64,000 bases of DNA from an endosymbiont of Escarpia spicata. GTDB lineage: Bacteria; Pseudomonadota; Gammaproteobacteria; Chromatiales; Chromatiaceae. The DNA is taken from positions 1 through 64,000 of the forward strand of contig QFXE01000010.1 of NCBI GenBank assembly GCA_003349915.1. The letters run 5' to 3'. Below are positions 1-64,000 of this stretch, one piece after another (within the stretch, counting starts at the first letter, position 1; the number at the start of each line of letters is the position of its first letter). The notes beneath the pieces are model-generated. The model saw only the letters and a list, made by a program, of their open reading frames with translations. It made no database searches and was not told the DNA's origin. Made by a program: the position numbers and the translations under genes.

Positions 1-42
1 TGCAATAAGTGCAAGCATTAATTTATTTTTTTCATCATTCAT
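1..42 (-). CDS. N-terminus of an unidentified protein, cut by the window edge
   Basis: An ATG at 42-40 on the minus strand follows a purine-rich GGGAAGAG ribosome-binding site and opens a frame that runs off the window (MNDEKNKLMLALIA...). Only 14 residues are visible: a charged start followed by hydrophobic residues, as in a small membrane or exported protein. It starts 27 bases after the stop of the 72-residue gene at 70-288 and probably shares its transcript. No function can be given. Confidence 0.4.
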   Translation of the reverse strand, partial: MNDEKNKLMLALIA

Positions 43-69
43 TATTCTCTTCCCTATAATCTGCTTTAA

Positions 70-288
70 CTAATAAGTAGTATCTATAAAAGATGTAGAG
101 AACTCGATTCCAAATATAGAAAGCACCCAAATGAGTATTGCAGTTCCAAGGCCACACAATACGAACACCATAACCAATGCTTGATAGGGATGATTTCTTT
201 GAAATATTTCACTCCACCCTTGCTGGCTCCAAAACCAAAGCATGCCAGCAGCACCAGCGATTAAAAACGAATACAAATATATGCTCAT
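70..288 (-). CDS. small two-helix membrane protein, possible integron cassette gene
   Basis: This is a 72-residue hypothetical protein with two hydrophobic stretches (about residues 5-20 and 36-58), so it is probably an inner-membrane protein. The start is supported by AAGGAAA seven bases upstream. The ATG lies 16 bases after a GTTAGGC core site (305-311, read on the minus strand) and the gene points away from the integron integrase. First cassettes are normally arranged this way, with the gene starting just after the core site. No attC folds between its stop and the next start at 42, so if it is a cassette it may carry two genes. The family is not recognised. Confidence 0.6.
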   Translation of the reverse strand: MSIYLYSFLIAGAAGMLWFWSQQGWSEIFQRNHPYQALVMVFVLCGLGTAILIWVLSIFGIEFSTSFIDTTY

Positions 289-304
289 GACAATTTCCTT
301 TATT

Positions 305-365
305 GCCTAACTATATATGGGCGTCCTAAACGACGTGATATAACACGTCAAAACTGACGCCTAAC
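305..365. other. attI-like integron recombination region with two direct core sites and a hairpin
   Basis: Two GTTAGGC heptamers (consensus GTTRRRY) lie on the minus strand at 359-365 and 305-311, in the same orientation and 54 bases apart. Between them is a two-step hairpin: GGCGTC (320-325) pairs with GACGCC (356-361), and GACGTG (332-337) pairs with CACGTC (344-349) around a 6-base loop. The region lies between the integrase gene and a divergently oriented small gene, where attI is expected. The direct rather than inverted core sites argue against an ordinary attC. The attI reading is inferred from position and motif. Confidence 0.5.
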
Positions 366-446
366 CCGCTTGAATAATTTCAACTTGTTGATTTTACTTC
401 CCATCAGCATAATATAGATTACCTAAAGGAAATAGGGAAATACATC

Positions 447-1415
447 ATGACTAAGGAAGGTAAACCCCGTCTGTTGGATCGTGTTCGAGCTAAAATCCGA
501 GTTAAACACTATAGTATTCGGACTGAACAGGCCTACGTCGACTGGATCCGTCGTTTTATCCTTTATCACGGCAAGCGCCACCCCGGGCTGATGGGCGCCA
601 AGGAGATTGAAACCTTTCTGTCTCATCTTGCCGTTGACAGAAATGTTGCCGCATCGACTCAGAACCAGGCGCTTAGTGCCATTCTCTTTCTCTACCGGGA
701 TGTGCTTGAAAAAGAGCTTCCCCTGCTAGAAAACGTCACTCGGGCGAAAAAACCTCAACGAAGCCCAGTGGTCCTTAGCAATGAAGAGGTCCAGTCGGTA
801 CTCCTACACCTTGAGGGAACTCATCTGCTGATGGCGAGCCTTATGTATGGTTCAGGCCTGCGCCTCATGGAGTGCGTAAGGCTGAGGATAAAGGACGTGG
901 AATTATCTGGCCGACAAGTGGTGGTGCGTAACGGAAAAGGGGGCAAGGATCGTGTCACTCTGCTCCCGGATTCTCTACAGAATCCGCTCAAGGCGCAAAT
1001 AGGCCGTGTGCGTGCGCTTCACAGGCAGGACATTGTCTCTGGATTTGGTGCGGTGTATCTACCTTTTGCGCTGGAACGAAAATATCCAAACGCCCCGAAA
1101 GAATGGGCTTGGCAATATGTCTTTCCAGCTGCTGATCTCTCAAACGATCCCCGTAGCGGTGTTACTCGTCGGCATCATATCGGTGAGCAGAGCATCCAGC
1201 GGGCGGTGAAGCAGGCTATACGCAAGGCAAATATTGAGAAGCCGGCGTCATGCCATACTCTGAGACACAGTTTTGCCACGGAGCTGTTGACCTCTGGTTA
1301 CGACATCCGAACAATTCAGGAGCTGATGGGACACAAGGATATAAGGACCACCCAGATCTATACTCATGTAATCGGTCGTGGTGGCCAGGGAGTCCTTAGC
1401 CCACTCGACAAATAG
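447..1415 (+). CDS. intI: integron integrase IntI (tyrosine recombinase)
   Basis: This 322-residue tyrosine recombinase inserts and excises integron gene cassettes at attI and attC sites. The SAM-like N-terminal core-binding domain covers about residues 10-95. The catalytic domain shows Arg139 (GLRL), the K-containing GKGGKDR at 163-169, His270-x2-Arg273, His296 (MGHKD) and nucleophile Tyr305. Residues about 195-225 ([15 protein letters not shown]...) form the extra segment that separates IntI from XerC/XerD. The ATG follows an AGGGAAA ribosome-binding site. The frame is complete, so the integron is potentially active. Cassettes would extend leftward on the minus strand, beyond the window. 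No LexA box was recognised upstream. Confidence 0.93.
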
Positions 1416-1445
1416 CACCAGAATCCACACTGTAAGGGGAGACGG

Positions 1446-3710
1446 TTATTCCCCCTTCGCTTTGGATGAGGCGGATTGGGACTTGCTTGTTCTGATGCCA
1501 AGCTGTTCGATTCTCTCTTTGACCTGCCGATCCCCCATTTCTGTAACGAGTTTGCCTACTGCAGTTTTAATCGCTTGCTCTGCCGCCGTCCGGCCTGATA
1601 TCTCCAGCACCCTGGCCAGATATTTCCAGTCATGGTGTTGAAGTACCTTCATCATTAGTGTCCGCTGTTCATTGGTGGTGAGCAGTGAGGAGTGCCCGGC
1701 ATTGGAAAAGAACCGAAGGCAGAGTGTAATGATTGGGGGCAGGGTGATCTCAAATCCGCGATTGGCAAAGCTGAAGGCGATAAGGTCGAGCCAGTCCTGC
1801 GGTTCCAGGGTTGGGGGTGAGGATTCTTGCTTCTGCTGCAGCAGTGTGAGTGCCAGTGACGGCTCCATCTCCTGCAGGGAATCTCCCAGCAATAGCGGGA
1901 AGTGACTGATGAAGCGTTTCCGGGCCTGTTGGAACATCTTCTTGCCAGCAGGGGAAGTTGGACGCAGCACGATTATGGAGTGGGCTCCACTGCTGGCGCC
2001 GCGACGTATGCCGACCCGGATGGGCAGCAGCTCGCCTGCCCGCCAGAACTGCATCAACTCCTGGGTGGCGCCGAAACTCGCGCCGATATAATCCAATCTT
2101 TCCGCCTCTGCCTGCTGCTGTATTGCAGCCACCATGCGGCTGCCCAATCCCTGCTGTTGGAGTGCAGGGTGCACCGCGATGCGCATGATGCGCGCGCCCA
2201 GCAGGCAGGCGGCGGTTTCCAGTCCAAGATGGGCGCTTAGTGACTGGGCGAGCAGATGTCCCCGGGGGCGGCGGTGTCCGGCCCAGATGGCTTGGGCGGT
2301 GGCCGGGGTGAATCCACCCTCGCGGGCGACCAGTGCCGTGGCAACGATGCGCCCCTTGTGGCGCAGCACTGTGATACTGAGGTTTGGGCCATCCAGAAGT
2401 TGGCGCAGATCGAGGGGGGTGGTGCGGTAGTGGGCGAGCACTAACAGGCCAAAGAGATCGGAGAGATCGTTTTCATTGGCGGCAAGCTGATCCCGGTTCA
2501 GGGTTTCCAGGACTATCTCTGCCGGATCTGCTTGCTGCAGTTCATCGTCAGGTACAGGCGAGGCGTCAAGTGCAAGGGCGCGAAAGATAAATCTCTCCAG
2601 CGGGTCACCGGTGGCCCAGCGGATCGGGCTCTCCAGGAAAATCTGCCGCCATTGCGGACGGCGCTGGTCGAGTATCTTGCGGAAACGCACTGCAAAACCC
2701 CGGCCGGTACCTTCGTAACCGTGAATGGTGGAGGCAAAAGCGATGCGGGGATAGTGATCCAGCAGTTGCTCAAGCATGGGGGAGGGGATGGCCGCTGCCT
2801 CGTCCACCAACAACAGGTCGCCGGGAAGCGGGGAGTGGATCAGTTCATCCGGTGCGACAAAACGCAGTTGTGCCTCTCCGATGTGGATGGCGCCCCTGCT
2901 GCATTCTGCTTCCGGCAGCAGGCTGCAAGCGCTTTGGAACAGCGGTTCGACCGCTGCCAGTCTGGGTGCGGTGACGAGAATCTTTAACATGCCTTGCAGC
3001 AGAAGCCTGGCCGCGGCAATGCCCATGGCCGCAGACTTGCCGCGTCCCCGGTCGGAGATCAACACTGCCGGGCGTCGACGGTGTCCTGTGACGACCTTGA
3101 TCACCGCTTCTACCGCAGTAAACTGGTCAGCTGTTTGGCAATCCGGATCTTCAACGGGGGACGGAGTGTATGTCGGTTGAGCTGCCGGAAGCGGGGGCAA
3201 AGGCTTATCCTGTTCGATCTGCAGGATCGTTGCATCATCCGTAAGCAGATGGACGAAACGGGAGAGAAAGCGGCCGCTTATATCATGGGATTCATAACCT
3301 GCTACGGTGATACGGGCATATTCCGGATCGTCGAATCCAGGCCACTCACTCAGTGGGGGAGAGAGCATCAGCAGCGCTCCCCCGGCCCGGATGGTGCCAC
3401 TGGATGCGCCTAAAGCATCCACATCGAGTCCACTGAAGGCATCGAACACCAGTGCGTCGATCTCCTGTCCGAGCAGGGTGGTCGCCTTGCCTGCGGGGAT
3501 GCTGTCGATCTCCGGGGGACTGTCCAGGCCGATCCATAACGAACGATTGAAGGTGAGTCTTTTTAACAGTTCAGCGGCAACCGTGCGGCTCCATTGAGGT
3601 TTACCGGAGAGCAGCAGCATGCCCCGGTGGGAGGAGAGACGCCGGTTTGCAAGAAACCTGGATGCCAGTGATATAAGTTCATCAGGATCTGGGAGTGCAG
3701 GTTCAGGCAT
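1446..3710 (-). CDS. tmcA: tRNA(Met) cytidine acetyltransferase TmcA
   Basis: TmcA makes N4-acetylcytidine at the wobble position of elongator tRNA-Met, using acetyl-CoA and ATP. The 754-residue protein has the full family layout: an N-terminal DUF1726 region, a RecD-like helicase domain with Walker A (GRGKSA, about 221-226) and Walker B (LLVDEAAAIP, about 300), and a GNAT acetyltransferase domain whose acetyl-CoA loop is seen as HPALQQQGLGSRM. A basic C-terminal tail follows. It is convergent with intI, with only 30 bases between the stops. No strong ribosome-binding site precedes the ATG. Identification rests on the domain combination, which is specific to TmcA/Kre33. Confidence 0.93.
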   Translation of the reverse strand: MPEPALPDPDELISLASRFLANRRLSSHRGMLLLSGKPQWSRTVAAELLKRLTFNRSLWIGLDSPPEIDSIPAGKATTLLGQEIDALVFDAFSGLDVDALGASSGTIRAGGALLMLSPPLSEWPGFDDPEYARITVAGYESHDISGRFLSRFVHLLTDDATILQIEQDKPLPPLPAAQPTYTPSPVEDPDCQTADQFTAVEAVIKVVTGHRRRPAVLISDRGRGKSAAMGIAAARLLLQGMLKILVTAPRLAAVEPLFQSACSLLPEAECSRGAIHIGEAQLRFVAPDELIHSPLPGDLLLVDEAAAIPSPMLEQLLDHYPRIAFASTIHGYEGTGRGFAVRFRKILDQRRPQWRQIFLESPIRWATGDPLERFIFRALALDASPVPDDELQQADPAEIVLETLNRDQLAANENDLSDLFGLLVLAHYRTTPLDLRQLLDGPNLSITVLRHKGRIVATALVAREGGFTPATAQAIWAGHRRPRGHLLAQSLSAHLGLETAACLLGARIMRIAVHPALQQQGLGSRMVAAIQQQAEAERLDYIGASFGATQELMQFWRAGELLPIRVGIRRGASSGAHSIIVLRPTSPAGKKMFQQARKRFISHFPLLLGDSLQEMEPSLALTLLQQKQESSPPTLEPQDWLDLIAFSFANRGFEITLPPIITLCLRFFSNAGHSSLLTTNEQRTLMMKVLQHHDWKYLARVLEISGRTAAEQAIKTAVGKLVTEMGDRQVKERIEQLGIRTSKSQSASSKAKGE

Positions 3711-3801
3711 TGTTGAGGGTGATTCCAGTTAAACAGGCCACTATTATAGTCAGAAGTCTATCGACAAGATTGTTGTGTGACTGCTAGTTTTAAGTCGAAT
3801 A

Positions 3802-6144
3802 GTGCCAAAGGAGCAAGTTATCTCTGCTGAAAAGATCCGTGTAAGAGGATTGGTCCAGGGTGTGGGGTTTCGTCCTACAGTCTGGCGCATTGCCAATGAG
3901 TGCGGATTATCGGGTTACGTTTATAACGATAGCGAGGGTGTTCTGATCCGGATTTGGGGGCAGCGGAGCGCTTGTGACCGCTTCTGCCACCAGTTGCTGG
4001 AAGAGTCTCCGCCATTGGCGCGGATCGACAGCCTGGAGAGGGAGCCGTCGGCCACTGACAACGGACCTGCAGGTTTTACTATCACCGAGAGCCGGGGGGG
4101 GGAGATCCGTACCGGCATAGTGCCCGATGCCGCCACCTGTCCCGCCTGCCGTTCAGAGATCTTTGATCCGGTTGATCGCCGTTATCGCTATCCCTTCACC
4201 AACTGCACCCATTGCGGCCCTCGTCTGACCATTGTCGAGGGTATCCCTTACGACCGGAAAAATACCAGCATGCGGCACTTTCCTATGTGTCCCGCCTGCG
4301 AGGTTGAATATGCCGATCCGGCAAACCGGCGGTTTCATGCCCAGCCGAATGCCTGTCCGGTCTGTGGTCCTGCGGTTTGGATTGAGACGTATGACGGGCA
4401 GAAGATTGAAGTTGCCTCGATGGAGAGGTCGGACCCAATCGAAGCGGTCAGTCAGCGCCTGGAGAACGGAGAGATCGTTGCGATCAAAGGGGTGGGAGGA
4501 TTTCACCTCGCCTGTGACGCCACGAACGGTGCAGCAGTGGCCCGGCTGCGGCAACGCAAGGGGCGTTTTCACAAACCCTTTGCGCTGATGGCCAGAGATA
4601 TAACGGTTATTCGCAAATATGCCCTGGTGGATGAAGATGAATCCGGGGCGCTGGGCAGTCCAGCCGCGCCGATTCTCTTATTGGATAGGAGGCCTGGCAT
4701 GACCCTGCCGGAAGCGTTGGCGCCGGGACAGAGCACTCTGGGTTTCATGCTGCCCTACACGCCGTTGCACCATCTGCTGCTGGCCGGTTGGGAGGTTCCG
4801 CTGGTAATGACCAGTGGCAACCTCAGCGATGAACCTCAGTGTACCGATAATGCGGATGCGGCATCACGTCTGCATGGATTGGCGGATGCCTATCTCCAGC
4901 ATAATCGTCCCATCGTCAATCGGGTGGATGACTCGGTGGCGCGTTTTATGAATGGAAAACCCCGGCTGTTGCGACGGGCACGGGGTTATGCGCCCAGTCC
5001 GATTGTCTTGCCGGCGGGTTTCAAAAACGCCCCACCGGTTTTGGCATTGGGAGGGGAGTTGAAGAGTACCTTCTGTCTGCTGCAGGACGGCCAGGCTGTT
5101 GTCTCCCAACATCTTGGGGATCTGGAGGATCTCCTGACATTCAGGGATTACGAAAAAACACTTGACCTCTATCGCCATCTCTTCGATTTTCGGCCGGAAT
5201 CTCTGGTGGCGGATCTGCACCCCGGTTATCGCACAACCCGGTTTGGCCGCCAGTATGGAGAACGTGAATCGATCCCTCTGCAACAGGTGCAGCATCACCA
5301 CGCCCACATCGCCAGTGTGCTGGCCGATTATGGATGGCCGCTGGATGGGGGGCAGGTGCTGGGTATCGCGCTGGATGGATCCGGTTATGGCGACGATGGC
5401 ACTGTCTGGGGCGGGGAGTTTCTCATCGCCGACTATCTGGACTATAGAAGGGCCGGTTTCTTCAAGCCGGTGCCCCTGCCTGGTGGGACAAAGGCAATTG
5501 AGCAGCCGTGGCGTTCCGCCTTTGCCCAGCTTTGCAGCAGTTTTGGATGGGATAAATGCCTGCAGGAGTGGGGGAGGCTGGAAGCGATACTCGACTTGCA
5601 AACAAGACCTTTGACTGTGCTCCAGGGCATGATGGAAAAAGGGGTCAACACGCCTTTGACCAGTTCTTGCGGAAGGATGTTTGATGCGGTGGCCGCTATT
5701 TTGAATATCTGCCGGGAAGAGGCGGGCTATGAAGGACAGGCGGCAATCGAACTGGAGACGTTAGTCGATGCGGCTGAGATGGCGCAATCTGGCGGTTACC
5801 CATTCGAGTCCACTACAGGCATGCTTGACGCCACGCCAATGTGGCAGGCACTGCTGGAAGATCTGACTCAGGGTGCTTCCCAAGGCAAGGTCGCAGCGCG
5901 TTTTCATCGTGGTTTGGCTGATGCGGTGGTTGCGATGGCCGCTTCGCTTGCTCTTGAAGAAGGTGTGTCGACGGTGGCGCTGTCCGGCGGTGTATTCCAG
6001 AATCGCACACTTTTCGAGGCAGTGGTGGCCGGGCTGAAACGGGCTGATTTACAAGTCTTGAGCCATCGCCAGGTACCGACAAATGATGGTGGTCTCTCCC
6101 TCGGTCAAGCCGTCATTGGTGCGGCCCGCCACATCAAGCGCTGA
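3802..6144 (+). CDS. hypF: carbamoyltransferase HypF, [NiFe]-hydrogenase maturation
   Basis: HypF converts carbamoyl phosphate to the thiocarboxamide on HypE that becomes the cyanide ligands of [NiFe] hydrogenase. The 780-residue protein shows an acylphosphatase domain (RGLVQGVGFRP near residue 15), paired zinc-finger motifs (CPACRSE, NCTHCGP, CPACEVE, CPVCGP), a YrdC-like domain (about 210-400) and a Kae1/HypF C-terminal domain with HHHAH and ALDGSGYGDDG motifs. No other hyp or hydrogenase genes are nearby. The start is odd: the most upstream usable codon is a GTG with no ribosome-binding site, while a strong AAGGAG (3808-3813) lies just inside, six bases before an in-frame ATC. The first few residues are therefore uncertain. 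Confidence 0.92.
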   Translation: MPKEQVISAEKIRVRGLVQGVGFRPTVWRIANECGLSGYVYNDSEGVLIRIWGQRSACDRFCHQLLEESPPLARIDSLEREPSATDNGPAGFTITESRGGEIRTGIVPDAATCPACRSEIFDPVDRRYRYPFTNCTHCGPRLTIVEGIPYDRKNTSMRHFPMCPACEVEYADPANRRFHAQPNACPVCGPAVWIETYDGQKIEVASMERSDPIEAVSQRLENGEIVAIKGVGGFHLACDATNGAAVARLRQRKGRFHKPFALMARDITVIRKYALVDEDESGALGSPAAPILLLDRRPGMTLPEALAPGQSTLGFMLPYTPLHHLLLAGWEVPLVMTSGNLSDEPQCTDNADAASRLHGLADAYLQHNRPIVNRVDDSVARFMNGKPRLLRRARGYAPSPIVLPAGFKNAPPVLALGGELKSTFCLLQDGQAVVSQHLGDLEDLLTFRDYEKTLDLYRHLFDFRPESLVADLHPGYRTTRFGRQYGERESIPLQQVQHHHAHIASVLADYGWPLDGGQVLGIALDGSGYGDDGTVWGGEFLIADYLDYRRAGFFKPVPLPGGTKAIEQPWRSAFAQLCSSFGWDKCLQEWGRLEAILDLQTRPLTVLQGMMEKGVNTPLTSSCGRMFDAVAAILNICREEAGYEGQAAIELETLVDAAEMAQSGGYPFESTTGMLDATPMWQALLEDLTQGASQGKVAARFHRGLADAVVAMAASLALEEGVSTVALSGGVFQNRTLFEAVVAGLKRADLQVLSHRQVPTNDGGLSLGQAVIGAARHIKR

Positions 6145-6190
6145 AGCCTGCTAGATTGTTAATAGAGGCAGATGGATTTGAGAGTGCGTC

Positions 6191-7273
6191 ATGAAAACAG
6201 TCGTTCCCACAAAATACTGGCATGCGCTGGAGGATGGCCGGGTCCAGTGTGATCTCTGCCCTCGTTTCTGTCATATCAAGGAGGGCCGACAGGGGTTCTG
6301 TTTCGTGCGGGAGAACCGGGGGGGAGAGGTGGTTCTCACCACCTATGGCCGTTCCAGCGGCTTCTGCGTAGATCCCATTGAAAAAAAACCGCTGAACCAC
6401 TACCTGCCAGGCACTCCGGTCCTGTCATTTGGCACTGCCGGTTGTAATCTGGCCTGCAAGTTCTGCCAGAACTGGGATATCAGCAAGTCCAGGGAGACCC
6501 ACACCCTGGCGGATGAGGCCTCGCCGGAGATGATTGCCAGGGCTGCCCTGGATCTAGGCTGCCGTAGTGTCGCCTATACCTACAACGATCCGGTCATCTT
6601 CCACGAATATGCCATCGACGTGGCTCAGGCCTGCCATGAAGTTGGGGTTCAGTCGGTCGCTGTGACCGCAGGTTATGTCTGTCCTGAACCGCGTGAGGCG
6701 TTCTATCATCACATGGATGCGGCCAATATCGATCTTAAGGCTTTTACCGAATCGTTTTATCATAAGCTCACCGGCTCCCATCTGCAGCCGGTGCTGGAGA
6801 CGCTGCAATATCTCAAGCATGAGACCAGTGTCTGGTTTGAACTCACCACTCTGCTGATCCCCGGTGAAAACGATTCCGAGTCGGAGCTTGAGGAGATGAC
6901 TCAGTGGGTAGCCGACAAGCTGGGGCCGGATGTGCCGATGCATTTCTCGGCTTTTCATCCCAGCTGGAAGATGATGGACACCCCATCGACCCCTTTGGCG
7001 ACCCTGACCCTGGCTCGCGGTATCGCCATGAAAAACGGTGTGCGATACGCCTATGTCGGCAACGTGCATGATCCAAAAGGGGATAGTACCTGGTGCCATC
7101 AGTGCGGCGAGTTGCTGATCGGTCGGGACTGGTACCAGCTCAGTGATTGGAATCTGACTCCTGAGGGCAAATGCAAGGCGTGCGGTGCTGCCTGTGCCGG
7201 GGTTATCGAAGCCGGTCCGGGGGATTGGGGTCCCAAAAGTCAGCCTGTGCGGCTGGCGGACTATAAACGTTGA
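6191..7273 (+). CDS. amrS: AmmeMemoRadiSam system radical SAM enzyme
   Basis: This 360-residue radical SAM protein has the [4Fe-4S]-binding Cys85-x3-Cys89-x2-Cys92 motif (CNLACKFC). An N-terminal cysteine set (CDLCPRFCHI) and a C-terminal zinc-ribbon-like set (WCHQCGEL...CKACGAAC) match the AmrS/PflA-like subgroup. AmrS proteins are encoded beside AmrB (Memo-like) and often AmrA (AMMECR1). The substrate is not established in general; a role in modifying an unknown protein or small molecule is proposed for the family. It lies 46 bases after hypF and 21 bases before amrB, probably in one operon. Confidence 0.9.
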   Translation: MKTVVPTKYWHALEDGRVQCDLCPRFCHIKEGRQGFCFVRENRGGEVVLTTYGRSSGFCVDPIEKKPLNHYLPGTPVLSFGTAGCNLACKFCQNWDISKSRETHTLADEASPEMIARAALDLGCRSVAYTYNDPVIFHEYAIDVAQACHEVGVQSVAVTAGYVCPEPREAFYHHMDAANIDLKAFTESFYHKLTGSHLQPVLETLQYLKHETSVWFELTTLLIPGENDSESELEEMTQWVADKLGPDVPMHFSAFHPSWKMMDTPSTPLATLTLARGIAMKNGVRYAYVGNVHDPKGDSTWCHQCGELLIGRDWYQLSDWNLTPEGKCKACGAACAGVIEAGPGDWGPKSQPVRLADYKR

Positions 7274-7294
7274 TGGGGATTGGAGGAGGAGATT

Positions 7295-8095
7295 ATGAGC
7301 AACATCAGATTGCCCGCTGTGGCGGGACTTTTCTACCCGGATGATGCCCGGACGCTGCGTGACATGGTCCAGGATTATCTGGATAGTGCCGATGCAGAAG
7401 GTACACTGCCAAAGGCCATTATTGCGCCCCATGCGGGTTATATCTATTCCGGGCCTGTCGCGGCCAGTGTCTATGCCAGGCTTGTTTCAGGCAGAGAACG
7501 CGTCCGCCGAGTGGTGATGCTGGGTCCCTCACATCGGGTGCCGTTTTACGGTTTGGCAATGAGTTCGGCAGATGCCTTTCGCACCCCGCTTGGGGATGTT
7601 CCGCTGGACCGTGAGGCCATGCAGTCGATCGCCGATCTGCCCCAAGTCAAACAGCTCGATGCTGCGCATGTGCAGGAACACTCACTTGAGGTTCAATTGC
7701 CGTTTCTACAGTTGATGCTCGATCAGTTCAGTCTGATCCCACTGGTGGTGGGTGATGCGACGGCCAAAGAGGTCGGAGAAGTGCTGTCCCGGCTCTGGGG
7801 TGACGAGGAAACGCTCATCGTTATCAGTTCGGATCTCAGTCACTACCATGACTATCTAACGGCGCAGAAGATGGATAAAGCGACCTCAGAGGCGATTGTG
7901 GCCATACACCCTGATGAGATCGGTTACGAAGATGCCTGTGGCCGTATTCCTGTCAAAGGGCTGCTGCATCAGGTCCGATTGCAGGGACTGGATGGGGAGC
8001 TTGTCGATCTGCGAAACTCCGGCGATACGGCCGGATCGAGGGATCAGGTGGTGGGTTATGGCGCTTATGCTTTTTCCAGGTGCGCTGTCGCTTGA
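7295..8095 (+). CDS. amrB: AmmeMemoRadiSam system protein B (Memo family)
   Basis: This 266-residue protein is of the MEMO1 family, a metal-binding fold related to class III extradiol dioxygenases. The family histidines are visible in APHAGYIYSG, in LGPSHRVPF and in SSDLSHYHDY. The start was set at the ATG at 7295 because GGAGGAGGAG sits directly upstream; an in-frame TTG at 7280 would place that sequence inside the gene. It follows amrS closely. The third system component, AmrA, is not fused or adjacent here. Biochemical function is unknown; Memo proteins have been linked to iron and redox chemistry. Confidence 0.9.
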   Translation: MSNIRLPAVAGLFYPDDARTLRDMVQDYLDSADAEGTLPKAIIAPHAGYIYSGPVAASVYARLVSGRERVRRVVMLGPSHRVPFYGLAMSSADAFRTPLGDVPLDREAMQSIADLPQVKQLDAAHVQEHSLEVQLPFLQLMLDQFSLIPLVVGDATAKEVGEVLSRLWGDEETLIVISSDLSHYHDYLTAQKMDKATSEAIVAIHPDEIGYEDACGRIPVKGLLHQVRLQGLDGELVDLRNSGDTAGSRDQVVGYGAYAFSRCAVA

Positions 8096-8150
8096 GAGGC
8101 TGCTCCCTGCCGGGTCCCCATGTTGCCCATTTGACCCTTTTCCTCTCTAG

Positions 8151-8179
8151 CAATCATGGTGCGCACGGCGCACCCTACG
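8151..8179. repeat. REP-like palindrome, family 1 (GGTGCGC-nnn-GCGCACC)
   Basis: This is one of six copies in the window of a short palindromic repeat: CAATCATGGTGCGCACGG followed by CGCACCCTACG. The arms GGTGCGC and GCGCACC pair around three bases. Other copies are at 21806, 39300, 39377, 52483 and 52511. A 60-residue frame at 8156-8338 starts inside it and is not considered a gene. The rest of the gap 8096-8344 holds nothing recognisable. Confidence 0.85.
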
Positions 8180-8344
8180 TCCTGTGGATTAAAGAATAAA
8201 TATTGCTGGCCGCTATTCTGTGTAGTGGAAAAGAGTCAAAAAATCGGATTTATTGACTATTGCGGGAACTTCATGATTACTAATAAAAATCCATATTGGT
8301 TTGTGCTCGGCAGAGGCGGAACGCTGAATCCGGCGTAATCTGAG

Positions 8345-11300
8345 ATGCAGAAAGATCTGAAGAGTCGAAAGCCGACCATTTTCCTGGTGGTGATTTTGAT
8401 GTTGATTGCAGCCCTGGTGGCTGCTGCGACCTTTATCCTGCTCTATAGGGCTGCATTCAGTCAGCATCTTCACCACCTTTCTATAAACGTCAATCAACAG
8501 GCCCAGCTGATTGGAGCTGTGGCTCGCTTTGATCGGAAATATGCCGATTATTACGAGCAGGATGCGGCCGATGCCACACTGTCCCAGATTGATGATGCCT
8601 TACGATCTCAATCGTTTCTGAAAGGGTCAGAGGAGTTTATTGTGGGCCGGCGTTTGGGTGACACCATAAAAGTCATTAGCCGAACAAAAAGTTTTGCGAT
8701 GGCAGCCCCTCCGAATGCACTCCCTTTGTCTGGAAAGCCCGGTGAGGTAGGTTCTCCCATGCGTCAGGCCTTGGCAGGCAAACAGGGTACCATGGTGCTG
8801 CGGGACTATCGGGGTGCGGAAGTGATGGCCGCATTTGCACCGGTGAAAGAACTCGGGATAGGTCTCGTCATCAAAACGGATGTGGCGGATGTCAGGGCGC
8901 CCTATCTCCGTGCAGGCATTTTAGTTGCAGTGGTTTCAGTATTGTTGGTTTTGCTGGGATCGATACTGGTCCATAGGGTCACGCGGCCGATAATCAGCAA
9001 CCTGGAATCCTCTGATGTACGCTATCGTAACCTGCTGGATAACATGCCTAACTGTGTTGCCGTCTATCAGGCGGTTGATGATGGTGAAGACTTCATCTTC
9101 AGGGATTTCAATCAGGCGGGGGAGCGCGCTGAACAGATTGTGAAAGCGGACTTGATCGGCCAGCGTGTGTCGAAAGTTTTTCCTGAGGTTAAGGTGTTTG
9201 GTCTTTTTGACGTACTGCAGCGGGTATGGAAAACAGGGGAGCCGGAACATTTTCCCATGACGTTTTACCGGGATGACCGTATCTCTGGATGGCGGGACAA
9301 CTACATTTACAAACTCAATTCTGGAGAAGTCGTCGCTGTATATGAGGATGTCACTGAAAAGAAAACCGCAGAACAAAAACTGGCCGACTCAGAGCGAATC
9401 TTAAGCACTATCGTTGATGCTACGCCGGATTGGATCTTTATCAAGGACCACCAGTATCGCTACCTGTTTGCCAACGAGAGTTATGCCCGTTCAATTGGGA
9501 CACAGGTTGAATCGATGCTCGGAAAAACTGACGAGGAGTTGGGATTCCCAACGGAACTGATTCAGAGTGATGAGGCGAGGGGGATTAGAGGGGGTCGCCA
9601 TGATGATAGAGATGTTTTACAGGGAGAGCACATCCACAATCCCCATGATCCTGCAACGTTTGCGGATGGCTCCCTACACGTCTTTGATACACATAAGATG
9701 CCTCTACACGGCACGAATAACCAAATCTACGGGTTGCTCAGTATCTCGAGGGATATCACGGCACTCGATCAAACCCTTAACGAATTGCGCATCAACGATG
9801 CCAGGCTTTCCCTGGCAGAGGCTATCGGTCGGCTTGGCCACTGGGATTGGGATATTGTCAGTAACAGACTAACTTGGTCAGATGAAATCTTCCGTATCTT
9901 TGGGCAGGAGCCCGGGGGCGTGCAGGAGACCTATGAGGCTTTTCTGAATACTGTGCATGCAGAAGACCGCGAGCGGCTCAAGGATGCGGTCAATGCGGCA
10001 CTCGAAAGCGATGAACCCTACAAGCATCGATCATCGAATCGTCCTTGGTGATGGAAATGTCCGTTGGGTTCATGAAGAGGCGGAACTGAAGAGGGATGAG
10101 GAGGGATATCCGCTCAAGATGTTAGGCGTGGTTCTCGATATCACCAACCTGAAAGAGGCTGAAGAAAAAGCGGAACAGCAACGTATCTTCCTGCAGAATA
10201 CTATCGATGGTATTACCGATCCGGTGCGCGTGATCGATCGCGAATACAATGTCCTGCTTATGAACAGTGCCGCCAAGGCCGCTGCGTTCAAGCAGGCCGA
10301 TGACAAGCAGTGTCTGAAATGCTATCAGGCGGGCCATGGACTGGAGCGTCCCTGTGATGAACTCGAAGATCCGCTCTATGATCATCCCTGTCCCATGAAA
10401 ACGGTATTTTTTACCGGCAAACCGATGGTTATCACCGAAACGCTGGCTGACAGTAGCGGTAAGATGAGAACCTATGAACTCTCATTCAGCCCTCTGCGTA
10501 CGCTGGGAGGGGAGTTACAGGGCGTCATTGAGACGAGTCGGGATATCACTGATCGCCTGGGGATGGAACAGAGCCTGCTTGAGAAAGAGAGTCACCTCGA
10601 ACAGTTGACCTATCTGGATCAATTGACCCAACTTCCCAATCGTCTGCTGTTCATGGATCGTCTGCGTCTGGGGATCAGTGCGACCCATCGTGAAAACCAC
10701 CCTCTGGCAGTAGTCTACATCGATATTGATCGTTTCAAGCAGATCAATGAGAGCTTTGGCCATGAAATTGGTGATCAGTTACTGCTTGATGTGGCGAAAC
10801 GCCTGCGGGGTACCTTACGGGAGGACGATACGCTTGCCAGGTTCAGTGGGGATGAGTTCGTCGTGATTACCGGCTATCTGAAACAGCCGGAACACAGCGC
10901 TGTTCTGGCGCAGAAACTTCTTCGCAGTTTTGACCAGCCGTTTGAGGTTGCGCAGCATCAGCTCTATCTGACCGCGAGTGTCGGTATCAGTATCTATCCA
11001 CAAGATGGCACGGATGCTGATGACCTGTTGCGTGATGCCAATACGGCAATGTTTCAGGCCAAGGGCGAAGGCATAAACAGTTTTCAGTTCTATGAGGATG
11101 ATATGACAGCCCAGGCTTTTGAGCATGTGCTGATGGAGACCAGTCTTCGTGGCGCCTTGGATGAGGGGCAATTGCGGCTCTACTATCAGCCGCAGATCAG
11201 TCTTGAGAACGGCAAAATCATTGGTGCCGAAGCGTTATTGCGTTGGGAGCACCCTGATATGGGGCTTGTTTCTCCCGCCAAGTTTATCCCGTTGGCTGAG

Positions 11301-11897
11301 GAGACAGGTTTGATTCTGCCGATCGGAGAGTGGGTGATGCGAACGGCCTGCCGGCAGCTGAAAGCGTGGCAGGACGCAGGTATCGAGTTGGGTTGCCTGG
11401 CAATCAATCTTTCAGCCAAACAGTTCAGAGCATTGAATCTGGTGGAGACAGTGACCGGCATACTCCAGGAAACGGATTGCCCGGCGCAGGGGGTCGAGTT
11501 TGAGATCACCGAGAGCCAGATCATGGAGAATTCCCAACGATCCATCCAGATGCTGGACAAGTTGCGCGATCTTGGCGTCGGGGTTTCGATTGATGATTTC
11601 GGCACGGGATACTCGTCCATGGGACAGCTGAAAAGTTTGCCGATCACGAAACTGAAAATTGATCGCGTCTTCGTGCGGGATGTAGCGGAGAATGCTGACG
11701 ATCAAGCGATCGCTGAGGCCATAGTTGCGATGGCCAAAGCGTTGGGTCTGGTAGTCATCGCCGAAGGCGTGGAGACGGAGTCGCAGAAACAATGCCTGCA
11801 ACAAATGGGGTGTCAGCAAGTGCAGGGTTTTCTTTACCTGCGGCCCGTGCCTGCAGAAGAGTTTGCTCGATATGTAGAGGAGGCGGGGTTGGCGTAG
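8345..11897 (+). pseudogene. membrane PAS-GGDEF-EAL cyclic-di-GMP protein, split by one frameshift
   Basis: Two frames (8345-10051 and the one ending at 11897) together encode a sensor protein of about 1183 residues. Order: a transmembrane helix (about 12-34), a periplasmic Cache-like sensor, a second helix (about 195-215), three PAS domains, a fourth PAS, GGDEF and EAL. The break lies inside the third PAS: the first frame ends at DEPYK..., and the second continues the same fold as IDHRIVLGDGNVRWVHEE. Removing one A at 10022-10023 restores the frame. The GGDEF signature reads SGDEF. The EAL domain keeps EALLRW, DDFGTGYSS and AEGVET, so phosphodiesterase activity is the likelier output. The second frame could act alone only with a fortuitous start. 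A real mutation and a sequencing error are both possible. Confidence 0.85.
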
Positions 11898-11982
11898 AGT
11901 GGAAATTGAGAATGAATCTCAACCAAGTCAAAGAACCGGGTTTACAGGCAGCGCCTTCCGGTGGAATGGCCATGGAATCGTG

Positions 11983-11988
11983 TATAAT
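11983..11988 (+). promoter_or_regulatory. possible -10 element upstream of the sugar transferase gene
   Basis: A perfect TATAAT lies 115 bases before the ATG at 12103, in the 205-base gap after the GGDEF-EAL gene. No good -35 hexamer is visible at normal spacing, so this is only a candidate start point for the polysaccharide gene. Confidence 0.25.
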
Positions 11989-12102
11989 CCTCCAAGCTTG
12001 GGAAACAATAAAAGTTTTACCTGCATTTTTTTTGAGAGTCCGCTCTGATTACGAGTGTCTATGACTCGCTGATCCATTATTTTGGAGTGAATCGACTGTC
12101 CG

Positions 12103-13477
12103 ATGATCAGGTTGTTCGGCTACTTCATTTCAAAGTCATTTCTTATTTTGGGGGAGATTGAGATCCTTGTCTTTGGAGGATCCGTCTGGCTGGCCCTCTT
12201 TCTCCAACACAATTTTTCCTCCCAAAACATGGGTGGAGTTCCCGAAGGGATGCTGCCATCGGCCAGCGTTTATGCGTTGGTGATGATGAGTTCCATGATC
12301 GCTCTGGGATTATACCAGCGCGGGGTCCTGGAACGTGCGTCAGGGTTCGTGCTGCGGCTACTGATCGTCTTTGGTATCGGCGCGGTCCTGATGAGTCTTA
12401 TCTTCTATATCTGGCCCGAGATTTCGATTCCACGAAAAGAGTTTGGCCTCAGTCTGCTGATCTCCTTGGCGGGCGTGCTGATCTTGAGGTCGATTTTTGT
12501 CCGGGTAACAGGGGCTGATTCCCGAAAGCGGCGTGTATTGGTTCTGGGAACCGGCATCAATGCCGACAGGATAGAAGAACTCTATATTCAAAACCCGACC
12601 CTGGGATTTGTTGTCGTCGGTTTTGTAAACTTGGGGGACAGCATCAGTCTCATTGATGACTATCGGCAGATTCCCAAGGAGCAGGATCTCTACGACATTG
12701 CGATTCGCATGGCGGTGGATGACCGCCGAAAGGGCTTGCCCGTCAATGAGTTGCTCGATTGCAAGATGCGTGGAGTGGAGATACTGGATCTGCTGACCTT
12801 TTTTGAAAAGGAAGATGCAATTATCAAGATCGACCTGTTGCATCCCAGCTGGATCTTCTTCTCAACCGGCTTCTACAGTGGTGCATTATCAATCCATCTG
12901 AAACGTGGCATGGATATAGTCACCAGTCTCATATTGTTGATCTTGTTTTTGCCGGTGATGTTGCTTATCGCAATCACCAGTCTGATCAGTTCAGCCGGAC
13001 GCCATCCTGTATTCTACCATCAGACCCGAGTCGGTAAGGATGGCAAGCTGTTTCGTATCCATAAATTCCGCAGTATGAAGATGAACGCCGAGGCAGATGG
13101 CGCCCCGCTGGGCGAGCAGGAACGATGCCCGCGTGACCCGTTTGGGCGGATTCCTGCGCTTTGCGCGGCTCGATGAACTGCCCCAACTCTATAATGTACT
13201 CAAGGGGGACATGAGCTTGGTCGGACCTCGGCCTGAACGTCCTGAGTTCGTGCAGCGCCTGAGCCAGGAGATTCCATTCTATTCGGAGCGCCACCGGGTA
13301 AAACCGGGGATGACCGGTTGGGCTCAGCTGATGTACGCCTATGCCGCCAATCGGGAGGATACCCGTAAGAAGCTGGAGTATGATCTTTACTATGTAAAAA
13401 ATACCGGTCTCTTTCTGGACCTGATCATCCTGCTCGAAACGGTGGAAGTCGTGCTGTTGGCCAAGGGCGCGAGATGA
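12103..13477 (+). pseudogene. polyprenyl-phosphate sugar transferase (EpsB_2/WbaP-like), split by one frameshift
   Basis: The gene encodes an initiating glycosyl-1-phosphate transferase of about 458 residues, of the kind that loads the first sugar on undecaprenyl phosphate for exopolysaccharide synthesis. It belongs to the type found with exosortase/PEP-CTERM loci. The N-terminal frame (12103-13176) has four to five transmembrane helices, a Rossmann-like region (VLVLGTGINADR) and the start of the catalytic domain (HQTRVGKDGKLFRIHKFRSM). The C-terminal frame (about 13110-13477) supplies ARLDELPQLYNVLKGDMS, VGPRPERPEF and KPGMTGWAQ. The junction fits loss of a TG dinucleotide near 13113 (CTGTGGGCG to CTGGGCG). 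All catalytic motifs are present across the two frames. Confidence 0.85.
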
Positions 13478-13508
13478 GCCGGCCTACACTAAATTGACAG
13501 GGATAAAC

Positions 13509-13541
13509 GTAGGCCTGATCAAGCGTAGTGGATCAGGCATT
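13509..13541. repeat. dispersed repeat, family 2 (GTAGGCCTGATCAAGCGTAG)
   Basis: The sequence GTAGGCCTGATCAAGCGTAG followed by TGGATCAGGCATT folds on itself (CCTGATC with GATCAGG). Related copies, as paired inverted halves, lie at 50082-50165 and 55916-56004. It sits between the convergent ends of the sugar transferase and the carbohydrate kinase and could form a hairpin in either transcript. Confidence 0.75.
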
Positions 13542-13551
13542 TCCGACTGGA

Positions 13552-14826
13552 TTAGCTGACCGCCGCCAATGCCAACAGAGCGGTTCCATAGGCTGCCTGT
13601 TGCTGCACTGCCCGTTCCACCGGAACACCCAATAACCTCTGCCGAATCTGCCGCCAGGGTTCATTGCCCGCACCTCCACCTATCGAGATAACCCGTCCGG
13701 GTGCGGGCGCCCCCAAGCGTTGCAGAAGGGCGTAACCCTCCCGCTCAATATTGGCGATACCCTCAAGAATGCCCTGAAAGTAGCGCGCATCGTCTTCAGG
13801 ACGGGGCTCGAGGCGGGGTGCAAAAGCGGGATCATTGAGCGGGAAACGTTCACCAGGCTGTACCAGCGGGTAGTAGTCGAGCCCGGTTGGATTATCCGGT
13901 TCTATCTGCTGTGTCAGAATGGCCATCTCTTCCCTGCTGAATAGATCCGCGCAGACGGCGCCGCCACTGTTGGAAGCACCGCCAACCAGCCAATGCTCTC
14001 CAAGCCGATGGCTGTAGATGCCAAATTCCGCTGCAAATACCGGCTGGTCAGAGAGGATCTTCAACACCAGCGTACTGCCCAGGGAGGTGACGGCGTCACC
14101 GATCTCCGCCGCGCCGGTCGCGAGTGTCGCGGCATTGCTGTCGGTGGTACCCGTGACAATGCGCGTGCTGGCGGGCATGCCTGTTGCGTTTGCCACCCCA
14201 GCGCTTAATCTGCCGATGACCGTCCCAGGTGGTCGCACGTCGGGCAGGCAACCCGGCGGCAACGCCAGGGATTCCATCCAGGTGGGCCAGCAGCGTTGCA
14301 CCGGGTCGTATCCCAGTTTCAGGCAGTTGTTCTCGTCACTGAAGCCAAAATGGCCACTGAGCCTGCCGAGTATCCAATCTGCCTGATGCAGTGCCAGGAA
14401 ATTTTCGGTATCGATCTGCCGCCTCAGATAGAGCAGTTTGGCAAGGCTGGAGGATGCGCTGTTGACCGGACTGCTTGCAGGGGCTGCTTGAGCCAGTTCG
14501 GGCAGGAGAGCCTTGCTGCGGCTGTCGTTATACATCAAGGCCGTGGTGAGCGGCGAACCCTGCGGGTCGCAGAGCAACAGGGTGGAAGATGTACCGTCGA
14601 CTGCGATGGCCTGTACATCTGCCCCTTTGAGCTGCTGAGTGACCGAGAACAGCACGTCCAACACAGCGTCCCACCAGCATTCCGGGCGTTGTTCGCTGCT
14701 GCCTTCACCCCCCCGTTCGGGAGGCGGAAGGTCGACAATGGCCTCTGCAACGATCGATTTTTCACTATCAATGGCAATTGCCCGGACGCCCGAGGTGCCG
14801 AGATCAATGCCGATGCAGCAATTCAT
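13552..14826 (-). CDS. FGGY-family carbohydrate kinase
   Basis: This 424-residue ATP-dependent sugar kinase has the FGGY fold: phosphate-1 loop IGIDLGTSGVRA at the N-terminus, substrate-region motif AVDGTSSTLL, a second phosphate loop GTTDSNAATLATG, and the adenosine motif VISIGGGAGNEPW. The protein resembles ribulose/xylulose-kinase-like members more than glycerol kinases, but the substrate cannot be read from sequence. The start was set at 14826 (MNCCIGIDLG) because upstream residues are low-complexity antisense of queF. It starts four bases after the queF stop and is probably cotranscribed with it, although the functions are unrelated. Confidence 0.85.
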   Translation of the reverse strand: MNCCIGIDLGTSGVRAIAIDSEKSIVAEAIVDLPPPERGGEGSSEQRPECWWDAVLDVLFSVTQQLKGADVQAIAVDGTSSTLLLCDPQGSPLTTALMYNDSRSKALLPELAQAAPASSPVNSASSSLAKLLYLRRQIDTENFLALHQADWILGRLSGHFGFSDENNCLKLGYDPVQRCWPTWMESLALPPGCLPDVRPPGTVIGRLSAGVANATGMPASTRIVTGTTDSNAATLATGAAEIGDAVTSLGSTLVLKILSDQPVFAAEFGIYSHRLGEHWLVGGASNSGGAVCADLFSREEMAILTQQIEPDNPTGLDYYPLVQPGERFPLNDPAFAPRLEPRPEDDARYFQGILEGIANIEREGYALLQRLGAPAPGRVISIGGGAGNEPWRQIRQRLLGVPVERAVQQQAAYGTALLALAAVS

Positions 14827-14830
14827 TGGA

Positions 14831-15220
14831 TTAGGGCAGGGTGACGGGGTTCGGGGCTGTCCAGTCGTCGGCCTTGTGGTCGGCCACCACCGTAGTGTAG
14901 ATGCCGCCACGCACATTAAATTCTGCAGTCAGGCGCATGTAGCGAGGCTGAGTGGCAGCTACCAGATCGTTCAGAGTCTCGTTGGTGATAGCCTCGTGGA
15001 AGGCCCCCTCGTCACGGAATGACCAGATGTACATCTTGAGCGCCTTCAGTTCAACGCACTGTTTATCGGGTACATATTCTAGGGTCATCTCGGCGAAATC
15101 CGGCTGTCCTGTTTTGGGGCAGAGACAGGTGAATTCCGGGATGCTGATACGGATGGTGTAGTCCCGCTCCGGGCGTGGATTATCGAAGGTTTCCAACTCT
15201 TTGCTGGGCTGACTGGGCAT
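14831..15220 (-). CDS. queF: NADPH-dependent preQ0 reductase QueF
   Basis: QueF reduces 7-cyano-7-deazaguanine (preQ0) to preQ1 in queuosine biosynthesis. The 129-residue length is that of the short, unimodular (YkvM-type) enzymes. The catalytic segment [13 protein letters not shown] carries the nucleophilic cysteine near residue 34, and [15 protein letters not shown] holds the substrate-binding glutamate and histidine. The start at 15220 ([10 protein letters not shown]) was chosen because the 31 codons upstream are AT-rich and not conserved in type. It is divergent from smc across a promoter-containing gap. Confidence 0.92.
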
Positions 15221-15322
15221 GCTTTTTTCGTCACAGGATAGATTGATTTGCCGGTGATTATACGGGAGTATCTCTTCACTCAGAAGAGACGGCTTAATTA
15301 CAATATAAAACAATAAGTTATA

Positions 15323-15352
15323 TTAATATATTAAAGTCAATTATTCTATAAT
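15323..15352 (+). promoter_or_regulatory. putative sigma-70 promoter for smc-zipA-ligA
   Basis: TTAATA (15323-15328) and a perfect TATAAT (15347-15352) are separated by 18 bases in a markedly AT-rich gap. They lie about 45 bases before the smc ATG. The -35 matches consensus at four of six positions. No ribosome-binding site is evident before the ATG. Confidence 0.4.
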
Positions 15353-15395
15353 TCACCCTGTATCAACGGCGAATTTTCGTGTATCTTAGCGGCCC

Positions 15396-18300
15396 ATGCG
15401 ACTGGAGAAAATCAAACTCGCCGGATTCAAATCGTTTGTCGATCCGACATCGGTTCCGATGCCCAGCAACCTGGTGGGTGTTGTTGGCCCGAATGGCTGT
15501 GGAAAATCCAATGTCATCGACGCTGTGCGTTGGGTGATGGGGGAGAGTTCCGCCAAGATGCTGCGTGGCGAATCGATGGCCGATGTCATCTTCAACGGCT
15601 CCAGCGTTCGCAAACCGGTAGGCACTGCGGTTGTCGAGCTGATTTTTGACAACAGCGAAGGCCGGGCGGGTGGACAGTACGCCCAGTACAGCCAGATCTC
15701 AGTCAAGCGGCAGGTATCCCGGGATGGCCAGTCGCTCTACTCTTTGAACGGCATACGCTGTCGCCGCCGGGATATCACCGACCTCTTCCTTGGAACAGGA
15801 CTCGGGCCACGCAGTTATTCGATTATCGAGCAGGGCATGATCTCCCGTCTCATTGAAGCGCGCCCGGAAGATCTGCGCGTCTTTCTGGAAGAGGCGGCGG
15901 GCATCTCCAAATATAAGGAGCGCCGCCGGGAGACGGAGAATCGCATCCGCCATACCCGGGAAAACCTTGAACGCCTTACCGACCTGCGGGACGAAGTTGC
16001 GAAACAGCTGCAACACTTGCAACGACAGGCCGCCACCGCAGAGAAATACCAGCATTTCAAGCAGGAGGAGCGGCAGGTCAAGGCGGAGTTGCTGGCGCTG
16101 CGCTGGCGCACCCTGGATGAGGATCTGCAGCAGCGTGAACGCAAATTGGCCGAGTTGGAGAATCTGCTGGAAGCCGCACTCGCCGGTCAGCGCAAGTTAG
16201 AGTCCGACATCGAGTCGGACCGGGAAAAACATACGGAAGCCAATGATCGCTTCAATGAAGTGCAGGGGCAATTCTACGCCTTGGGCGCAGAGATCTCCGG
16301 ACTGGAGCAATCGATCCAGTTTGCCCGCGATACCAAGAGACAGCAGGAGTTGGATCTGGAACAGGTCGAGCAGACCTGGCAGGAGTCGGATGCCCACCGC
16401 TCCCAGGATGAGGCACGACTGGAGGAGCTTAACGGCGACCTGATGCTGGAGGAGCCCCGCCTGGAAGAGGCGCGGGCACTGGAGAGCGAGACGACTGAGG
16501 CGTTGCTCCAGGCTGAGCAGGCGATGCAGACTTGGCAGGCAGAGTGGGATCAGTTCAATCAACAGGCGGCGGAACCGGCGCAGACTGCGCAGGTCGAGCG
16601 AACCCGCATCAACCACCTGGAGCAGCAGGGCGATAACCTGCAGCGCCGCCTGCAGCGTTTGGATGAAGAGCTGGGGCGTCTCGACGATACCCGGTTGTTG
16701 GCGGAAATCGACGAGCTCGAGGCGCTGGAGCAGGAGCAGGAGGCGCGGGTCGAAACCCTGCAGGAGCAGCTTGCCGGCAAAGTCGAGGAGATCAATGCCC
16801 AGCGTGAGGCCAACAGCCAGTCGGCCCGCCGACTCGATCAGGCAAGGGCCGAACTACAATCGGGAAAAGGGCGGCAGGCCTCCCTGGAAGCCTTGCAGCA
16901 GGCCGCGCTTGGCAAGCAGGGCGACGAGGTGGCGCAGTGGCTGGAGCAGAGCGATCTGCAGCAGGCAGCAAGGCTGGCTCAGAGTATCAAGGTGGCGCCT
17001 CGCTGGCAGCGTGCGGTCGAGATTGTATTGGGTTTTCATCTGCAGGCAGTTTGTGTCGAAACACTTGATGATTTGAAAGATCATCTGGAAGGGTTGCAGA
17101 AAGGCGCCTTGACACTGGTCGAAAGGTCGACCGCATCCTCTGCCGGGAGTTTTGGCAACGAGAGCCTGCTGGCACAGGTCGAATCGCCCTATTCCATGGA
17201 GAGCCTGCTGGGCAGTGTGCGCATCGCTGAGGATTTGGACACTGCGTTGATGATGCGCCGCAGCCTTCCCGCCAGCGCTTCAATCATCACACCGGAAGGC
17301 CACTGGTTAGGTTCCAACTGGCTGCGCGTTACCCGTGATCGCGATGAAAGCGCCGGTGTGCTGGCCAGGGAAGAAGATCTGCGAAGATTGCAGGTAGAAC
17401 TGGCGGAACAGGAGGCGATGGCAGAGAGTCTGGTGGAGTCGGTGGAAAACGGCAGGGCCGCGCTGCAGCAGATTGAACAGGCGAGAGAGCAGGCCCAATC
17501 CGCCTATAACGATGTCAATCGCAAACTCTCCGAGATCAGGGCGAATCTCAGCGGCAAGCGCACCCGAGCCGATCACCTGCGCCAGCGCCGGGATCAACTT
17601 CAGCAGGAGCAGCTTGAGATCCGTGAACAGATCGGATCGGATCGTGAACTAATGGAGCAGACGCGGCAACATCTGCACGCTGCACTGGAGGCGATGGAGA
17701 CCCTGGGCAAACGGCGTGAGACGTTGGTGCAGCGAAGGGATACCTTGCGGGATCAGCTCGCTCAGGTTAGGGAGCGCGTCAATCAGCAGCGCAGCCTGAC
17801 TCATCAGGCGGCACTGCAGATTGAATCGATGCGCACCGCACAGCGTTCCCTGGTGCAGAATCTGGACCGCATGCGCAGCCAGCTGAGCCATCTGGCCGAA
17901 CGCCGGGATGAACTCAAGTCGCTGCTTGCTGCAGGTGATGAGCCGTTGCAGTTACAAATAGCCGAACTGGAAGAGAAACTGGCGCAGCGTGTTATCGTGG
18001 AGAAGGCGCTCGCCGATGTACGCAGTGGGCTTGAAGGGGTGGATGCACAACTACGCTTCCTTGAGCAGGAGCGCCATAAAGCCGAACAGCAGGTGCTGGA
18101 ACGGCGCGGCCATCTCGATCAGAGCCGTCTGCAACGTCAGGAGGTTCTGGTACGCTGTAAGACGCTGGAAGAGCAGCTGCGGGAGACCGGTATGGAGGCG
18201 GAGGCGCTCTTTCGTGAGATGCCGGAGGATGCCACTGAACAGGCCTGGCAGCATCGGGTGGAGAGGTTGGCCACGAGAATCCAGCGTCTGGGGCCGATCA

Positions 18301-18902
18301 ATCTGGCGGCCATCGATGAGTTTCAGGAGCAGTCGGAACGCATCAAATATCTGGATGAGCAGCATGCTGATATCACCCAGTCCCTGGAGACCCTGGAGAA
18401 TGCCATCCGCAAGATCGACCGGGAGACCCGGACACGCTTCAAGGAGACCTTTGATCAGGTCAATTCCGGCATCAAGGAGCTGTTTCCGCGCCTCTTTGGC
18501 GGAGGTCATGCCTATCTTGAGCTCACCGGCGAGGATCTGCTGGATACCGGCGTTACCGTAATGGCGCGTCCGCCGGGCAAGCGAAACTCCACTATCCATC
18601 TACTCTCCGGTGGCGAAAAGGCCCTCACAGCGGTGGCGTTGGTGTTTGCCATCTTTCAGCTCAATCCTGCCCCCTTCTGTATGCTCGACGAGGTGGATGC
18701 CCCCCTGGATGACGCCAATGTCGGCCGTTTCTGCCAGATGGTGAAGTCGATGGCTGATCGGGTGCAGTTTATCTTCATCACCCATAACAAGATCACCATG
18801 GAGATCGCCAATCAGCTCTCTGGCGTCACCATGCACGAACCGGGTGTCTCCCGACTGGTTACTGTTGATGTGGAGGAGGCGGCTCAACTGGCTGCCCTTT
18901 AG
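15396..18902 (+). CDS. smc: chromosome segregation protein SMC
   Basis: SMC is the ATPase that, with ScpA and ScpB (46.8-48.4 kb here), forms the bacterial condensin that organises the chromosome. The 1168-residue protein has Walker A GPNGCGKSNV at 31-40, two long coiled coils rich in Glu, Gln and Arg, a central hinge (about 510-680), the ABC signature LLSGGEKAL at about 1069 and Walker B MLDEVDAPLDD near 1096. Length and architecture are normal. It is followed four bases later by zipA and then ligA, the usual gammaproteobacterial operon. Confidence 0.97.
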   Translation: MRLEKIKLAGFKSFVDPTSVPMPSNLVGVVGPNGCGKSNVIDAVRWVMGESSAKMLRGESMADVIFNGSSVRKPVGTAVVELIFDNSEGRAGGQYAQYSQISVKRQVSRDGQSLYSLNGIRCRRRDITDLFLGTGLGPRSYSIIEQGMISRLIEARPEDLRVFLEEAAGISKYKERRRETENRIRHTRENLERLTDLRDEVAKQLQHLQRQAATAEKYQHFKQEERQVKAELLALRWRTLDEDLQQRERKLAELENLLEAALAGQRKLESDIESDREKHTEANDRFNEVQGQFYALGAEISGLEQSIQFARDTKRQQELDLEQVEQTWQESDAHRSQDEARLEELNGDLMLEEPRLEEARALESETTEALLQAEQAMQTWQAEWDQFNQQAAEPAQTAQVERTRINHLEQQGDNLQRRLQRLDEELGRLDDTRLLAEIDELEALEQEQEARVETLQEQLAGKVEEINAQREANSQSARRLDQARAELQSGKGRQASLEALQQAALGKQGDEVAQWLEQSDLQQAARLAQSIKVAPRWQRAVEIVLGFHLQAVCVETLDDLKDHLEGLQKGALTLVERSTASSAGSFGNESLLAQVESPYSMESLLGSVRIAEDLDTALMMRRSLPASASIITPEGHWLGSNWLRVTRDRDESAGVLAREEDLRRLQVELAEQEAMAESLVESVENGRAALQQIEQAREQAQSAYNDVNRKLSEIRANLSGKRTRADHLRQRRDQLQQEQLEIREQIGSDRELMEQTRQHLHAALEAMETLGKRRETLVQRRDTLRDQLAQVRERVNQQRSLTHQAALQIESMRTAQRSLVQNLDRMRSQLSHLAERRDELKSLLAAGDEPLQLQIAELEEKLAQRVIVEKALADVRSGLEGVDAQLRFLEQERHKAEQQVLERRGHLDQSRLQRQEVLVRCKTLEEQLRETGMEAEALFREMPEDATEQAWQHRVERLATRIQRLGPINLAAIDEFQEQSERIKYLDEQHADITQSLETLENAIRKIDRETRTRFKETFDQVNSGIKELFPRLFGGGHAYLELTGEDLLDTGVTVMARPPGKRNSTIHLLSGGEKALTAVALVFAIFQLNPAPFCMLDEVDAPLDDANVGRFCQMVKSMADRVQFIFITHNKITMEIANQLSGVTMHEPGVSRLVTVDVEEAAQLAAL

Positions 18903-18906
18903 GACG

Positions 18907-21725
<2,819 letters not shown>

Positions 21726-21805
21726 CAACCTGGCTAATACTTGCGGACTCAGCCAGGAGGTTGCGCACCATGATTAGCGAGAATACCGTGGTTACGGCTT
21801 GTTTT

Positions 21806-21826
21806 GGTGCGCATGGCGCACCCTAC
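21806..21826. repeat. REP-like palindrome, family 1
   Basis: GGTGCGCATGGCGCACCCTAC is a further copy of the family-1 palindrome, here without the CAATCAT lead. It lies in the 235-base gap between ligA and the next small gene. Nothing else in that gap is recognised. Confidence 0.8.
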
Positions 21827-21960
21827 ACTTAATGGTGTTTTGCCGTGGGGCGCGGTCCCTGTATAGAGCTAGGCCGGTTACTTGATTCACAGGTGGTAAT
21901 CGGGGTTTCGCTTCCGGTAAGCTTGAAACATATGAAATCAGTTATTTGCGAGAAAACGTT

Positions 21961-22254
21961 ATGAGCGAAGAGTCATCAAAAGAGCGGGACATCATGATGG
22001 TCATGCGTAAGGTATTGACCTCGATCATCCGCGATACCACGCCAGAGCACAAAAGTCTCCAACACCCCTTAACGGGCGATACCATTCAGGATATTCGTCA
22101 CTGCCTGGCATTGATTACAGCGAGGGAAAAAGAGCTGGCAGATGCGGCCGGGCGCACCGTTCAGGAACGTCCCTATTATGCGGATGAACAGCAGCAGTCC
22201 ACAGTAGTACCCATGACGGGTATCGGCAGGATGAATAGCAAAGACGAGTCGTAG
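21961..22254 (+). CDS. conserved-looking small cytoplasmic protein of unknown function
   Basis: The gene encodes a 97-residue soluble, charged protein without a signal peptide or membrane segment. A helical N-terminal half (about residues 8-65; MRKVLTSIIRD, ITAREKELAD) is followed by a disordered Gln- and Ser-rich tail. The ATG at 21961 was preferred to an in-frame TTG at 21946. A strong bidirectional terminator follows about 80 bases after the stop, which supports a real transcript. The family is not recognised. Confidence 0.6.
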   Translation: MSEESSKERDIMMVMRKVLTSIIRDTTPEHKSLQHPLTGDTIQDIRHCLALITAREKELADAAGRTVQERPYYADEQQQSTVVPMTGIGRMNSKDES

Positions 22255-22331
22255 GCCCGATCAATCTCGCGGATTGGGCTGGATCCAGTCACCGGATCCG
22301 CTGCGCTTGAACCGGTCGGTTTTGAAAGCGG

Positions 22332-22369
22332 AAAAAAACCCGGAGGTCATAGACCGTCCGGGTTTTTTT
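22332..22369. terminator. bidirectional rho-independent terminator
   Basis: The inverted repeat AAAAAAACCCGGA (22332-22344) and TCCGGGTTTTTTT (22357-22369) gives a GC-rich stem preceded by an A-run and followed by a T-run. It can therefore stop transcription from both the small gene on the left and the PEP-CTERM-like gene on the right, which converge here. Confidence 0.9.
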
Positions 22370-22411
22370 ATACCGGCAGATCAAGGATAGGGATCTGCCT
22401 GTTTGGCTGGA

Positions 22412-23062
22412 TTAAGCGCTTTTGCGACGCTTAACGGTAGCCAGCGCCACCAGACCGAGGCTCATCAGCGCCAGCGGAGCAGGTGCAGCAACAGCAGGGG
22501 TGGTGAAAGAGATGTTGTCGATAGAGAAGTCGAGTGCAGCAGGGGCATCGAAGGTCACAGTCAACAGATTGGCGGTTGCCAGATCAAAACCCACCATGGC
22601 GAAGTTGAATGAGCCGGCAGCGTTTGCCGCCAAGCTGCCACCAGAACCATCGATGTCATAGGAGATACCAAGACCGTGGTCGGTAGAGAGTACATCGATG
22701 TTCAGCGCATCAATGATGCCGGTAACACTGCTCAGGTCATAGGTGAAGATGGCATTTCCCACATCACCGTCGAAGGCGTTGTAGGAGAATTTGCTGTCAG
22801 CAATGATGACATCGGCGTAGAGCATGTCCGGGCTGCCGCCAGTTGCAGTCATGTTGATAGTGGTGTTTCTGTCCCCACCGAGTGCTGCGCCTGTATCGGT
22901 CAAGGAGATACTACCAGGTGCTGCGAACTGAATAGCAGGCCAGCCTGCGTCATTCTTGACGTCAAAAGTATCGATCATCATGGTGCCGGCAAATGCGCCG
23001 GAAGAAACCACCATGCCAGCGCCGAGAATCCCTGCGCCAAGCAGTTTACGGATATTATTCAT
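22412..23062 (-). CDS. exported PEP-CTERM-like protein
   Basis: This 216-residue secreted protein has an N-terminal signal peptide (MNNIRKLLGAGILG..., cleavage after AFA near 25). A beta-rich, Asp/Gly/Ser/Thr-rich body has almost no Cys. The C-terminus has the tripartite PEP-CTERM arrangement: a proline-containing motif, a hydrophobic helix (LALMSLGLVALAT) and a basic tail (VKRRKSA). The motif reads A-P-A-P rather than the usual V-P-E-P. Such proteins are processed by exosortase and are often co-regulated with exopolysaccharide genes. GGGGAAG precedes the ATG. An exosortase gene is not in this window. Confidence 0.8.
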   Translation of the reverse strand: MNNIRKLLGAGILGAGMVVSSGAFAGTMMIDTFDVKNDAGWPAIQFAAPGSISLTDTGAALGGDRNTTINMTATGGSPDMLYADVIIADSKFSYNAFDGDVGNAIFTYDLSSVTGIIDALNIDVLSTDHGLGISYDIDGSGGSLAANAAGSFNFAMVGFDLATANLLTVTFDAPAALDFSIDNISFTTPAVAAPAPLALMSLGLVALATVKRRKSA

Positions 23063-23462
23063 GTTTACTTCCCCGTGAATATTATTAATTAATAGTTTTA
23101 GGCCGCAGGGGGATTTTAATTCAGCCTGGCACGGAAAAAATAGGAATTAACATATTTTTTCAAAGAATTAACAATTGATAACACTTTGTAAAATAAGGAA
23201 AAATAGACTAACTCGGAGAGCGGCAAAAAGAAGAAATATATTCCTAATTCTCGATTATTTCAAGAAAATTGTCAAGATTTTCTGTAGGTCGGGTTAGATG
23301 CGCACTATGCCAAGCATGAATTTCGTGGCTTGGCTTGCCGCGCATCGTAACCCGACGCAGTTTTGTCGGATTACGTCGCGCGTAAAATGTTGAGACAAAT
23401 AGCAGATTTGTGCCACTGCGCGCCTAATCCGACCTACGCTATATTGTGCTGAATAGTTACAA
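23063..23462. other. 400-base non-coding gap with promoter-like AT-rich DNA and one repeat
   Basis: No credible gene was found. The 220 bases next to the PEP-CTERM-like start are AT-rich and presumably carry its promoter, but no specific site could be assigned. The remainder is filled by the inverted repeat at 23284-23438. Confidence 0.6.
23284..23438. repeat. 155-base nested inverted repeat (GTAGGTCGGGTTAG ends)
   Basis: The outer arms GTAGGTCGGGTTAG (23284) and CTAATCCGACCTAC (near 23424-23437) are inverted. An inner partner GCGCATCGTAACCCGAC (23340-23356) also pairs with the left end. The element looks like two nested hairpin units, as in interspersed mosaic repeats. It is a different sequence from families 1 and 2. 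Confidence 0.75.
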
Positions 23463-24389
23463 TCAGCTTTCCTCTCTCTTTTTCAGGCCGGCCTGCTCAT
23501 TGAATTCGAGCTTGCTTTTTGCCCTCAGACCCTGAATGTACTCGCTGAGTACCTTTTGCTGCAGTTCCGCCATCAACTCCTTGCGGACTGACTCAATCGC
23601 TGGGGCAGGCTGTTCCCTTGTCTCTTCCAACAGAATGACATGCCATCCGAACTGGGTCTTCACAGGTACTTTGGTATAACTGCCGTTTTCCATCGTCTTG
23701 ACGGTATCGGAGAAGGGTTTGACCATCTGATCCCCATCAAACCAACCCAGGTCTCCGCCGTTTTTACCCGTAGGCCCGGTAGAGTGAGTTTTGGCCAGTT
23801 CAGCAAAATCAGCATCCTGTTCCAGTTCGGTAATGAGTGACTTGGCTTGCTCCTCCTCTTTGACAAGGATGTGCCTTGCTTTGTACTCAACAGAGGATTT
23901 TCCTGCGTATTTTTCATCGTAAAGCTTCTGCTGATCCGCATCGCTGGGCAGGTTGGCTTTGACGTATTCCTGAATCGCGGTCTGGGTCAGCAGCTTGGCG
24001 CGTAACAGCGCCAGTGTGGCGGCGACTTCAGGACGTTTATCAATATTTTTCGCTTCCGCATCCTGGGCGACGATCAGCACATTGGCCAGTTCGTTGAGCA
24101 CAGTCATCTGCATCTCCTGGGATTTGTCGGCACCGGGGATGCGGCCGGCACGGTCCTGGAAGTAGATGCCGTACATGGGTTTGGTGACCGGCTGTCCGTT
24201 CACGGTGAGCAGCACGTCCGGAGTCAGCACCGTATCGTTGCGGGGGTGGGTCGGCGGCAGGATCGCAGAGCGTTTCTCTTCACTGGCCGGTGCGGCAGTT
24301 TTCTGATTGTCGCTGCTGTCGGCTTCTTGGCTGCAGCCAATAAGGAGTGCTGCGCTGCAGAGTGTGGTTATGAGAAGTTGTTTCTTCAT
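23463..24389 (-). CDS. parvulin-type peptidyl-prolyl isomerase lipoprotein
   Basis: This 308-residue protein has a lipoprotein signal (lipobox LIGC, Cys19), so it acts in the periplasm anchored to a membrane. A SurA_N-like helical region (about 60-165) precedes a parvulin/PpiC rotamase domain (about 170-265). The domain shows ARHILVKEE, GPTGKNGGDLGWF and the C-terminal QFGWHVILLEE. It is probably a folding chaperone for exported proteins. AAAGG lies seven bases before the ATG. It is the last gene of a minus-strand group yciB-yciI-ppi. Confidence 0.9.
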   Translation of the reverse strand: MKKQLLITTLCSAALLIGCSQEADSSDNQKTAAPASEEKRSAILPPTHPRNDTVLTPDVLLTVNGQPVTKPMYGIYFQDRAGRIPGADKSQEMQMTVLNELANVLIVAQDAEAKNIDKRPEVAATLALLRAKLLTQTAIQEYVKANLPSDADQQKLYDEKYAGKSSVEYKARHILVKEEEQAKSLITELEQDADFAELAKTHSTGPTGKNGGDLGWFDGDQMVKPFSDTVKTMENGSYTKVPVKTQFGWHVILLEETREQPAPAIESVRKELMAELQQKVLSEYIQGLRAKSKLEFNEQAGLKKREES

Positions 24390-24461
24390 TGTCGGACCTT
24401 TGGTAGATAAAATTTGGTTTGAATTCTAGTTAGCGTTCGCAGGAGCTGCGAAGATCTTCAT

Positions 24462-24764
24462 TTAACCCGGCAGAACCTTCTTGAAAGGTTTCACCGTCAC
24501 TCGATTATAGACGCCGGCCGTTACATAGGGGTCGCTATTGGCCCATTCGCGGGCTTCTTCCAGGCTGGGGAATTCCGCCACTACAAGGCTGCCACTGAAA
24601 CCTGCCGGTCCTGGATCTTCCGAATCGATGGCCGGGTGCGGGCCAGCCAGCAACAGCCGTCCCTCCTGCTGCAGTTTTTCCAGCCGCTGCAGATGATCCG
24701 GGCGAACCTTCAGTCTTTGCTCAAGACTCTCTTCATGATCTTCTGCGATGATGGCGTAAAACAT
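24462..24764 (-). CDS. yciI: YciI family protein
   Basis: This 100-residue protein is of the YciI/ferredoxin-like alpha-beta fold. The family His/Asp pair is visible in [12 protein letters not shown] and [11 protein letters not shown]. Enzymatic function is poorly established, and dehydratase or dehalogenase-like chemistry has been suggested for relatives. The start is well supported by GAGGAG about nine bases upstream. It lies three bases after yciB, as in many gammaproteobacteria. Confidence 0.9.
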
Positions 24765-24767
24765 GTT

Positions 24768-25433
24768 TCAATTCTCCTCAGGCGCTTCCTCAGCATCCCG
24801 CATATGACGTGCCAGGTAGAACGCCTGCAGAATAATGAAGACCATTGTCAGGCCCATCATGCCGAAAAGTTTGAAATTTACCCAACTCTCTTCAAGAGAC
24901 TTTGCATTAAGGCACATTTTCAACTCATTTGACTGAAACAGGGTGCTGCACTGGTCGAAATCGATCTCTGTAATGCCTGTTTGATGGATCAGGGCCTGTT
25001 CGGCAATAAAAAAGTCGTTGGCCACGTAGAGGTTGAGAAAACCAAGCAGGATGAAGAAGAGACCCCATGTGGTATTCAGCTTTCGCCAGATGAGTGACGG
25101 GACATTGATGCTGCCACCCATCATTCGTTCCAGCAGTGGTTTTTCCCCGATAAACAGACTGGCGAGAAATACCCCGCCGAAGAGCCAATTGATGACCGAG
25201 GGCTTCCACATTATGAAGGTGCGATCCTGCAGAACGAGGGTCAGACCGCCGAAGATAACCAGTATCCCCAATGTGATGAGATGCATATTCTCAACATGGC
25301 GATGGCGCAGCCAGCCATATCCCACCTGGACGAAAGACGCCGCAATTGCCACAGCGGTGGCTGCGTAGATCCCATACAGTTTGTATGCGACAAAGAAAAG
25401 TATGACCGGGAAAAAATCGGCTAGAAACTTCAT
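24768..25433 (-). CDS. yciB: septation/cell-envelope membrane protein YciB (IspZ)
   Basis: The inner-membrane protein has about five transmembrane helices and is linked to septation and envelope integrity. Family motifs MKFLADFFPVILFF and DRTFIMWKPSVINWLFG are present. At 221 residues it is about 40 longer than the E. coli protein. The extra residues form a hydrophilic, Cys-containing insert (about 150-185; FDQCSTLFQSNELKMC) between the last two helices, probably facing the periplasm. It heads the yciB-yciI-ppi operon. Confidence 0.92.
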   Translation of the reverse strand: MKFLADFFPVILFFVAYKLYGIYAATAVAIAASFVQVGYGWLRHRHVENMHLITLGILVIFGGLTLVLQDRTFIMWKPSVINWLFGGVFLASLFIGEKPLLERMMGGSINVPSLIWRKLNTTWGLFFILLGFLNLYVANDFFIAEQALIHQTGITEIDFDQCSTLFQSNELKMCLNAKSLEESWVNFKLFGMMGLTMVFIILQAFYLARHMRDAEEAPEEN

Positions 25434-25450
25434 TCCTGTATCGAGTCCTT

Positions 25451-25507
25451 TAGGAAGTCTTTGAATGAATCATGGCTGCTTATCCAGATTTATTCAGAGG
25501 CTCCCTA
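25451..25507. repeat. 57-base imperfect palindrome resembling insertion-sequence ends
   Basis: The left arm TAGGAAGTCTTTGAATGAATC and the inverted right arm (read on the minus strand as TAGGGAGCCTCTGAATAAAT) match at about 16 of 21 positions. The termini resemble those of the element at 37971-38114. The right end TAG provides the stop codon of the gene at 25505-26281. Confidence 0.6.
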
Positions 25508-26281
25508 GTGTAACGTGCGCTGGGCGCTCCATTTGTGAAAGTAACGCAATACAATATCACGCACATGATCCGGGTAGTTCAGCGCTTCCATCTGCTCCAT
25601 TCCCTGCCTGAAAAAACCGGCCGCATCCTCAGGCAGTTTTTCCACGAGATTTCCGTATGCCTCTTCCATCAGTTCGCTGCGGTGGCTGCGAGTGGCGATA
25701 ATCGCACGGTTGAGCAGGAGTACGCGCCAGGGGCGGTTGGGGTTGCTCCTGTCCCGGTCGCTCTGCAACAGCGGTGACACCGCATCCTGAATCTCCCCGG
25801 TGAGAAGATAGAGTTGTTCAAGGTATAAAGGTTCCCCGACCGTGTTGGCCAGAATCGCCAGTGCATTTACCACGGGTTCCAGGGTGCTCAATTCACCGCT
25901 TTGGCGGGCTATCCAAATGGCGAGGGGGAAGGTGAGATTTTCCAGCTCACGGCTGTGTCTCTCCATTTTCAGGTTTTTGGCGCAGATGGAGATATCAATC
26001 AGCAGATTGATGCCGTAGTCCCCAAGTTCATGTATGTCATGATTTGCCATCGCCGACTGATCTTTCCGGCTTTGCTCGGGGATTGGGGCACAATCGATAC
26101 GGCAGTTGTCGAGTGCTCTGAGCAGGTCAAAAAGCTTGTGCATAGCCTGCATGATGAGATCCGGTGGCTGGATCTCTCCAGAGGATGGCTGGCCGATATC
26201 TTCGTAAGCCTCGGTTACGTCATTGGCGAGGTCGTGGAAACTGTCGGCAATTGAGTTGATATCTACAAGCGGGAGTTGCAT
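25505..26281 (-). CDS. helical protein of unknown function
   Basis: This 258-residue soluble, largely helical and acidic protein has no signal peptide, membrane segment or recognisable motif. The start was placed at 26281 (MQLPLVDINS) because a longer frame to 26371 would overlap the divergent gene's 5' end and reads as unstructured. Its TAG stop lies in the terminal bases of a palindromic repeat, so the C-terminus may have been altered by that insertion. Function is unknown. Confidence 0.65.
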   Translation of the reverse strand: MQLPLVDINSIADSFHDLANDVTEAYEDIGQPSSGEIQPPDLIMQAMHKLFDLLRALDNCRIDCAPIPEQSRKDQSAMANHDIHELGDYGINLLIDISICAKNLKMERHSRELENLTFPLAIWIARQSGELSTLEPVVNALAILANTVGEPLYLEQLYLLTGEIQDAVSPLLQSDRDRSNPNRPWRVLLLNRAIIATRSHRSELMEEAYGNLVEKLPEDAAGFFRQGMEQMEALNYPDHVRDIVLRYFHKWSAQRTLH

Positions 26282-26385
26282 GCCCGGATTGTAGCAGGCA
26301 GTGGTGGCTTCGTCTTCTGCCCTTCTGACATCCCGGTGAGACCTGTAGGATGGTCTCAAAATTGATGCCAAACAGGGCCGCAGAT

Positions 26386-26898
26386 ATGCTGAAACAGCAC
26401 AAAAACCTCACATTTTCTGGTTGTTTTCTACTCATTTCACTCTGTTTCTCAACACAGGGGATGGCGGACGACACTATCAGTGTCAAGCTCATCGGCATGG
26501 AGTTGGCGCGTGATATTGCAGATGCGGCAGTTTTGGCCTGCCGCGCCAAGGGATATCAGGTCAGCGTAGTTGTGGTCGATCGCAATGGGGATATCCGTGC
26601 TGCTTTACGGGATGATCTCGCATCCAGGTTTACCCTGCAGATCGCCGAGGAGAAGGCGAATGCCGTGGTGATGTCCGGGCTTAAATCCGGGGAATTCCGG
26701 GAGAACCGGCAGGATATCCGGCCAGAAATGAACCATGTTCGTGGAATATTGATGATGGTGGGAGGTGTCCCAATCAACGCAGCGGGAAGCAGACTTGGCG
26801 CAGTGGGAGTCAGCGGAGCGCCAGGCGGGGAAAAAGATGAAGCCTGCGCAATCAAGGGGCTTGAGTCGGTTGAAGAGCGGCTTGAGTTCGCTGAGTGA
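26386..26898 (+). CDS. exported GlcG/HbpS-family heme-binding-like protein
   Basis: The gene encodes about 170 residues with an N-terminal signal peptide (MLKQHKNLTFSG..., cleavage near GMA) and a GlcG/HbpS (DUF336) domain. Family features are VVVVDRNGDIRAALRDD, ASRFTLQIAEEKANAVV and the glycine-rich end LGAVGVSGAPGGEKDE. Relatives bind heme or cobalamin or stand near redox enzymes, and the ligand here is unknown. The start at 26386 gives a compact signal peptide; an in-frame ATG at 26350 is the alternative. It is divergent from the unknown helical gene. Confidence 0.82.
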   Translation: MLKQHKNLTFSGCFLLISLCFSTQGMADDTISVKLIGMELARDIADAAVLACRAKGYQVSVVVVDRNGDIRAALRDDLASRFTLQIAEEKANAVVMSGLKSGEFRENRQDIRPEMNHVRGILMMVGGVPINAAGSRLGAVGVSGAPGGEKDEACAIKGLESVEERLEFAE

Positions 26899-26917
26899 TG
26901 AACCAGCGGTAGGATGG

Positions 26918-27391
26918 TTAGAGCAATAAGTCTTCGTCAATGCGGTGATAAAGACTCGCAGCTGCGATGAGCGAGTTGGCTGTGAGCGCCGGTACGCCAT
27001 AGACTTCAGTAGTGACGCCATAATCCTCATTGATCTTTTTCAGCAGCAGATCAAAGTCTCCATCACCAGACAGCAGTACCACGGTGTCAACATCTTGGGC
27101 TGATTCCATCACATCGATGGTAATACCAACGTCCCAATCACCTTTGGCAGAGCCGTCACTCCGCTGAATATAGGGTTTTAGCTTTACTGTGAAGCCAATT
27201 TGCCTGAGCGCATTTTGAAATTTCAGCTGTTTGTCGTCACCTCGATGAACGGCATAAGCGACTGCGGAAACAATCTCCCCTCCAGCGTTTATTCGCTGCC
27301 AAAGATTTCGATAATTAAATTGACGGCCGTAGATCTGTCGCGTGGTGTAGTAGATGTTTTGCACATCGACGAAAATAGCGATTTTTTTCAC
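26918..27391 (-). CDS. NYN-domain (LabA/PIN-like) protein
   Basis: The NYN fold is a PIN-related nuclease fold. The acidic residues expected at the active site are visible in IAIFVDVQN, KGDWDVGITID and LLSGDGDFDLLL. Members are thought to act on RNA, but the target here is unknown. The GTG at 27391 directly before KKIAIFVDV was chosen. An upstream ATG at 27481 adds 30 residues unlike any family member, and neither start has a clear ribosome-binding site. Confidence 0.82.
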   Translation of the reverse strand: MKKIAIFVDVQNIYYTTRQIYGRQFNYRNLWQRINAGGEIVSAVAYAVHRGDDKQLKFQNALRQIGFTVKLKPYIQRSDGSAKGDWDVGITIDVMESAQDVDTVVLLSGDGDFDLLLKKINEDYGVTTEVYGVPALTANSLIAAASLYHRIDEDLLL

Positions 27392-27541
27392 GGTAGTGGC
27401 CTGTTGGTGAGATAAATATCCTCGAACAAAGCTGACCCTATACCAACAGGCTGGGGGTGTGAAGCGACTCGCTGTTTTCATAGCGGAATCCCGGAGTTCA
27501 GGCTAAAGTTTTTCATCAGGTTGCCGCATATATGAGAAGTA

Positions 27542-27652
27542 TTACATTTTGTTGGCTGCCCATGCACTGAGCCAGCGCTCAGTCAGGGCCTTCTCATCGG
27601 CGTTGGATGTGCGGTAACCGAAGATAGATAAACCGTCAATAAATCGGCGCAT
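27542..27652 (-). CDS. very short frame, possible gene remnant
   Basis: A 36-residue frame (MRRFIDGLSIFGY...ALTERWLSAWAANKM) has protein-like composition with no low complexity. It may be a tiny gene or the C-terminal remnant of a lost one. No ribosome-binding site is visible. It lies just upstream of, and divergent from, the receiver-domain remnant, so the locus may have been rearranged. Confidence 0.25.
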   Translation of the reverse strand: MRRFIDGLSIFGYRTSNADEKALTERWLSAWAANKM

Positions 27653-27687
27653 TGGTATAGGTGGTGTGCCGGCTAGAGAAGGAAAAA

Positions 27688-27806
27688 ATGAACCAAGATC
27701 AGAAAATCATCCTCGTGGTCGATGACGAGACAAACAGGTAAATGTGATGTTCGAGCGCCACGATGGAGAGATCCATGTTCATATCACAGACCAGAGCGAA
27801 GAATGA
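27688..27806 (+). pseudogene. response-regulator remnant with an internal deletion
   Basis: AAGGA precedes an ATG that encodes MNQDQKIILVVDDETNR and then stops at 27739. This is the beginning of a receiver domain, including the acidic pair that binds Mg2+. Another frame then reads MFERHDGEIHVHITDQSEE and ends at a TGA (27804-27806) overlapping the ATG of the next kinase gene (ATGA). The natural reading is a response-regulator gene that lost its middle. The deletion left the promoter-proximal start and the original coupling to the kinase. Inferred from reading, not from alignment. Confidence 0.6.
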
Positions 27807-30307
27807 ATGCTGGTGACTCAGTGATGACACCCCCTGACAGCAGGCTGAAACTTGATAACAGGCATATCCACCAAGAGGCATTCAATCGCTCGGAAGACGC
27901 TATCCTGCTGCTGCAAGGTGAGATATTTATCGACTGTAATCCCGCGGCAGTCAGGATCCTGCACGCTGCAGACAAATCGGAAGTACTGAACTCACACCCG
28001 GCCGACCTCTCACCGGAGCGACAACCGGACGGCCGCCTCTCCAGCGAAAAAGCGACAGAAATGATCATCACGGCGTTGGAAGCGCACTTCCATCGCTTCG
28101 AATGGTGGCACCGGCGCGTCGATGGAGAGGAATTCCCCTGTGAAGTAACACTTACCACACTCCATGTTGATGCCGAAACTCTCCTCCATGTCACCTGGCG
28201 CGATCTGACCGAAGAGAAAGCTGCCCGACAGCAGCATCAACTCCTGGAGACTGCCTTCAAGCAGTCGCCCGATGGTATTGCCATAGCTGGAATGGACGGG
28301 GTCATCCGTACCACCAACGAAGCCTGGGCAAGAATGCACGGTTATTCGGCAGATGAGCTTCCTGGCAGGCACCTTAGCCTTTTTCACTCACCTGAGCAGA
28401 TGGAACGGGATGTGGAGCCCTTCAATCAGGAGGTCGTTGCCCTGGGGAGTCACAGCGGGGAAGTGGGGCATGTCAGGCAAAATGGCGAGGTCTTCCCCAC
28501 CTGGATGACCGTCACCCTGTTACGGGGCGGTGAAGGAGTACCCATCGGGCTGATCGGATCGGCCCATGACATCTCGGAACGCAAGGCTCAGGAACGCCGG
28601 CTTCAGGAGTCCGAGATTCGCTACCGCACCCTTTTCGAACTGGCGCCAAACGCCATAACAACGATTGATTTGGAGGATGGTGGCTTTGTCCAGTTCAATC
28701 GTTTTGCCCATGAAAATCTCGGTTATACCCGGCAGGAGTTCGAAAGATTGAGGATCACGGATATCGATATCATCGAATCTCCCGAAGAGGTGCAACAACA
28801 TCTACAGAAGATCAAACAAGAGGGCCATGACGTTTTCGAAAGCCAACACCGCACAAAGGATGGTCGGATACGAAATGTGGAGGTAATCTGCCAGCTGATC
28901 GAGATCGATGGCAGGCAGTTCAATCAATCGGTCTGGCGTGATATTACTGAGCAGAAAAGATCGCACAAGGTGCTCAGGCAGGAGATGCAGCGCCGAACCA
29001 GTCTCTCCAGGTTGCTGGAGATATCCCTGGAGAGTCATCGGCAGCCTGAATTGTTGCAGCGATTTCTTGTAGAACTGCTGGACCAGCCAAGGATGAAGAG
29101 CCGTGATCAGGGCGCCATCTTCCTGGCCAACAAAGCAGGTGATCAACTGGTCCTCGCGGTAGAGCATAATCTGGAGAAATATTTTATCAGCCACTGCTCC
29201 AGCGTATCCTTCGGCCACTGCCTGTGCGGCCGTGCGGCGTTGCAGGGCAAACCCATTTACTCCCTTTGTAGTGACGAACCAAGGCATGAGATCCAATTCC
29301 CTGGGATGGAGTCCCACGGACACTATGTTATTCCTGTGGTCAGTGACGGACGGACACAGGGGGTGATCAACCTCTATCTCGATGCCGGGACTGAATATGA
29401 CCAGATGGATGTTGACTATCTCAATTCAGCGGCGGATATCCTCGCTGGCGCACTCAACCGCTTGCGTATCGAAGAGAAACTGCAACAACACAGCCTGCTT
29501 CTGGAACAGACAGTGAGTGAACGTACGCGGGAACTGGCCAGGGCCGCCGCAAAGGCTGAGGAAGCCAACTTGGCGAAGTCCCGCTTTCTGGCCAATATGT
29601 CCCATGAGCTGCGTACACCGATGCACGCCATTCTCAGTTTTTCCCGCATGGGCATGCAGCGTCTGAATCAGGCGACTCTGGAAAAACTGGGGGCCTATTT
29701 CACCTATATTAACGACAGTGGTGACCGGTTGTTGTTCCTGCTCAACGACTTGCTGGATCTGGCAAAGCTGGAGTCTGACCGGGTGTCGATGGTGTACACA
29801 GCCGCTGATCTTCAGGGAGTCGTAAACCAGTGCGCAACCGAGCAGATGACCAGATTGGAGGAACAGGAACTGACACTGAAAATCGTCCCGCCAACCTGTG
29901 AAACCAGGGGCTGTTTCGATTCGCAACGCATTGGCCAGGTCATCGGCAACCTGTTGGGTAATGCGCTTAAATTCACGCCGGCAGGCCGGCAGATCTTCAT
30001 TACCTTCAGTAACGGCACTCTCCCTTGCGGACGCAGTAAAGAGGATCAAACCCAGTGCCCCTCACTGCGTTTGAGTCTGCGTGATGAAGGTATAGGTATT
30101 CCGGAGGATGAGTTGGAGGCTGTATTCGACAAGTTTATTCAGAGCAGCAAGACACGCAGTGAAGGCGGGGGGACAGGCCTTGGACTGGCGATCAGTAAAG
30201 AGATCATAGAGGCCCATGGCGGTAGGATCTGGGCGCAAAATTATTCACAGGGAGGTGCGGAGTTTGTCTTCGAAATACCGATTAATAGAGAGATTGGCAG
30301 CTCTTGA
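27803..30307 (+). CDS. cytoplasmic PAS-PAS-PAS-GAF sensor histidine kinase
   Basis: This 834-residue kinase has no membrane segment. Three PAS domains (about 10-140, 140-265, 265-390) are followed by a GAF domain (about 415-560; contains several Cys and His), a coiled coil and a HisKA domain with phospho-acceptor His in FLANMSHELRTPMH. The ATPase domain has N box NLLGNALKFTP, DEGIGIPEDE and GGGTGLGLAISKEI. It would sense a cytoplasmic ligand or redox state. The ATG at 27803 was chosen because it overlaps the preceding remnant's stop; a longer frame starts at 27722. It is the first of four related kinases and has no receiver or output domain of its own. Confidence 0.88.
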   Translation: MNAGDSVMTPPDSRLKLDNRHIHQEAFNRSEDAILLLQGEIFIDCNPAAVRILHAADKSEVLNSHPADLSPERQPDGRLSSEKATEMIITALEAHFHRFEWWHRRVDGEEFPCEVTLTTLHVDAETLLHVTWRDLTEEKAARQQHQLLETAFKQSPDGIAIAGMDGVIRTTNEAWARMHGYSADELPGRHLSLFHSPEQMERDVEPFNQEVVALGSHSGEVGHVRQNGEVFPTWMTVTLLRGGEGVPIGLIGSAHDISERKAQERRLQESEIRYRTLFELAPNAITTIDLEDGGFVQFNRFAHENLGYTRQEFERLRITDIDIIESPEEVQQHLQKIKQEGHDVFESQHRTKDGRIRNVEVICQLIEIDGRQFNQSVWRDITEQKRSHKVLRQEMQRRTSLSRLLEISLESHRQPELLQRFLVELLDQPRMKSRDQGAIFLANKAGDQLVLAVEHNLEKYFISHCSSVSFGHCLCGRAALQGKPIYSLCSDEPRHEIQFPGMESHGHYVIPVVSDGRTQGVINLYLDAGTEYDQMDVDYLNSAADILAGALNRLRIEEKLQQHSLLLEQTVSERTRELARAAAKAEEANLAKSRFLANMSHELRTPMHAILSFSRMGMQRLNQATLEKLGAYFTYINDSGDRLLFLLNDLLDLAKLESDRVSMVYTAADLQGVVNQCATEQMTRLEEQELTLKIVPPTCETRGCFDSQRIGQVIGNLLGNALKFTPAGRQIFITFSNGTLPCGRSKEDQTQCPSLRLSLRDEGIGIPEDELEAVFDKFIQSSKTRSEGGGTGLGLAISKEIIEAHGGRIWAQNYSQGGAEFVFEIPINREIGSS

Positions 30308-30354
30308 ATTCGTCTGCCAAGGTGGTGATTGCACTGCAAAAGAGAGGTAAAAAT

Positions 30355-31337
30355 ATGAATGCCAGAGCCCTGACCATCAACAAATCAGCCCTGTGGTTTC
30401 TTCTGCTTGCAGGCCTGATGTTTCTATCGCCTTTCCGAGCTACGGCAGCCACCTGCCTGTGGATCTCCTCTTATGCGCCTGGGTATGAATGGAACGATGG
30501 CATAGGAAAAGGCATCCACTCTGTACTGGACGGCCGATGTGAAATCAGTGAGTTCCATATGGATACCAAGCGTAATAAAAGCCACGATTTTGCTCGCAAG
30601 CAGGCGCTCAAGGCGAAAACCCTGATATCGCAGCTCCAACCTGATGTTGTTATCGCCTCCGATGATAACGCTTCGAAGTTCCTGGTAGCCCCTCATTTCA
30701 AGAACCTGGAGATACCCTTTGTCGTCTGCGGCGTCAACTGGTCAGTCAAAGAATATGGTTACCCCTACTCCAATGTCACGGGTGTGGTTGAGATATTCCC
30801 GGTTAATCCCTTAGTGCGCAGTGTGAAGGAGATACTGTCGATCGGTGCCGGACACGGCCTGTTGCTTGTACCGGATACGCGTACAGCGCATAAAAATTTC
30901 AAACATTTAAAACGACATTTCAGTCATAATGATTTTCAGCTCACGCCCTCTTTGCCAACACCTTTGCTGAGTGGAAACAGGGTTTTCAGGAAGGCCAGAG
31001 TTATGATTTCGTCGTGCTGCTCAATAACTCAGGCATAGAAGGTTGGAATGACGCTGCAGCCAGGGATCATGTGATGACGCATGGCAAGCAGTTGAGTATT
31101 GGCTTTAATCGATGGATGCTGCCTTACAGCATGGTGGTGTTTACCAAAATTCCCGAAGAGCAGGGAGAGTGGGCGGGCAACATGGCCCTGGCGATTCTGG
31201 AGGGGAGTGAACCGTCACAGATTCCAATGACCTCGAATCAGCGCTGGAATGAATACATCAATACAGGACTTCTGAAAAGATCCGGTATCCGTCTGCCCAG
31301 GGAGCTGCAGGAACGGGCCATCAGGGAGAAGCCCTGA
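30355..31337 (+). pseudogene. periplasmic ABC-type substrate-binding protein, split by one frameshift
   Basis: The gene would encode about 327 residues of the PF04392-like (TrpX/YtfQ-like) solute-binding fold. It has a signal peptide (MNARALTINKSALWFLLL...) and opens with CLWISSYAPGYEWNDGI. The N-terminal frame ends at 31038. The true frame continues from about 30950 (FANTFAEWKQGFQEG, LLNNSGIEGWND, MLPYSMVVFTKIPEEQGEWAG) to 31337. Adding one base near 30951 (ACGCC to ACGGCC) restores it. GAGAGG precedes the ATG. No permease or ATPase gene is nearby, so the intact protein was probably a ligand-binding partner for the kinase starting 23 bases downstream. Confidence 0.8.
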
Positions 31338-31360
31338 GCGGACGCTATTGCGGAATCCAT

Positions 31361-33271
31361 ATGCCCCATACTTCTCAACTGCCGGTTGTAACGATATGGC
31401 TCATTGGCGCCATATCCACAGCCTTGCTTCTATTTCAGGCCCGTAGCTACTTGCTGGATCTGGAAGAGGAGCGCTTTTACCAGGAGAGTGCAACGTTGGT
31501 GCAACGGCTTTCCGGCAATCTCTTCAGCGTGGAGCGTGGAGCGTGGAGTCCTGGGGCTGGCCAGCTTTCTGCAGATCGCGCCTAAGATTTATCCTGATGA
31601 TTTTCGGCTTCTCTCCCAGCCTCATATCGACGCCCCCTTTATCACAACAGCAGCGTATCTTCCTGTAGTTCCAGCAGATGAACGGGAATCGTTCGAGCAG
31701 CTGCAGGAAGAGTGGCATGGTTACATTGGTTTCAGAATTCGCGATTATCAACGGGGGCAGCCGCTAACCAGAGGGAAACAGGATCACCACTTCCCCATCC
31801 TGATGTTCGAGCCCCGAACCGTTGTTAGCCTGGGTATGCTGGGGCGTGATCTCTCCACCTGCAAGGACATTGAAACGGTTCTGCAGAGGGCGATCGATAC
31901 GGCAGCCACCACGATTGCTTTCGGTGACAAAGAGAGTTGTATCAAAAATCTGGTGGCCCTCAAGCCTGTCTATCATGGACGACAACCACCGAATCAGGTC
32001 TCTGAACGCAAACAAGGAATCAAGGGGTTCGTAAAACTGGATCTCGACAGCAGACGGCTACTGCAGCTGGAATCCGGGAAACACCTGCAGGTAAAGCTGG
32101 AGGCGGAATTTGCAGAGAGCCCCCTGGTAGAATGGAATTCCGACGATACATCCTCTCAATCGGCGATCTTTAAGGTTTTTAGCGACGTACGGCTTCTGTC
32201 CGGTGTGTTCAATGATCAGCTGAGACTCCGCATAACCAAAACCATTGAGTGGTCCGGAATGCAGTACATGCTGCTCTTCCTGAGTGCAGCCATCGGCCTG
32301 ATGTTTACCCTGTTTATACATCGTTTTTCGTTGCCCATCGTGAACGTCTGCGAATCTCCGAGCTGCATCGGAAAGAGATCCAGCAGGAGGTCGATCATAA
32401 GACCCGGGCGCTGGAGGGAGCAAACAAGGAACTCGAAATGTTGTATCGGAATGCCATTGAACATCAGGAGGCCCTTGAACATACAATGCGCAGGGCAGAG
32501 GAGGCCAACAGTGCCAAATCCGAGTTTCTGGCAAATATGTCCCACGAACTGCGTACCCCTATGCATGCGATTCTCAGCTTCTCGGCCTTCGGTCAGAAGA
32601 AGTGGGAAACAGCAGCGCGAAAAAAACTGTCTGGTTATTTCTCCCATATTCATGCGAGTGGCGAGCGTCTGTTGATATTGCTAAATGATCTGCTGGATCT
32701 CTCGAAACTTGAGGCGGGGCGCATGATATTGGAGTACCGGCAAAATGACTTGAGGACCGTGGCAGAAAATTGTGTGCATGAGCTGGAAGGATACATAACA
32801 AACTGCGGAGTGCAGTGTGAACTCCTGCCTGCAAAAATGGATACCCAGGGTGAGTTCGATGCCATGCGTATCAGTCAGGTGATAACCAACCTGCTTTCCA
32901 ATGCCATCAAGTTCACGCATGCAGGAGGAGTGGTCCAGGTCTCTGTGAGTCAGGACCGTTTAGAGATTGATGACCATGAGACAACAGCGCTGCGGCTGAG
33001 TGTTCTGGATCAGGGAGTGGGCATCCCGGAAGCTGAGCTGAATACCATCTTCGATAAATTCATTCAGAGCAGCAAGACTCGCACCGGAGCTGGCGGCACC
33101 GGTTTGGGGCTGGCGATCAGCAAAGAGATCATTGAGGCGCACGCAGGGAAAATCTGGGCCGAAAATAATCCGCAAGAAGGGGCGCTGTTCCACTTTCTGA
33201 TCCCGGTTACTTATAGCGAAGCATTAGTAGGTACGACTCACTCACAGGAAAAGAAACGAGGAACAACATGA
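31361..33271 (+). pseudogene. CHASE-type membrane sensor histidine kinase with two compensating frameshifts
   Basis: The intact protein would be about 634 residues: a transmembrane helix (near 10-28), a periplasmic CHASE-like domain, a second helix (SAAIGLMFTLFI), a coiled coil, HisKA (FLANMSHELRTPMH) and the ATPase domain (NLLSNAIKFTH, DQGVGIPEAE, GAGGTGLGLAISKEI). The first frame (31361-31585) is left at a triple AGCGTGG repeat; two copies would keep the frame. The middle is read in another frame (to about 32325). The original frame resumes after a T-run at 32324-32328 that appears to lack one T. The catalytic half (from about 32390) is intact. Its stop overlaps the next start (ATGA). Confidence 0.82.
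31526..31546. repeat. triple heptanucleotide repeat (AGCGTGG)3 inside the kinase gene
   Basis: There are three perfect tandem copies of AGCGTGG. Two copies would give the continuous reading SVERGVLGLASFLQ; three shift the frame and truncate the protein at 31585. A 7-base unit changes frame with every copy gained or lost, so it is a plausible slippage site. Confidence 0.85.
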
Positions 33272-34089
33272 AGATAGATACTGGCCACCTTTCAATAATC
33301 CTCTTCCTGATCCTCTGCAGCGCTGAATCCTGCCTTGCAATGGAACAGGTGAGTATCTGCGGCACCGGGGATTCGCAACTGTTATTACGAGTGCTTGGAA
33401 AAAAGTTTGAAGCAGACCATCCAGATATTGCTATTAACGTTCCAGACAGCGTTGGTAGTGGTGGCGGTATCAGAGCTGTGGCAAAAGGAAGATGTGATCT
33501 TGCCCGTGTTGCCCGTCCCATACTGGATAGAGAAAAACACTTTGAGCTGACCTACTGGCTGTTTGCCAGATCCCCTATTGCCTTTGTTCTTCATCCCACC
33601 ATGGAGCGACCGCAGAATCTTACCGGAAAGCAGATCATCGATATTTACAGCGGCAATCTGGAGAGATGGGAACAGGCAGGTGGCGATAAAGGCAAAATAT
33701 ATGTTATCAACAGAGAGGAGGGAGACTCATCACGCATTATCCTGGAAAAGAATCTTCCCGGATTTTCCGGCATCGAGACATTTTCCGGTAGAGTATTCTT
33801 TACGACTCATGAAGCGCTGGAGGGAATAAAAAGCCACCGGAAAACCATCGCATATATACCTTTATCCCTGGCACTGACAAGTAACCTGCCACCATTGTCA
33901 GTGGATGGTATTGCCCCGACACCTGCTAATGTACGATCAGGTGCTTATAAGCTAATTACCCCCTTTGGTCTTGCCTGGAAGGGAGAGCTTCAGGGCATTG
34001 TTAAAACATTTGTGGATTACCTGAAAACGCCTGCAGTACAAGCAATCATGCTTGAATATGGGGTTTTTGCGGTGACTCAAAGTGAATAA
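33268..34089 (+). CDS. PstS-like periplasmic solute-binding protein
   Basis: This 273-residue secreted protein has a signal peptide (cleavage near CLA, about residue 24) and a PBP-like (PstS/phosphonate type) fold. Ligand-loop features include ICGTGDSQ, DSVGSGGGIRAVA and NREEGDSSR, which in PstS contact the oxyanion. No pst permease or ATPase genes accompany it. It is coupled to the preceding kinase by an ATGA overlap and lies six bases before the next kinase, so it more likely presents a ligand to a sensor kinase than serves transport. The ligand could be phosphate or another oxyanion. Confidence 0.83.
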   Translation: MKIDTGHLSIILFLILCSAESCLAMEQVSICGTGDSQLLLRVLGKKFEADHPDIAINVPDSVGSGGGIRAVAKGRCDLARVARPILDREKHFELTYWLFARSPIAFVLHPTMERPQNLTGKQIIDIYSGNLERWEQAGGDKGKIYVINREEGDSSRIILEKNLPGFSGIETFSGRVFFTTHEALEGIKSHRKTIAYIPLSLALTSNLPPLSVDGIAPTPANVRSGAYKLITPFGLAWKGELQGIVKTFVDYLKTPAVQAIMLEYGVFAVTQSE

Positions 34090-34095
34090 AATCCT

Positions 34096-36402
34096 ATGCG
34101 TCTCTTGAAGTCTCTCCAGGGAAAGATATTAACCTTCACACTTCTTCCTGTCATGTTGACTATGGCCATAGCCGGCTATTCCGGGTACCGGCTTTTTCTC
34201 GATCACGTTGAAACCCAACAGCAGCGGATGATGAAATCCTTTGCTAAAGAACAGGCAGCCCATCTTGATGATCGTTTTGAAATGCGGGCACATGAATTTT
34301 CTAAAATAGCCAACGGCAGAGCATTTGAAAGCTTTGTAAAAACCTTTCAGGAAAAATCATTAGTTCGTCAATTGACTCAACAGCAGGAAATATTTTCTAC
34401 TATTCTTCTTGCTGACGAAAATGGCTACGAGCTTCTTAAAGTAAACAAAGGCCAGGTTACTGTTAGCGAAGAACAAGTGGATCTTGGCTCTTTGACTCAG
34501 AAGGCCCGGAAAAATGAGGAGAGAGTGGTCTTTTCAGTGACTGCCAAACAAGCAGATCTTGGGAAACCTGCCCTTGAGCTGGCAATCTTTCGAAAAGGCT
34601 ATTTTGAAGAAGAGGTTGATGTACTTCTCTATGGGGTTGTCCCTCTTGCGCAAATCATCGGGGAACTGGTGGAAGAAACAATTGGGAAAACAGGCTTCCT
34701 CTCTATAAGTAATCAAGATGCAAGGATTCTTGTGTCTCCGCTTGATAGCGTGATAGGGCAGAAAATCATAGCTGTGGATAAAGGCGGGAGAAAGGTTATC
34801 GATGCCATTCAATCGATACAGCCCTCTTATACACGAGCTGGATTATTTGATCTGGATGCCATGGTCGCTACATCTCCAATGAAAAAGACCAATTTGTCCG
34901 TAGTCGTTACGTTTCCCTACGAAGAGTTTGTCTCTGCGCCGAACGACTTGAGAAATAAGGCAATCTTAATCTCCTGTTTTGCTATCACCCTATCCGTATT
35001 TATTGCATTTATTCTCTCCCGCGCCATTACTGCGCCGCTTAAAAAACTTGAAGCCGCAACGGCAAAAGTAGCCGCGGGTGATTTTGTTGGCGGCCGTGTT
35101 TCAATCGATACAGGTGATGAACTTGAGGGGTTGGCACGTGCCTTTAATAGCATGACCCGTGATCTGGGCCAGTATATTGCACAGGAAAAAGAGTATGCAG
35201 CTGATCATGCGGCACGGGCCACCACAGAAAAAAAGATGGAGGAGATCAAGGAAAGCGAGAAAAAATACAGAACCTTGACCAATAACATCCCCGGATTGGT
35301 GTACAGGACAATATCTGACTGGACTGCTGAATTGATTTCAGGAATTGAGGGAATATCAGGCTATGAACAGCAGGCGTTTGATTCCGGAAAATTAAATTGG
35401 CTCATGCTTGTCCATCCTGATGACAAAGAGAGGGTTCTTGCTGAAAGTGAACAATTTCCAACCGGACCCATGGCCGTTTGCCAGGAGTATCGAATCATCA
35501 AGAAAAACGGAGATGTTTGCTGGGTGGCTGACTACAAAACTTCGATTTTCAATCAACAGGGAAAGTGGTTGGGTATTGATGGCGTTGTCCTGGATATAAC
35601 AAACCGAAAAACAATGGAGCAAGTGCTTACTGAAGCCAAAAATACGGCGGAGCAAGCCAATCAGGCCAAGTCAGAGTTTCTGGCGAATATGTCCCACGAA
35701 CTGCGCACTCCGATGCACGCCATTCTCAGCTTCTCATCATTCGGACTGGAAAACGGAGAAACCGCTGAACGGCAAAAATTGATCGAGTACTTTACCCATA
35801 TTCAGACAAGTGGCCACCGGCTACTGACACTACTTAACGACCTGTTGGATCTGTCCAAGCTGGAAGCTGGGCGCATGGCATTGGAGTACCAGCCCAACGA
35901 TTTGAAGTGTGTGGCGGAAAGCGCCATTCATGAACTGCGGGGACACATTACAGATCAAGGTGTATTGTGTGAACTCCTGCCCCCGGAAACAGATACCATA
36001 GGCGAGTTCGACGCCCTGCGTATCGGACAGGTGATAACCAACCTGCTCTCCAACGCCATCAAGTTCACAGCTACAGGGGGACATATCCAGATCTCTATCA
36101 GTCAGGATATAATGGATATTGACGGACACGAGATACCTGGGTTGCAGCTGAGCGTTCTTGATCAGGGCGTTGGGATCCCGGAAACAGAACTGGATACTAT
36201 TTTCGATAAATTCATCCAGAGCAGCAAGACCCGCACCGGGGCCGGAGGCACCGGCTTGGGTCTGGCGATCAGCAAAGAGATTATCGAGGTGCATGCAGGG
36301 CGGATCTGGGCAGAAAATAATTTGGAACAGGGGGCGCAGTTCCACTTTCTGATCCCAGTCACTCCCCTCATTCAGCCAGCAGCGGAAAATAGCGCACAGT
36401 GA
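34096..36402 (+). CDS. membrane sensor histidine kinase: Cache, HAMP, PAS
   Basis: This 768-residue kinase has a first transmembrane helix (about 8-28), a large periplasmic double-Cache-like domain (about 30-290), a second helix (about 293-315) and HAMP (about 315-370; SRAITAPLKKLEAATAKVAAG). A PAS/PAC domain (about 390-510) and coiled coil precede HisKA (FLANMSHELRTPMH) and the ATPase (NLLSNAIKFTATGGH, DQGVGIPETE, GAGGTGLGLAISKEI). The catalytic core is very similar to those of the two kinases before it. It follows the PstS-like gene by six bases, so that protein is the likely periplasmic partner. The frame is intact. Confidence 0.9.
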   Translation: MRLLKSLQGKILTFTLLPVMLTMAIAGYSGYRLFLDHVETQQQRMMKSFAKEQAAHLDDRFEMRAHEFSKIANGRAFESFVKTFQEKSLVRQLTQQQEIFSTILLADENGYELLKVNKGQVTVSEEQVDLGSLTQKARKNEERVVFSVTAKQADLGKPALELAIFRKGYFEEEVDVLLYGVVPLAQIIGELVEETIGKTGFLSISNQDARILVSPLDSVIGQKIIAVDKGGRKVIDAIQSIQPSYTRAGLFDLDAMVATSPMKKTNLSVVVTFPYEEFVSAPNDLRNKAILISCFAITLSVFIAFILSRAITAPLKKLEAATAKVAAGDFVGGRVSIDTGDELEGLARAFNSMTRDLGQYIAQEKEYAADHAARATTEKKMEEIKESEKKYRTLTNNIPGLVYRTISDWTAELISGIEGISGYEQQAFDSGKLNWLMLVHPDDKERVLAESEQFPTGPMAVCQEYRIIKKNGDVCWVADYKTSIFNQQGKWLGIDGVVLDITNRKTMEQVLTEAKNTAEQANQAKSEFLANMSHELRTPMHAILSFSSFGLENGETAERQKLIEYFTHIQTSGHRLLTLLNDLLDLSKLEAGRMALEYQPNDLKCVAESAIHELRGHITDQGVLCELLPPETDTIGEFDALRIGQVITNLLSNAIKFTATGGHIQISISQDIMDIDGHEIPGLQLSVLDQGVGIPETELDTIFDKFIQSSKTRTGAGGTGLGLAISKEIIEVHAGRIWAENNLEQGAQFHFLIPVTPLIQPAAENSAQ

Positions 36403-37907
36403 GCATGCGACTATTCCAACCCCACTCTGAACTGGGCTCCCTGAGCAAGGAGCAGCAGCGACAGGTTGATCATGCGGGCAGTATTGACCTTGGACGGCGC
36501 TCAGGTGTCATCGCGTTGGCCTATCCAGTGATTCTCGGCATTCTTGTACTGGGTAACCCAGAACTGTACGTCAAAATGAATCTTTTAAGCCTGGTGGTTT
36601 TCAGCCTGCTTCTGGTCAGCTTGGTCAGGTTTATCTATGGTCGCCGGCTCGCTCAGGCCACTGATGAAAGCATTGATGGGCTAAGGCTTCGATACGTTTT
36701 ATGGACCCTGGTAACGATACTGCTGCTTGGTATGATGCTCTGCATTATTGTGATCGTTACCGAACTCTCGCTGGGAGGTATGGCTACGATTGTGATCGGC
36801 TTGGGAATATGTGCCGGTGCCCTGGCTACAATGAATCTCTATCGATTGCCATGGGCCTTTTTTCTCTTGCTGTTTTGGTCTCCAACCGTGCTGGCCTGCT
36901 TATATCTGGCCATACAGGGAAACAGTTCTGTGCTTCTGTTCGGCACCCTCATCGCTGTCTATGCCCTATTTCTCTATCGACTGGGCAATCAGTTGGCAAA
37001 AGAGTATTGGCGCAGTCAGTGCATGGTGGTCGAACTTGAACATAAAACCGGACAATTGGTCACGGCCAATGAACATTTGATTTCTGCGCAACAGGAATTG
37101 ATGGAGCACCAGAACAATCTGCAAGACCTGGTAGATGAACAGACAAAAGATCTGGTATCGGCCAAGGAGCAGGCTGAAGAGGCCAATCAGGCAAAATCCC
37201 GGTTCCTTGCCAATATGTCTCACGAACTGCGTACTCCCATGCACGCTATTTTGAGTTTTTCATCCTTTGGCCTGAAAAAGGGTGAAACCGCAGAGCGAAA
37301 AAAACTGATCGACTACTTCTCCCATGTTCATGCAAGTGGTGAGCGCCTGCTGATACTGCTCAATGGTATTCTCGATTTGGCTAAATTTGAATCAGGCCGT
37401 ATGGAGATGACGTTTAAACACAACGATCTCTTGGAGGCCGCCGAGGAGGCGGTTACTGAACTGGGGTGTTACATTCAGGATCAAGGTCTCCACTGTAAAC
37501 TTACATCCCAGGAAAAAAGTGTATACGGTGACTTCGACGCCTTGCGGATTGGCCAGGTGATTCGTAATTTACTCTCCAATGCCGTCAAGTTCACTCCGTC
37601 CGGGGGCCATATTCATCTGACTGTCCAGACAGGCAATATGACGCATGACAAGCAGACAATCCCTGCTCTACATTTCAAGATTCAGGACCAAGGCATAGGT
37701 ATTCCAAAGGTCGAACTGAAGAAGGTCTTCAAAAAATTCATCCAGAGCAGCAAGATTGAGGCAGGAACCGTAGGTACAGGTCTGGGACTTGCCATTTGTA
37801 AAGAGATTATAGATGTCCACAGAGGCCATATCTGGGCAGAGCAGGCTCCAGGTAAAGGGGCCATTTTCCAGTTTCTGATACCCGTGTCCGACACTCGGAA
37901 AAAATAG
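36399..37907 (+). CDS. multi-helix membrane sensor histidine kinase
   Basis: This 502-residue kinase has an N-terminal block of about six transmembrane helices (about 30-215) with almost no periplasmic domain. A coiled coil (about 220-265), HisKA (FLANMSHELRTPMH) and the ATPase (NLLSNAVKFTPSGGH, DQGIGIPKVE, GTGLGLAICKEI) follow. The membrane block resembles MASE-type sensors in general form, but no family was recognised. The GTG start overlaps the previous stop (GTGA); an ATG two codons later at 36405 is an alternative. The last kinase of the series, it is separated from the receiver gene by a repeat element. Confidence 0.87.
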   Translation: MSMRLFQPHSELGSLSKEQQRQVDHAGSIDLGRRSGVIALAYPVILGILVLGNPELYVKMNLLSLVVFSLLLVSLVRFIYGRRLAQATDESIDGLRLRYVLWTLVTILLLGMMLCIIVIVTELSLGGMATIVIGLGICAGALATMNLYRLPWAFFLLLFWSPTVLACLYLAIQGNSSVLLFGTLIAVYALFLYRLGNQLAKEYWRSQCMVVELEHKTGQLVTANEHLISAQQELMEHQNNLQDLVDEQTKDLVSAKEQAEEANQAKSRFLANMSHELRTPMHAILSFSSFGLKKGETAERKKLIDYFSHVHASGERLLILLNGILDLAKFESGRMEMTFKHNDLLEAAEEAVTELGCYIQDQGLHCKLTSQEKSVYGDFDALRIGQVIRNLLSNAVKFTPSGGHIHLTVQTGNMTHDKQTIPALHFKIQDQGIGIPKVELKKVFKKFIQSSKIEAGTVGTGLGLAICKEIIDVHRGHIWAEQAPGKGAIFQFLIPVSDTRKK

Positions 37908-37970
37908 GGGAACTGATTAAAGAAAAACCGTGAGATGCCGATAACCCTTGCATTCAGCAATTAAAATAAA

Positions 37971-38114
37971 GGAACCCCTGATTAATTGAGTCACTGTCAT
38001 TTCGACCTTGGAAATATATAAAACCACATTTATATCAATAGGTTATGAGGGTAAGTAAACGGATGTAGCGTTTACGAACCTATGGATGGAGATGACAATT
38101 AATTCAGAGGCTCC
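37971..38114. repeat. MITE-like element with imperfect terminal inverted repeats
   Basis: The left end GGAACCCCTGATTAATTG (37971) and the right end, read inverted as GGAGCCTCTGAATTAATTG (ending 38114), pair imperfectly. The first 37 bases (to 38007) recur inverted at 52553-52589 with one mismatch. The 144-base element lies between the last kinase and the receiver gene and has no coding capacity. A small non-autonomous transposon is the likeliest identity; the parent element was not seen. Confidence 0.6.
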
Positions 38115-38135
38115 AAAAATTATGGGAATATAAGA

Positions 38136-39293
38136 ATGGAAGAGCAGATAAAGACTCAACCCCTGATTCTTGGTGTTGACGATGAACCGCTTAACCAGAT
38201 CATCCTCGAAGAACTTCTGGCCAATGAATTTGAACTGATATCCGCTGAAAATGGCCAGGCTTGCATCGAAACCGTGGCGACCCGCAGGCCCGACCTGATC
38301 ATCATGGATGTCAATATGCCGGTACTGAACGGATTGGAAACCTGCCGCCGACTCCGTCAAGACCCTGACTATGGTGAACTCCCGATCATTTTTGTATCGG
38401 CTCTGGCATCATCCGATGAACGCCTGGCAGGGTACGAAGCAGGTGCTGATGACTACATCACAAAGCCATTTGATGAAAGTGAGCTTAAAGCCAAAATCGG
38501 CATCGCACTAAAAAACCACGAACAGAAGAATAAACTGCGCAACTCATCTCAGGATGCGATGAAGATGGCGATGGCCGCCATGACCAGTGCCGCAGAATTT
38601 GGGGTGATTTTAAGGTTTTTTCAAAACAGTTTTTCCAGTAAGGATTTCACTGAACTTGGGCAGCAAGTCTTTTCTGTTCTGGATGAATATGGGTTATCAG
38701 GAAGTTTGATACTGAAACAGCAGCAGGAGACTCTGTTCATCACGAAAGACGGGCTGGATCGCCCTTTGGAGCAATCAGTGCTGGAAGGCCTGGTCGGCGG
38801 GCAGCGCATCTTCGAGTTTGGCAGCCGAGCCGTCTTTAATGGTGAGAGGGCATCACTGCTGATTCGCAGCATGCCTCACGATGATGGAGAAAAAGTGGGG
38901 CGTCTGAAGGACACTCTGGCGGTATTGATTGAGGGTGTGGATGCAAGAATCAAGGGCATAGAGACCGAGCAGAAACTCTACAGACGCCAACAGGATCTTT
39001 CCGAGGTCATTGAAATGGCCAGGCAGAGCCTTGCCGGAATCGACAGTCAACATAAGCAGCAACGCATAGAGAATGCCCAGATACTTTCCGACATGGGAAC
39101 TGGTATAGAGAAATCGTTCATGCATCTGGGTCTCTCCGGAGAGCAGGAGGAGGCTCTTATGGAGATGATCACTGAAACAGAGGCAAAGACCGATGCTCTC
39201 TACGAAGCCGGACAGGCGTTGGATGAACAGTTCAGAAATATCATGCTCCGCCTCAAATCCTCCCTGAAGGAAAATAGTGAAACTGATAGATAA
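38136..39293 (+). CDS. response regulator with an unclassified coiled-coil C-terminus
   Basis: This 385-residue protein has an N-terminal receiver domain (about 8-125) with acidic pair VDDE, phospho-acceptor Asp in IIMDVNMP and conserved Lys in ITKPFDE. The following 255 residues match no output domain I recognise. There is a compact segment (about 140-265; MAMAAMTSAAEFGVILRFF...) and then long helices rich in Glu and Gln (about 270-375). There is no helix-turn-helix, GGDEF, EAL or HD motif. It may act by protein-protein contact as the common phospho-acceptor of the four upstream kinases. That partnership is inferred from position. Confidence 0.85.
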   Translation: MEEQIKTQPLILGVDDEPLNQIILEELLANEFELISAENGQACIETVATRRPDLIIMDVNMPVLNGLETCRRLRQDPDYGELPIIFVSALASSDERLAGYEAGADDYITKPFDESELKAKIGIALKNHEQKNKLRNSSQDAMKMAMAAMTSAAEFGVILRFFQNSFSSKDFTELGQQVFSVLDEYGLSGSLILKQQQETLFITKDGLDRPLEQSVLEGLVGGQRIFEFGSRAVFNGERASLLIRSMPHDDGEKVGRLKDTLAVLIEGVDARIKGIETEQKLYRRQQDLSEVIEMARQSLAGIDSQHKQQRIENAQILSDMGTGIEKSFMHLGLSGEQEEALMEMITETEAKTDALYEAGQALDEQFRNIMLRLKSSLKENSETDR

Positions 39294-39299
39294 CTCAAG

Positions 39300-39397
39300 C
39301 AATCATGGTGCGCGCGGCGCACCCTACCAGATGGATTGAATGCCAAAACTTGAGTAGATAAAACGTTCCACAGAATGTAGGGTGCGCTGTGCGCACC
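39300..39397. repeat. inverted pair of family-1 REP-like palindromes
   Basis: Copies at 39300-39327 (CAATCATGGTGCGCGC...) and 39377-39397 (GTAGGGTGCGCTGTGCGCACC) face each other across about 49 bases. They lie between the convergent ends of the receiver gene and the HD-GYP gene. The position and symmetry are those of a mosaic REP element and could shield both transcript 3' ends. Confidence 0.85.
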
Positions 39398-39418
39398 AGA
39401 TACTGGACACGCCTGCTT

Positions 39419-40480
39419 TTATGGATCCGCGTGCTGTTCACGGATCTCGATCAGCTTATCGAGAATGGTGTTGAATGCGGTGACCAGGGTCGGATCAAAG
39501 TGGATACCGGACTGCTCATTGATCAGTTTCATCGCGTCCTCAATTGGCCAGGCGGACTTGTAGGGACGAGACATGGTCAGAGCATCGAAAACGTCGGCAA
39601 TAGCAACGATACGGCCCTTGATCGGAATATGATGGCCTTTCAGTCCTTTCGGATACCCGCTGCCATCCCATTTTTCATGGTGCATCAGCGCGATAGTACG
39701 GGCACATTCGATGAGCGGGTTGGAACCACCCCGGAGAATTTTGGCGCCGATAGTGGTATGCGTCTTCATTATCTCCCACTCATCAGCATCCAGCTTTCCC
39801 GGCTTCAGCAGAATCTTGTCTGGAATACCAATCTTGCCGATATCATGCATAGGCGCTGCATAGAGTATTCGCTCCGCCTCATCCGTGCTTAGCCCGATCT
39901 GTATGGCAAGAAGCCTGGAGTAGTGTCCAACACGAACAGTGTGTTCTCCCGTTTCGGTATCACGGAACTCTGCGGCATATCCCAGGCGTTTGACGATCTC
40001 CGCCTGGGTTTCCAATAGCTCTCTGGTTTTTGCTCTGACCGCATGTTCCAGGGTCGAACTGTAGTGAGTGAGCAGTTTGTGGGCGAGAGAGACTTCAAGC
40101 AGATTGTAGGCGCGGCTCAACACCTCTTCGCTGTCGAAAGGTTTGACCAGGAAATCCTTGGCGCCCCCCCGCAAGGCCCGCAAACGCGTCTCCCGATCAC
40201 CTATCGCAGTGAGCACCAGCACCGGCGGTGGGGGTTCGTACTTCTGCTCGCTGAAATGCGACATTACCTCGAATCCGTCCATACCCGGCATGTTGAGATC
40301 CAACAGTACCAGATCGAAGCGTTGCTGCTTGAAAAGCGCTACGGCCTCTTTTGGATCTGTAGTGGATTGGACGTTTGGATAGCCGGAGTTCTCAAATATC
40401 TCCTCCACCACGAGGAGATTCAACGGTTCGTCATCAACTACCAGAATCAGCCCGGATTTGATTTCCGACTCGGTGATCAT
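39419..40480 (-). CDS. receiver-HD-GYP cyclic-di-GMP phosphodiesterase
   Basis: This 353-residue RpfG-like protein has a receiver domain (about 10-130) with VDDEPLN, phospho-acceptor Asp in VLLDLNMPG and VKPFD. A helical linker leads to an HD-GYP domain (about 165-345) with metal-binding MHDIGKIGIPD, HHEKWDGSGYPKGL and ADVFDALTM. It hydrolyses c-di-GMP when phosphorylated. It converges on the sensor cluster, and its receiver resembles that of the gene at 38136, so it is a likely output of the same phosphorelay. The frame is intact. No clear ribosome-binding site was seen. Confidence 0.92.
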   Translation of the reverse strand: MITESEIKSGLILVVDDEPLNLLVVEEIFENSGYPNVQSTTDPKEAVALFKQQRFDLVLLDLNMPGMDGFEVMSHFSEQKYEPPPPVLVLTAIGDRETRLRALRGGAKDFLVKPFDSEEVLSRAYNLLEVSLAHKLLTHYSSTLEHAVRAKTRELLETQAEIVKRLGYAAEFRDTETGEHTVRVGHYSRLLAIQIGLSTDEAERILYAAPMHDIGKIGIPDKILLKPGKLDADEWEIMKTHTTIGAKILRGGSNPLIECARTIALMHHEKWDGSGYPKGLKGHHIPIKGRIVAIADVFDALTMSRPYKSAWPIEDAMKLINEQSGIHFDPTLVTAFNTILDKLIEIREQHADP

Positions 40481-40653
40481 GCGTAATCCATCATATTGGT
40501 GCGGAAATCAAATGCTATTCGCCCTGCAGGTGGTGTTTGAGTAAATTGACGAATATTGATTTGTTGCATTGTTTAGTTGCATTGTTTAATGGATGTTTTG
40601 TACATTGTCGAAAATAGTGATTGGTTAATGATAACTATCAAAGTTGACATAGC

Positions 40654-41010
40654 ATGATGATCATAGCAAATATTCTGGTAGGGTTTGTCGCCTTTCTTCA
40701 TGTTTGTTTCCTTGTTCTTGAAATGTTCCTTTGGGATAAACCATTTGGTCTGCGGACATTTGGTCATACGAAGGAATTTGCTGGAGTATCAAAGACCCTG
40801 GCAATGAACCAGGGACTCTATAACGGGTTCCTGGCGGCTGGGCTTATTTGGGGTCTTTGCCTGGGTTCGGCAGGGAACTCAATCAAGATATTTTTTTTGA
40901 GTTGCGTCGTGATCGCTGGAATTTTCGGTGGGATAACAGCAAGTCAAAAGATACTGTTGTTTCAGGCGTTACCGGCGTTTTTGGCGCTCGTTGCTCTATT
41001 TCTTACTTGA
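40654..41010 (+). CDS. DUF1304 family membrane protein
   Basis: This 118-residue inner-membrane protein has four predicted helices and the DUF1304 pattern: an N-terminal FVAFLHVCFLVLEMFLW, the polar segment KEFAGVSKTLAMNQGLYNG and glycine-rich later helices. Function is unknown for the family. It is a single gene between convergent or unrelated neighbours. The preceding 170 bases are AT-rich and presumably hold its promoter. Confidence 0.85.
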   Translation: MMIIANILVGFVAFLHVCFLVLEMFLWDKPFGLRTFGHTKEFAGVSKTLAMNQGLYNGFLAAGLIWGLCLGSAGNSIKIFFLSCVVIAGIFGGITASQKILLFQALPAFLALVALFLT

Positions 41011-41089
41011 GCGCACCAAATTTTCCAGGCGGTCTATCAGGGATTGTCTTGCAATCATTAACCAGTGCCCGTCCAGTATCCCATGTCCA

Positions 41090-41171
41090 ACCACGAAGAA
41101 CACGAAGAACACGAAGGATACTAAGAAAATATATTGTCATATCAATTCCTTACCTTCGTGCACTTCGTGGT
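41090..41171. repeat. CACGAAG-type inverted repeat
   Basis: ACCACGAAG with two further CACGAAG-containing units (41090-41118) pairs with CCTTCGTGCACTTCGTGGT (41153-41171). Similar CACGAAG/CTTCGTG hairpins occur between genes in many bacteria. It separates the DUF1304 gene and lpxC, which converge, and may act as a transcript end for both. Confidence 0.75.
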
Positions 41172-41176
41172 GAAAA

Positions 41177-42142
41177 CTATAGGACCTGTCGAATATCCGC
41201 CTGTTTCAACAATACCTCCTCACTTTCCCGTTCTGCTTGAATCGGCTCTCCAAAAAGCTGTTGAAATTCATCAACTGCAATATAGGACCAGGCTGAGCGT
41301 TCACTGAATAACTGCTTCATCAAGGCACGATTGAGCGAATGACCAGGTTTGTAGGCGTAGTAGTGGCCAAATATCGGTACGCCCGCAAGCGCAAGATCAC
41401 CAAAAGCGTCGAGCACCTTGTGGCGTACAAACTCATTGTCATAGCGCAGTCCACCTTCATTGACGATGCGTTCCCCATCCACCAGCACTGCATTGTTCAA
41501 CGATCCTCCCAGGGCAAGTCCACGACTCCGCAGCGCATTCAATTGCTGAGCGAAGCCAAAAGTCCTTGCTCTTGCGATATCGTTTCTGAACGCCTCATTC
41601 ACCAACTCCACGGAGAATGTCTGAGCGCCGACCGCGGTACCTGGGAAATCGATGGCAATCGTAATCCTGGGCGTGGGATGCGGCATCAGGATGGCGAACT
41701 TGTCACCCTCGCGAACCTCAATCGGCCGCTGTACCCATATTGCATGCCGGGGCGCACTCTGTTTCCGTGTACCAATGCGCTCGATGGTGGTGGCGAAGGG
41801 TGCCGCACTGCCGTCCATGATTGGGACTTCCGGACCATCCACTTCAACCAAAGCGTTATCCACGCCGCAGCCGAAGAGGGCGGCCATCAGATGTTCTACC
41901 GTATCGACGGTTGTTCCCTGTTTATTCATCAGGGTCGTTGACATGGTTGTGGCATGCACGTTGTACCAGCGTGCAGGGATCAATCCTGTGCCTGGCTCAA
42001 CATCTCTGCGCAAAAAGTAGATCCCACTGCTGTCCATGCTCGGTTTAAGTGTGATCTTGGCTCTTTTGCCGCTATGCAAGCCGATACCCACGAAACTGAT
42101 GGGTTCCCGAAGGGTTTTCTGATATTGGATATGATTGTTCAT
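41177..42142 (-). CDS. lpxC: UDP-3-O-acyl-N-acetylglucosamine deacetylase LpxC
   Basis: LpxC carries out the committed zinc-dependent deacetylation of lipid A synthesis. The 321-residue protein has the two-domain fold with zinc ligands in VEHLMAALFG (His near 84) and HKVLDAFGDLAL (His and Asp near 241-245), and the catalytic His in KPGHSLN. GGVG-type loops and the FARTFGF-equivalent ARARTFGF are present. AGGAG precedes the ATG. The gene stands alone, not at the end of the division (ftsZ) cluster where gammaproteobacterial lpxC normally lies. It may be a relocated or second copy. Confidence 0.9.
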   Translation of the reverse strand: MNNHIQYQKTLREPISFVGIGLHSGKRAKITLKPSMDSSGIYFLRRDVEPGTGLIPARWYNVHATTMSTTLMNKQGTTVDTVEHLMAALFGCGVDNALVEVDGPEVPIMDGSAAPFATTIERIGTRKQSAPRHAIWVQRPIEVREGDKFAILMPHPTPRITIAIDFPGTAVGAQTFSVELVNEAFRNDIARARTFGFAQQLNALRSRGLALGGSLNNAVLVDGERIVNEGGLRYDNEFVRHKVLDAFGDLALAGVPIFGHYYAYKPGHSLNRALMKQLFSERSAWSYIAVDEFQQLFGEPIQAERESEEVLLKQADIRQVL

Positions 42143-42236
42143 GGCACATCTCCTAGTGTCATGCTCAACACTAAAGGAGATGGTTTAACTGAGCTGGTCC
42201 CTTACCGCCAAACAGATGTCTGAAGGCGCCACTCGA

Positions 42237-43346
42237 TCATATTTGTGAGGGATGGATTTGGGTCCGTTCTCTGGACGTTTCCCTGAACTGCAGCGGACTC
42301 TGGCCGGTCCAGCGTTTGAAGGCGCGGGAGAAATTACTCGGTTCGCTGAAACCGAGCATATAACCGATCTCGATGATCTGGCGCTCGCTGTTTGCCAGGT
42401 ACTCCTGTGCCAGTTGCCGACGTGTCCCTGCCAGTATCTCTTTGTAACTTGTCCGTTCATTTTTCAGCTGCCGCTGGAGGCTACGCAGACTCATATGCAG
42501 ACTCATATTGAGTCGCTGTACAATCAACTCTTCACTGATGGTCCCGCCGGGCAGGGCGTCGATGATTTGTGTCCTGAGCCGTGCGGAAAGCGTCTGTGGG
42601 TCAAAGCGTTCCAGGTATTCGATGACGACCTGATCGTTTATTCTTGCCAAATCAGGGTTGGCGGTGGGCAGTGGACGGTCAAATGTTTCCCGATCAAACA
42701 GGATCTGGTTGCTAGCGCTGGAAAACGTGACGGGGCAGTCAAAAAAGTAGTGTCGGTAGCGGGTGGCGCATGTGGCTGGGGATTTTCTTTGCAGATAGAC
42801 GTAAATAGGATGCACTGTGGAACCGGCCGTGATGCGGGACATCTCCACAAACACAGCCAGAGTACCATCGATGGAAGCGGGGTCCGGTGTGGCACGGAAA
42901 CGTTCTGTGGAAAAGTCGATTCTATAGTGATCACCCTCTGGATTCAGGCTGATCTTGAATGCAGTGGAGAGGAAACGCTGATAACAGACGACCCGTTCGA
43001 TCGCTTCGCGCAGGCTGTTGCTCGAGATCATGGAGAGCCCAATCCCATGTAGTGCGGCAGGTTGCACCACATCTGCCAGTCCCAATCCGAAACACTCGTC
43101 CCCGGACCATTCCACAGCCAGCCGCCATGCACGCTGCATCAAGGGGACTGGGATTCGCCCATTCGGGTCGTTGTATTCATCGGGCCTGATACCCAGCTGT
43201 GCGAGAAATGCATCCAGGTCGAGACCCTTGGCAATGACGGCCTGGGCCAGCAGTGTGGCGGTACTGACCAGTGTCGTGTTGGTGCTCTGTTCTTCGGATG
43301 CCTTCATGAGCAACTTGGATATTCCGGATATTATTTTGTTGTCCAT
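42237..43346 (-). CDS. AraC-family transcriptional regulator
   Basis: The gene encodes about 369 residues with an N-terminal Arabinose_bd-like (OruR/ArgR-type) ligand domain (to about 215) and a C-terminal double helix-turn-helix (about 265-355; ISEELIVQRLNMSLHMSLRSLQRQL and IIEIGYMLGFSEPSNFSRAFKRWTG in sequence, each shortened here by family comparison). The start is uncertain. 43346 leaves only 18 bases to the divergent rnm start, and the ATG at 43307 (MKASEEQ) gives a more usual family N-terminus. The ligand is unknown; relatives regulate amino-acid, lipid or virulence genes, often divergent targets. Confidence 0.85.
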   Translation of the reverse strand: MDNKIISGISKLLMKASEEQSTNTTLVSTATLLAQAVIAKGLDLDAFLAQLGIRPDEYNDPNGRIPVPLMQRAWRLAVEWSGDECFGLGLADVVQPAALHGIGLSMISSNSLREAIERVVCYQRFLSTAFKISLNPEGDHYRIDFSTERFRATPDPASIDGTLAVFVEMSRITAGSTVHPIYVYLQRKSPATCATRYRHYFFDCPVTFSSASNQILFDRETFDRPLPTANPDLARINDQVVIEYLERFDPQTLSARLRTQIIDALPGGTISEELIVQRLNMSLHMSLRSLQRQLKNERTSYKEILAGTRRQLAQEYLANSERQIIEIGYMLGFSEPSNFSRAFKRWTGQSPLQFRETSRERTQIHPSQI

Positions 43347-43364
43347 AGGGTACAATTCGCCCCC

Positions 43365-44234
43365 ATGTTTTGCGAATACGATCTTCACAACCATTCCACT
43401 GCCTCAGACGGTACTCTGACGCCTTCCAGCCTGGTGCAAATGGCGGCAGATGCCGGTGTGCGCGTGTTGGCATTGACCGATCATGACAGCACTGAAGGTG
43501 TTCCCGAGGCGGTGGAGGCAGCTGCACGACTCGATATCCATCTGATTGCGGGGGCTGAAATCTCCGTGACCTGGCAGCGGCAGACGGTCCACATCGTGGC
43601 GCTGAATCTCGACATCGATTGCGGCGTGCTGCAAGAAGGTCTGAAAAGCTTACGCCAGCGGCGGGATCGACGTGCCGAGGAGATATCGCGGCGGTTGGAG
43701 AAGAGCGGAATTCCCGATGCACTCGAGGGGGCACGAAGTTTTTCTGACGGCAGACTGATCAGCCGTACTCACTTTGCACGTTATCTGGCAAAGATTGGCG
43801 CAGCTTCCGACGAGCGGGCTGTTTTCAAACATTTTCTGGTCAATGGCAAGCCCGGGCATGTTGCGGGCCAGTGGGCCTCCCTGGGTGAGGCGGTCGGCTG
43901 GATCAGGGAGGCTGGTGGGCAGGCCGTAGTGGCGCATCCGGCCCGATACAGGATGACGCGCACCAAACTGCGGCGTCTGCTGGCGGATTTTGTCGAGGTT
44001 GGGGGCGTGGGTCTGGAGGTTGTCTCCGGCAGCCACAGCAAGGATGAGGCCTTTACCATGGCCCGGCATGCTGAGGATTTTGGTCTGCTGGCATCGGCGG
44101 GCTCAGATTTCCACACACCGGAAAATCCCTGGATTGCGTTGGGACGATTACCACTGCTTCCCGATGGCTGCGCCCCTGTTTGGCAGGATTGGGGCCTCGC
44201 GTTAGAGAGCCCAATTCGGGCAATGTCAGTTTGA
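43365..44234 (+). CDS. rnm: PHP-family 5'-3' exoribonuclease RNase AM (YciV)
   Basis: RNase AM (YciV/TrpH) is a PHP-domain phosphoesterase that trims RNA 5' ends, including rRNA precursors, and degrades short nucleotides such as pAp. The 289-residue protein shows metal-binding motifs YDLHNHSTASDG at the N-terminus, LTDHDSTEG, GAEISV and, near the C-terminus, SAGSDFHTP. The ATG at 43365 was chosen because the PHP motif must begin within a few residues of the start. It leads the conserved order rnm-yciO found in gammaproteobacteria. Only 18 bases separate it from the divergent AraC gene. Confidence 0.9.
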   Translation: MFCEYDLHNHSTASDGTLTPSSLVQMAADAGVRVLALTDHDSTEGVPEAVEAAARLDIHLIAGAEISVTWQRQTVHIVALNLDIDCGVLQEGLKSLRQRRDRRAEEISRRLEKSGIPDALEGARSFSDGRLISRTHFARYLAKIGAASDERAVFKHFLVNGKPGHVAGQWASLGEAVGWIREAGGQAVVAHPARYRMTRTKLRRLLADFVEVGGVGLEVVSGSHSKDEAFTMARHAEDFGLLASAGSDFHTPENPWIALGRLPLLPDGCAPVWQDWGLALESPIRAMSV

Positions 44235-44246
44235 CGGACGAGAGAT

Positions 44247-44870
44247 ATGGCGCAGTTTTTTCAGATACACCCGGATAACCCTCAGCCGCGTTTGATCCGC
44301 CAGGTGGTAAATATCATCCGTCAGGGCGGCTTGGTGATCTATCCGACAGACTCCAGTTATGCCTTGGGCTGCCAGATCGGAGATAAAGGGGCGATGGAGA
44401 AGATCCGACGTATTCGCAAGTTGGATGAGAGCCACAACTTTACGCTTGTGTGCAGGGATCTCACTGAGATCTCCAACTATGCCAAGGTGGGCAATCAGGA
44501 GTTCAGGCTGCTGAAGACCCTGACACCCGGTCCCTACACTTTTATCCATCAGGCCACAAAGCTGGTACCCCGCCGGCTGCAGCATGCCAAGAGAAAAACC
44601 ATCGGCATTCGCGTGCCCGACAACCAGATCGTCAGGGATATGCTCGAAGAGCTGGGAGAGCCGATCATGAGCACCACTCTGATCCTGCCGGGTGACGATA
44701 TGCCGCTCACCGATCCCTATGAGATGCGCCAGATTTTGGATCATGAGGTGGATCTGATCATCGATGGGGGTTACTGCGGATTCGAACCCACCTCTGTGGT
44801 GGTGATGACGGATGAGACGCCGGAAATCGCCAGGGCAGGCAAGGGCGATGTCTCCCTGTTCGAGGTATAA
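44247..44870 (+). CDS. yciO: Sua5/YciO/YrdC family protein YciO
   Basis: This 207-residue stand-alone YrdC-like domain protein has the RNA/nucleotide-binding fold of threonylcarbamoyl-AMP synthases. The KxR-type pattern is seen in TDSSYALGCQIGDKGAMEKI and the following SHNFTLVCRDL. YciO proteins lack the strong threonylcarbamoyl-AMP activity of TsaC, and their role is unsettled. It starts 12 bases after rnm and ends seven bases before the M50 protease, in the same operon. Confidence 0.92.
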   Translation: MAQFFQIHPDNPQPRLIRQVVNIIRQGGLVIYPTDSSYALGCQIGDKGAMEKIRRIRKLDESHNFTLVCRDLTEISNYAKVGNQEFRLLKTLTPGPYTFIHQATKLVPRRLQHAKRKTIGIRVPDNQIVRDMLEELGEPIMSTTLILPGDDMPLTDPYEMRQILDHEVDLIIDGGYCGFEPTSVVVMTDETPEIARAGKGDVSLFEV

Positions 44871-44877
44871 TCCGCCG

Positions 44878-45564
44878 ATGGACGAAATCTTATACAAGCT
44901 TTCCATTTTTGCACTGCCCCTGCTGTTTGCCGTTACTGTGCATGAAGCCGCCCACGGCTGGATGGCAGAGAAGCTGGGAGACGGCACCGCGCGTATGCTC
45001 GGGCGGGTGACGCTGAACCCTCTCCGGCACATCGATCCTGTCGGTACAGTGATGGTGCCGATTGCAGTTTATCTGCTTAGCGGATTTATATTTGGCTGGG
45101 CCAAACCGGTGCCGGTCAACTGGAATAATCTGCACAATACCCGGCGGGATGTGGCACTGGTGTCCCTGGCCGGGCCGGGTGCAAATTTCCTGATGGCTCT
45201 GATCTGGGCGCTGCTGATCTATCTGGGATTATGGATTTATAATTCACTTGAATGGGTTGCGCGTCCATTGATCTACATGGCTGTGGCCGGTGTCCTTTTC
45301 AACGCTATTTTAATGGCGTTGAACCTGCTGCCGGTGCCGCCTCTGGATGGTGGTCGCGTTGTCTATTCACTGTTGCCGCCGAAGATGGCACAGGTCTACT
45401 CCCGTCTTGAACCCTATGGTCTGTTTATTGTTGTCCTGCTGTTGGCGACAGGTCTGCTGGGGATGATTCTCTGGCCCCTGGTCGGCTTGACCATTTCAAT
45501 CCTGCCGGCAACGGATATTGTGACTCAACTGATCCCCGTCATTCTCAGTCCCGCAAGGAGTTGA
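44878..45564 (+). CDS. site-2 protease family (M50) membrane metalloprotease
   Basis: This 228-residue polytopic membrane protein has the zinc motif HEAAHG (about 21-26) in the first helix and the second metal-site motif NLLPVPPLDGGRV (about 155-167), typical of small FwdE/Rip-type M50 proteins without a PDZ domain. It may cleave membrane-bound regulators or remnant signal peptides; the substrate is unknown. The ATG at 44878 fits the helix. It is the middle gene of a gammaproteobacterial rnm-yciO-M50-trpS-scpAB-rluB run. Confidence 0.9.
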   Translation: MDEILYKLSIFALPLLFAVTVHEAAHGWMAEKLGDGTARMLGRVTLNPLRHIDPVGTVMVPIAVYLLSGFIFGWAKPVPVNWNNLHNTRRDVALVSLAGPGANFLMALIWALLIYLGLWIYNSLEWVARPLIYMAVAGVLFNAILMALNLLPVPPLDGGRVVYSLLPPKMAQVYSRLEPYGLFIVVLLLATGLLGMILWPLVGLTISILPATDIVTQLIPVILSPARS

Positions 45565-45566
45565 TC

Positions 45567-46784
45567 TTGAATTCTGTTTCCGCACAGCACTCGCGCGTGC
45601 TCTCCGGCATGCGCCCTACCGGACGTCTCCATCTGGGCCATTATCACGGCGTGCTGAAAAACTGGGTGGAACTCCAGCACGAGCACGAGTGTTTCTTCTT
45701 CGTTGCCGACTGGCATGCATTGACCACTCACTATGACGACCCCTCAGTGGTTCCGGCGAGTGTGCGCGACATGGTGATCGATTGGCTGGCAGCCGGTGTC
45801 GATACTGAGAAGGCGACCCTTTTCGTGCAGTCCCACGTGCCGGAACATGCGGAGTTGCATCTGCTGCTCTCCATGATTACCCCGCTGGGCTGGCTGGAGC
45901 GGGTACCCAGTTATAAGGATCAGCAGGAGAAGCTGAAAGAGAAGGATCTGGCTACCTACGGTTTTCTCGGTTATCCACTGTTGCAGTCAGCGGATATCCT
46001 GATCTACAAGGCCGGATATGTTCCGGTGGGCGAGGATCAGGTGGCGCATGTTGAACTGACTCGTGAAGTGGCGCGCCGCTTCAACCATATATATGGGCGT
46101 GAGGCCGACTTCGAAGAGAAGGCAGAGCAGGCGAAGAAGAAGATGGGCAAAAAGAACGCCAAGGCGTTCGATCGATACCGCCGCGCCTATCAGGAGCAGG
46201 GTGATCTGGATGCGTTGACCTCGGCCCGCGACTTGCTCGAATCCCAACAGAACATCACCGACAGCGACAGGGAACGGCTGTTCGGTTTTCTCGAAGGGGG
46301 TGGCAGGATCATCCTGGTGGAGCCCCAGCCCTTGTTGACCAAGGCCTCCAAGATGCCGGGACTGGACGGCCAGAAGATGTCCAAGTCCTACGGCAATACC
46401 ATCTCTTTGCGGGAGAGCCCGGAATCTCTGGAAACCATCCTCAAGCGCATGCCCACCGACACCAACCGGGTGCGGCGCACCGATCCTGGCGATCCGGCCA
46501 AATGTCCGGTCTGGCAGTTTCACGAGGTCTACTCCAATGATGGGATAAAGGCCTGGGTGCAGGAGGGGTGCCGCTCCGCTGGAATCGGCTGTCTCGATTG
46601 CAAGGCGCCGGTGATCGAATCAGTGCTGGCGGAACTCAGACCGATGCAGGCGAGGGCGGAGGCGTTCGAGGCACAGCCGGAATTGGTGGACGACATTATC
46701 GCTGCAGGCTGTGAAAGGGCACGGGAAGTGGCGAAAGAGACCATGGCAGAGGTACGCCAGGTAATGTCTCTGGATCGCTTCTGA
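45567..46784 (+). CDS. trpS: tryptophanyl-tRNA synthetase TrpS
   Basis: This class Ic synthetase charges tRNA-Trp. The 405-residue protein contains the HIGH-type motif (HLGHY), KMSKS (GQKMSKSYGN) and the tryptophan-pocket region. It is about 70 residues longer than the commonest bacterial TrpS. The extra part is a Lys/Glu/Arg-rich insert (about 190-250; KAEQAKKKMGKKNAKAF) before KMSKS, as in a long-form group of proteobacterial enzymes. The start was set at the TTG at 45567, which lies seven bases after AAGGAG; the TTG at 45561 abuts it. Confidence 0.94.
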   Translation: MNSVSAQHSRVLSGMRPTGRLHLGHYHGVLKNWVELQHEHECFFFVADWHALTTHYDDPSVVPASVRDMVIDWLAAGVDTEKATLFVQSHVPEHAELHLLLSMITPLGWLERVPSYKDQQEKLKEKDLATYGFLGYPLLQSADILIYKAGYVPVGEDQVAHVELTREVARRFNHIYGREADFEEKAEQAKKKMGKKNAKAFDRYRRAYQEQGDLDALTSARDLLESQQNITDSDRERLFGFLEGGGRIILVEPQPLLTKASKMPGLDGQKMSKSYGNTISLRESPESLETILKRMPTDTNRVRRTDPGDPAKCPVWQFHEVYSNDGIKAWVQEGCRSAGIGCLDCKAPVIESVLAELRPMQARAEAFEAQPELVDDIIAAGCERAREVAKETMAEVRQVMSLDRF

Positions 46785-46798
46785 ACCGGCATTCGAAA

Positions 46799-47617
46799 AT
46801 GGAGCCCACAGAAACACATCCTCACCACCATCCTGAGCAGGAGGAGATGCCCTTCGCCGTGGTTCAGGGTGAGCCTTTGGCAACGCCTCCGACGGATCTC
46901 TATATCCCGCCGGATGCGTTGGAGGTGTTTCTCGATGCCTTCGAGGGACCATTGGATCTGCTGCTCTATCTGATTAAACGGCAGAACCTGGACATCCTCG
47001 ATATCCCTATCGCTGAGATTACCCTGCAGTATGTCCAGTACATCGAGATGATGGAGGATCTGCGACTTGAACTGGCAGCCGAGTATCTGGTGATGGCAGC
47101 GATGCTGGCAGAGATCAAATCCCGTATGTTGCTGCCGCGTCCGGTCAGAGAGGACGACGAAGGTGAAGACCCTCGGGCGGAACTGGTGCGCCGCCTGCAG
47201 GAGTACGAACGCTACAAGCAGGCCGCCGAGGATCTTGACGGCCTGGAGCATATGACCCGCGATAACTATCAGGGGCATGCCGAACTGGTCGACCGCCATG
47301 TTGAGACGAGGGATCCTGATGTGGATCTGAAAGATGTCCTGTTGGCCTTTCGTGACGTGTTGCATCGGGCGGATATGTTTACCAGCCATCGTGTCGAAAA
47401 AGAGGCGCTCTCTGTCAGGGAGAAGATGTCTCTGGTGCTGGAAAGGATCAACGGCGAAAGTTTTACTGAATTTACCGATCTGTTTGATTTCACCGAGGGC
47501 AGGCTGGGCGTGGTGGTCACTTTTCTGGCGGTTCTTGAGTTAATCAAGGGTTCGCTGGTTGAATTGGTGCAGTCGGAGTCCTTTGCTCCAATTCACATAA
47601 AAGCGGTGACATCCTGA
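46799..47617 (+). CDS. scpA: segregation and condensation protein ScpA
   Basis: This is the kleisin subunit that bridges the SMC heads (smc is at 15.4 kb). The 272-residue protein has an N-terminal helical domain (FEGPLDLLLYLIKRQNLDI, about 49-67), a variable acidic middle and a C-terminal winged helix (VVVTFLAVLELIKGSLVEL). A His/Glu-rich extension of about 35 residues precedes the conserved part. It is followed 14 bases later by scpB. Confidence 0.95.
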   Translation: MEPTETHPHHHPEQEEMPFAVVQGEPLATPPTDLYIPPDALEVFLDAFEGPLDLLLYLIKRQNLDILDIPIAEITLQYVQYIEMMEDLRLELAAEYLVMAAMLAEIKSRMLLPRPVREDDEGEDPRAELVRRLQEYERYKQAAEDLDGLEHMTRDNYQGHAELVDRHVETRDPDVDLKDVLLAFRDVLHRADMFTSHRVEKEALSVREKMSLVLERINGESFTEFTDLFDFTEGRLGVVVTFLAVLELIKGSLVELVQSESFAPIHIKAVTS

Positions 47618-47631
47618 GGAAATGAACCATC

Positions 47632-48432
47632 ATGTCGTCTAATGAAACACTGAAGCAGATCATTGAAGCTGCGCTGCTGGCGGCAGGCAGACCCTTGAGC
47701 CTGGATCAGTTGCAGGCCCTGTTCGAGAAAGAAGATGAGCCGGAAAAGAAGTCTCTACGGGAGATACTCGCTGAACTGACGGAAGACTACCTGGGGCGCG
47801 GGATCGAAATCAGAGAGGTCGGCAATGGTTTCCGCATCCAGGTGCGCAGCGAATTCTCTCCCTGGGTCTCCAAACTTTGGGATGAGCGTCCGCCAAAGTA
47901 CTCCCGCGCACTGCTGGAGACCCTGGCGCTGATCGCCTACCGTCAACCGATCACCCGTGGAGAGATCGAGGATATTCGTGGCGTCAGTGTCAGCACCAAC
48001 ATCGTCAAGACTCTCACGGAGCGGGAGTGGGTGCGAGTGGTGGGACATCGTGACGTGCCGGGTAAACCGGCGCTATACGCCACCACCAAAGAGTTTCTCG
48101 ATTACTTCAACCTGAAGGGGCTGAGTGAATTGCCGACGCTGGCGGAGATTCGAGACCTTGATTCCATCAATCGCGAACTGGAATTGAAAGACCCCGATAA
48201 ACTGGATGAGGAACCGACCGAGTCTGAACAGACGCCAGACGAAGTCATGGACGCTCAACCGGTGGTGGAAACAGATCAATTGGAAGAGAATGAAATCCCG
48301 GAAGATGAATCTGGCCAAAAGAGTGAGCATTCGACGGTATCGGAGACACAAGATACCAGTGTCGATGCCGAAAAAGATGAATTAGAGGCTGATCAGATTG
48401 ATCAGGCTGAGACCGGTCGTTTATATGAGTGA
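47632..48432 (+). CDS. scpB: segregation and condensation protein ScpB
   Basis: This is the dimeric winged-helix (kite) partner of ScpA in SMC condensin. The conserved two-winged-helix region covers about residues 5-185 ([45 protein letters not shown]). The last 80 residues are a very acidic, Glu/Asp/Gln-rich tail of low complexity (about 186-266). The tail overlaps the rluB start by eight bases. Confidence 0.95.
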
Positions 48433-49435
48433 TAAAAGCATAAATTCAGGTGAGCGCCTGCAAAAAGTGCTGGCCAATGCCGGTATGGGATCCAGGCGTG
48501 AGATCGAAAGCTGGATCAGTGCAGGCCGGATCGAGGTCAATGGTGAGACAGCACAGCTTGGGCAGCGGGTGCAGCCAAGTGACCGTATCAAAGTGGATGG
48601 ACGTCCGGTCTCCAGCAAACGCATGGCTGCTCCCGAACGTGAAGTGATGGTCTACAACAAACCGGAAGGGGAGCTGGTTACCCGCAAGGATCCGGAGGGA
48701 CGCCGCACGGTTTTTGAACATCTGCCGCGACTCAAACATGGCCGCTGGATTCCGGTGGGTCGCCTCGATCTCAACTCCTCCGGTCTATTGTTGCTGACCA
48801 CCGATGGCGAACTGGCCAACCGGCTGATGCATCCAAGCCGCCAGGTGGAGCGGGAGTATGCAGTGCGCGTCATGGGGCAGGTCACCGAGGATCAGCTAAA
48901 ACAGTTGACGCATGGCGTCGAGCTTGAAGACGGACCCGCGCGATTCGAAGAGATTGTGGAATCGGGTGGTGACGGCATCAATCGCTGGTATCACGTGGTT
49001 ATCATGGAGGGGCGCCAACGGGAAGTGCGCCGCATGTGGGAAGCGGTTGGGGCGCAGGTCAATCGCCTGAAGCGCGTGCGTTACGGCAGTGTGATGCTCG
49101 ACAGTGCACTGAAGGTGGGACGTTGGCGCTATCTGAACACACCGGAATTAAATGAACTACTGGAAGCAATGGGGCTGGAGCCGGAAAAGCGTCAGCGTGC
49201 GCCACGCTCGGGTGGTGATGATCGGTATAGTGGGAGAACATCCAAAGACGGGGCGCGCCAGCGTCGCGAGGATGGTCCGAAACGCCCCTGGAAAGGTCGT
49301 GACAGTGAAAAATCCAAATCACCAGGGCGAAGCGATGGCGAAAGCGGCCCATGGAAACGTAAACCTGGAAAGAAATCCGCACCCACCAAACGTCGTGAGG
49401 GAACCTCTGATCCCTGGGGACGTAAAAAACGCTAG
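48425..49435 (+). CDS. rluB: 23S rRNA pseudouridine synthase RluB
   Basis: RluB isomerises U2605 (E. coli numbering) of 23S rRNA. The 336-residue protein has an N-terminal S4 domain (about 9-70; [16 protein letters not shown]) and the RsuA-type catalytic domain with active Asp in [15 protein letters not shown] long basic Arg/Lys/Gly/Ser-rich C-terminal tail (about 250-336) is as in other RluB proteins. The ATG at 48425 overlaps the end of scpB; an upstream in-frame start at 48398 lacks a purpose. It is the last gene of the scpAB-rluB group. Confidence 0.94.
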
Positions 49436-49437
49436 CG

Positions 49438-50085
49438 TTGAGACTGTCAAAACAATCACTCACCCAAATCTTCGATGCCCTGTTGTCGGCATACGGGCAG
49501 CAGCACTGGTGGCCTGGAGAGACACCCTTTGAGATGATGGTCGGGGCGGTGTTGACCCAGAACACCGCCTGGTCGAATGTGGAACGGGCAATCTGCAATC
49601 TCAAGGAGGCCGGGTTGCTCGACCGCCAAAAAATGGCGAAAGCCGATCCGTCTCTCCTGGCACAGCTGATTCGCCCGTCCGGGTATTTCAATATCAAGGC
49701 AAAACGGTTGCAGAATCTCTGCAATGCTTTGATCGCAGCAGAAGCACTGGATTCGATGTCCGATGAGGTGCTGCGGAAGTGGTTGCTCGATATCAATGGT
49801 ATCGGCCCAGAGACCGCTGACGATATCCTGCTCTATGCTTTTGAACGTCCGTTTTTTGTGATCGATGCCTACACCCGCAGACTCTTTTTTCGATTTGGGC
49901 TGGTATCGGGTGATGAAAGTTATGAGATACTGCGATCAGAGTTCGAGCAGACGCTGGGTCCAGATGTCGGGCTGTATAATGAATACCACGCATTGATCGT
50001 CCGTCATGCGAAAGAGGCCTGCCGGACCAAACCGTTATGCGAGATCTGTTGCTTACGCCGTTCTTGTGGGTGGAAAGATTGGTAG
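49438..50085 (+). CDS. endonuclease III/MagIII-like DNA glycosylase
   Basis: This 215-residue HhH-GPD protein has a C-terminal [4Fe-4S] cluster motif (C-x5-C-x2-C-x5-C, CRTKPLCEICCLRRSC). The hairpin reads DINGIGPETADDILLY and the conserved catalytic Asp is in FVIDAYTRRL. The lysine used by endonuclease III as lyase nucleophile is replaced (PET). It therefore probably acts as a monofunctional glycosylase, as in MagIII (3-methyladenine), rather than nicking DNA. The start is a TTG two bases after the rluB stop. Its TAG stop is formed by the beginning of the repeat at 50082-50165. Confidence 0.85.
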   Translation: MRLSKQSLTQIFDALLSAYGQQHWWPGETPFEMMVGAVLTQNTAWSNVERAICNLKEAGLLDRQKMAKADPSLLAQLIRPSGYFNIKAKRLQNLCNALIAAEALDSMSDEVLRKWLLDINGIGPETADDILLYAFERPFFVIDAYTRRLFFRFGLVSGDESYEILRSEFEQTLGPDVGLYNEYHALIVRHAKEACRTKPLCEICCLRRSCGWKDW

Positions 50086-50165
50086 GCCGGTTCAAGCGTA
50101 GTGAACCACATCAAACAAGAGTTGTAGATTTATTGCCTGATCCGCTACGCTTGATCAGACCTACG
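50082..50165. repeat. dispersed inverted repeat, family 2, full copy
   Basis: GTAGGCCGGTTCAAGCGTAG at the left and CTACGCTTGATCAGACCTAC at the right are inverted, joined by about 44 bases. The left terminus contains the TAG stop codon of the glycosylase gene. The same design recurs at 55916-56004, and a half copy at 13509. Confidence 0.85.
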
Positions 50166-50176
50166 AACGATTAGGT

Positions 50177-51091
50177 TCATTCTGCGACTGCTACCTGATT
50201 ACGCCCCTTCTCCTTGGCTTGGTAGAGTGCTTCGTCGGCCCTGATGAAAAGATGTTTACTCTCTTCGTTGGAATTGAGTGTGGCGACACCAAGACTCATT
50301 GTGATGCTCAGCCCCTTTGAACTGGCAAAGACCAATGCTTCGATATTCTGTCTTATGCGTTCGGCAAGAAGAAGCGCGCCCGCCTGGTCAGTTCCACTCA
50401 ATACAACCGTGAACTCCTCGCCGCCATAGCGGTAGAGTGCGTCGCTGCTGCGAATAGTGGCTTCGACTGCCTGGGCCACGCACTTCAGCACATAGTCTCC
50501 AATGGAGTGACCATACTGGTCGTTGACCTTTTTGAAAAAATCGATATCAAGAACGATGAGGGAGAGTTCAGATCCGTTGCGATGGCCCAGTTCTACCTCC
50601 CGATGGAAATTGCTGTCGAAAGCTGTCCGGTTTTTTACGCCAGTCAGTGAATCAACAAAGGCGGATTGGATTGCTTCTCGATAGAGCAGGGCGTTGCGCA
50701 GAGGGTAGAGCAGGGTAGTCAGAAGATTCTCCAGCATCTTGGCTTCCGTGTCTTTAAATCGTCTGCTGCGGCTGAAACCAATATCTCCGAGTGGCTGACC
50801 CAGGACCTTAAGACTATAGTTTATGTTGTGACGACACTGTTCTCCCGTGTTGATGGCTAATGCTTCACCCGGCAGTTGGAATGTTGCGCCGTCATATTTG
50901 AAATGGGATTTGATGACGTCAAAGAAAAGCTCAATCAGGTTCTCCAGTTCAAGCGTGGTCTGTAGCCTGGTCGTGAGTTCCACCACCTGAGCAATCTGCT
51001 GTCCACCCTCGCTATTCCGTGCAATGCCCTCGGGTAGAAGAGAAACACCTGATGGAGAGTTGCTTTCTAAGCTTTGGATGTAACCCGTCAT
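50177..51091 (-). CDS. GAF-GGDEF diguanylate cyclase
   Basis: This 304-residue cytoplasmic protein has an N-terminal GAF-like domain (about 30-140) and a C-terminal GGDEF domain (about 145-300) with an active-site GGEEF motif (RYGGEEFTVV) and the substrate/metal motif VLDIDFFKKVNDQYGH. No RxxD inhibitory site was seen just before GGEEF. It should make c-di-GMP from GTP. It is a single gene; the 298 bases upstream contain no other credible gene, only AT-rich DNA between two divergent starts. Confidence 0.92.
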   Translation of the reverse strand: MTGYIQSLESNSPSGVSLLPEGIARNSEGGQQIAQVVELTTRLQTTLELENLIELFFDVIKSHFKYDGATFQLPGEALAINTGEQCRHNINYSLKVLGQPLGDIGFSRSRRFKDTEAKMLENLLTTLLYPLRNALLYREAIQSAFVDSLTGVKNRTAFDSNFHREVELGHRNGSELSLIVLDIDFFKKVNDQYGHSIGDYVLKCVAQAVEATIRSSDALYRYGGEEFTVVLSGTDQAGALLLAERIRQNIEALVFASSKGLSITMSLGVATLNSNEESKHLFIRADEALYQAKEKGRNQVAVAE

Positions 51092-51389
51092 TTTTCTGAC
51101 CTGCGTTTTTGTGATTTGTATTGTCTGTAGCGATTAGCATGCCAAAAAAACTATTTCTAATAAAAACAATAGCATATGACATCTGTCTCTTGCTAATGTC
51201 AAAAAAGTGCCGCGAATAGGGTACTCTCATTGGGACTATAATTACTTTTATAGGTGATCCGTGACACGCTATCAAACCCATTGACCCGTCATGGATGCGG
51301 TTTACAATTGGGTCCGGCTTTTTTGATCTTGTGCGTTTAACAGATTGCAGCAGGCAGCTTGGCCTACGACCATAAATAAGGTACAGATC

Positions 51390-52439
51390 GTGAATCTCTC
51401 TCTGATGATTAAATTACTGGGGTGCATTTTGCTGGTAAGCACCCTGACATTTGCCGCAGAAAATGAGAATGTGACGCTAACCGCCGGGCTGATCAATCCT
51501 GGTTTCCATGAAAAGCCTGACTGGTTCCGCCACTCTTTTCTCGATCTGCGGGAGGATGTCGAAGAGGCTGCGGATTCCGGTAAACGGATTGTGCTTTTTT
51601 TTCATCAGGATGGCTGTCCCTACTGTGCGAAACTGCTGAAAGAAAACTGGTCTCTCAGGCCGCTTGTTGAAAAGACCCAAGAAAATTTTGAAGTCATCGC
51701 AATCAATATATGGGGTGACCAGGAAGTGACCGATTTGCAGGGGACAGAAACCACCGAGAAGCGCTTTTCTGAATCCCTCAAGGTGATGTACACACCGACC
51801 TTGGTCTTTCTGGATGAGGCGGGAAGACAGGCTTTGCGTATCAATGGCTACTACCCGCCGCATAAATTCGAGGCGGCCCTCGACTATGTGGCTGGACATC
51901 TTGAGCGCAAGCAACCCTATCGTGACTATCTGGCCGGTGTTCAGCCACAGGCGGTGAGTGGGAAATTGCATCGGGAGGTTGGCTTTCTGCCACTGCCGTT
52001 GGACTTGCGTGCCAAGGCCAGTGTGCGCAATAAGCCCTTATTGGTATTGATGGAGCAGAAAGCCTGTTCCGCTTGCGATGAATTACACGGTAAAATCATG
52101 CGCAAACCGGCAGTCAGAAAAACGCTGGATGCATTCGACATTGCTCTCGTCGATGTTTGGAGTGGAGAGACTTTGATAACACCTGGAGGCGTGCAACGGA
52201 CGGTGAGTGAGTGGACGAAAGAACTCGGCATCCAGTATGTGCCCAGCATGCTCTTTTTCGATCCGACGGGAAAAGAGGTGTTTCGCGCCGAGGCGTTTTT
52301 GAAAACCTTTCACACCCATGCAGCGATGGATTATGTATCCACTGGCGCCTATCTTAGCCAACCTAATTTCCAACGATATGTGCAATCCAGGGCGGCGGAG
52401 ATGGAAGCACAGGGCATCACTGTCGATCTAATGGAATAG
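51390..52439 (+). CDS. exported protein with two thioredoxin folds (SoxW/thioredoxin-like)
   Basis: This is a protein of about 349 residues with an N-terminal signal sequence (MIKLLGCILLVSTLTFA...) and two thioredoxin-like domains, each with a CxxC: HQDGCPYCAKL (about 70) and QKACSACDEL (about 220). Both have the cis-Pro-type loop (MYTPTLVF, QYVPSMLFF). It probably acts as a periplasmic disulfide reductase or relay. Similar proteins occur in sulfur-oxidising bacteria, but no sox gene is nearby. The GTG at 51390 was chosen for its AAGG site eight bases upstream; the ATG at 51405 is possible. Confidence 0.85.
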   Translation: MNLSLMIKLLGCILLVSTLTFAAENENVTLTAGLINPGFHEKPDWFRHSFLDLREDVEEAADSGKRIVLFFHQDGCPYCAKLLKENWSLRPLVEKTQENFEVIAINIWGDQEVTDLQGTETTEKRFSESLKVMYTPTLVFLDEAGRQALRINGYYPPHKFEAALDYVAGHLERKQPYRDYLAGVQPQAVSGKLHREVGFLPLPLDLRAKASVRNKPLLVLMEQKACSACDELHGKIMRKPAVRKTLDAFDIALVDVWSGETLITPGGVQRTVSEWTKELGIQYVPSMLFFDPTGKEVFRAEAFLKTFHTHAAMDYVSTGAYLSQPNFQRYVQSRAAEMEAQGITVDLME

Positions 52440-52482
52440 TTTCCAATCTAATAAGGCAAAGGGCAACGTTTAATTCCCCCGG

Positions 52483-52589
52483 TAGGGTGCGCCGTGCGCA
52501 CCAGAATAAGCAATCATGGTGCGCACAGCGCACCCTACGTTCTCTCCCTGCGGTCGAGATGACAGTGACTCAATTAATCAGGGGTTCCC
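52483..52589. repeat. composite repeat: two family-1 palindromes plus a MITE-like end
   Basis: GTAGGGTGCGCCGTGCGCACC (52483-52503) and its inverted partner (52511-52540) are followed by a 37-base segment (52553-52589). That segment is the inverse of the left end of the element at 37971 with one mismatch. Three units stacked head to tail between two genes show that these repeats accumulate at the same spots. No gene lies in 52440-52616. Confidence 0.85.
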
Positions 52590-52616
52590 TAATAAATTAA
52601 CCATTACAGGAAGACT

Positions 52617-53843
52617 ATGGAGAAGTTAATCGGGTACATCCTGCGTTTTGCCATGCGGGTCTACACAAACAAACTGAACAGGGTTGCGGAGCGCAACAAT
52701 ACCACTTCAAGGGAGAAGAAAGATCGATACGATATTCTGATTACGGGAACTTTCTATTCCGATCAGTGGATCATCTCCCATCTTCGACCAATGTCGGAGT
52801 CAAACCGGGTCGGCCGGATCTATATGGTTGCCGCGACGGAGTTACCGGAGATCGACAAGGTCACACCGATCTATCCAAATGCCAGATTACAAAAAATTGT
52901 GGGTGGCACGATTGCCCGCCTGATCACCATATCAAAGGTTGCAAAAGAGAAACGTCCCGATGTGATCGCCGGATTTCATCTGTTGCTCAATGGACTGCTG
53001 GTTGTGCTGCTTGGGAAGAAATATGATTGTCATTCGGTCTACCTTTGTGGTGGTGGTCCCTTGGAGGTGCTCGGCGGCGGTTATCTCACCGAAAACAAGA
53101 TATTCAAACAACTTGGCAAGCACGATGCAGTGGTGGAAAGAGCGCTGATCAACGCTGTCTCCCATTTCGGCAGTGTCGTGGTACGGGGAACCGATGCCAA
53201 GCACTTTTTCGAAGAGCGGGGTGTCAAGGGTGATGATATCTATATCATGTCCGGCGGGATTGATGGCGCCAGTTACTACCCTGGTGAAGAAGAGAAGCGC
53301 GCTGACCTGATCTTTGTCGGAAGAATCTCCAATATCAAACGGGTGGATATTCTTCTACAGATCGTTGCAAAACTGAAACCGGATCACCTTGCAATTAAGG
53401 CATTGATAGTCGGTGATGGTCCGGATCGTGAAGAGATGGAGCAGATGGCTGCCTCCCTGGGTATCAGTGAGAATATCGACTTTGTTGGTTGGCAGACAGA
53501 GGTGGGTGACTGGTATCGGCAGGCGCGTGTATTTATTCTGACTTCCGACTCCGAAGGACTTTCCCAATCGATGATACAAGCGATGATGACCGGGCTTCCT
53601 GCCGTAGTTTCGGACGTGGGGGATCTCAGTGAGTTGGTTGAAAATGATCGAAATGGATTCCTGATACAGAACCAGGATATTGACGCATATGCTTCTGCAA
53701 TTTCGGGTCTGTTGGATGATCCGGATAAATTGGCGACTTTTGGGATGGCAGCAAAGGTTGTGGCAGACCAGTGTGAAGTTGGAGAAGTCGCCAAAAAGTG
53801 GAACCGGGTTTTTGCGGATCTGGATAACAAGCTTCAGGGCTGA
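52617..53843 (+). CDS. glycosyltransferase family 4 (GT-B)
   Basis: This 408-residue GT-B glycosyltransferase has a C-terminal donor domain with RADLIFVGRISNIKRVDILL, VGDGPDREEME, the acidic E-x7-E type motif in SDSEGLSQSMIQAM, and GLPAVVSDVGDLSELVE. The N-terminal acceptor domain is less conserved and contains no clear membrane helix. It probably adds a sugar to a lipid-linked oligosaccharide for surface polysaccharide. The AGGAAG site supports the ATG. It converges on the acyltransferase pseudogene, with ten bases between. Confidence 0.88.
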   Translation: MEKLIGYILRFAMRVYTNKLNRVAERNNTTSREKKDRYDILITGTFYSDQWIISHLRPMSESNRVGRIYMVAATELPEIDKVTPIYPNARLQKIVGGTIARLITISKVAKEKRPDVIAGFHLLLNGLLVVLLGKKYDCHSVYLCGGGPLEVLGGGYLTENKIFKQLGKHDAVVERALINAVSHFGSVVVRGTDAKHFFEERGVKGDDIYIMSGGIDGASYYPGEEEKRADLIFVGRISNIKRVDILLQIVAKLKPDHLAIKALIVGDGPDREEMEQMAASLGISENIDFVGWQTEVGDWYRQARVFILTSDSEGLSQSMIQAMMTGLPAVVSDVGDLSELVENDRNGFLIQNQDIDAYASAISGLLDDPDKLATFGMAAKVVADQCEVGEVAKKWNRVFADLDNKLQG

Positions 53844-53853
53844 TTTGAAGCAG

Positions 53854-54995
53854 TCATTTTGAGCGTTCTTTGTTGAATCGGGATGAAAGTTTTTTTCCCA
53901 GGATGATTCCTGGCTTCTCTATGTATCGATAGGTTAGCCAGGAAAATATCATCGTCAAAATCAGGGTGCTGACGAACAAAAGTAAAAAGTAGTTTCCCCG
54001 CGCCAGATCAAAGTAGCTCAGGAGAACACTTGAGACCAGCGTGATGACGAGGGTGTGGAGCAGATAGATACTGTAGGAGACCTTGCCCATCCAAAGAGAT
54101 ATCCGGTTGAGAAAAAGCGGGGCAACCAAACGGTGACTCAACGATTCCTTCGGCTCCAGCATGAGTGCAAAAAATACCAGCCACACGGCGATGGGAAAAA
54201 GCCTGAAGTCGTGTCCGGAGGTGAAATAGATCATGAAAACGGCCGCCACCGCCGTTGGAAACAGAAAATCGGGTTTGATCACACTGTTGTGTAGGTGCCT
54301 GTAGATGAAGTAGCTACAGGCGCCGAAGAAAAAAACTCGATATGAAAAGGTAGAAAAGCGCCATATTCCACACGGGGCAATATTTTTCGGGCCATGATGT
54401 AGGCCGCCAGACAGGCAACAATTACCCCCAGCCGGGCAAACCGCCCACGAGTTGCCGCCAGGCTGAACAGCAGTGGTGCGATTAGATAGAATTGCCACTC
54501 GAGCGAGATGCTCCAAGCGGGTCCAAGAAATGCTCCGGGAACAAAGGGCACCCACTTTTCGGGAACCATACCGTGCAGCATAGTGAGATGAGTTAGGATA
54601 TTGAATCCAAGCCAATCATTGTGGGTATCAAGTTTATAGGTAAGATTTTCGATGTATTTTTCTGTGTGATAGGCACCGCTCTGGGTTACGTTTTGCATCG
54701 CTAACGGGGCTAATACCATTGCGATCAGAAAGAGTACGAACAGCAAGGGATAGACACGGAAAAATCTCTGCGTGATGTAAGCGGAATAATTTCCGCGAAC
54801 TTGGTCGATGAGCAGAAAGATGACGAAGCCGCTGATGATAATGAAGATATCTACCGCGTATCTACCGGAAACCAGCAGCAGTGGAATACCTTCCATCATC
54901 TCGGGGGTGTAGCCGGCAGTACCCAATACATGGCCGACCAGCACTCAGAGTGCCAGAAAGGCCCTCAAGCCTTCGATTTCCCTGATTCTCCTCAT
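53854..54995 (-). pseudogene. acyltransferase 3 (OafA-like) with a nonsense codon and a frameshift
   Basis: An intact gene would encode about 380 residues of the ten-helix acyltransferase that O-acylates surface sugars. From ATG 54995 the frame reads MRRIREIEGLRAFLAL, then TGA (54947-54945) where the family has Trp, then VLVGHVLG. The family catalytic His and SGFVIF motif follow. The second lesion is a run of seven A on the plus strand (54330-54336). One more base would join IEFF to FFGACSYFIYRHL and carry the frame to KERSK at 53854. Both lesions must be corrected to make a full protein. It follows the yciK-like gene by nine bases. Confidence 0.85.
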
Positions 54996-55004
54996 GCAGA
55001 TTGT

Positions 55005-55754
55005 TTATTCTGTGGGAGCGGCGTCGAATGCCTGTCCGGTGACGCCTTTGCTATCCGGCCCCATCAGATAGAGGTAGGTACTCATGATCTCTTCCGGCAG
55101 TGGCAGCGTTGCCGGGTCCTCTCCCGGATATGCCCAAGCCCGCAAACTGGTTCGGGTAGGAACGGGGCAGATACTGTTGACTCTGATTTGGCTCTCTTCC
55201 GTCTCATCCGCCAGGGTCTGCATCAGCCCTTCAATGCCGAATTTTGAAACGCCATAGGCGCCCCAGTAGGCCTTTCCCTTACGTCCCATGCGATCAGAGG
55301 TAAAAAGAATTGAGGCATCCCCGGAGAGTCGCAGCAGAGGCAGGCAGGCCTGGGTCAGCATAAAAGGAGCGGTCAGGTTAACCTGGATGACCTTGTTCCA
55401 GCTCTCCAGGTCGTAATCATCGATGCGACTCAGGAGCGCAAGTTGAGCCGCGTTATGCAGTAGTCCATCCAGTTTGCCGAACTCACGGTGGAGCGTTTCT
55501 CCAAGAGAAAAATAGTCCTGTTGCGGAGCGCTCTCCAGGTTGATGGGAATAATTGCAGGTTGGGGATGCCCTTCCTTTTCGATGGCGTCGTAGGTCTCTT
55601 CCAGTTTACTCAGGGTGCGGCCCAGCAGGACGACAGTGGCGCCATGAGCAGCAAATGTCTTGGCCGCCGCTTGTCCAATGCCACTGCCGGCACCAGTGAC
55701 AAGAATGACGCGATCCTTGAGCAAGTCGGGGGAGGGGGTGTAGTCGTCGCGCAT
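55005..55754 (-). CDS. yciK: YciK-family short-chain dehydrogenase
   Basis: This 249-residue SDR oxidoreductase has NAD(P)-binding motif VTGAGSGIGQAAA, LHNAAQL, and a catalytic Ser-x-Tyr-x3-Lys in which Tyr and Lys are visible in YGVSKFGIEG. The substrate is unknown. YciK members typically lie downstream of ubiG and the adjacent HAD phosphatase gene, as here (separated by an NDUFAF6-like gene and repeats). The name rests on that context and general similarity. Confidence 0.87.
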   Translation of the reverse strand: MRDDYTPSPDLLKDRVILVTGAGSGIGQAAAKTFAAHGATVVLLGRTLSKLEETYDAIEKEGHPQPAIIPINLESAPQQDYFSLGETLHREFGKLDGLLHNAAQLALLSRIDDYDLESWNKVIQVNLTAPFMLTQACLPLLRLSGDASILFTSDRMGRKGKAYWGAYGVSKFGIEGLMQTLADETEESQIRVNSICPVPTRTSLRAWAYPGEDPATLPLPEEIMSTYLYLMGPDSKGVTGQAFDAAPTE

Positions 55755-55802
55755 CGATAGATCCTGAGGATTGAAACTTGCTCGTAGTATAACATCAAGG
55801 GG

Positions 55803-55863
55803 AAAGGTGAAAGGCTAAAGGTCAAAGGTTAAAGGTCAAAGGTTAAAGGTCAAAGGTTAAAGG
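55803..55863. repeat. tandem heptanucleotide repeat (AAAGGTY), 8.7 copies
   Basis: Eight full heptamers (AAAGGTG, AAAGGCT, then AAAGGTC/AAAGGTT alternating three times) and a partial ninth make a 14-base higher-order unit. They lie 49 bases upstream of the minus-strand yciK-like start, so copy number could affect its promoter. The array belongs to the 310-base gene-free gap 55755-56064. Confidence 0.9.
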
Positions 55864-55915
55864 AGGCCGTGCCACGGGACAGACCGAATTTTGTCGTGAC
55901 TGCCGTTGGAAGAAT

Positions 55916-56004
55916 GTAGGCTGGTTCAAGCGTAGCGGAACCGGCAACCCCAATCGTTCATCGAACCCTGAATGCCCGATCCGCTACGCTTGATCGGGCC
56001 TACG
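55916..56004. repeat. dispersed inverted repeat, family 2, full copy
   Basis: GTAGGCTGGTTCAAGCGTAG at the left and CTACGCTTGATCGGGCCTAC at the right are inverted across about 49 bases. The copy has the same architecture as 50082-50165. Together with the heptamer array it fills most of the gap between the yciK-like and NDUFAF6-like genes. Confidence 0.85.
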
Positions 56005-56064
56005 TATTGCCGTTGCGGAGAGTGCTAGCTTTCGGCAAACCCTGGCACGTACTTGTGTCACCTG

Positions 56065-56892
56065 TCACCCCGCCCGCCATGCTGTCCAGAGTTTCTGCAA
56101 AGGCGTCAGGTGGGTACGCCCGTCAACAACCTTCAAACCGTCTGCTTCAAGCACAGCATGGAGCCGTTGAGCCAGAGCAAGCTGGTTGAGTATCGGGCGC
56201 AAACTTGTTGGGGGTTGTGTTGCCGGCAGAGATTCCAGCGCTTCGATTTGCCACCGGGTTGCGGTATCGGATAGCGTCTGCAGCATCTCCCGGGATCTCG
56301 CCCGTGACTGTGACTGCAGCAGTTGTTCCGGTCTCAACTGATGTTGTTGTAACAGTGAATCGGGCAGTAGACAGTGACCTCGGCGCAGGTCTGCACCCAG
56401 GTTGCGCAGTAGGCTGACCAGTGTGACATAAGCGCCGATCTGTCTGATTGTTGTTTTAAACGTTTCGTTGCAGCCGGTTGTATGAGAAAGCAATTCAGCG
56501 AAGTTGCCGCCATGGCTGAGACAATAGAGATGGAGATCTTCCCACTCGGCCATAGATGTCTTTTCGATGTCGTTTTCGATATTGCCCGCGATTTTCTGAA
56601 ACAAAGGTTCTGGTAACTTGTGTGTATTGATGGTTTCGCTCAAGGCGATTGCAACAGGATGCTGGGCGTTCCCTTTGACGGATTTTTTTATCTCTTCACG
56701 CCACCACTGCAGCCGGGTTTTGGCCACGCCTGGGTCACTGCACTCCAGGGGGATATTGGTGAGCTCGCGCAGCCAGGCAAAAAGGTGTGTCAGATCGTTG
56801 CGGTAAGGTGCGGGGGAGAAGCGGATTATATAGTAGCTGCTGGAGCCGAGGGGGACCGCTCTCTCAATGTGCTCCCGGCTCAGTCCAGCCAC
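56065..56892 (-). CDS. squalene/phytoene synthase-like protein (NDUFAF6 type)
   Basis: This 275-residue all-helical isoprenyl synthase-like protein lacks the two Asp-rich DxxxD motifs needed to bind prenyl diphosphates. The corresponding positions read TRLQWWREEI and RNLGADLRRGHCLLP. It therefore resembles NDUFAF6-type proteins, linked in mitochondria to complex I assembly, rather than a terpene enzyme. Its function in bacteria is unknown. The GTG start overlaps the end of the gph gene by 13 bases, so it is coupled to ubiG-gph. Confidence 0.82.
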   Translation of the reverse strand: MAGLSREHIERAVPLGSSSYYIIRFSPAPYRNDLTHLFAWLRELTNIPLECSDPGVAKTRLQWWREEIKKSVKGNAQHPVAIALSETINTHKLPEPLFQKIAGNIENDIEKTSMAEWEDLHLYCLSHGGNFAELLSHTTGCNETFKTTIRQIGAYVTLVSLLRNLGADLRRGHCLLPDSLLQQHQLRPEQLLQSQSRARSREMLQTLSDTATRWQIEALESLPATQPPTSLRPILNQLALAQRLHAVLEADGLKVVDGRTHLTPLQKLWTAWRAG

Positions 56893-57551
56893 TGCAGAAT
56901 TTCCAGCGGATGTTCAACGGTGCCTGAAGCATGCCAGTCGTCGGGTTTGTCATTTTCCGCCAGGTAGCCAAAGAGGGCCACCAGCGTCAGGGTGCCGGCG
57001 TTTTGCCCGGCTTCGATGTCTCGTTTGGCATCGCCCACATAGAGACAGTGCGTCGGGTCCACGCCTGCCATACGGCAGGCATATAACATTGGTGCAGGAT
57101 GAGGTTTCGGATGCTCTGCGGTATCACCGCTGACAATGCAGGCGGCGCGCCTGTGGTAGCCGAGCGCTTCCATCAGGGGGTCGGTGAGCCAGGCAGGTTT
57201 GTTGGTGACTATGCCCCAGGGAATGTTGCGCTGTTCCAGCTCTTCCAGCAGCCTCTCCATGCCGTCGAAGAGTTTTGTCTTTCTGGTAATATTTTCACGA
57301 TAGATGCGCAGAAACTCTTTGCGCAGAGTCTCGAAATCGGTGTCGCCGGGCTGCAGGTCAAATCCGACTTTGATCATCGCTTGACTGCCGTGGGAGACAG
57401 CTGGTCTTACCTGTTCGAAGGGCATGGGTAGTTCGCCACGGCTGAGCAGAACCTGGTCCAGGGCGAAGTGAAGATCGGGTGCTGTATCTGCGAATGTCCC
57501 ATCCAGATCGAACAGGACGCATTCAACCTTGGGGTCCAGCCCCCTATCCAT
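56880..57551 (-). CDS. gph: HAD phosphatase, Gph/MupP type
   Basis: This HAD hydrolase of about 223 residues has motif [11 protein letters not shown], Ser/Thr motif II (IVTNKP), Lys in HPKPHPAP and motif [13 protein letters not shown]. It would normally be called phosphoglycolate phosphatase. In Pseudomonas the gene in the same ubiG-x-yciK position is MupP, the N-acetylmuramate-6-phosphate phosphatase of peptidoglycan recycling, so that role is equally likely. The ATG at 57551 overlaps the ubiG stop by eight bases; a longer start at 57581 exists. Confidence 0.9.
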
Positions 57552-58254
57552 CTTTCCGGGTATGCACCATGTAGTTGACATCCACGTCCGGGCTGAGCTT
57601 GTAACTACGGCTCAGCGGGTTGTACACCAGCCCGGTCATATCCTTTGTCTCAAGCTCTGCATCGCGAATCCAGTGATCCAGTTCGGACGGTCGGATGAAT
57701 TTGTTGAAGTCGTGAGTGCCTCGTGGCAGCAGACGCAACAGGTACTCTGCCCCGACGATGGCGAACAGATAGGATTTAGGGTTTCGATTTAGCGTCGAGA
57801 AGAAGACATGGCCGCCAGGTTTTACCAGCGTGGCGCAGGCGTTGACCACGGAAGCAGGGTCGGGTACGTGTTCCAGCATCTCCATGCAGGTCACCACATC
57901 GAAGGATGCGGGCTGTTCCGCTGCCAGACGCTCTACTGGAATACGTTCGTAGTTGACCTCCAGTCCCGATTCCAGCAGATGCAATCGGGCAACCTGCAGC
58001 GGGGCTTCGCCCATATCGATACCGGTGACGCCAGCCCCTTTGGCAGCCATGCTTTCAGAGAGGATTCCACCGCCGCAGCCGACGTCGAGCACGCGTTTTC
58101 CTGACAGTGAGGCGATGTCGTCAATGTAACCGAGGCGCAGCGGATTGATCTCGTGCAGTGGTTTGAACTCACTGTGTGGATCCCACCAGCGGGAGGCAAG
58201 CTCCTCGAACTTGCTGATCTCGGCGTGGTCGACGTTGAGGGTTTCCTGTCTCAT
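57544..58254 (-). CDS. ubiG: ubiquinone biosynthesis O-methyltransferase UbiG
   Basis: UbiG performs both SAM-dependent O-methylations of ubiquinone synthesis. The 236-residue protein has SAM motif [13 protein letters not shown], the N-terminal [15 protein letters not shown] signature and the post-motif [13 protein letters not shown], with [11 protein letters not shown] typical of UbiG. It is first in the minus-strand run ubiG-gph-NDUFAF6-like. Confidence 0.96.
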
Positions 58255-58312
58255 ATTTCAAGACCTGTTATTCGATAATGCCGCCATTATACCGGATCGC
58301 TTTGAAGGAGTA

Positions 58313-59869
58313 TCAAGCGATACGGTCATCGGCCACGTGGTAGTTCGGATCCTCCATCATATTGACTTCAACCAGATCACCGGCCTTTACCAGCAGGTTC
58401 TGGCACTCCTGATTCAGATGCCGGATATGCAGGGTTTTACCCGCCCGCATGTAGCGCTCCGCGAGGGAGTCGATCGCCTCCAGCCCGGAGTGGTCGTAGA
58501 CCCGGGTATTGGCAAAATCGACGATGACCTCCTGGGGGTCGTTCTTGGGCTCAAAGATGTCGGCGAAGGCCTGGATCGAACCGAAAAAGAGCGGGCCGTG
58601 CAAACTGTAGTACTTGATGCCGTACCTGTCGGTGTGGGTTTCGGCGCGCATCTGCTTCGCATGTTCCCAGGCAAAAACCAGGGCGGAGACGATAACACCC
58701 ACGACGACCGCGATCGCCAGATCGGTCAAAACGGTGACTACGGCCACAAGGATACCGACGAAGGTATCCGCGAGGGGGATACGCCCAAGCAGCCGGAAGC
58801 TGGCCCACTCGAATGTGCCCATCACAACCATGAACATGACGCCAACCAGTGCAGCCACCGGGATTATCTCGATCAGGCCGGAGGCAAACAGGATAAAACC
58901 GAGCAGGAAGAGGGCGGCGGAGATTCCCGACAGGCGGCCCCGGCCACCGGAATTGATGTTGATCATACTCTGACCGATCATGGCGCATCCGCCCATGCCG
59001 CCAAAGAAACCGTTCACTGAATTGGCCACACCTTGGCCGATGCACTCCTTGTTACCGCGGCCGCGTGTCTCGGTGAGTTCATCGATCAGACTCATGGTAA
59101 GCAGGGATTCGATCAAACCAACGGCGGCCAGGATAAAGGCGCAGGGCAGGATGATGCGCAGGCTCTCGAACGTCAGAGGAATAGTGGGGATATGAAATGC
59201 CGGCAGGCCACCGGCAATGCTGGCTGCGGGGTCACCACTCATATCCTGCAATACCCCCTGTACGGAACGGGCGTCGAGTCCCAGAGTGATGGCCAGAAGG
59301 GTAACGATAATGATGGCTGCCAGCGAGGCCGGAACTGCGGTGGTCAGTTTTGGCAGAAAATGGATGATCGCCATGGTCAGCGCCACGAGGCCGAGCATGG
59401 TCCAGAGTGGTGTGCCGGTCATCCATGCCATGCCACCCTCATCGCTGGGTACCTGGAACTGCTGCAACTGCGCCAGGAAGATCACGATCGCCAGACCATT
59501 CACAAAACCCAGCATGACTGGGTGCGGCACCATGCGGATGAATTTACCCAGGTGCAATACTCCGGCGGCGATCTGAATTACACCGGCAAGGACAACGGCG
59601 GCAAACAGGTACTCCACTCCGTGCTGGGCCACCAGCGCGACCATCACTACTGCCATGGCACCGGTAGCACCGGAGATCATGCTGGGCCGGCCACCGATAA
59701 CTGAGGTGATGATGCCCATCATAAAGGCGGCATAGAGGCCGACCAGAGGTTCAACGCCGGCAACGAAGGCAAAAGCAACGGCCTCCGGAACCAGAGCCAG
59801 GGAGACGGTTAAGCCGGAAAGAACGTCATTCTTGACGCACTTACTGCCTGGACAGGTCAGTTGAAACAT
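58313..59869 (-). CDS. SulP-family anion transporter with STAS domain
   Basis: This 518-residue membrane transporter has 12-14 hydrophobic helices in the SulP fold ([30 protein letters not shown] split over the first helices; VNSVFFGG-like [21 protein letters not shown]). A C-terminal cytoplasmic STAS domain (about 400-505; [19 protein letters not shown]) follows. Substrates in the family include sulfate and bicarbonate, and this cannot be decided here. AGAGGT precedes the ATG. It is a single gene, divergent from the chemoreceptor. Confidence 0.92.
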
Positions 59870-59957
59870 TGAATACCTCTGAGGCGTTTCGACAAAAGCC
59901 GCGCAGTATATCAGAAAGTGCTTATATATACTACGTGGCGGGTCTATTCAACGTGCT

Positions 59958-60058
59958 GCATGTGTAGGTAAACCCACATTATGAACCTCAAGAATAATGA
60001 ACCAGTGACGCTAAGGTCTGCATGACCCACAAAAATCGGCTCCCGTAAGACGGCCACG
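59958..60058 (+). ncRNA. structured leader, possible cyclic-di-GMP-I-like riboswitch
   Basis: Just upstream of the chemoreceptor gene the leader reads AGGTAAACC, a stem CATTAT (59977-59982)/ATAATG (59994-59999), GTGACGCTAAG (60005-60015) and GGTC-loop-GACC (60015-60027). The order is that of the GEMM/c-di-GMP-I 5' half (GGCAAACC, stem, GACGCAAAG, stem). The GNRA loop and the 3' GGTAGC segment are not recognisable, so this is a weak candidate. Confidence 0.3.
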
Positions 60059-60068
60059 GAGAAAAATC

Positions 60069-61703
60069 ATGGATCCCGCAAGCATATTTACTGTAAAAAA
60101 CCGGCTGATTATCGGCTATACGATTCTCATTGGCTTGATTCTTATCGTAGGAGGTTATTCTTTTATTCAGGAGGATGTGCTCGGCGATCAGACCGTGAAG
60201 ATGTACAAACATCCGCTGGCGGTGACAAGAGCGGCCTTGCGGGCCAACGTGGGCATCATCAAGATGCATCGCAGTATGAAAGATGTTGCCCTTGCCAAAG
60301 ACGAAGCAGGAATTGCGAGTGCCAAGACCAAGGTCGCTGGATACGAAAAGGAGGTCTATGACCAATACGCCATTGTGGAGGATCGCATTCTCGGCAAGGA
60401 GGGTGAGCAACTCATCGCTGAGACCATCCAGGTGTTTCGTAATTGGAAACCCATTCGCGATGAGGTGATTTCCCTGATGGGAACCGGCAAACGCGGTGAA
60501 GCCGCAGCTATCACTAAGGGTAGAGGCGCCAAACATGTCGGCCTGCTTAGCATCAAGATGGATGCATTGGTTGATTATGCGGCGGTAAAGGGCGAGGGTT
60601 TCTTTAATAAAGCGGTGAAGACCACCAAAGATACCCAGATGATGATGATGTTACTGGTGGCCGCGGCAGTAATTATTGCCATTGTTGCCGCTTTCCTGCT
60701 CATACGCAGTATTTTGGGCCCCATAGATCTCCTGCGTTCTACCATTCAGGCCATAGAAATGGAGTCTGACCTGACACGCCGCATAGAACTCTCATCTGAA
60801 GATGAGATCGGTCGAACCGCAAGCGCCTTTAACGCCATGCTGAATAAGTTTCAATCGAGTATGAATCAGGTCTCGGGTGCCACCTCGCAACTGGCGACCA
60901 CGGCAGAAGAGACCTCGGTGATTACAGGGCAGACCACCCATGCCATTGAGCATCAGTTGTCAGAAACCACCCACTTGGCCACTGCCATGACGGAGATGAA
61001 TGCAACGGTTCGCGAGGTGGCTTCAAATGTTACCGACACAGCCCATGCCGCCACCGATGTGAATGATCAAGCCTCAGCCGGGTTACAGGCGATGCAAGAG
61101 ACCATCACACAGATTCAACAGCTTGCTGGCAATGTGGAGAGTGCCGCTGGTGTCATCCAACAGCTGGAACGGCAGAGTGAGGAGATCGGTTCTGTTATCG
61201 ATGTGATCAAGAGCATTGCGGAACAGACCAACCTGCTGGCTCTGAATGCTGCTATTGAGGCGGCAAGAGCCGGTGAGCAAGGTCGTGGTTTTGCCGTGGT
61301 TGCCGATGAGGTGCGCAATTTGGCCAGCAAGACTCAGGATTCTACCGAGGAGATCAACCAGATGATTGATAAGCTCCAAAATGGCTCACGCCAAGCGGTA
61401 GCTGCCATGGGACAGAGCCAGGAGAAAGCACATAGTGCAACTGAACAGGCATCGAAAACCGGAGATGCCCTGTCAACCATCGCAGATGCTATTGGCCGCA
61501 TCAATGATATGAGTGCACATATTGCGGGAGCCGCAAAAGAGCAGAGTGCCGTGGCGGATGAGGTCAACAAGAATATCGACCAGATTAACAGTATGACTGA
61601 ACAGACTTCAGCAGGGGCACAACAGACTACGGTTGCAAGTGGTGATATGACACGCCTTGCATTAGATCTTCAGGGTTTGGTTGCCCAGTTCAAAGTGCAA
61701 TAG
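60069..61703 (+). CDS. methyl-accepting chemotaxis protein
   Basis: This 544-residue chemoreceptor has a transmembrane helix (about 13-33), a periplasmic four-helix-bundle sensor (about 34-190; many Lys and Glu, [13 protein letters not shown]), a second helix (about 191-214) and a HAMP domain (about 214-270). The long cytoplasmic signalling coiled coil has hairpin tip [16 protein letters not shown] near residue 390. No C-terminal CheR/CheB pentapeptide is present. GGAG lies eight bases before the ATG. The leader may be regulatory. No che genes are nearby, so it would feed a distant array. Confidence 0.95.
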
Positions 61704-61723
61704 TGGTGGAACTGCACAGGAGC

Positions 61724-61749
61724 ACCCCGCCGTGAATGGGTGGCGGGGT
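61724..61749. terminator. possible terminator hairpin after the chemoreceptor gene
   Basis: ACCCCGCC (61724-61731) and GGCGGGGT (61742-61749) form a perfect 8-bp GC-rich stem between the convergent chemoreceptor and acyl-CoA synthetase genes. There is no T-run on either strand, so it may be only an RNA 3'-end structure. Confidence 0.35.
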
Positions 61750-61795
61750 TGCCACAAGGATAAAGTCGTCCTGCGGGCACGCCTGTGTAACGCTA

Positions 61796-63577
61796 TCAAT
61801 GCCCAGAATAGAGCGTCTCGACCTCGGTGGAATGCTGCTCTAGGATACGGCTGCGACGCAGTTTCAATGTTGGTGTGATCAGCCCGTTCTCCGGGGTCCA
61901 AGGCTCCTGGACGAGTGCGATACGACGAATCCTGGCGTAGCCGGGAAAACTGCCCAAATGGCTTGCGACGCGCGCCGTCAACAGTTCGAGTTGCTGTTCG
62001 CTGGTATCGGTTGGATCGATCGATTCTGCCTCGCAGGCCTCCTTATTGAGTACGATGAGCGTGGTGAGAAAGGGTTTTGCCTCACCGATGACCATCGCCT
62101 GTTCAAAGAGTGCATCAAGGTCAATGCACATCTCCATATCGGCAGGCGGGACTTTTTCGCCATTGGCAAGGACGATGATCTCCTTGAGACGGCCTGTGAT
62201 GAAGATGTGCTCATTCTCGATTCTGACCTTGTCGCCGGTATGCAGCCAGCCTTCACTGTCGATGACGTCTGAAGTCGCCTCCTGATTATTCCAATAGCCC
62301 AGCATCACGCTTGGACTGCGGGAGAGCAGTTCGTCGTTTTCGCCGATCTTTGTCTCTATGCCAGGCAGCACTCTGCCGACACTGGCGGGCACATTATCCT
62401 CCAGCGGATTTGCAGTGATGATTGGGCTGGTCTCTGTCAGGCCATATCCCTGCAGGATCGGCACACCCAGCCCGATGAAGAGCTTGGCGATCTCCGGGGT
62501 CAAAGCCGCGCCACCGGAAACGGCAATACGCAACTGTCCACCGAGTTTGGCCTGAATCTTACTGGCCACCAGTTTTTTATAGAGCGGCCAGAGTGCCAGT
62601 TTTGCGCTCCATGGCGCCCGGCCCTGATCATGTTCAAATCGTAGCCAGCCTGTCTCGACCGCCGCATTGAAAAGCTTGCGGGCAACGGCGGAATCGTCCG
62701 CCAGCTTTGCCTGTATCTTTGCGTAGACACGTTCAAAGATACGCGGTACTGAGATCATAATCGTCGGTTTTATCTCCATCAGATCCTCTCCCAATTGCGG
62801 GATGGATCTTGCATAGGCGACATTGGCGCCGACCGCAATCGGCATGTAGTAGCCGACGGTGCGTTCCAGGGTGTGGGAGAGTGGCAGGAAGGAGAGAAAA
62901 CGGTCGGTGGGATAGATGGTAATAAGCTTCAACCCAGCCTCAATGTTCCAGAGAATATTGCGGTGACTGAGCATGACACCTTTCGAACGCCCGGTTGTTC
63001 CTGAGGTATAAACGAGAGAGGCAAGGGCATTGGAAGCAATATCCGCCGCCTCATATTCACCCGCTTCAGCGGGTAGCCAGTCGGCCAGGGAGGCCAGGCG
63101 TGGCTGCAGTCCCATAGGATCGACAGGTTCAATGGTCAGGATACGATTGAGTCCCGCCAACTGGTGACGAATCTGTTGCAGATTCTGCCACTGCTCATCC
63201 CCTTCCAGCAGTAACAGACGCACCCCTGCATCCTGCAGAATGTAACCAATATTCTCCGGGCGGTCGTTGGTGTAGATGGGAACGGTGACCAGCCCCAGTC
63301 CCTGGGCGGCAAGGTCGAACATGGCCCACTCGCGGCAGTTGCGAAGCATCAGGGCGACCCGTTCGCCGGGTTTCAGATCCTCCTGTTGGAAGGCAGCCTG
63401 CCAGCGGGCGACTTCACGTCCCATCTCGCGCCAGGAAGTGTCCAGCCAACTTTCCGACGTGGGATCGAATTGGGTGTAGGCAACAGCATCAGGTGTACGG
63501 CGAACCCGTTCCTGAAAAAGTGCGCCCAGTGTATCTGCCTCCTTGAGCAGAATATAGTCGGTCTTCTGTTCCCTCAT
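61796..63577 (-). CDS. long-chain fatty acyl-CoA synthetase (AMP-binding)
   Basis: An ANL-family enzyme of about 593 residues activates fatty acids with ATP and CoA. AMP-binding motifs LVYTSGTTGRSKGVMLSH and YGLTETSP are clear, as are the long-chain FACS signature WLHTGDKVRIEN and the catalytic Lys in PENGLITPTLKLRR near the end. The protein fits the FadD15/AAE long-chain group. The ATG at 63577 (MREQKTDYILL) was chosen; a frame to 63676 adds an unlike segment overlapping the next gene. It lies downstream of a 3-hydroxyacyl-CoA dehydrogenase, so it is probably part of fatty-acid degradation. Confidence 0.92.
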   Translation of the reverse strand: MREQKTDYILLKEADTLGALFQERVRRTPDAVAYTQFDPTSESWLDTSWREMGREVARWQAAFQQEDLKPGERVALMLRNCREWAMFDLAAQGLGLVTVPIYTNDRPENIGYILQDAGVRLLLLEGDEQWQNLQQIRHQLAGLNRILTIEPVDPMGLQPRLASLADWLPAEAGEYEAADIASNALASLVYTSGTTGRSKGVMLSHRNILWNIEAGLKLITIYPTDRFLSFLPLSHTLERTVGYYMPIAVGANVAYARSIPQLGEDLMEIKPTIMISVPRIFERVYAKIQAKLADDSAVARKLFNAAVETGWLRFEHDQGRAPWSAKLALWPLYKKLVASKIQAKLGGQLRIAVSGGAALTPEIAKLFIGLGVPILQGYGLTETSPIITANPLEDNVPASVGRVLPGIETKIGENDELLSRSPSVMLGYWNNQEATSDVIDSEGWLHTGDKVRIENEHIFITGRLKEIIVLANGEKVPPADMEMCIDLDALFEQAMVIGEAKPFLTTLIVLNKEACEAESIDPTDTSEQQLELLTARVASHLGSFPGYARIRRIALVQEPWTPENGLITPTLKLRRSRILEQHSTEVETLYSGH

Positions 63578-63665
63578 CTCATCCGTTCCGTGATTGTGAT
63601 TGCCGTTATCTTGCACCGCTTTGGAAGCCGATGTTTCCGCATGGGTTGTATCAAAGAATAGCATG

Positions 63666-64000
63666 TCAGGCACCACTCAAGTTAGTCCAGCCGGAGTCCG
63701 GATGAAACTGGTCGCCGTGCAACTGTTCCAGTTCATTCAGGCGTTGGCGCATACGTGTTAATCCACCGCTGTGGATGTAGTGCATCGGGCCGCCGTGGAA
63801 TGGAGCAAAGCCGGTGCCGAAAATGATGCCGGCATCCAGCAGATCCTCATCTTCGACCACCTGTTCACGCAGGCAGGCCACTGCTTCATTGAGCAGACGA
63901 AAGATCATTCGGTCAGCCAGGTCATTCGGCGCGTGAAACTGGCTATCCAGGTTCTCCTTGATGGCCTTGCCCTTTTCGTAGCGATAGAAGCCCGCACCGG
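63666..64000 (-). CDS. 3-hydroxyacyl-CoA dehydrogenase (FadB/FadJ-like), C-terminal part
   Basis: The frame is open from the window edge to the stop at 63666, giving the last 111 residues. They match the second C-terminal domain of 3-hydroxyacyl-CoA dehydrogenases of the multifunctional beta-oxidation type: GFYRYEKGK, RMIFRLLNEAVACL, DLLDAGIIFGTGFAPFHGGP and HSGGLTRM. The N-terminal enoyl-CoA hydratase part, if present, lies outside the window. It is probably cotranscribed with the acyl-CoA synthetase. Confidence 0.88.
   Translation of the reverse strand, partial: GAGFYRYEKGKAIKENLDSQFHAPNDLADRMIFRLLNEAVACLREQVVEDEDLLDAGIIFGTGFAPFHGGPMHYIHSGGLTRMRQRLNELEQLHGDQFHPDSGWTNLSGA

Follow-up and report, generated by a model that had tools for sequence, protein, structure and literature searches.

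A sensor kinase locus with a variable middle in tubeworm endosymbionts: a putative phosphorelay with an exchangeable input slot

Introduction

Sensor kinases exchange their sensor domains over long evolutionary times. In polymorphic sensor loci, such as agr and comQXPA, a variable sensor half is joined to a conserved kinase half, and a partner gene co-varies. In the GacS/RetS/LadS systems, several sensors are thought to converge on one output, and the genes are scattered and not exchangeable. RpfG-type regulators are recognized by their domain order, a receiver followed by HD-GYP, and by their catalytic motifs. TorT/TorS and LuxP/LuxQ are presumably examples of sensor kinases coupled to a binding protein.

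Binding-protein/kinase gene pairs are described as a general kind in one published account, which notes that a functional link between such adjacent genes is not universal (PMC11113362). Pairs of YfiR with a sensor kinase in place of a GGDEF protein appear in another (PMC3375315). The preliminary description of the locus studied here had held that no such system was described. For the layout itself, as for kinase loci in tubeworm symbionts, we found nothing on point in the open-licence literature; the binding-protein/kinase and YfiR/kinase pairs are covered by the above sources.

The DNA analysed (the window) is a stretch of 64,000 nt from an endosymbiont of Escarpia spicata (GCA_003349915.1, contig QFXE01000010.1, positions 1-64,000, forward strand). 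The locus spans 27688-40480, and gene scraps extend it on the 5′ side to 27652. We compared six genomes of the genus (G000 to G005, G000 being the window genome), all from tubeworm endosymbionts. The metagenome bins among them include at least G002 and G004, and the G005 assembly is a single contig.

Results

On the plus strand, the locus begins with two scraps of a REC-HATPase_c_2 gene (27652-27729 and 27726-27800), which match residues 1-26 and 239-263 of the G002 protein; the rest is deleted. Full-length, stop-free matches are present in four sisters (G001, G002, G004 and G005). HK1 (27803-30307; three PAS domains, GAF, HisKA and HATPase) follows, with its start taken from the sister genomes, as the 81 bases of its ORF ahead of 27803 are part of the scraps. 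SBP1 (30355-31337; PF04392 type) carries one frame change and HK2 (31361-33271; CHASE sensor, HisKA, HATPase) carries two, one of them in a 7-base tandem repeat; both genes are open in G002 and G003. The SBP1-CHASE cassette of the window genome has probably decayed recently. Domain matches identify the next three plus-strand genes, all intact, as SBP2 (33268-34089; a PstS-like PBP_like_2 protein), HK3 (34096-36402; dCache, HAMP, PAS, HisKA and HATPase) and HK4 (36399-37907; a multi-helix N-terminus without a Pfam match, HisKA and HATPase). RR1 (38136-39293, plus strand) matches a receiver, and its C-terminal part has no Pfam name. A receiver plus HD-GYP gene lies on the minus strand (39419-40480).

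The preliminary description of a multi-input signalling cluster is borne out by the confirmed domains of HK1, SBP2, HK3, HK4, RR1 and HD-GYP. It had counted four sibling kinases, two binding proteins and two receivers. The kinase domains are as claimed, but of these genes HK2 and SBP1 are broken in the window, which leaves three intact kinases, a single intact binding protein and both receivers; we therefore reject the view that all four kinases and both binding proteins work in this genome. The count of receivers had also missed a third, the REC-HATPase_c_2 protein left here as scraps. The claimed coupling by stop/start overlaps holds for HK2/SBP2 and HK3/HK4 (4 bases each), but RR1 starts 228 bases after HK4, and the HD-GYP gene is convergent. 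In line with the claim that the binding proteins lack a transporter, we saw no permease or ATPase gene beside them on checking the ORF list from 24 to 44 kb by eye (the domain scan covered the locus). Like the binding-protein-coupled sensor kinases, the locus has a binding-protein gene adjoining a kinase with a periplasmic sensor, intact in SBP2/HK3 and broken in SBP1/HK2.

SBP2 scored 94.6 bits against the NCBIfam model TIGR02136, under the cut-off of 206.6. In the alignment, SBP2 departs from the solved phosphate-binding protein at two loops, which in the latter are rich in Ser/Thr and hold the phosphate. SBP2 is PstS-like, but given these loops we do not accept it as a simple phosphate sensor. 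Searching the PDB by sequence, we found no match for SBP1 or for the RR1 tail. The RR1 tail, described earlier as helical, contains an alpha/beta domain of GAF-like type, followed by a long coiled coil, so a purely helical tail is rejected; no DNA-binding or enzyme domain was found in RR1. The domain shared by RR1 proteins, having no Pfam name, is a clear target for study. The other receiver was confirmed as HD-GYP. It resembles RpfG in its domain order and catalytic motifs (HDIGK and HHEKWDGSGYP). Unlike RpfG, it stands by a cluster without an RpfC-type hybrid kinase, and what connects it with the kinases is synteny, seen in six of six genomes and within this genus only.

The frame of HK1, HK4, RR1 and HD-GYP recurs in the six genomes. 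HK4, RR1 and HD-GYP stand together in all of them, so the lack of conservation on which the preliminary description would have fallen does not apply to the frame. In one genome, however, HK4 is without its core, and in another a transposase gene interrupts RR1. The layout is not fixed, since the middle cassettes differ between species; this variability is more interesting than the layout itself. The alternatives in the six genomes are SBP1 with the CHASE kinase, SBP2 with the dCache kinase, both, or a TonB receptor with YfiR and a CHASE8 kinase. The window genome has two cassettes between HK1 and HK4, where otherwise there is one. The SBP1-HK2 cassette occupies the same site in G002 and G003, as does the TonB-YfiR cassette, absent from the window locus, in G001 and G004. 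Unlike in the binding-protein-coupled kinases, the pair here, whose contact is predicted, is a cassette that varies among sisters ahead of constant parts (the kinase core, HK4 and RR1).

In G001, a YfiR-like (DUF4154) protein (PF13689, E 7.8e-41; 116 bits against the NCBIfam model, below its cut-off of 125) stands ahead of a CHASE8-HAMP protein (CHASE8, E 1.2e-11) whose output is HisKA and HATPase, not GGDEF. The YfiR/CHASE8 unit of G004 is broken. The gene order in these two sisters is like that of YfiR-YfiN (PMC3375315). It is unlike YfiR-YfiN in that a TonB receptor sits in the place of YfiB, and in that the unit fills a slot used elsewhere by unrelated binding-protein cassettes. The same kind of variation marks a second locus, which has a paralogous receiver at its end and kinase cores 85% identical beneath unrelated sensors. 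The PBP_like_2/dCache pairing was found again there, with a different kinase architecture.

The slot kinases have closely similar, mosaic HisKA/HATPase cores. The HK2 gene of G002 switches type near column 394-417 of the core alignment (informative sites 114:3, then 14:69), and that of G003 near column 552-615 (122:15, then 4:48). In permutation tests with five parent pairs, 0 of 5000 permutations reached the observed value in each case. Both chimeras are open and in frame, and their breakpoints differ; four other trios gave no comparably clear break. The G004 cassette and the 3′ end of its HK1 match G001 (94-99%), unlike its outer flanks, which are nearest to G000 and G005. The trees of HK1, HK4 and HD-GYP also conflict with the flanks. 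As in agr and comQXPA, we find a conserved kinase half, a variable sensor half with recombination between the two, and co-varying partner genes. Unlike the alleles of agr and comQXPA, which serve a self-made peptide, the alternatives here are unrelated sensor domains and binding proteins; among ORFs of at least 100 aa, it is SBP1, SBP2 or the TonB receptor with YfiR that co-varies, and no gene for a self-made peptide was among them. Tubeworm symbionts seem able to swap what they sense, judging from these comparisons.

Searching eight genomes with the HK4 core (E up to 1e-40), we found a clade of kinases 50-62% identical to it, with HK4 orthologues at 86-95%; the next kinases among the matches listed are 38-40% identical. 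The 15 residues at the histidine, SHELRTPMHAILSFS, are identical in all eight clade kinases aligned and in none of four others. In the window genome, the gene run around each of the six clade kinases includes a receiver of the RR1 or REC-HATPase_c_2 type, or what is left of one, and a separate HK4-like/RR1-like pair lies on C2. These data suggest that all the kinases may feed RR1; going by synteny, HD-GYP may be an output. The kinases of G005 stay open although RR1 is interrupted there, so RR1 may not be the sole target; for one G005 clade kinase (L206), no RR1-type gene was seen by eye within its 15 kb. The locus is like GacS/RetS/LadS in having several sensors and, putatively, one output, and unlike it in that the kinase genes form a cluster and their cores closely resemble one another.

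Many relatives of the input units in other genera adjoin c-di-GMP enzymes. SBP1 relatives precede CHASE-sensor proteins (12 of 13 domain-tested neighbours, among 23 loci), and YfiR relatives pair with CHASE8 proteins (5 of 5 tested). The SBP1 counts and the recurring PBP_like_2/dCache pair support assigning the binding proteins to the kinases beside them. Elsewhere, however, the SBP2 relatives tested stand ahead of GGDEF proteins in which no dCache domain was detected (5 of 5), and the SBP2/dCache pair therefore rests on two loci.

Discussion

The reading we favour, with a probability of roughly 0.55, is that of a phosphorelay whose input slot is exchangeable. Its constant parts would be HK1 at the 5′ end, HK4 and RR1 at the 3′ end and, as seen in four sisters, the REC-HATPase_c_2 receiver ahead of HK1. 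A cassette would consist of a periplasmic or outer-membrane ligand-handling protein and a membrane kinase with a matching periplasmic sensor (SBP1-CHASE, SBP2-dCache, or TonB receptor and YfiR-CHASE8). Homologous recombination in the kinase core (3′) and in HK1 (5′) appears, from the sequence comparison, to replace, delete or fuse cassettes with the frame kept. By analogy with known systems, the ligand-loaded binding protein, or the release of YfiR, would alter kinase activity. We assume that all the kinases phosphorylate common receivers, RR1 above all, since they share an identical helix following the phosphorylated histidine. RR1 would relay the signal by its GAF-like and coiled-coil part, with either a small ligand or a partner protein as intermediary, and the REC-HD-GYP protein, going by synteny, would lower c-di-GMP as a second output. 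One point against the exchangeable-slot reading is the small sample of six genomes, of which two or more are metagenome bins.

More tentatively, and with the odds somewhat against it, two or more slots on the chromosome, all closed by a receiver whose tail is GAF-like, would form a natural sensor-cartridge system, with interchangeable input cassettes that recombine through the conserved kinase core. Lineages would re-tune their sensing with the output kept, and inputs whose relatives drive c-di-GMP enzymes would have been rewired into one phosphorelay.

The main rival, which we consider unlikely, is an eroding tandem array of paralogous kinases: from an ancestor with several adjacent cassettes, the lineages would have lost different ones, as endosymbionts, by unequal recombination and mutation with no adaptive swapping. 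The locus has a broken part in at least four of the six genomes (G000, G001, G004 and G005), that of G003 is interrupted by the contig end, and G002 alone looks whole; decay may therefore outweigh exchange. The window SBP1 and HK2 hold three frame changes in 3 kb, and the G002 and G003 chimeras are the expected remnant of a deletion between adjacent HK2 and HK3 cores. However, loss alone does not explain the exchange between the G004 and G001 lineages, the pattern is repeated at the second locus, and the intact genes are under purifying selection (dN/dS 0.14-0.26).

Still less probable is a set of separate two-component systems side by side, each kinase with its own distant receiver and neither RR1 nor HD-GYP a common output. 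The 228-base gap, the convergent HD-GYP gene and the G005 kinase without an RR1-type gene nearby fit this view. So do the HD-GYP homologues outside the genus: in the five contexts inspected, none had an RR1-tail match alongside, and the kinases present were at most 35% identical to HK4. Against it stand the residues around the phosphorylated histidine, identical across every clade kinase aligned, as well as the separate pair on C2 and the synteny in six of six genomes.

If the exchangeable-slot reading holds, sensor exchange is visible here among sister species, always at one site, in frame and with mapped junctions. This makes an old question testable, namely how new inputs join an old output without cross-talk. 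It may also bear on how endosymbionts adjust their sensing between seawater and host.

That the frame changes and cassette differences are artefacts of sequencing error or strain mixing in metagenome bins, as G002 and G004 at least are, is very improbable, since the same cassettes occupy the same places in independent assemblies (G001 and G004; G002 and G003), G005 is a single contig, the chimeric HK2 genes are open, and one frame change is a 7-base unit. One point in its favour is that, of 51 ORFs of G005 compared, 45 matched in the window, four of them split there by a single-base frame change (two further ORFs matched partly, and the frame differences could stem from either genome). Against it, SBP1 and HK2 have three frame changes in about 3 kb, where the rest of the window would predict about 0.2 (P ~0.001, a rough Poisson estimate). 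Phase variation through the 7-base repeat of HK2 was also considered; with the SBP1-HK2 cassette broken at three places, one slip would not be enough to restore it.

A variable slot in a constant frame

The main interest of the locus lies in the exchangeability of its inputs, above its gene layout; the kinds of signalling are themselves known. The window covers bases 1-64000 of contig C22, in a genome of 4,062,513 bases on 23 contigs, and its genus comprises endosymbionts of vestimentiferan tubeworms. Read directly from the sequence, the forward strand carries two remnants of an otherwise deleted REC-HATPase_c_2 gene (27652-27800), the kinase gene HK1 (27803-30307), broken genes for the binding protein SBP1 (30355-31337) and the kinase HK2 (31361-33271), then SBP2 (33268-34089), HK3 (34096-36402), HK4 (36399-37907) and the receiver gene RR1 (38136-39293). 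A REC-HD-GYP gene (39419-40480) lies on the reverse strand. The histidine, N, G1 and G2 boxes are retained in HK1, HK3 and HK4, and RR1 retains its acidic pair, acceptor aspartate and lysine. By eye, we noticed a cysteine-rich stretch, HC...GHCLCGR, in the GAF domain of HK1 (27803-30307), a possible candidate for a metal or redox site. Also by eye, a G+C-rich repeat (GTAGGGTGCGC type) stands in two inverted copies in the interval where RR1 and HD-GYP converge (39294-39418).

The RR1 gene is present in all six genomes of the genus that we compared (the window genome, G000, and five sisters, G001-G005). The preliminary description would have been refuted by a gene order conserved in no relative; around RR1, the order is the same in the six genomes, but between HK1 and HK4, the contents differ. 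This slot holds the broken SBP1-HK2 and SBP2-HK3 in G000, SBP1-HK2 in G002 and G003, and SBP2-HK3 in G005. In G001 and G004, it contains genes for a TonB receptor, a YfiR-like DUF4154 protein and a CHASE8-HAMP kinase. The kinase directly upstream of HK4 has a 3′ end of one type in 6/6 genomes, irrespective of its sensor. The shared frame and its variable slot, like the mosaic cores, the exchange between lineages and the second slot described below, can be read straight from the sequences. We infer that the cassettes, each a ligand-handling protein with its matching sensor kinase, sense ligands; an adaptive reason for their exchange, if any, would likewise be a matter of inference.

A clade of sibling kinases

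Searching eight genomes with the HK4 core (E up to 1e-40), we found a clade whose members are 50-62% identical to HK4; after a gap, the next kinases are at 38-40%. Fifteen residues, SHELRTPMHAILSFS, are common to all eight aligned clade members and to none of four other kinases aligned. The window genome has six clade kinases: HK1-HK4, one on contig C2 adjoining an RR1-like gene, and one on contig C16 adjoining a REC-HATPase_c_2 gene. Given this pairing with receiver genes, the main locus resembles two older kinase-receiver pairs, which would be REC-HATPase_c_2 with HK1 and HK4 with RR1, with the slot between them. RR1 would be a common phosphorylation target of the kinases at the locus. In G005, a phosphonate-type binding protein adjoins another kinase of the clade at a separate site (L206, 5378-7810), possibly a free-standing cassette.

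Possible outputs of the locus

The C-terminal region of RR1 had no Pfam match. With AlphaFold, residues 155-278 are predicted to form a GAF-like alpha/beta domain (pLDDT 90, pTM 0.85), and Foldseek matched this part to LuxR-type ligand-binding and GAF domains (best E 5.4e-4, query-normalised TM about 0.6-0.7). A long coiled coil follows in a lower-confidence prediction (pTM 0.43 for the whole model). The tail might bind either a small ligand or another protein.

We found homologues of the REC-HD-GYP gene (E up to 1e-105) in 28 of the 146 family genomes. The gene adjoins in 6/6 genomes of the genus, but an RR1-tail match stood beside a homologue in 0/5 contexts inspected in other genera. From this adjacency, a part for REC-HD-GYP in the signalling system is plausible.

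Broken genes in the window and in relatives

Three frame changes fall across SBP1 and HK2 within about 3 kb. As a control, we compared the window with the colinear G005 stretch (51 ORFs of at least 120 aa). Of these, 45 were matched, four of them split in the window by a single-base frame change (8345-11894, 12103-13474, 25508-26549 and 53857-54995), and two further ORFs had only a partial match. SBP1 and HK2, both absent from G005, stand outside this count. By a rough Poisson estimate, three changes in the SBP1-HK2 stretch have a P of about 0.001. The four other splits may be real decay or assembly error. The dN/dS of the SBP1 and HK2 pieces against G002 and G003 is 0.06-0.28, and such low values suggest that the loss is recent.

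Damage is also seen in the sister genomes. G004 has a frame change in the YfiR gene and an internal stop in the slot kinase; G001 HK4 (L016, 13114-13629) has lost most of its kinase core in frame and retained the membrane part; G005 RR1 (L018, 12428-13928) is split by an insertion holding a DDE_5 transposase gene; and the G003 contig ends inside HK1. The REC-HATPase_c_2 gene deleted in the window is open in G001, G002, G004 and G005. The locus might thus be a tandem kinase array that is simply decaying, and because only the G002 locus looks whole, erosion explains part of the data. Also in G002, lpxC appears to be split into two pieces 281 bases apart (L015, 1727-2961).

Mosaic kinase cores and exchange between lineages

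The reading of a phosphorelay with exchangeable inputs draws on the kinase cores as well. The G002 CHASE kinase is of the window-HK2 type up to core-alignment column about 394-417 (114/117 informative sites) and of the HK3 type past it (69/83). G003 HK2 switches at column about 552-615 (122:15, then 4:48), its second parent being the G004 slot kinase. For each of five parent pairs on these chimeras, 0/5000 permutations reached the observed value. The differing breakpoints point to separate events, and both chimeric HK2 genes are open. In four further trios, no break was as clear: the observed value was reached in 5000, 1150, 93 and 1918 of 5000 permutations. The trio with 93 concerns window HK3 and hints at a further recombinant patch there.

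Exchange between lineages is visible in G004. Measured per 500 bases, the outer flanks of G004 match G000 at 95-99% identity and G001 at 91-95%, whereas its HK1 3′ end and slot (L014, 7001-11500) are 94-99% identical to G001; against G000 and G005, the same stretch shows 85-90% and 89-93%, respectively, or has no counterpart in both. The gene trees of the locus parts disagree accordingly. The flanks and RR1 place G000, G004 and G005 together, HK1 places G004 with G001 (support 0.98), HK4 places G000 with G003 (0.999) and HD-GYP places G003 with G004 (0.999).

A second slot on contig C9

Contig C9 carries an RR1 paralogue (34% identity over the tail) downstream of a hybrid kinase. We compared the stretch between ftsX and this paralogue in G000, G001, G002, G004 and G005. 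The stretch encodes an EB_dh protein and a HAMP hybrid kinase in G000 and G005. In G002, its products are a PBP_like_2 protein sharing 44% identity with SBP2, a dCache-HAMP-PAS hybrid kinase, a protein judged isochorismatase-like by eye, and a PAS hybrid kinase; different gene sets occupy it in G001 and G004. Beneath unrelated sensors, the G000 and G002 kinase cores are 85% identical. The PBP_like_2/dCache pair is thus found with two distinct kinase architectures, in support of its being a unit, at two loci. This two-locus basis, together with the limited identity contrast of G004 against G005, slightly lowers the likelihood of the exchangeable-input reading. An RR1-family gene also occurs in a distant bacterium (L058), where it is preceded by genes for an NMT1 binding protein and for a hybrid kinase that carries a phosphonate-binding domain.

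Relatives of the input units

SBP1 relatives occur in 24/146 family genomes. Among 23 loci viewed, 13 neighbours were domain-tested (three of the other ten were without a called ORF): 11 were CHASE-PAS-GGDEF-EAL proteins, one a CHASE-PAS hybrid kinase (in the window genome) and one a chemoreceptor. SBP2-type relatives (query from G002) occur in 15/146; all five partners tested, from eight loci inspected, carry GGDEF and three also EAL, with no dCache domain in any of them at E 0.001. YfiR relatives occur in 46/146, and the five partners tested from twelve loci were four CHASE8-HAMP hybrid kinases and one CHASE8-HAMP-PAS-GGDEF protein; YfiR units with kinases are already described (PMC3375315). 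Such input units are accordingly common building blocks, in many cases connected to c-di-GMP enzymes; in the tubeworm-symbiont locus, the connection is to one kinase core instead. In another genus (G113; L097, 4725-6581), two SBP1-type domains are fused in a 618-aa protein, and its gene immediately precedes that of a 996-aa hybrid kinase.
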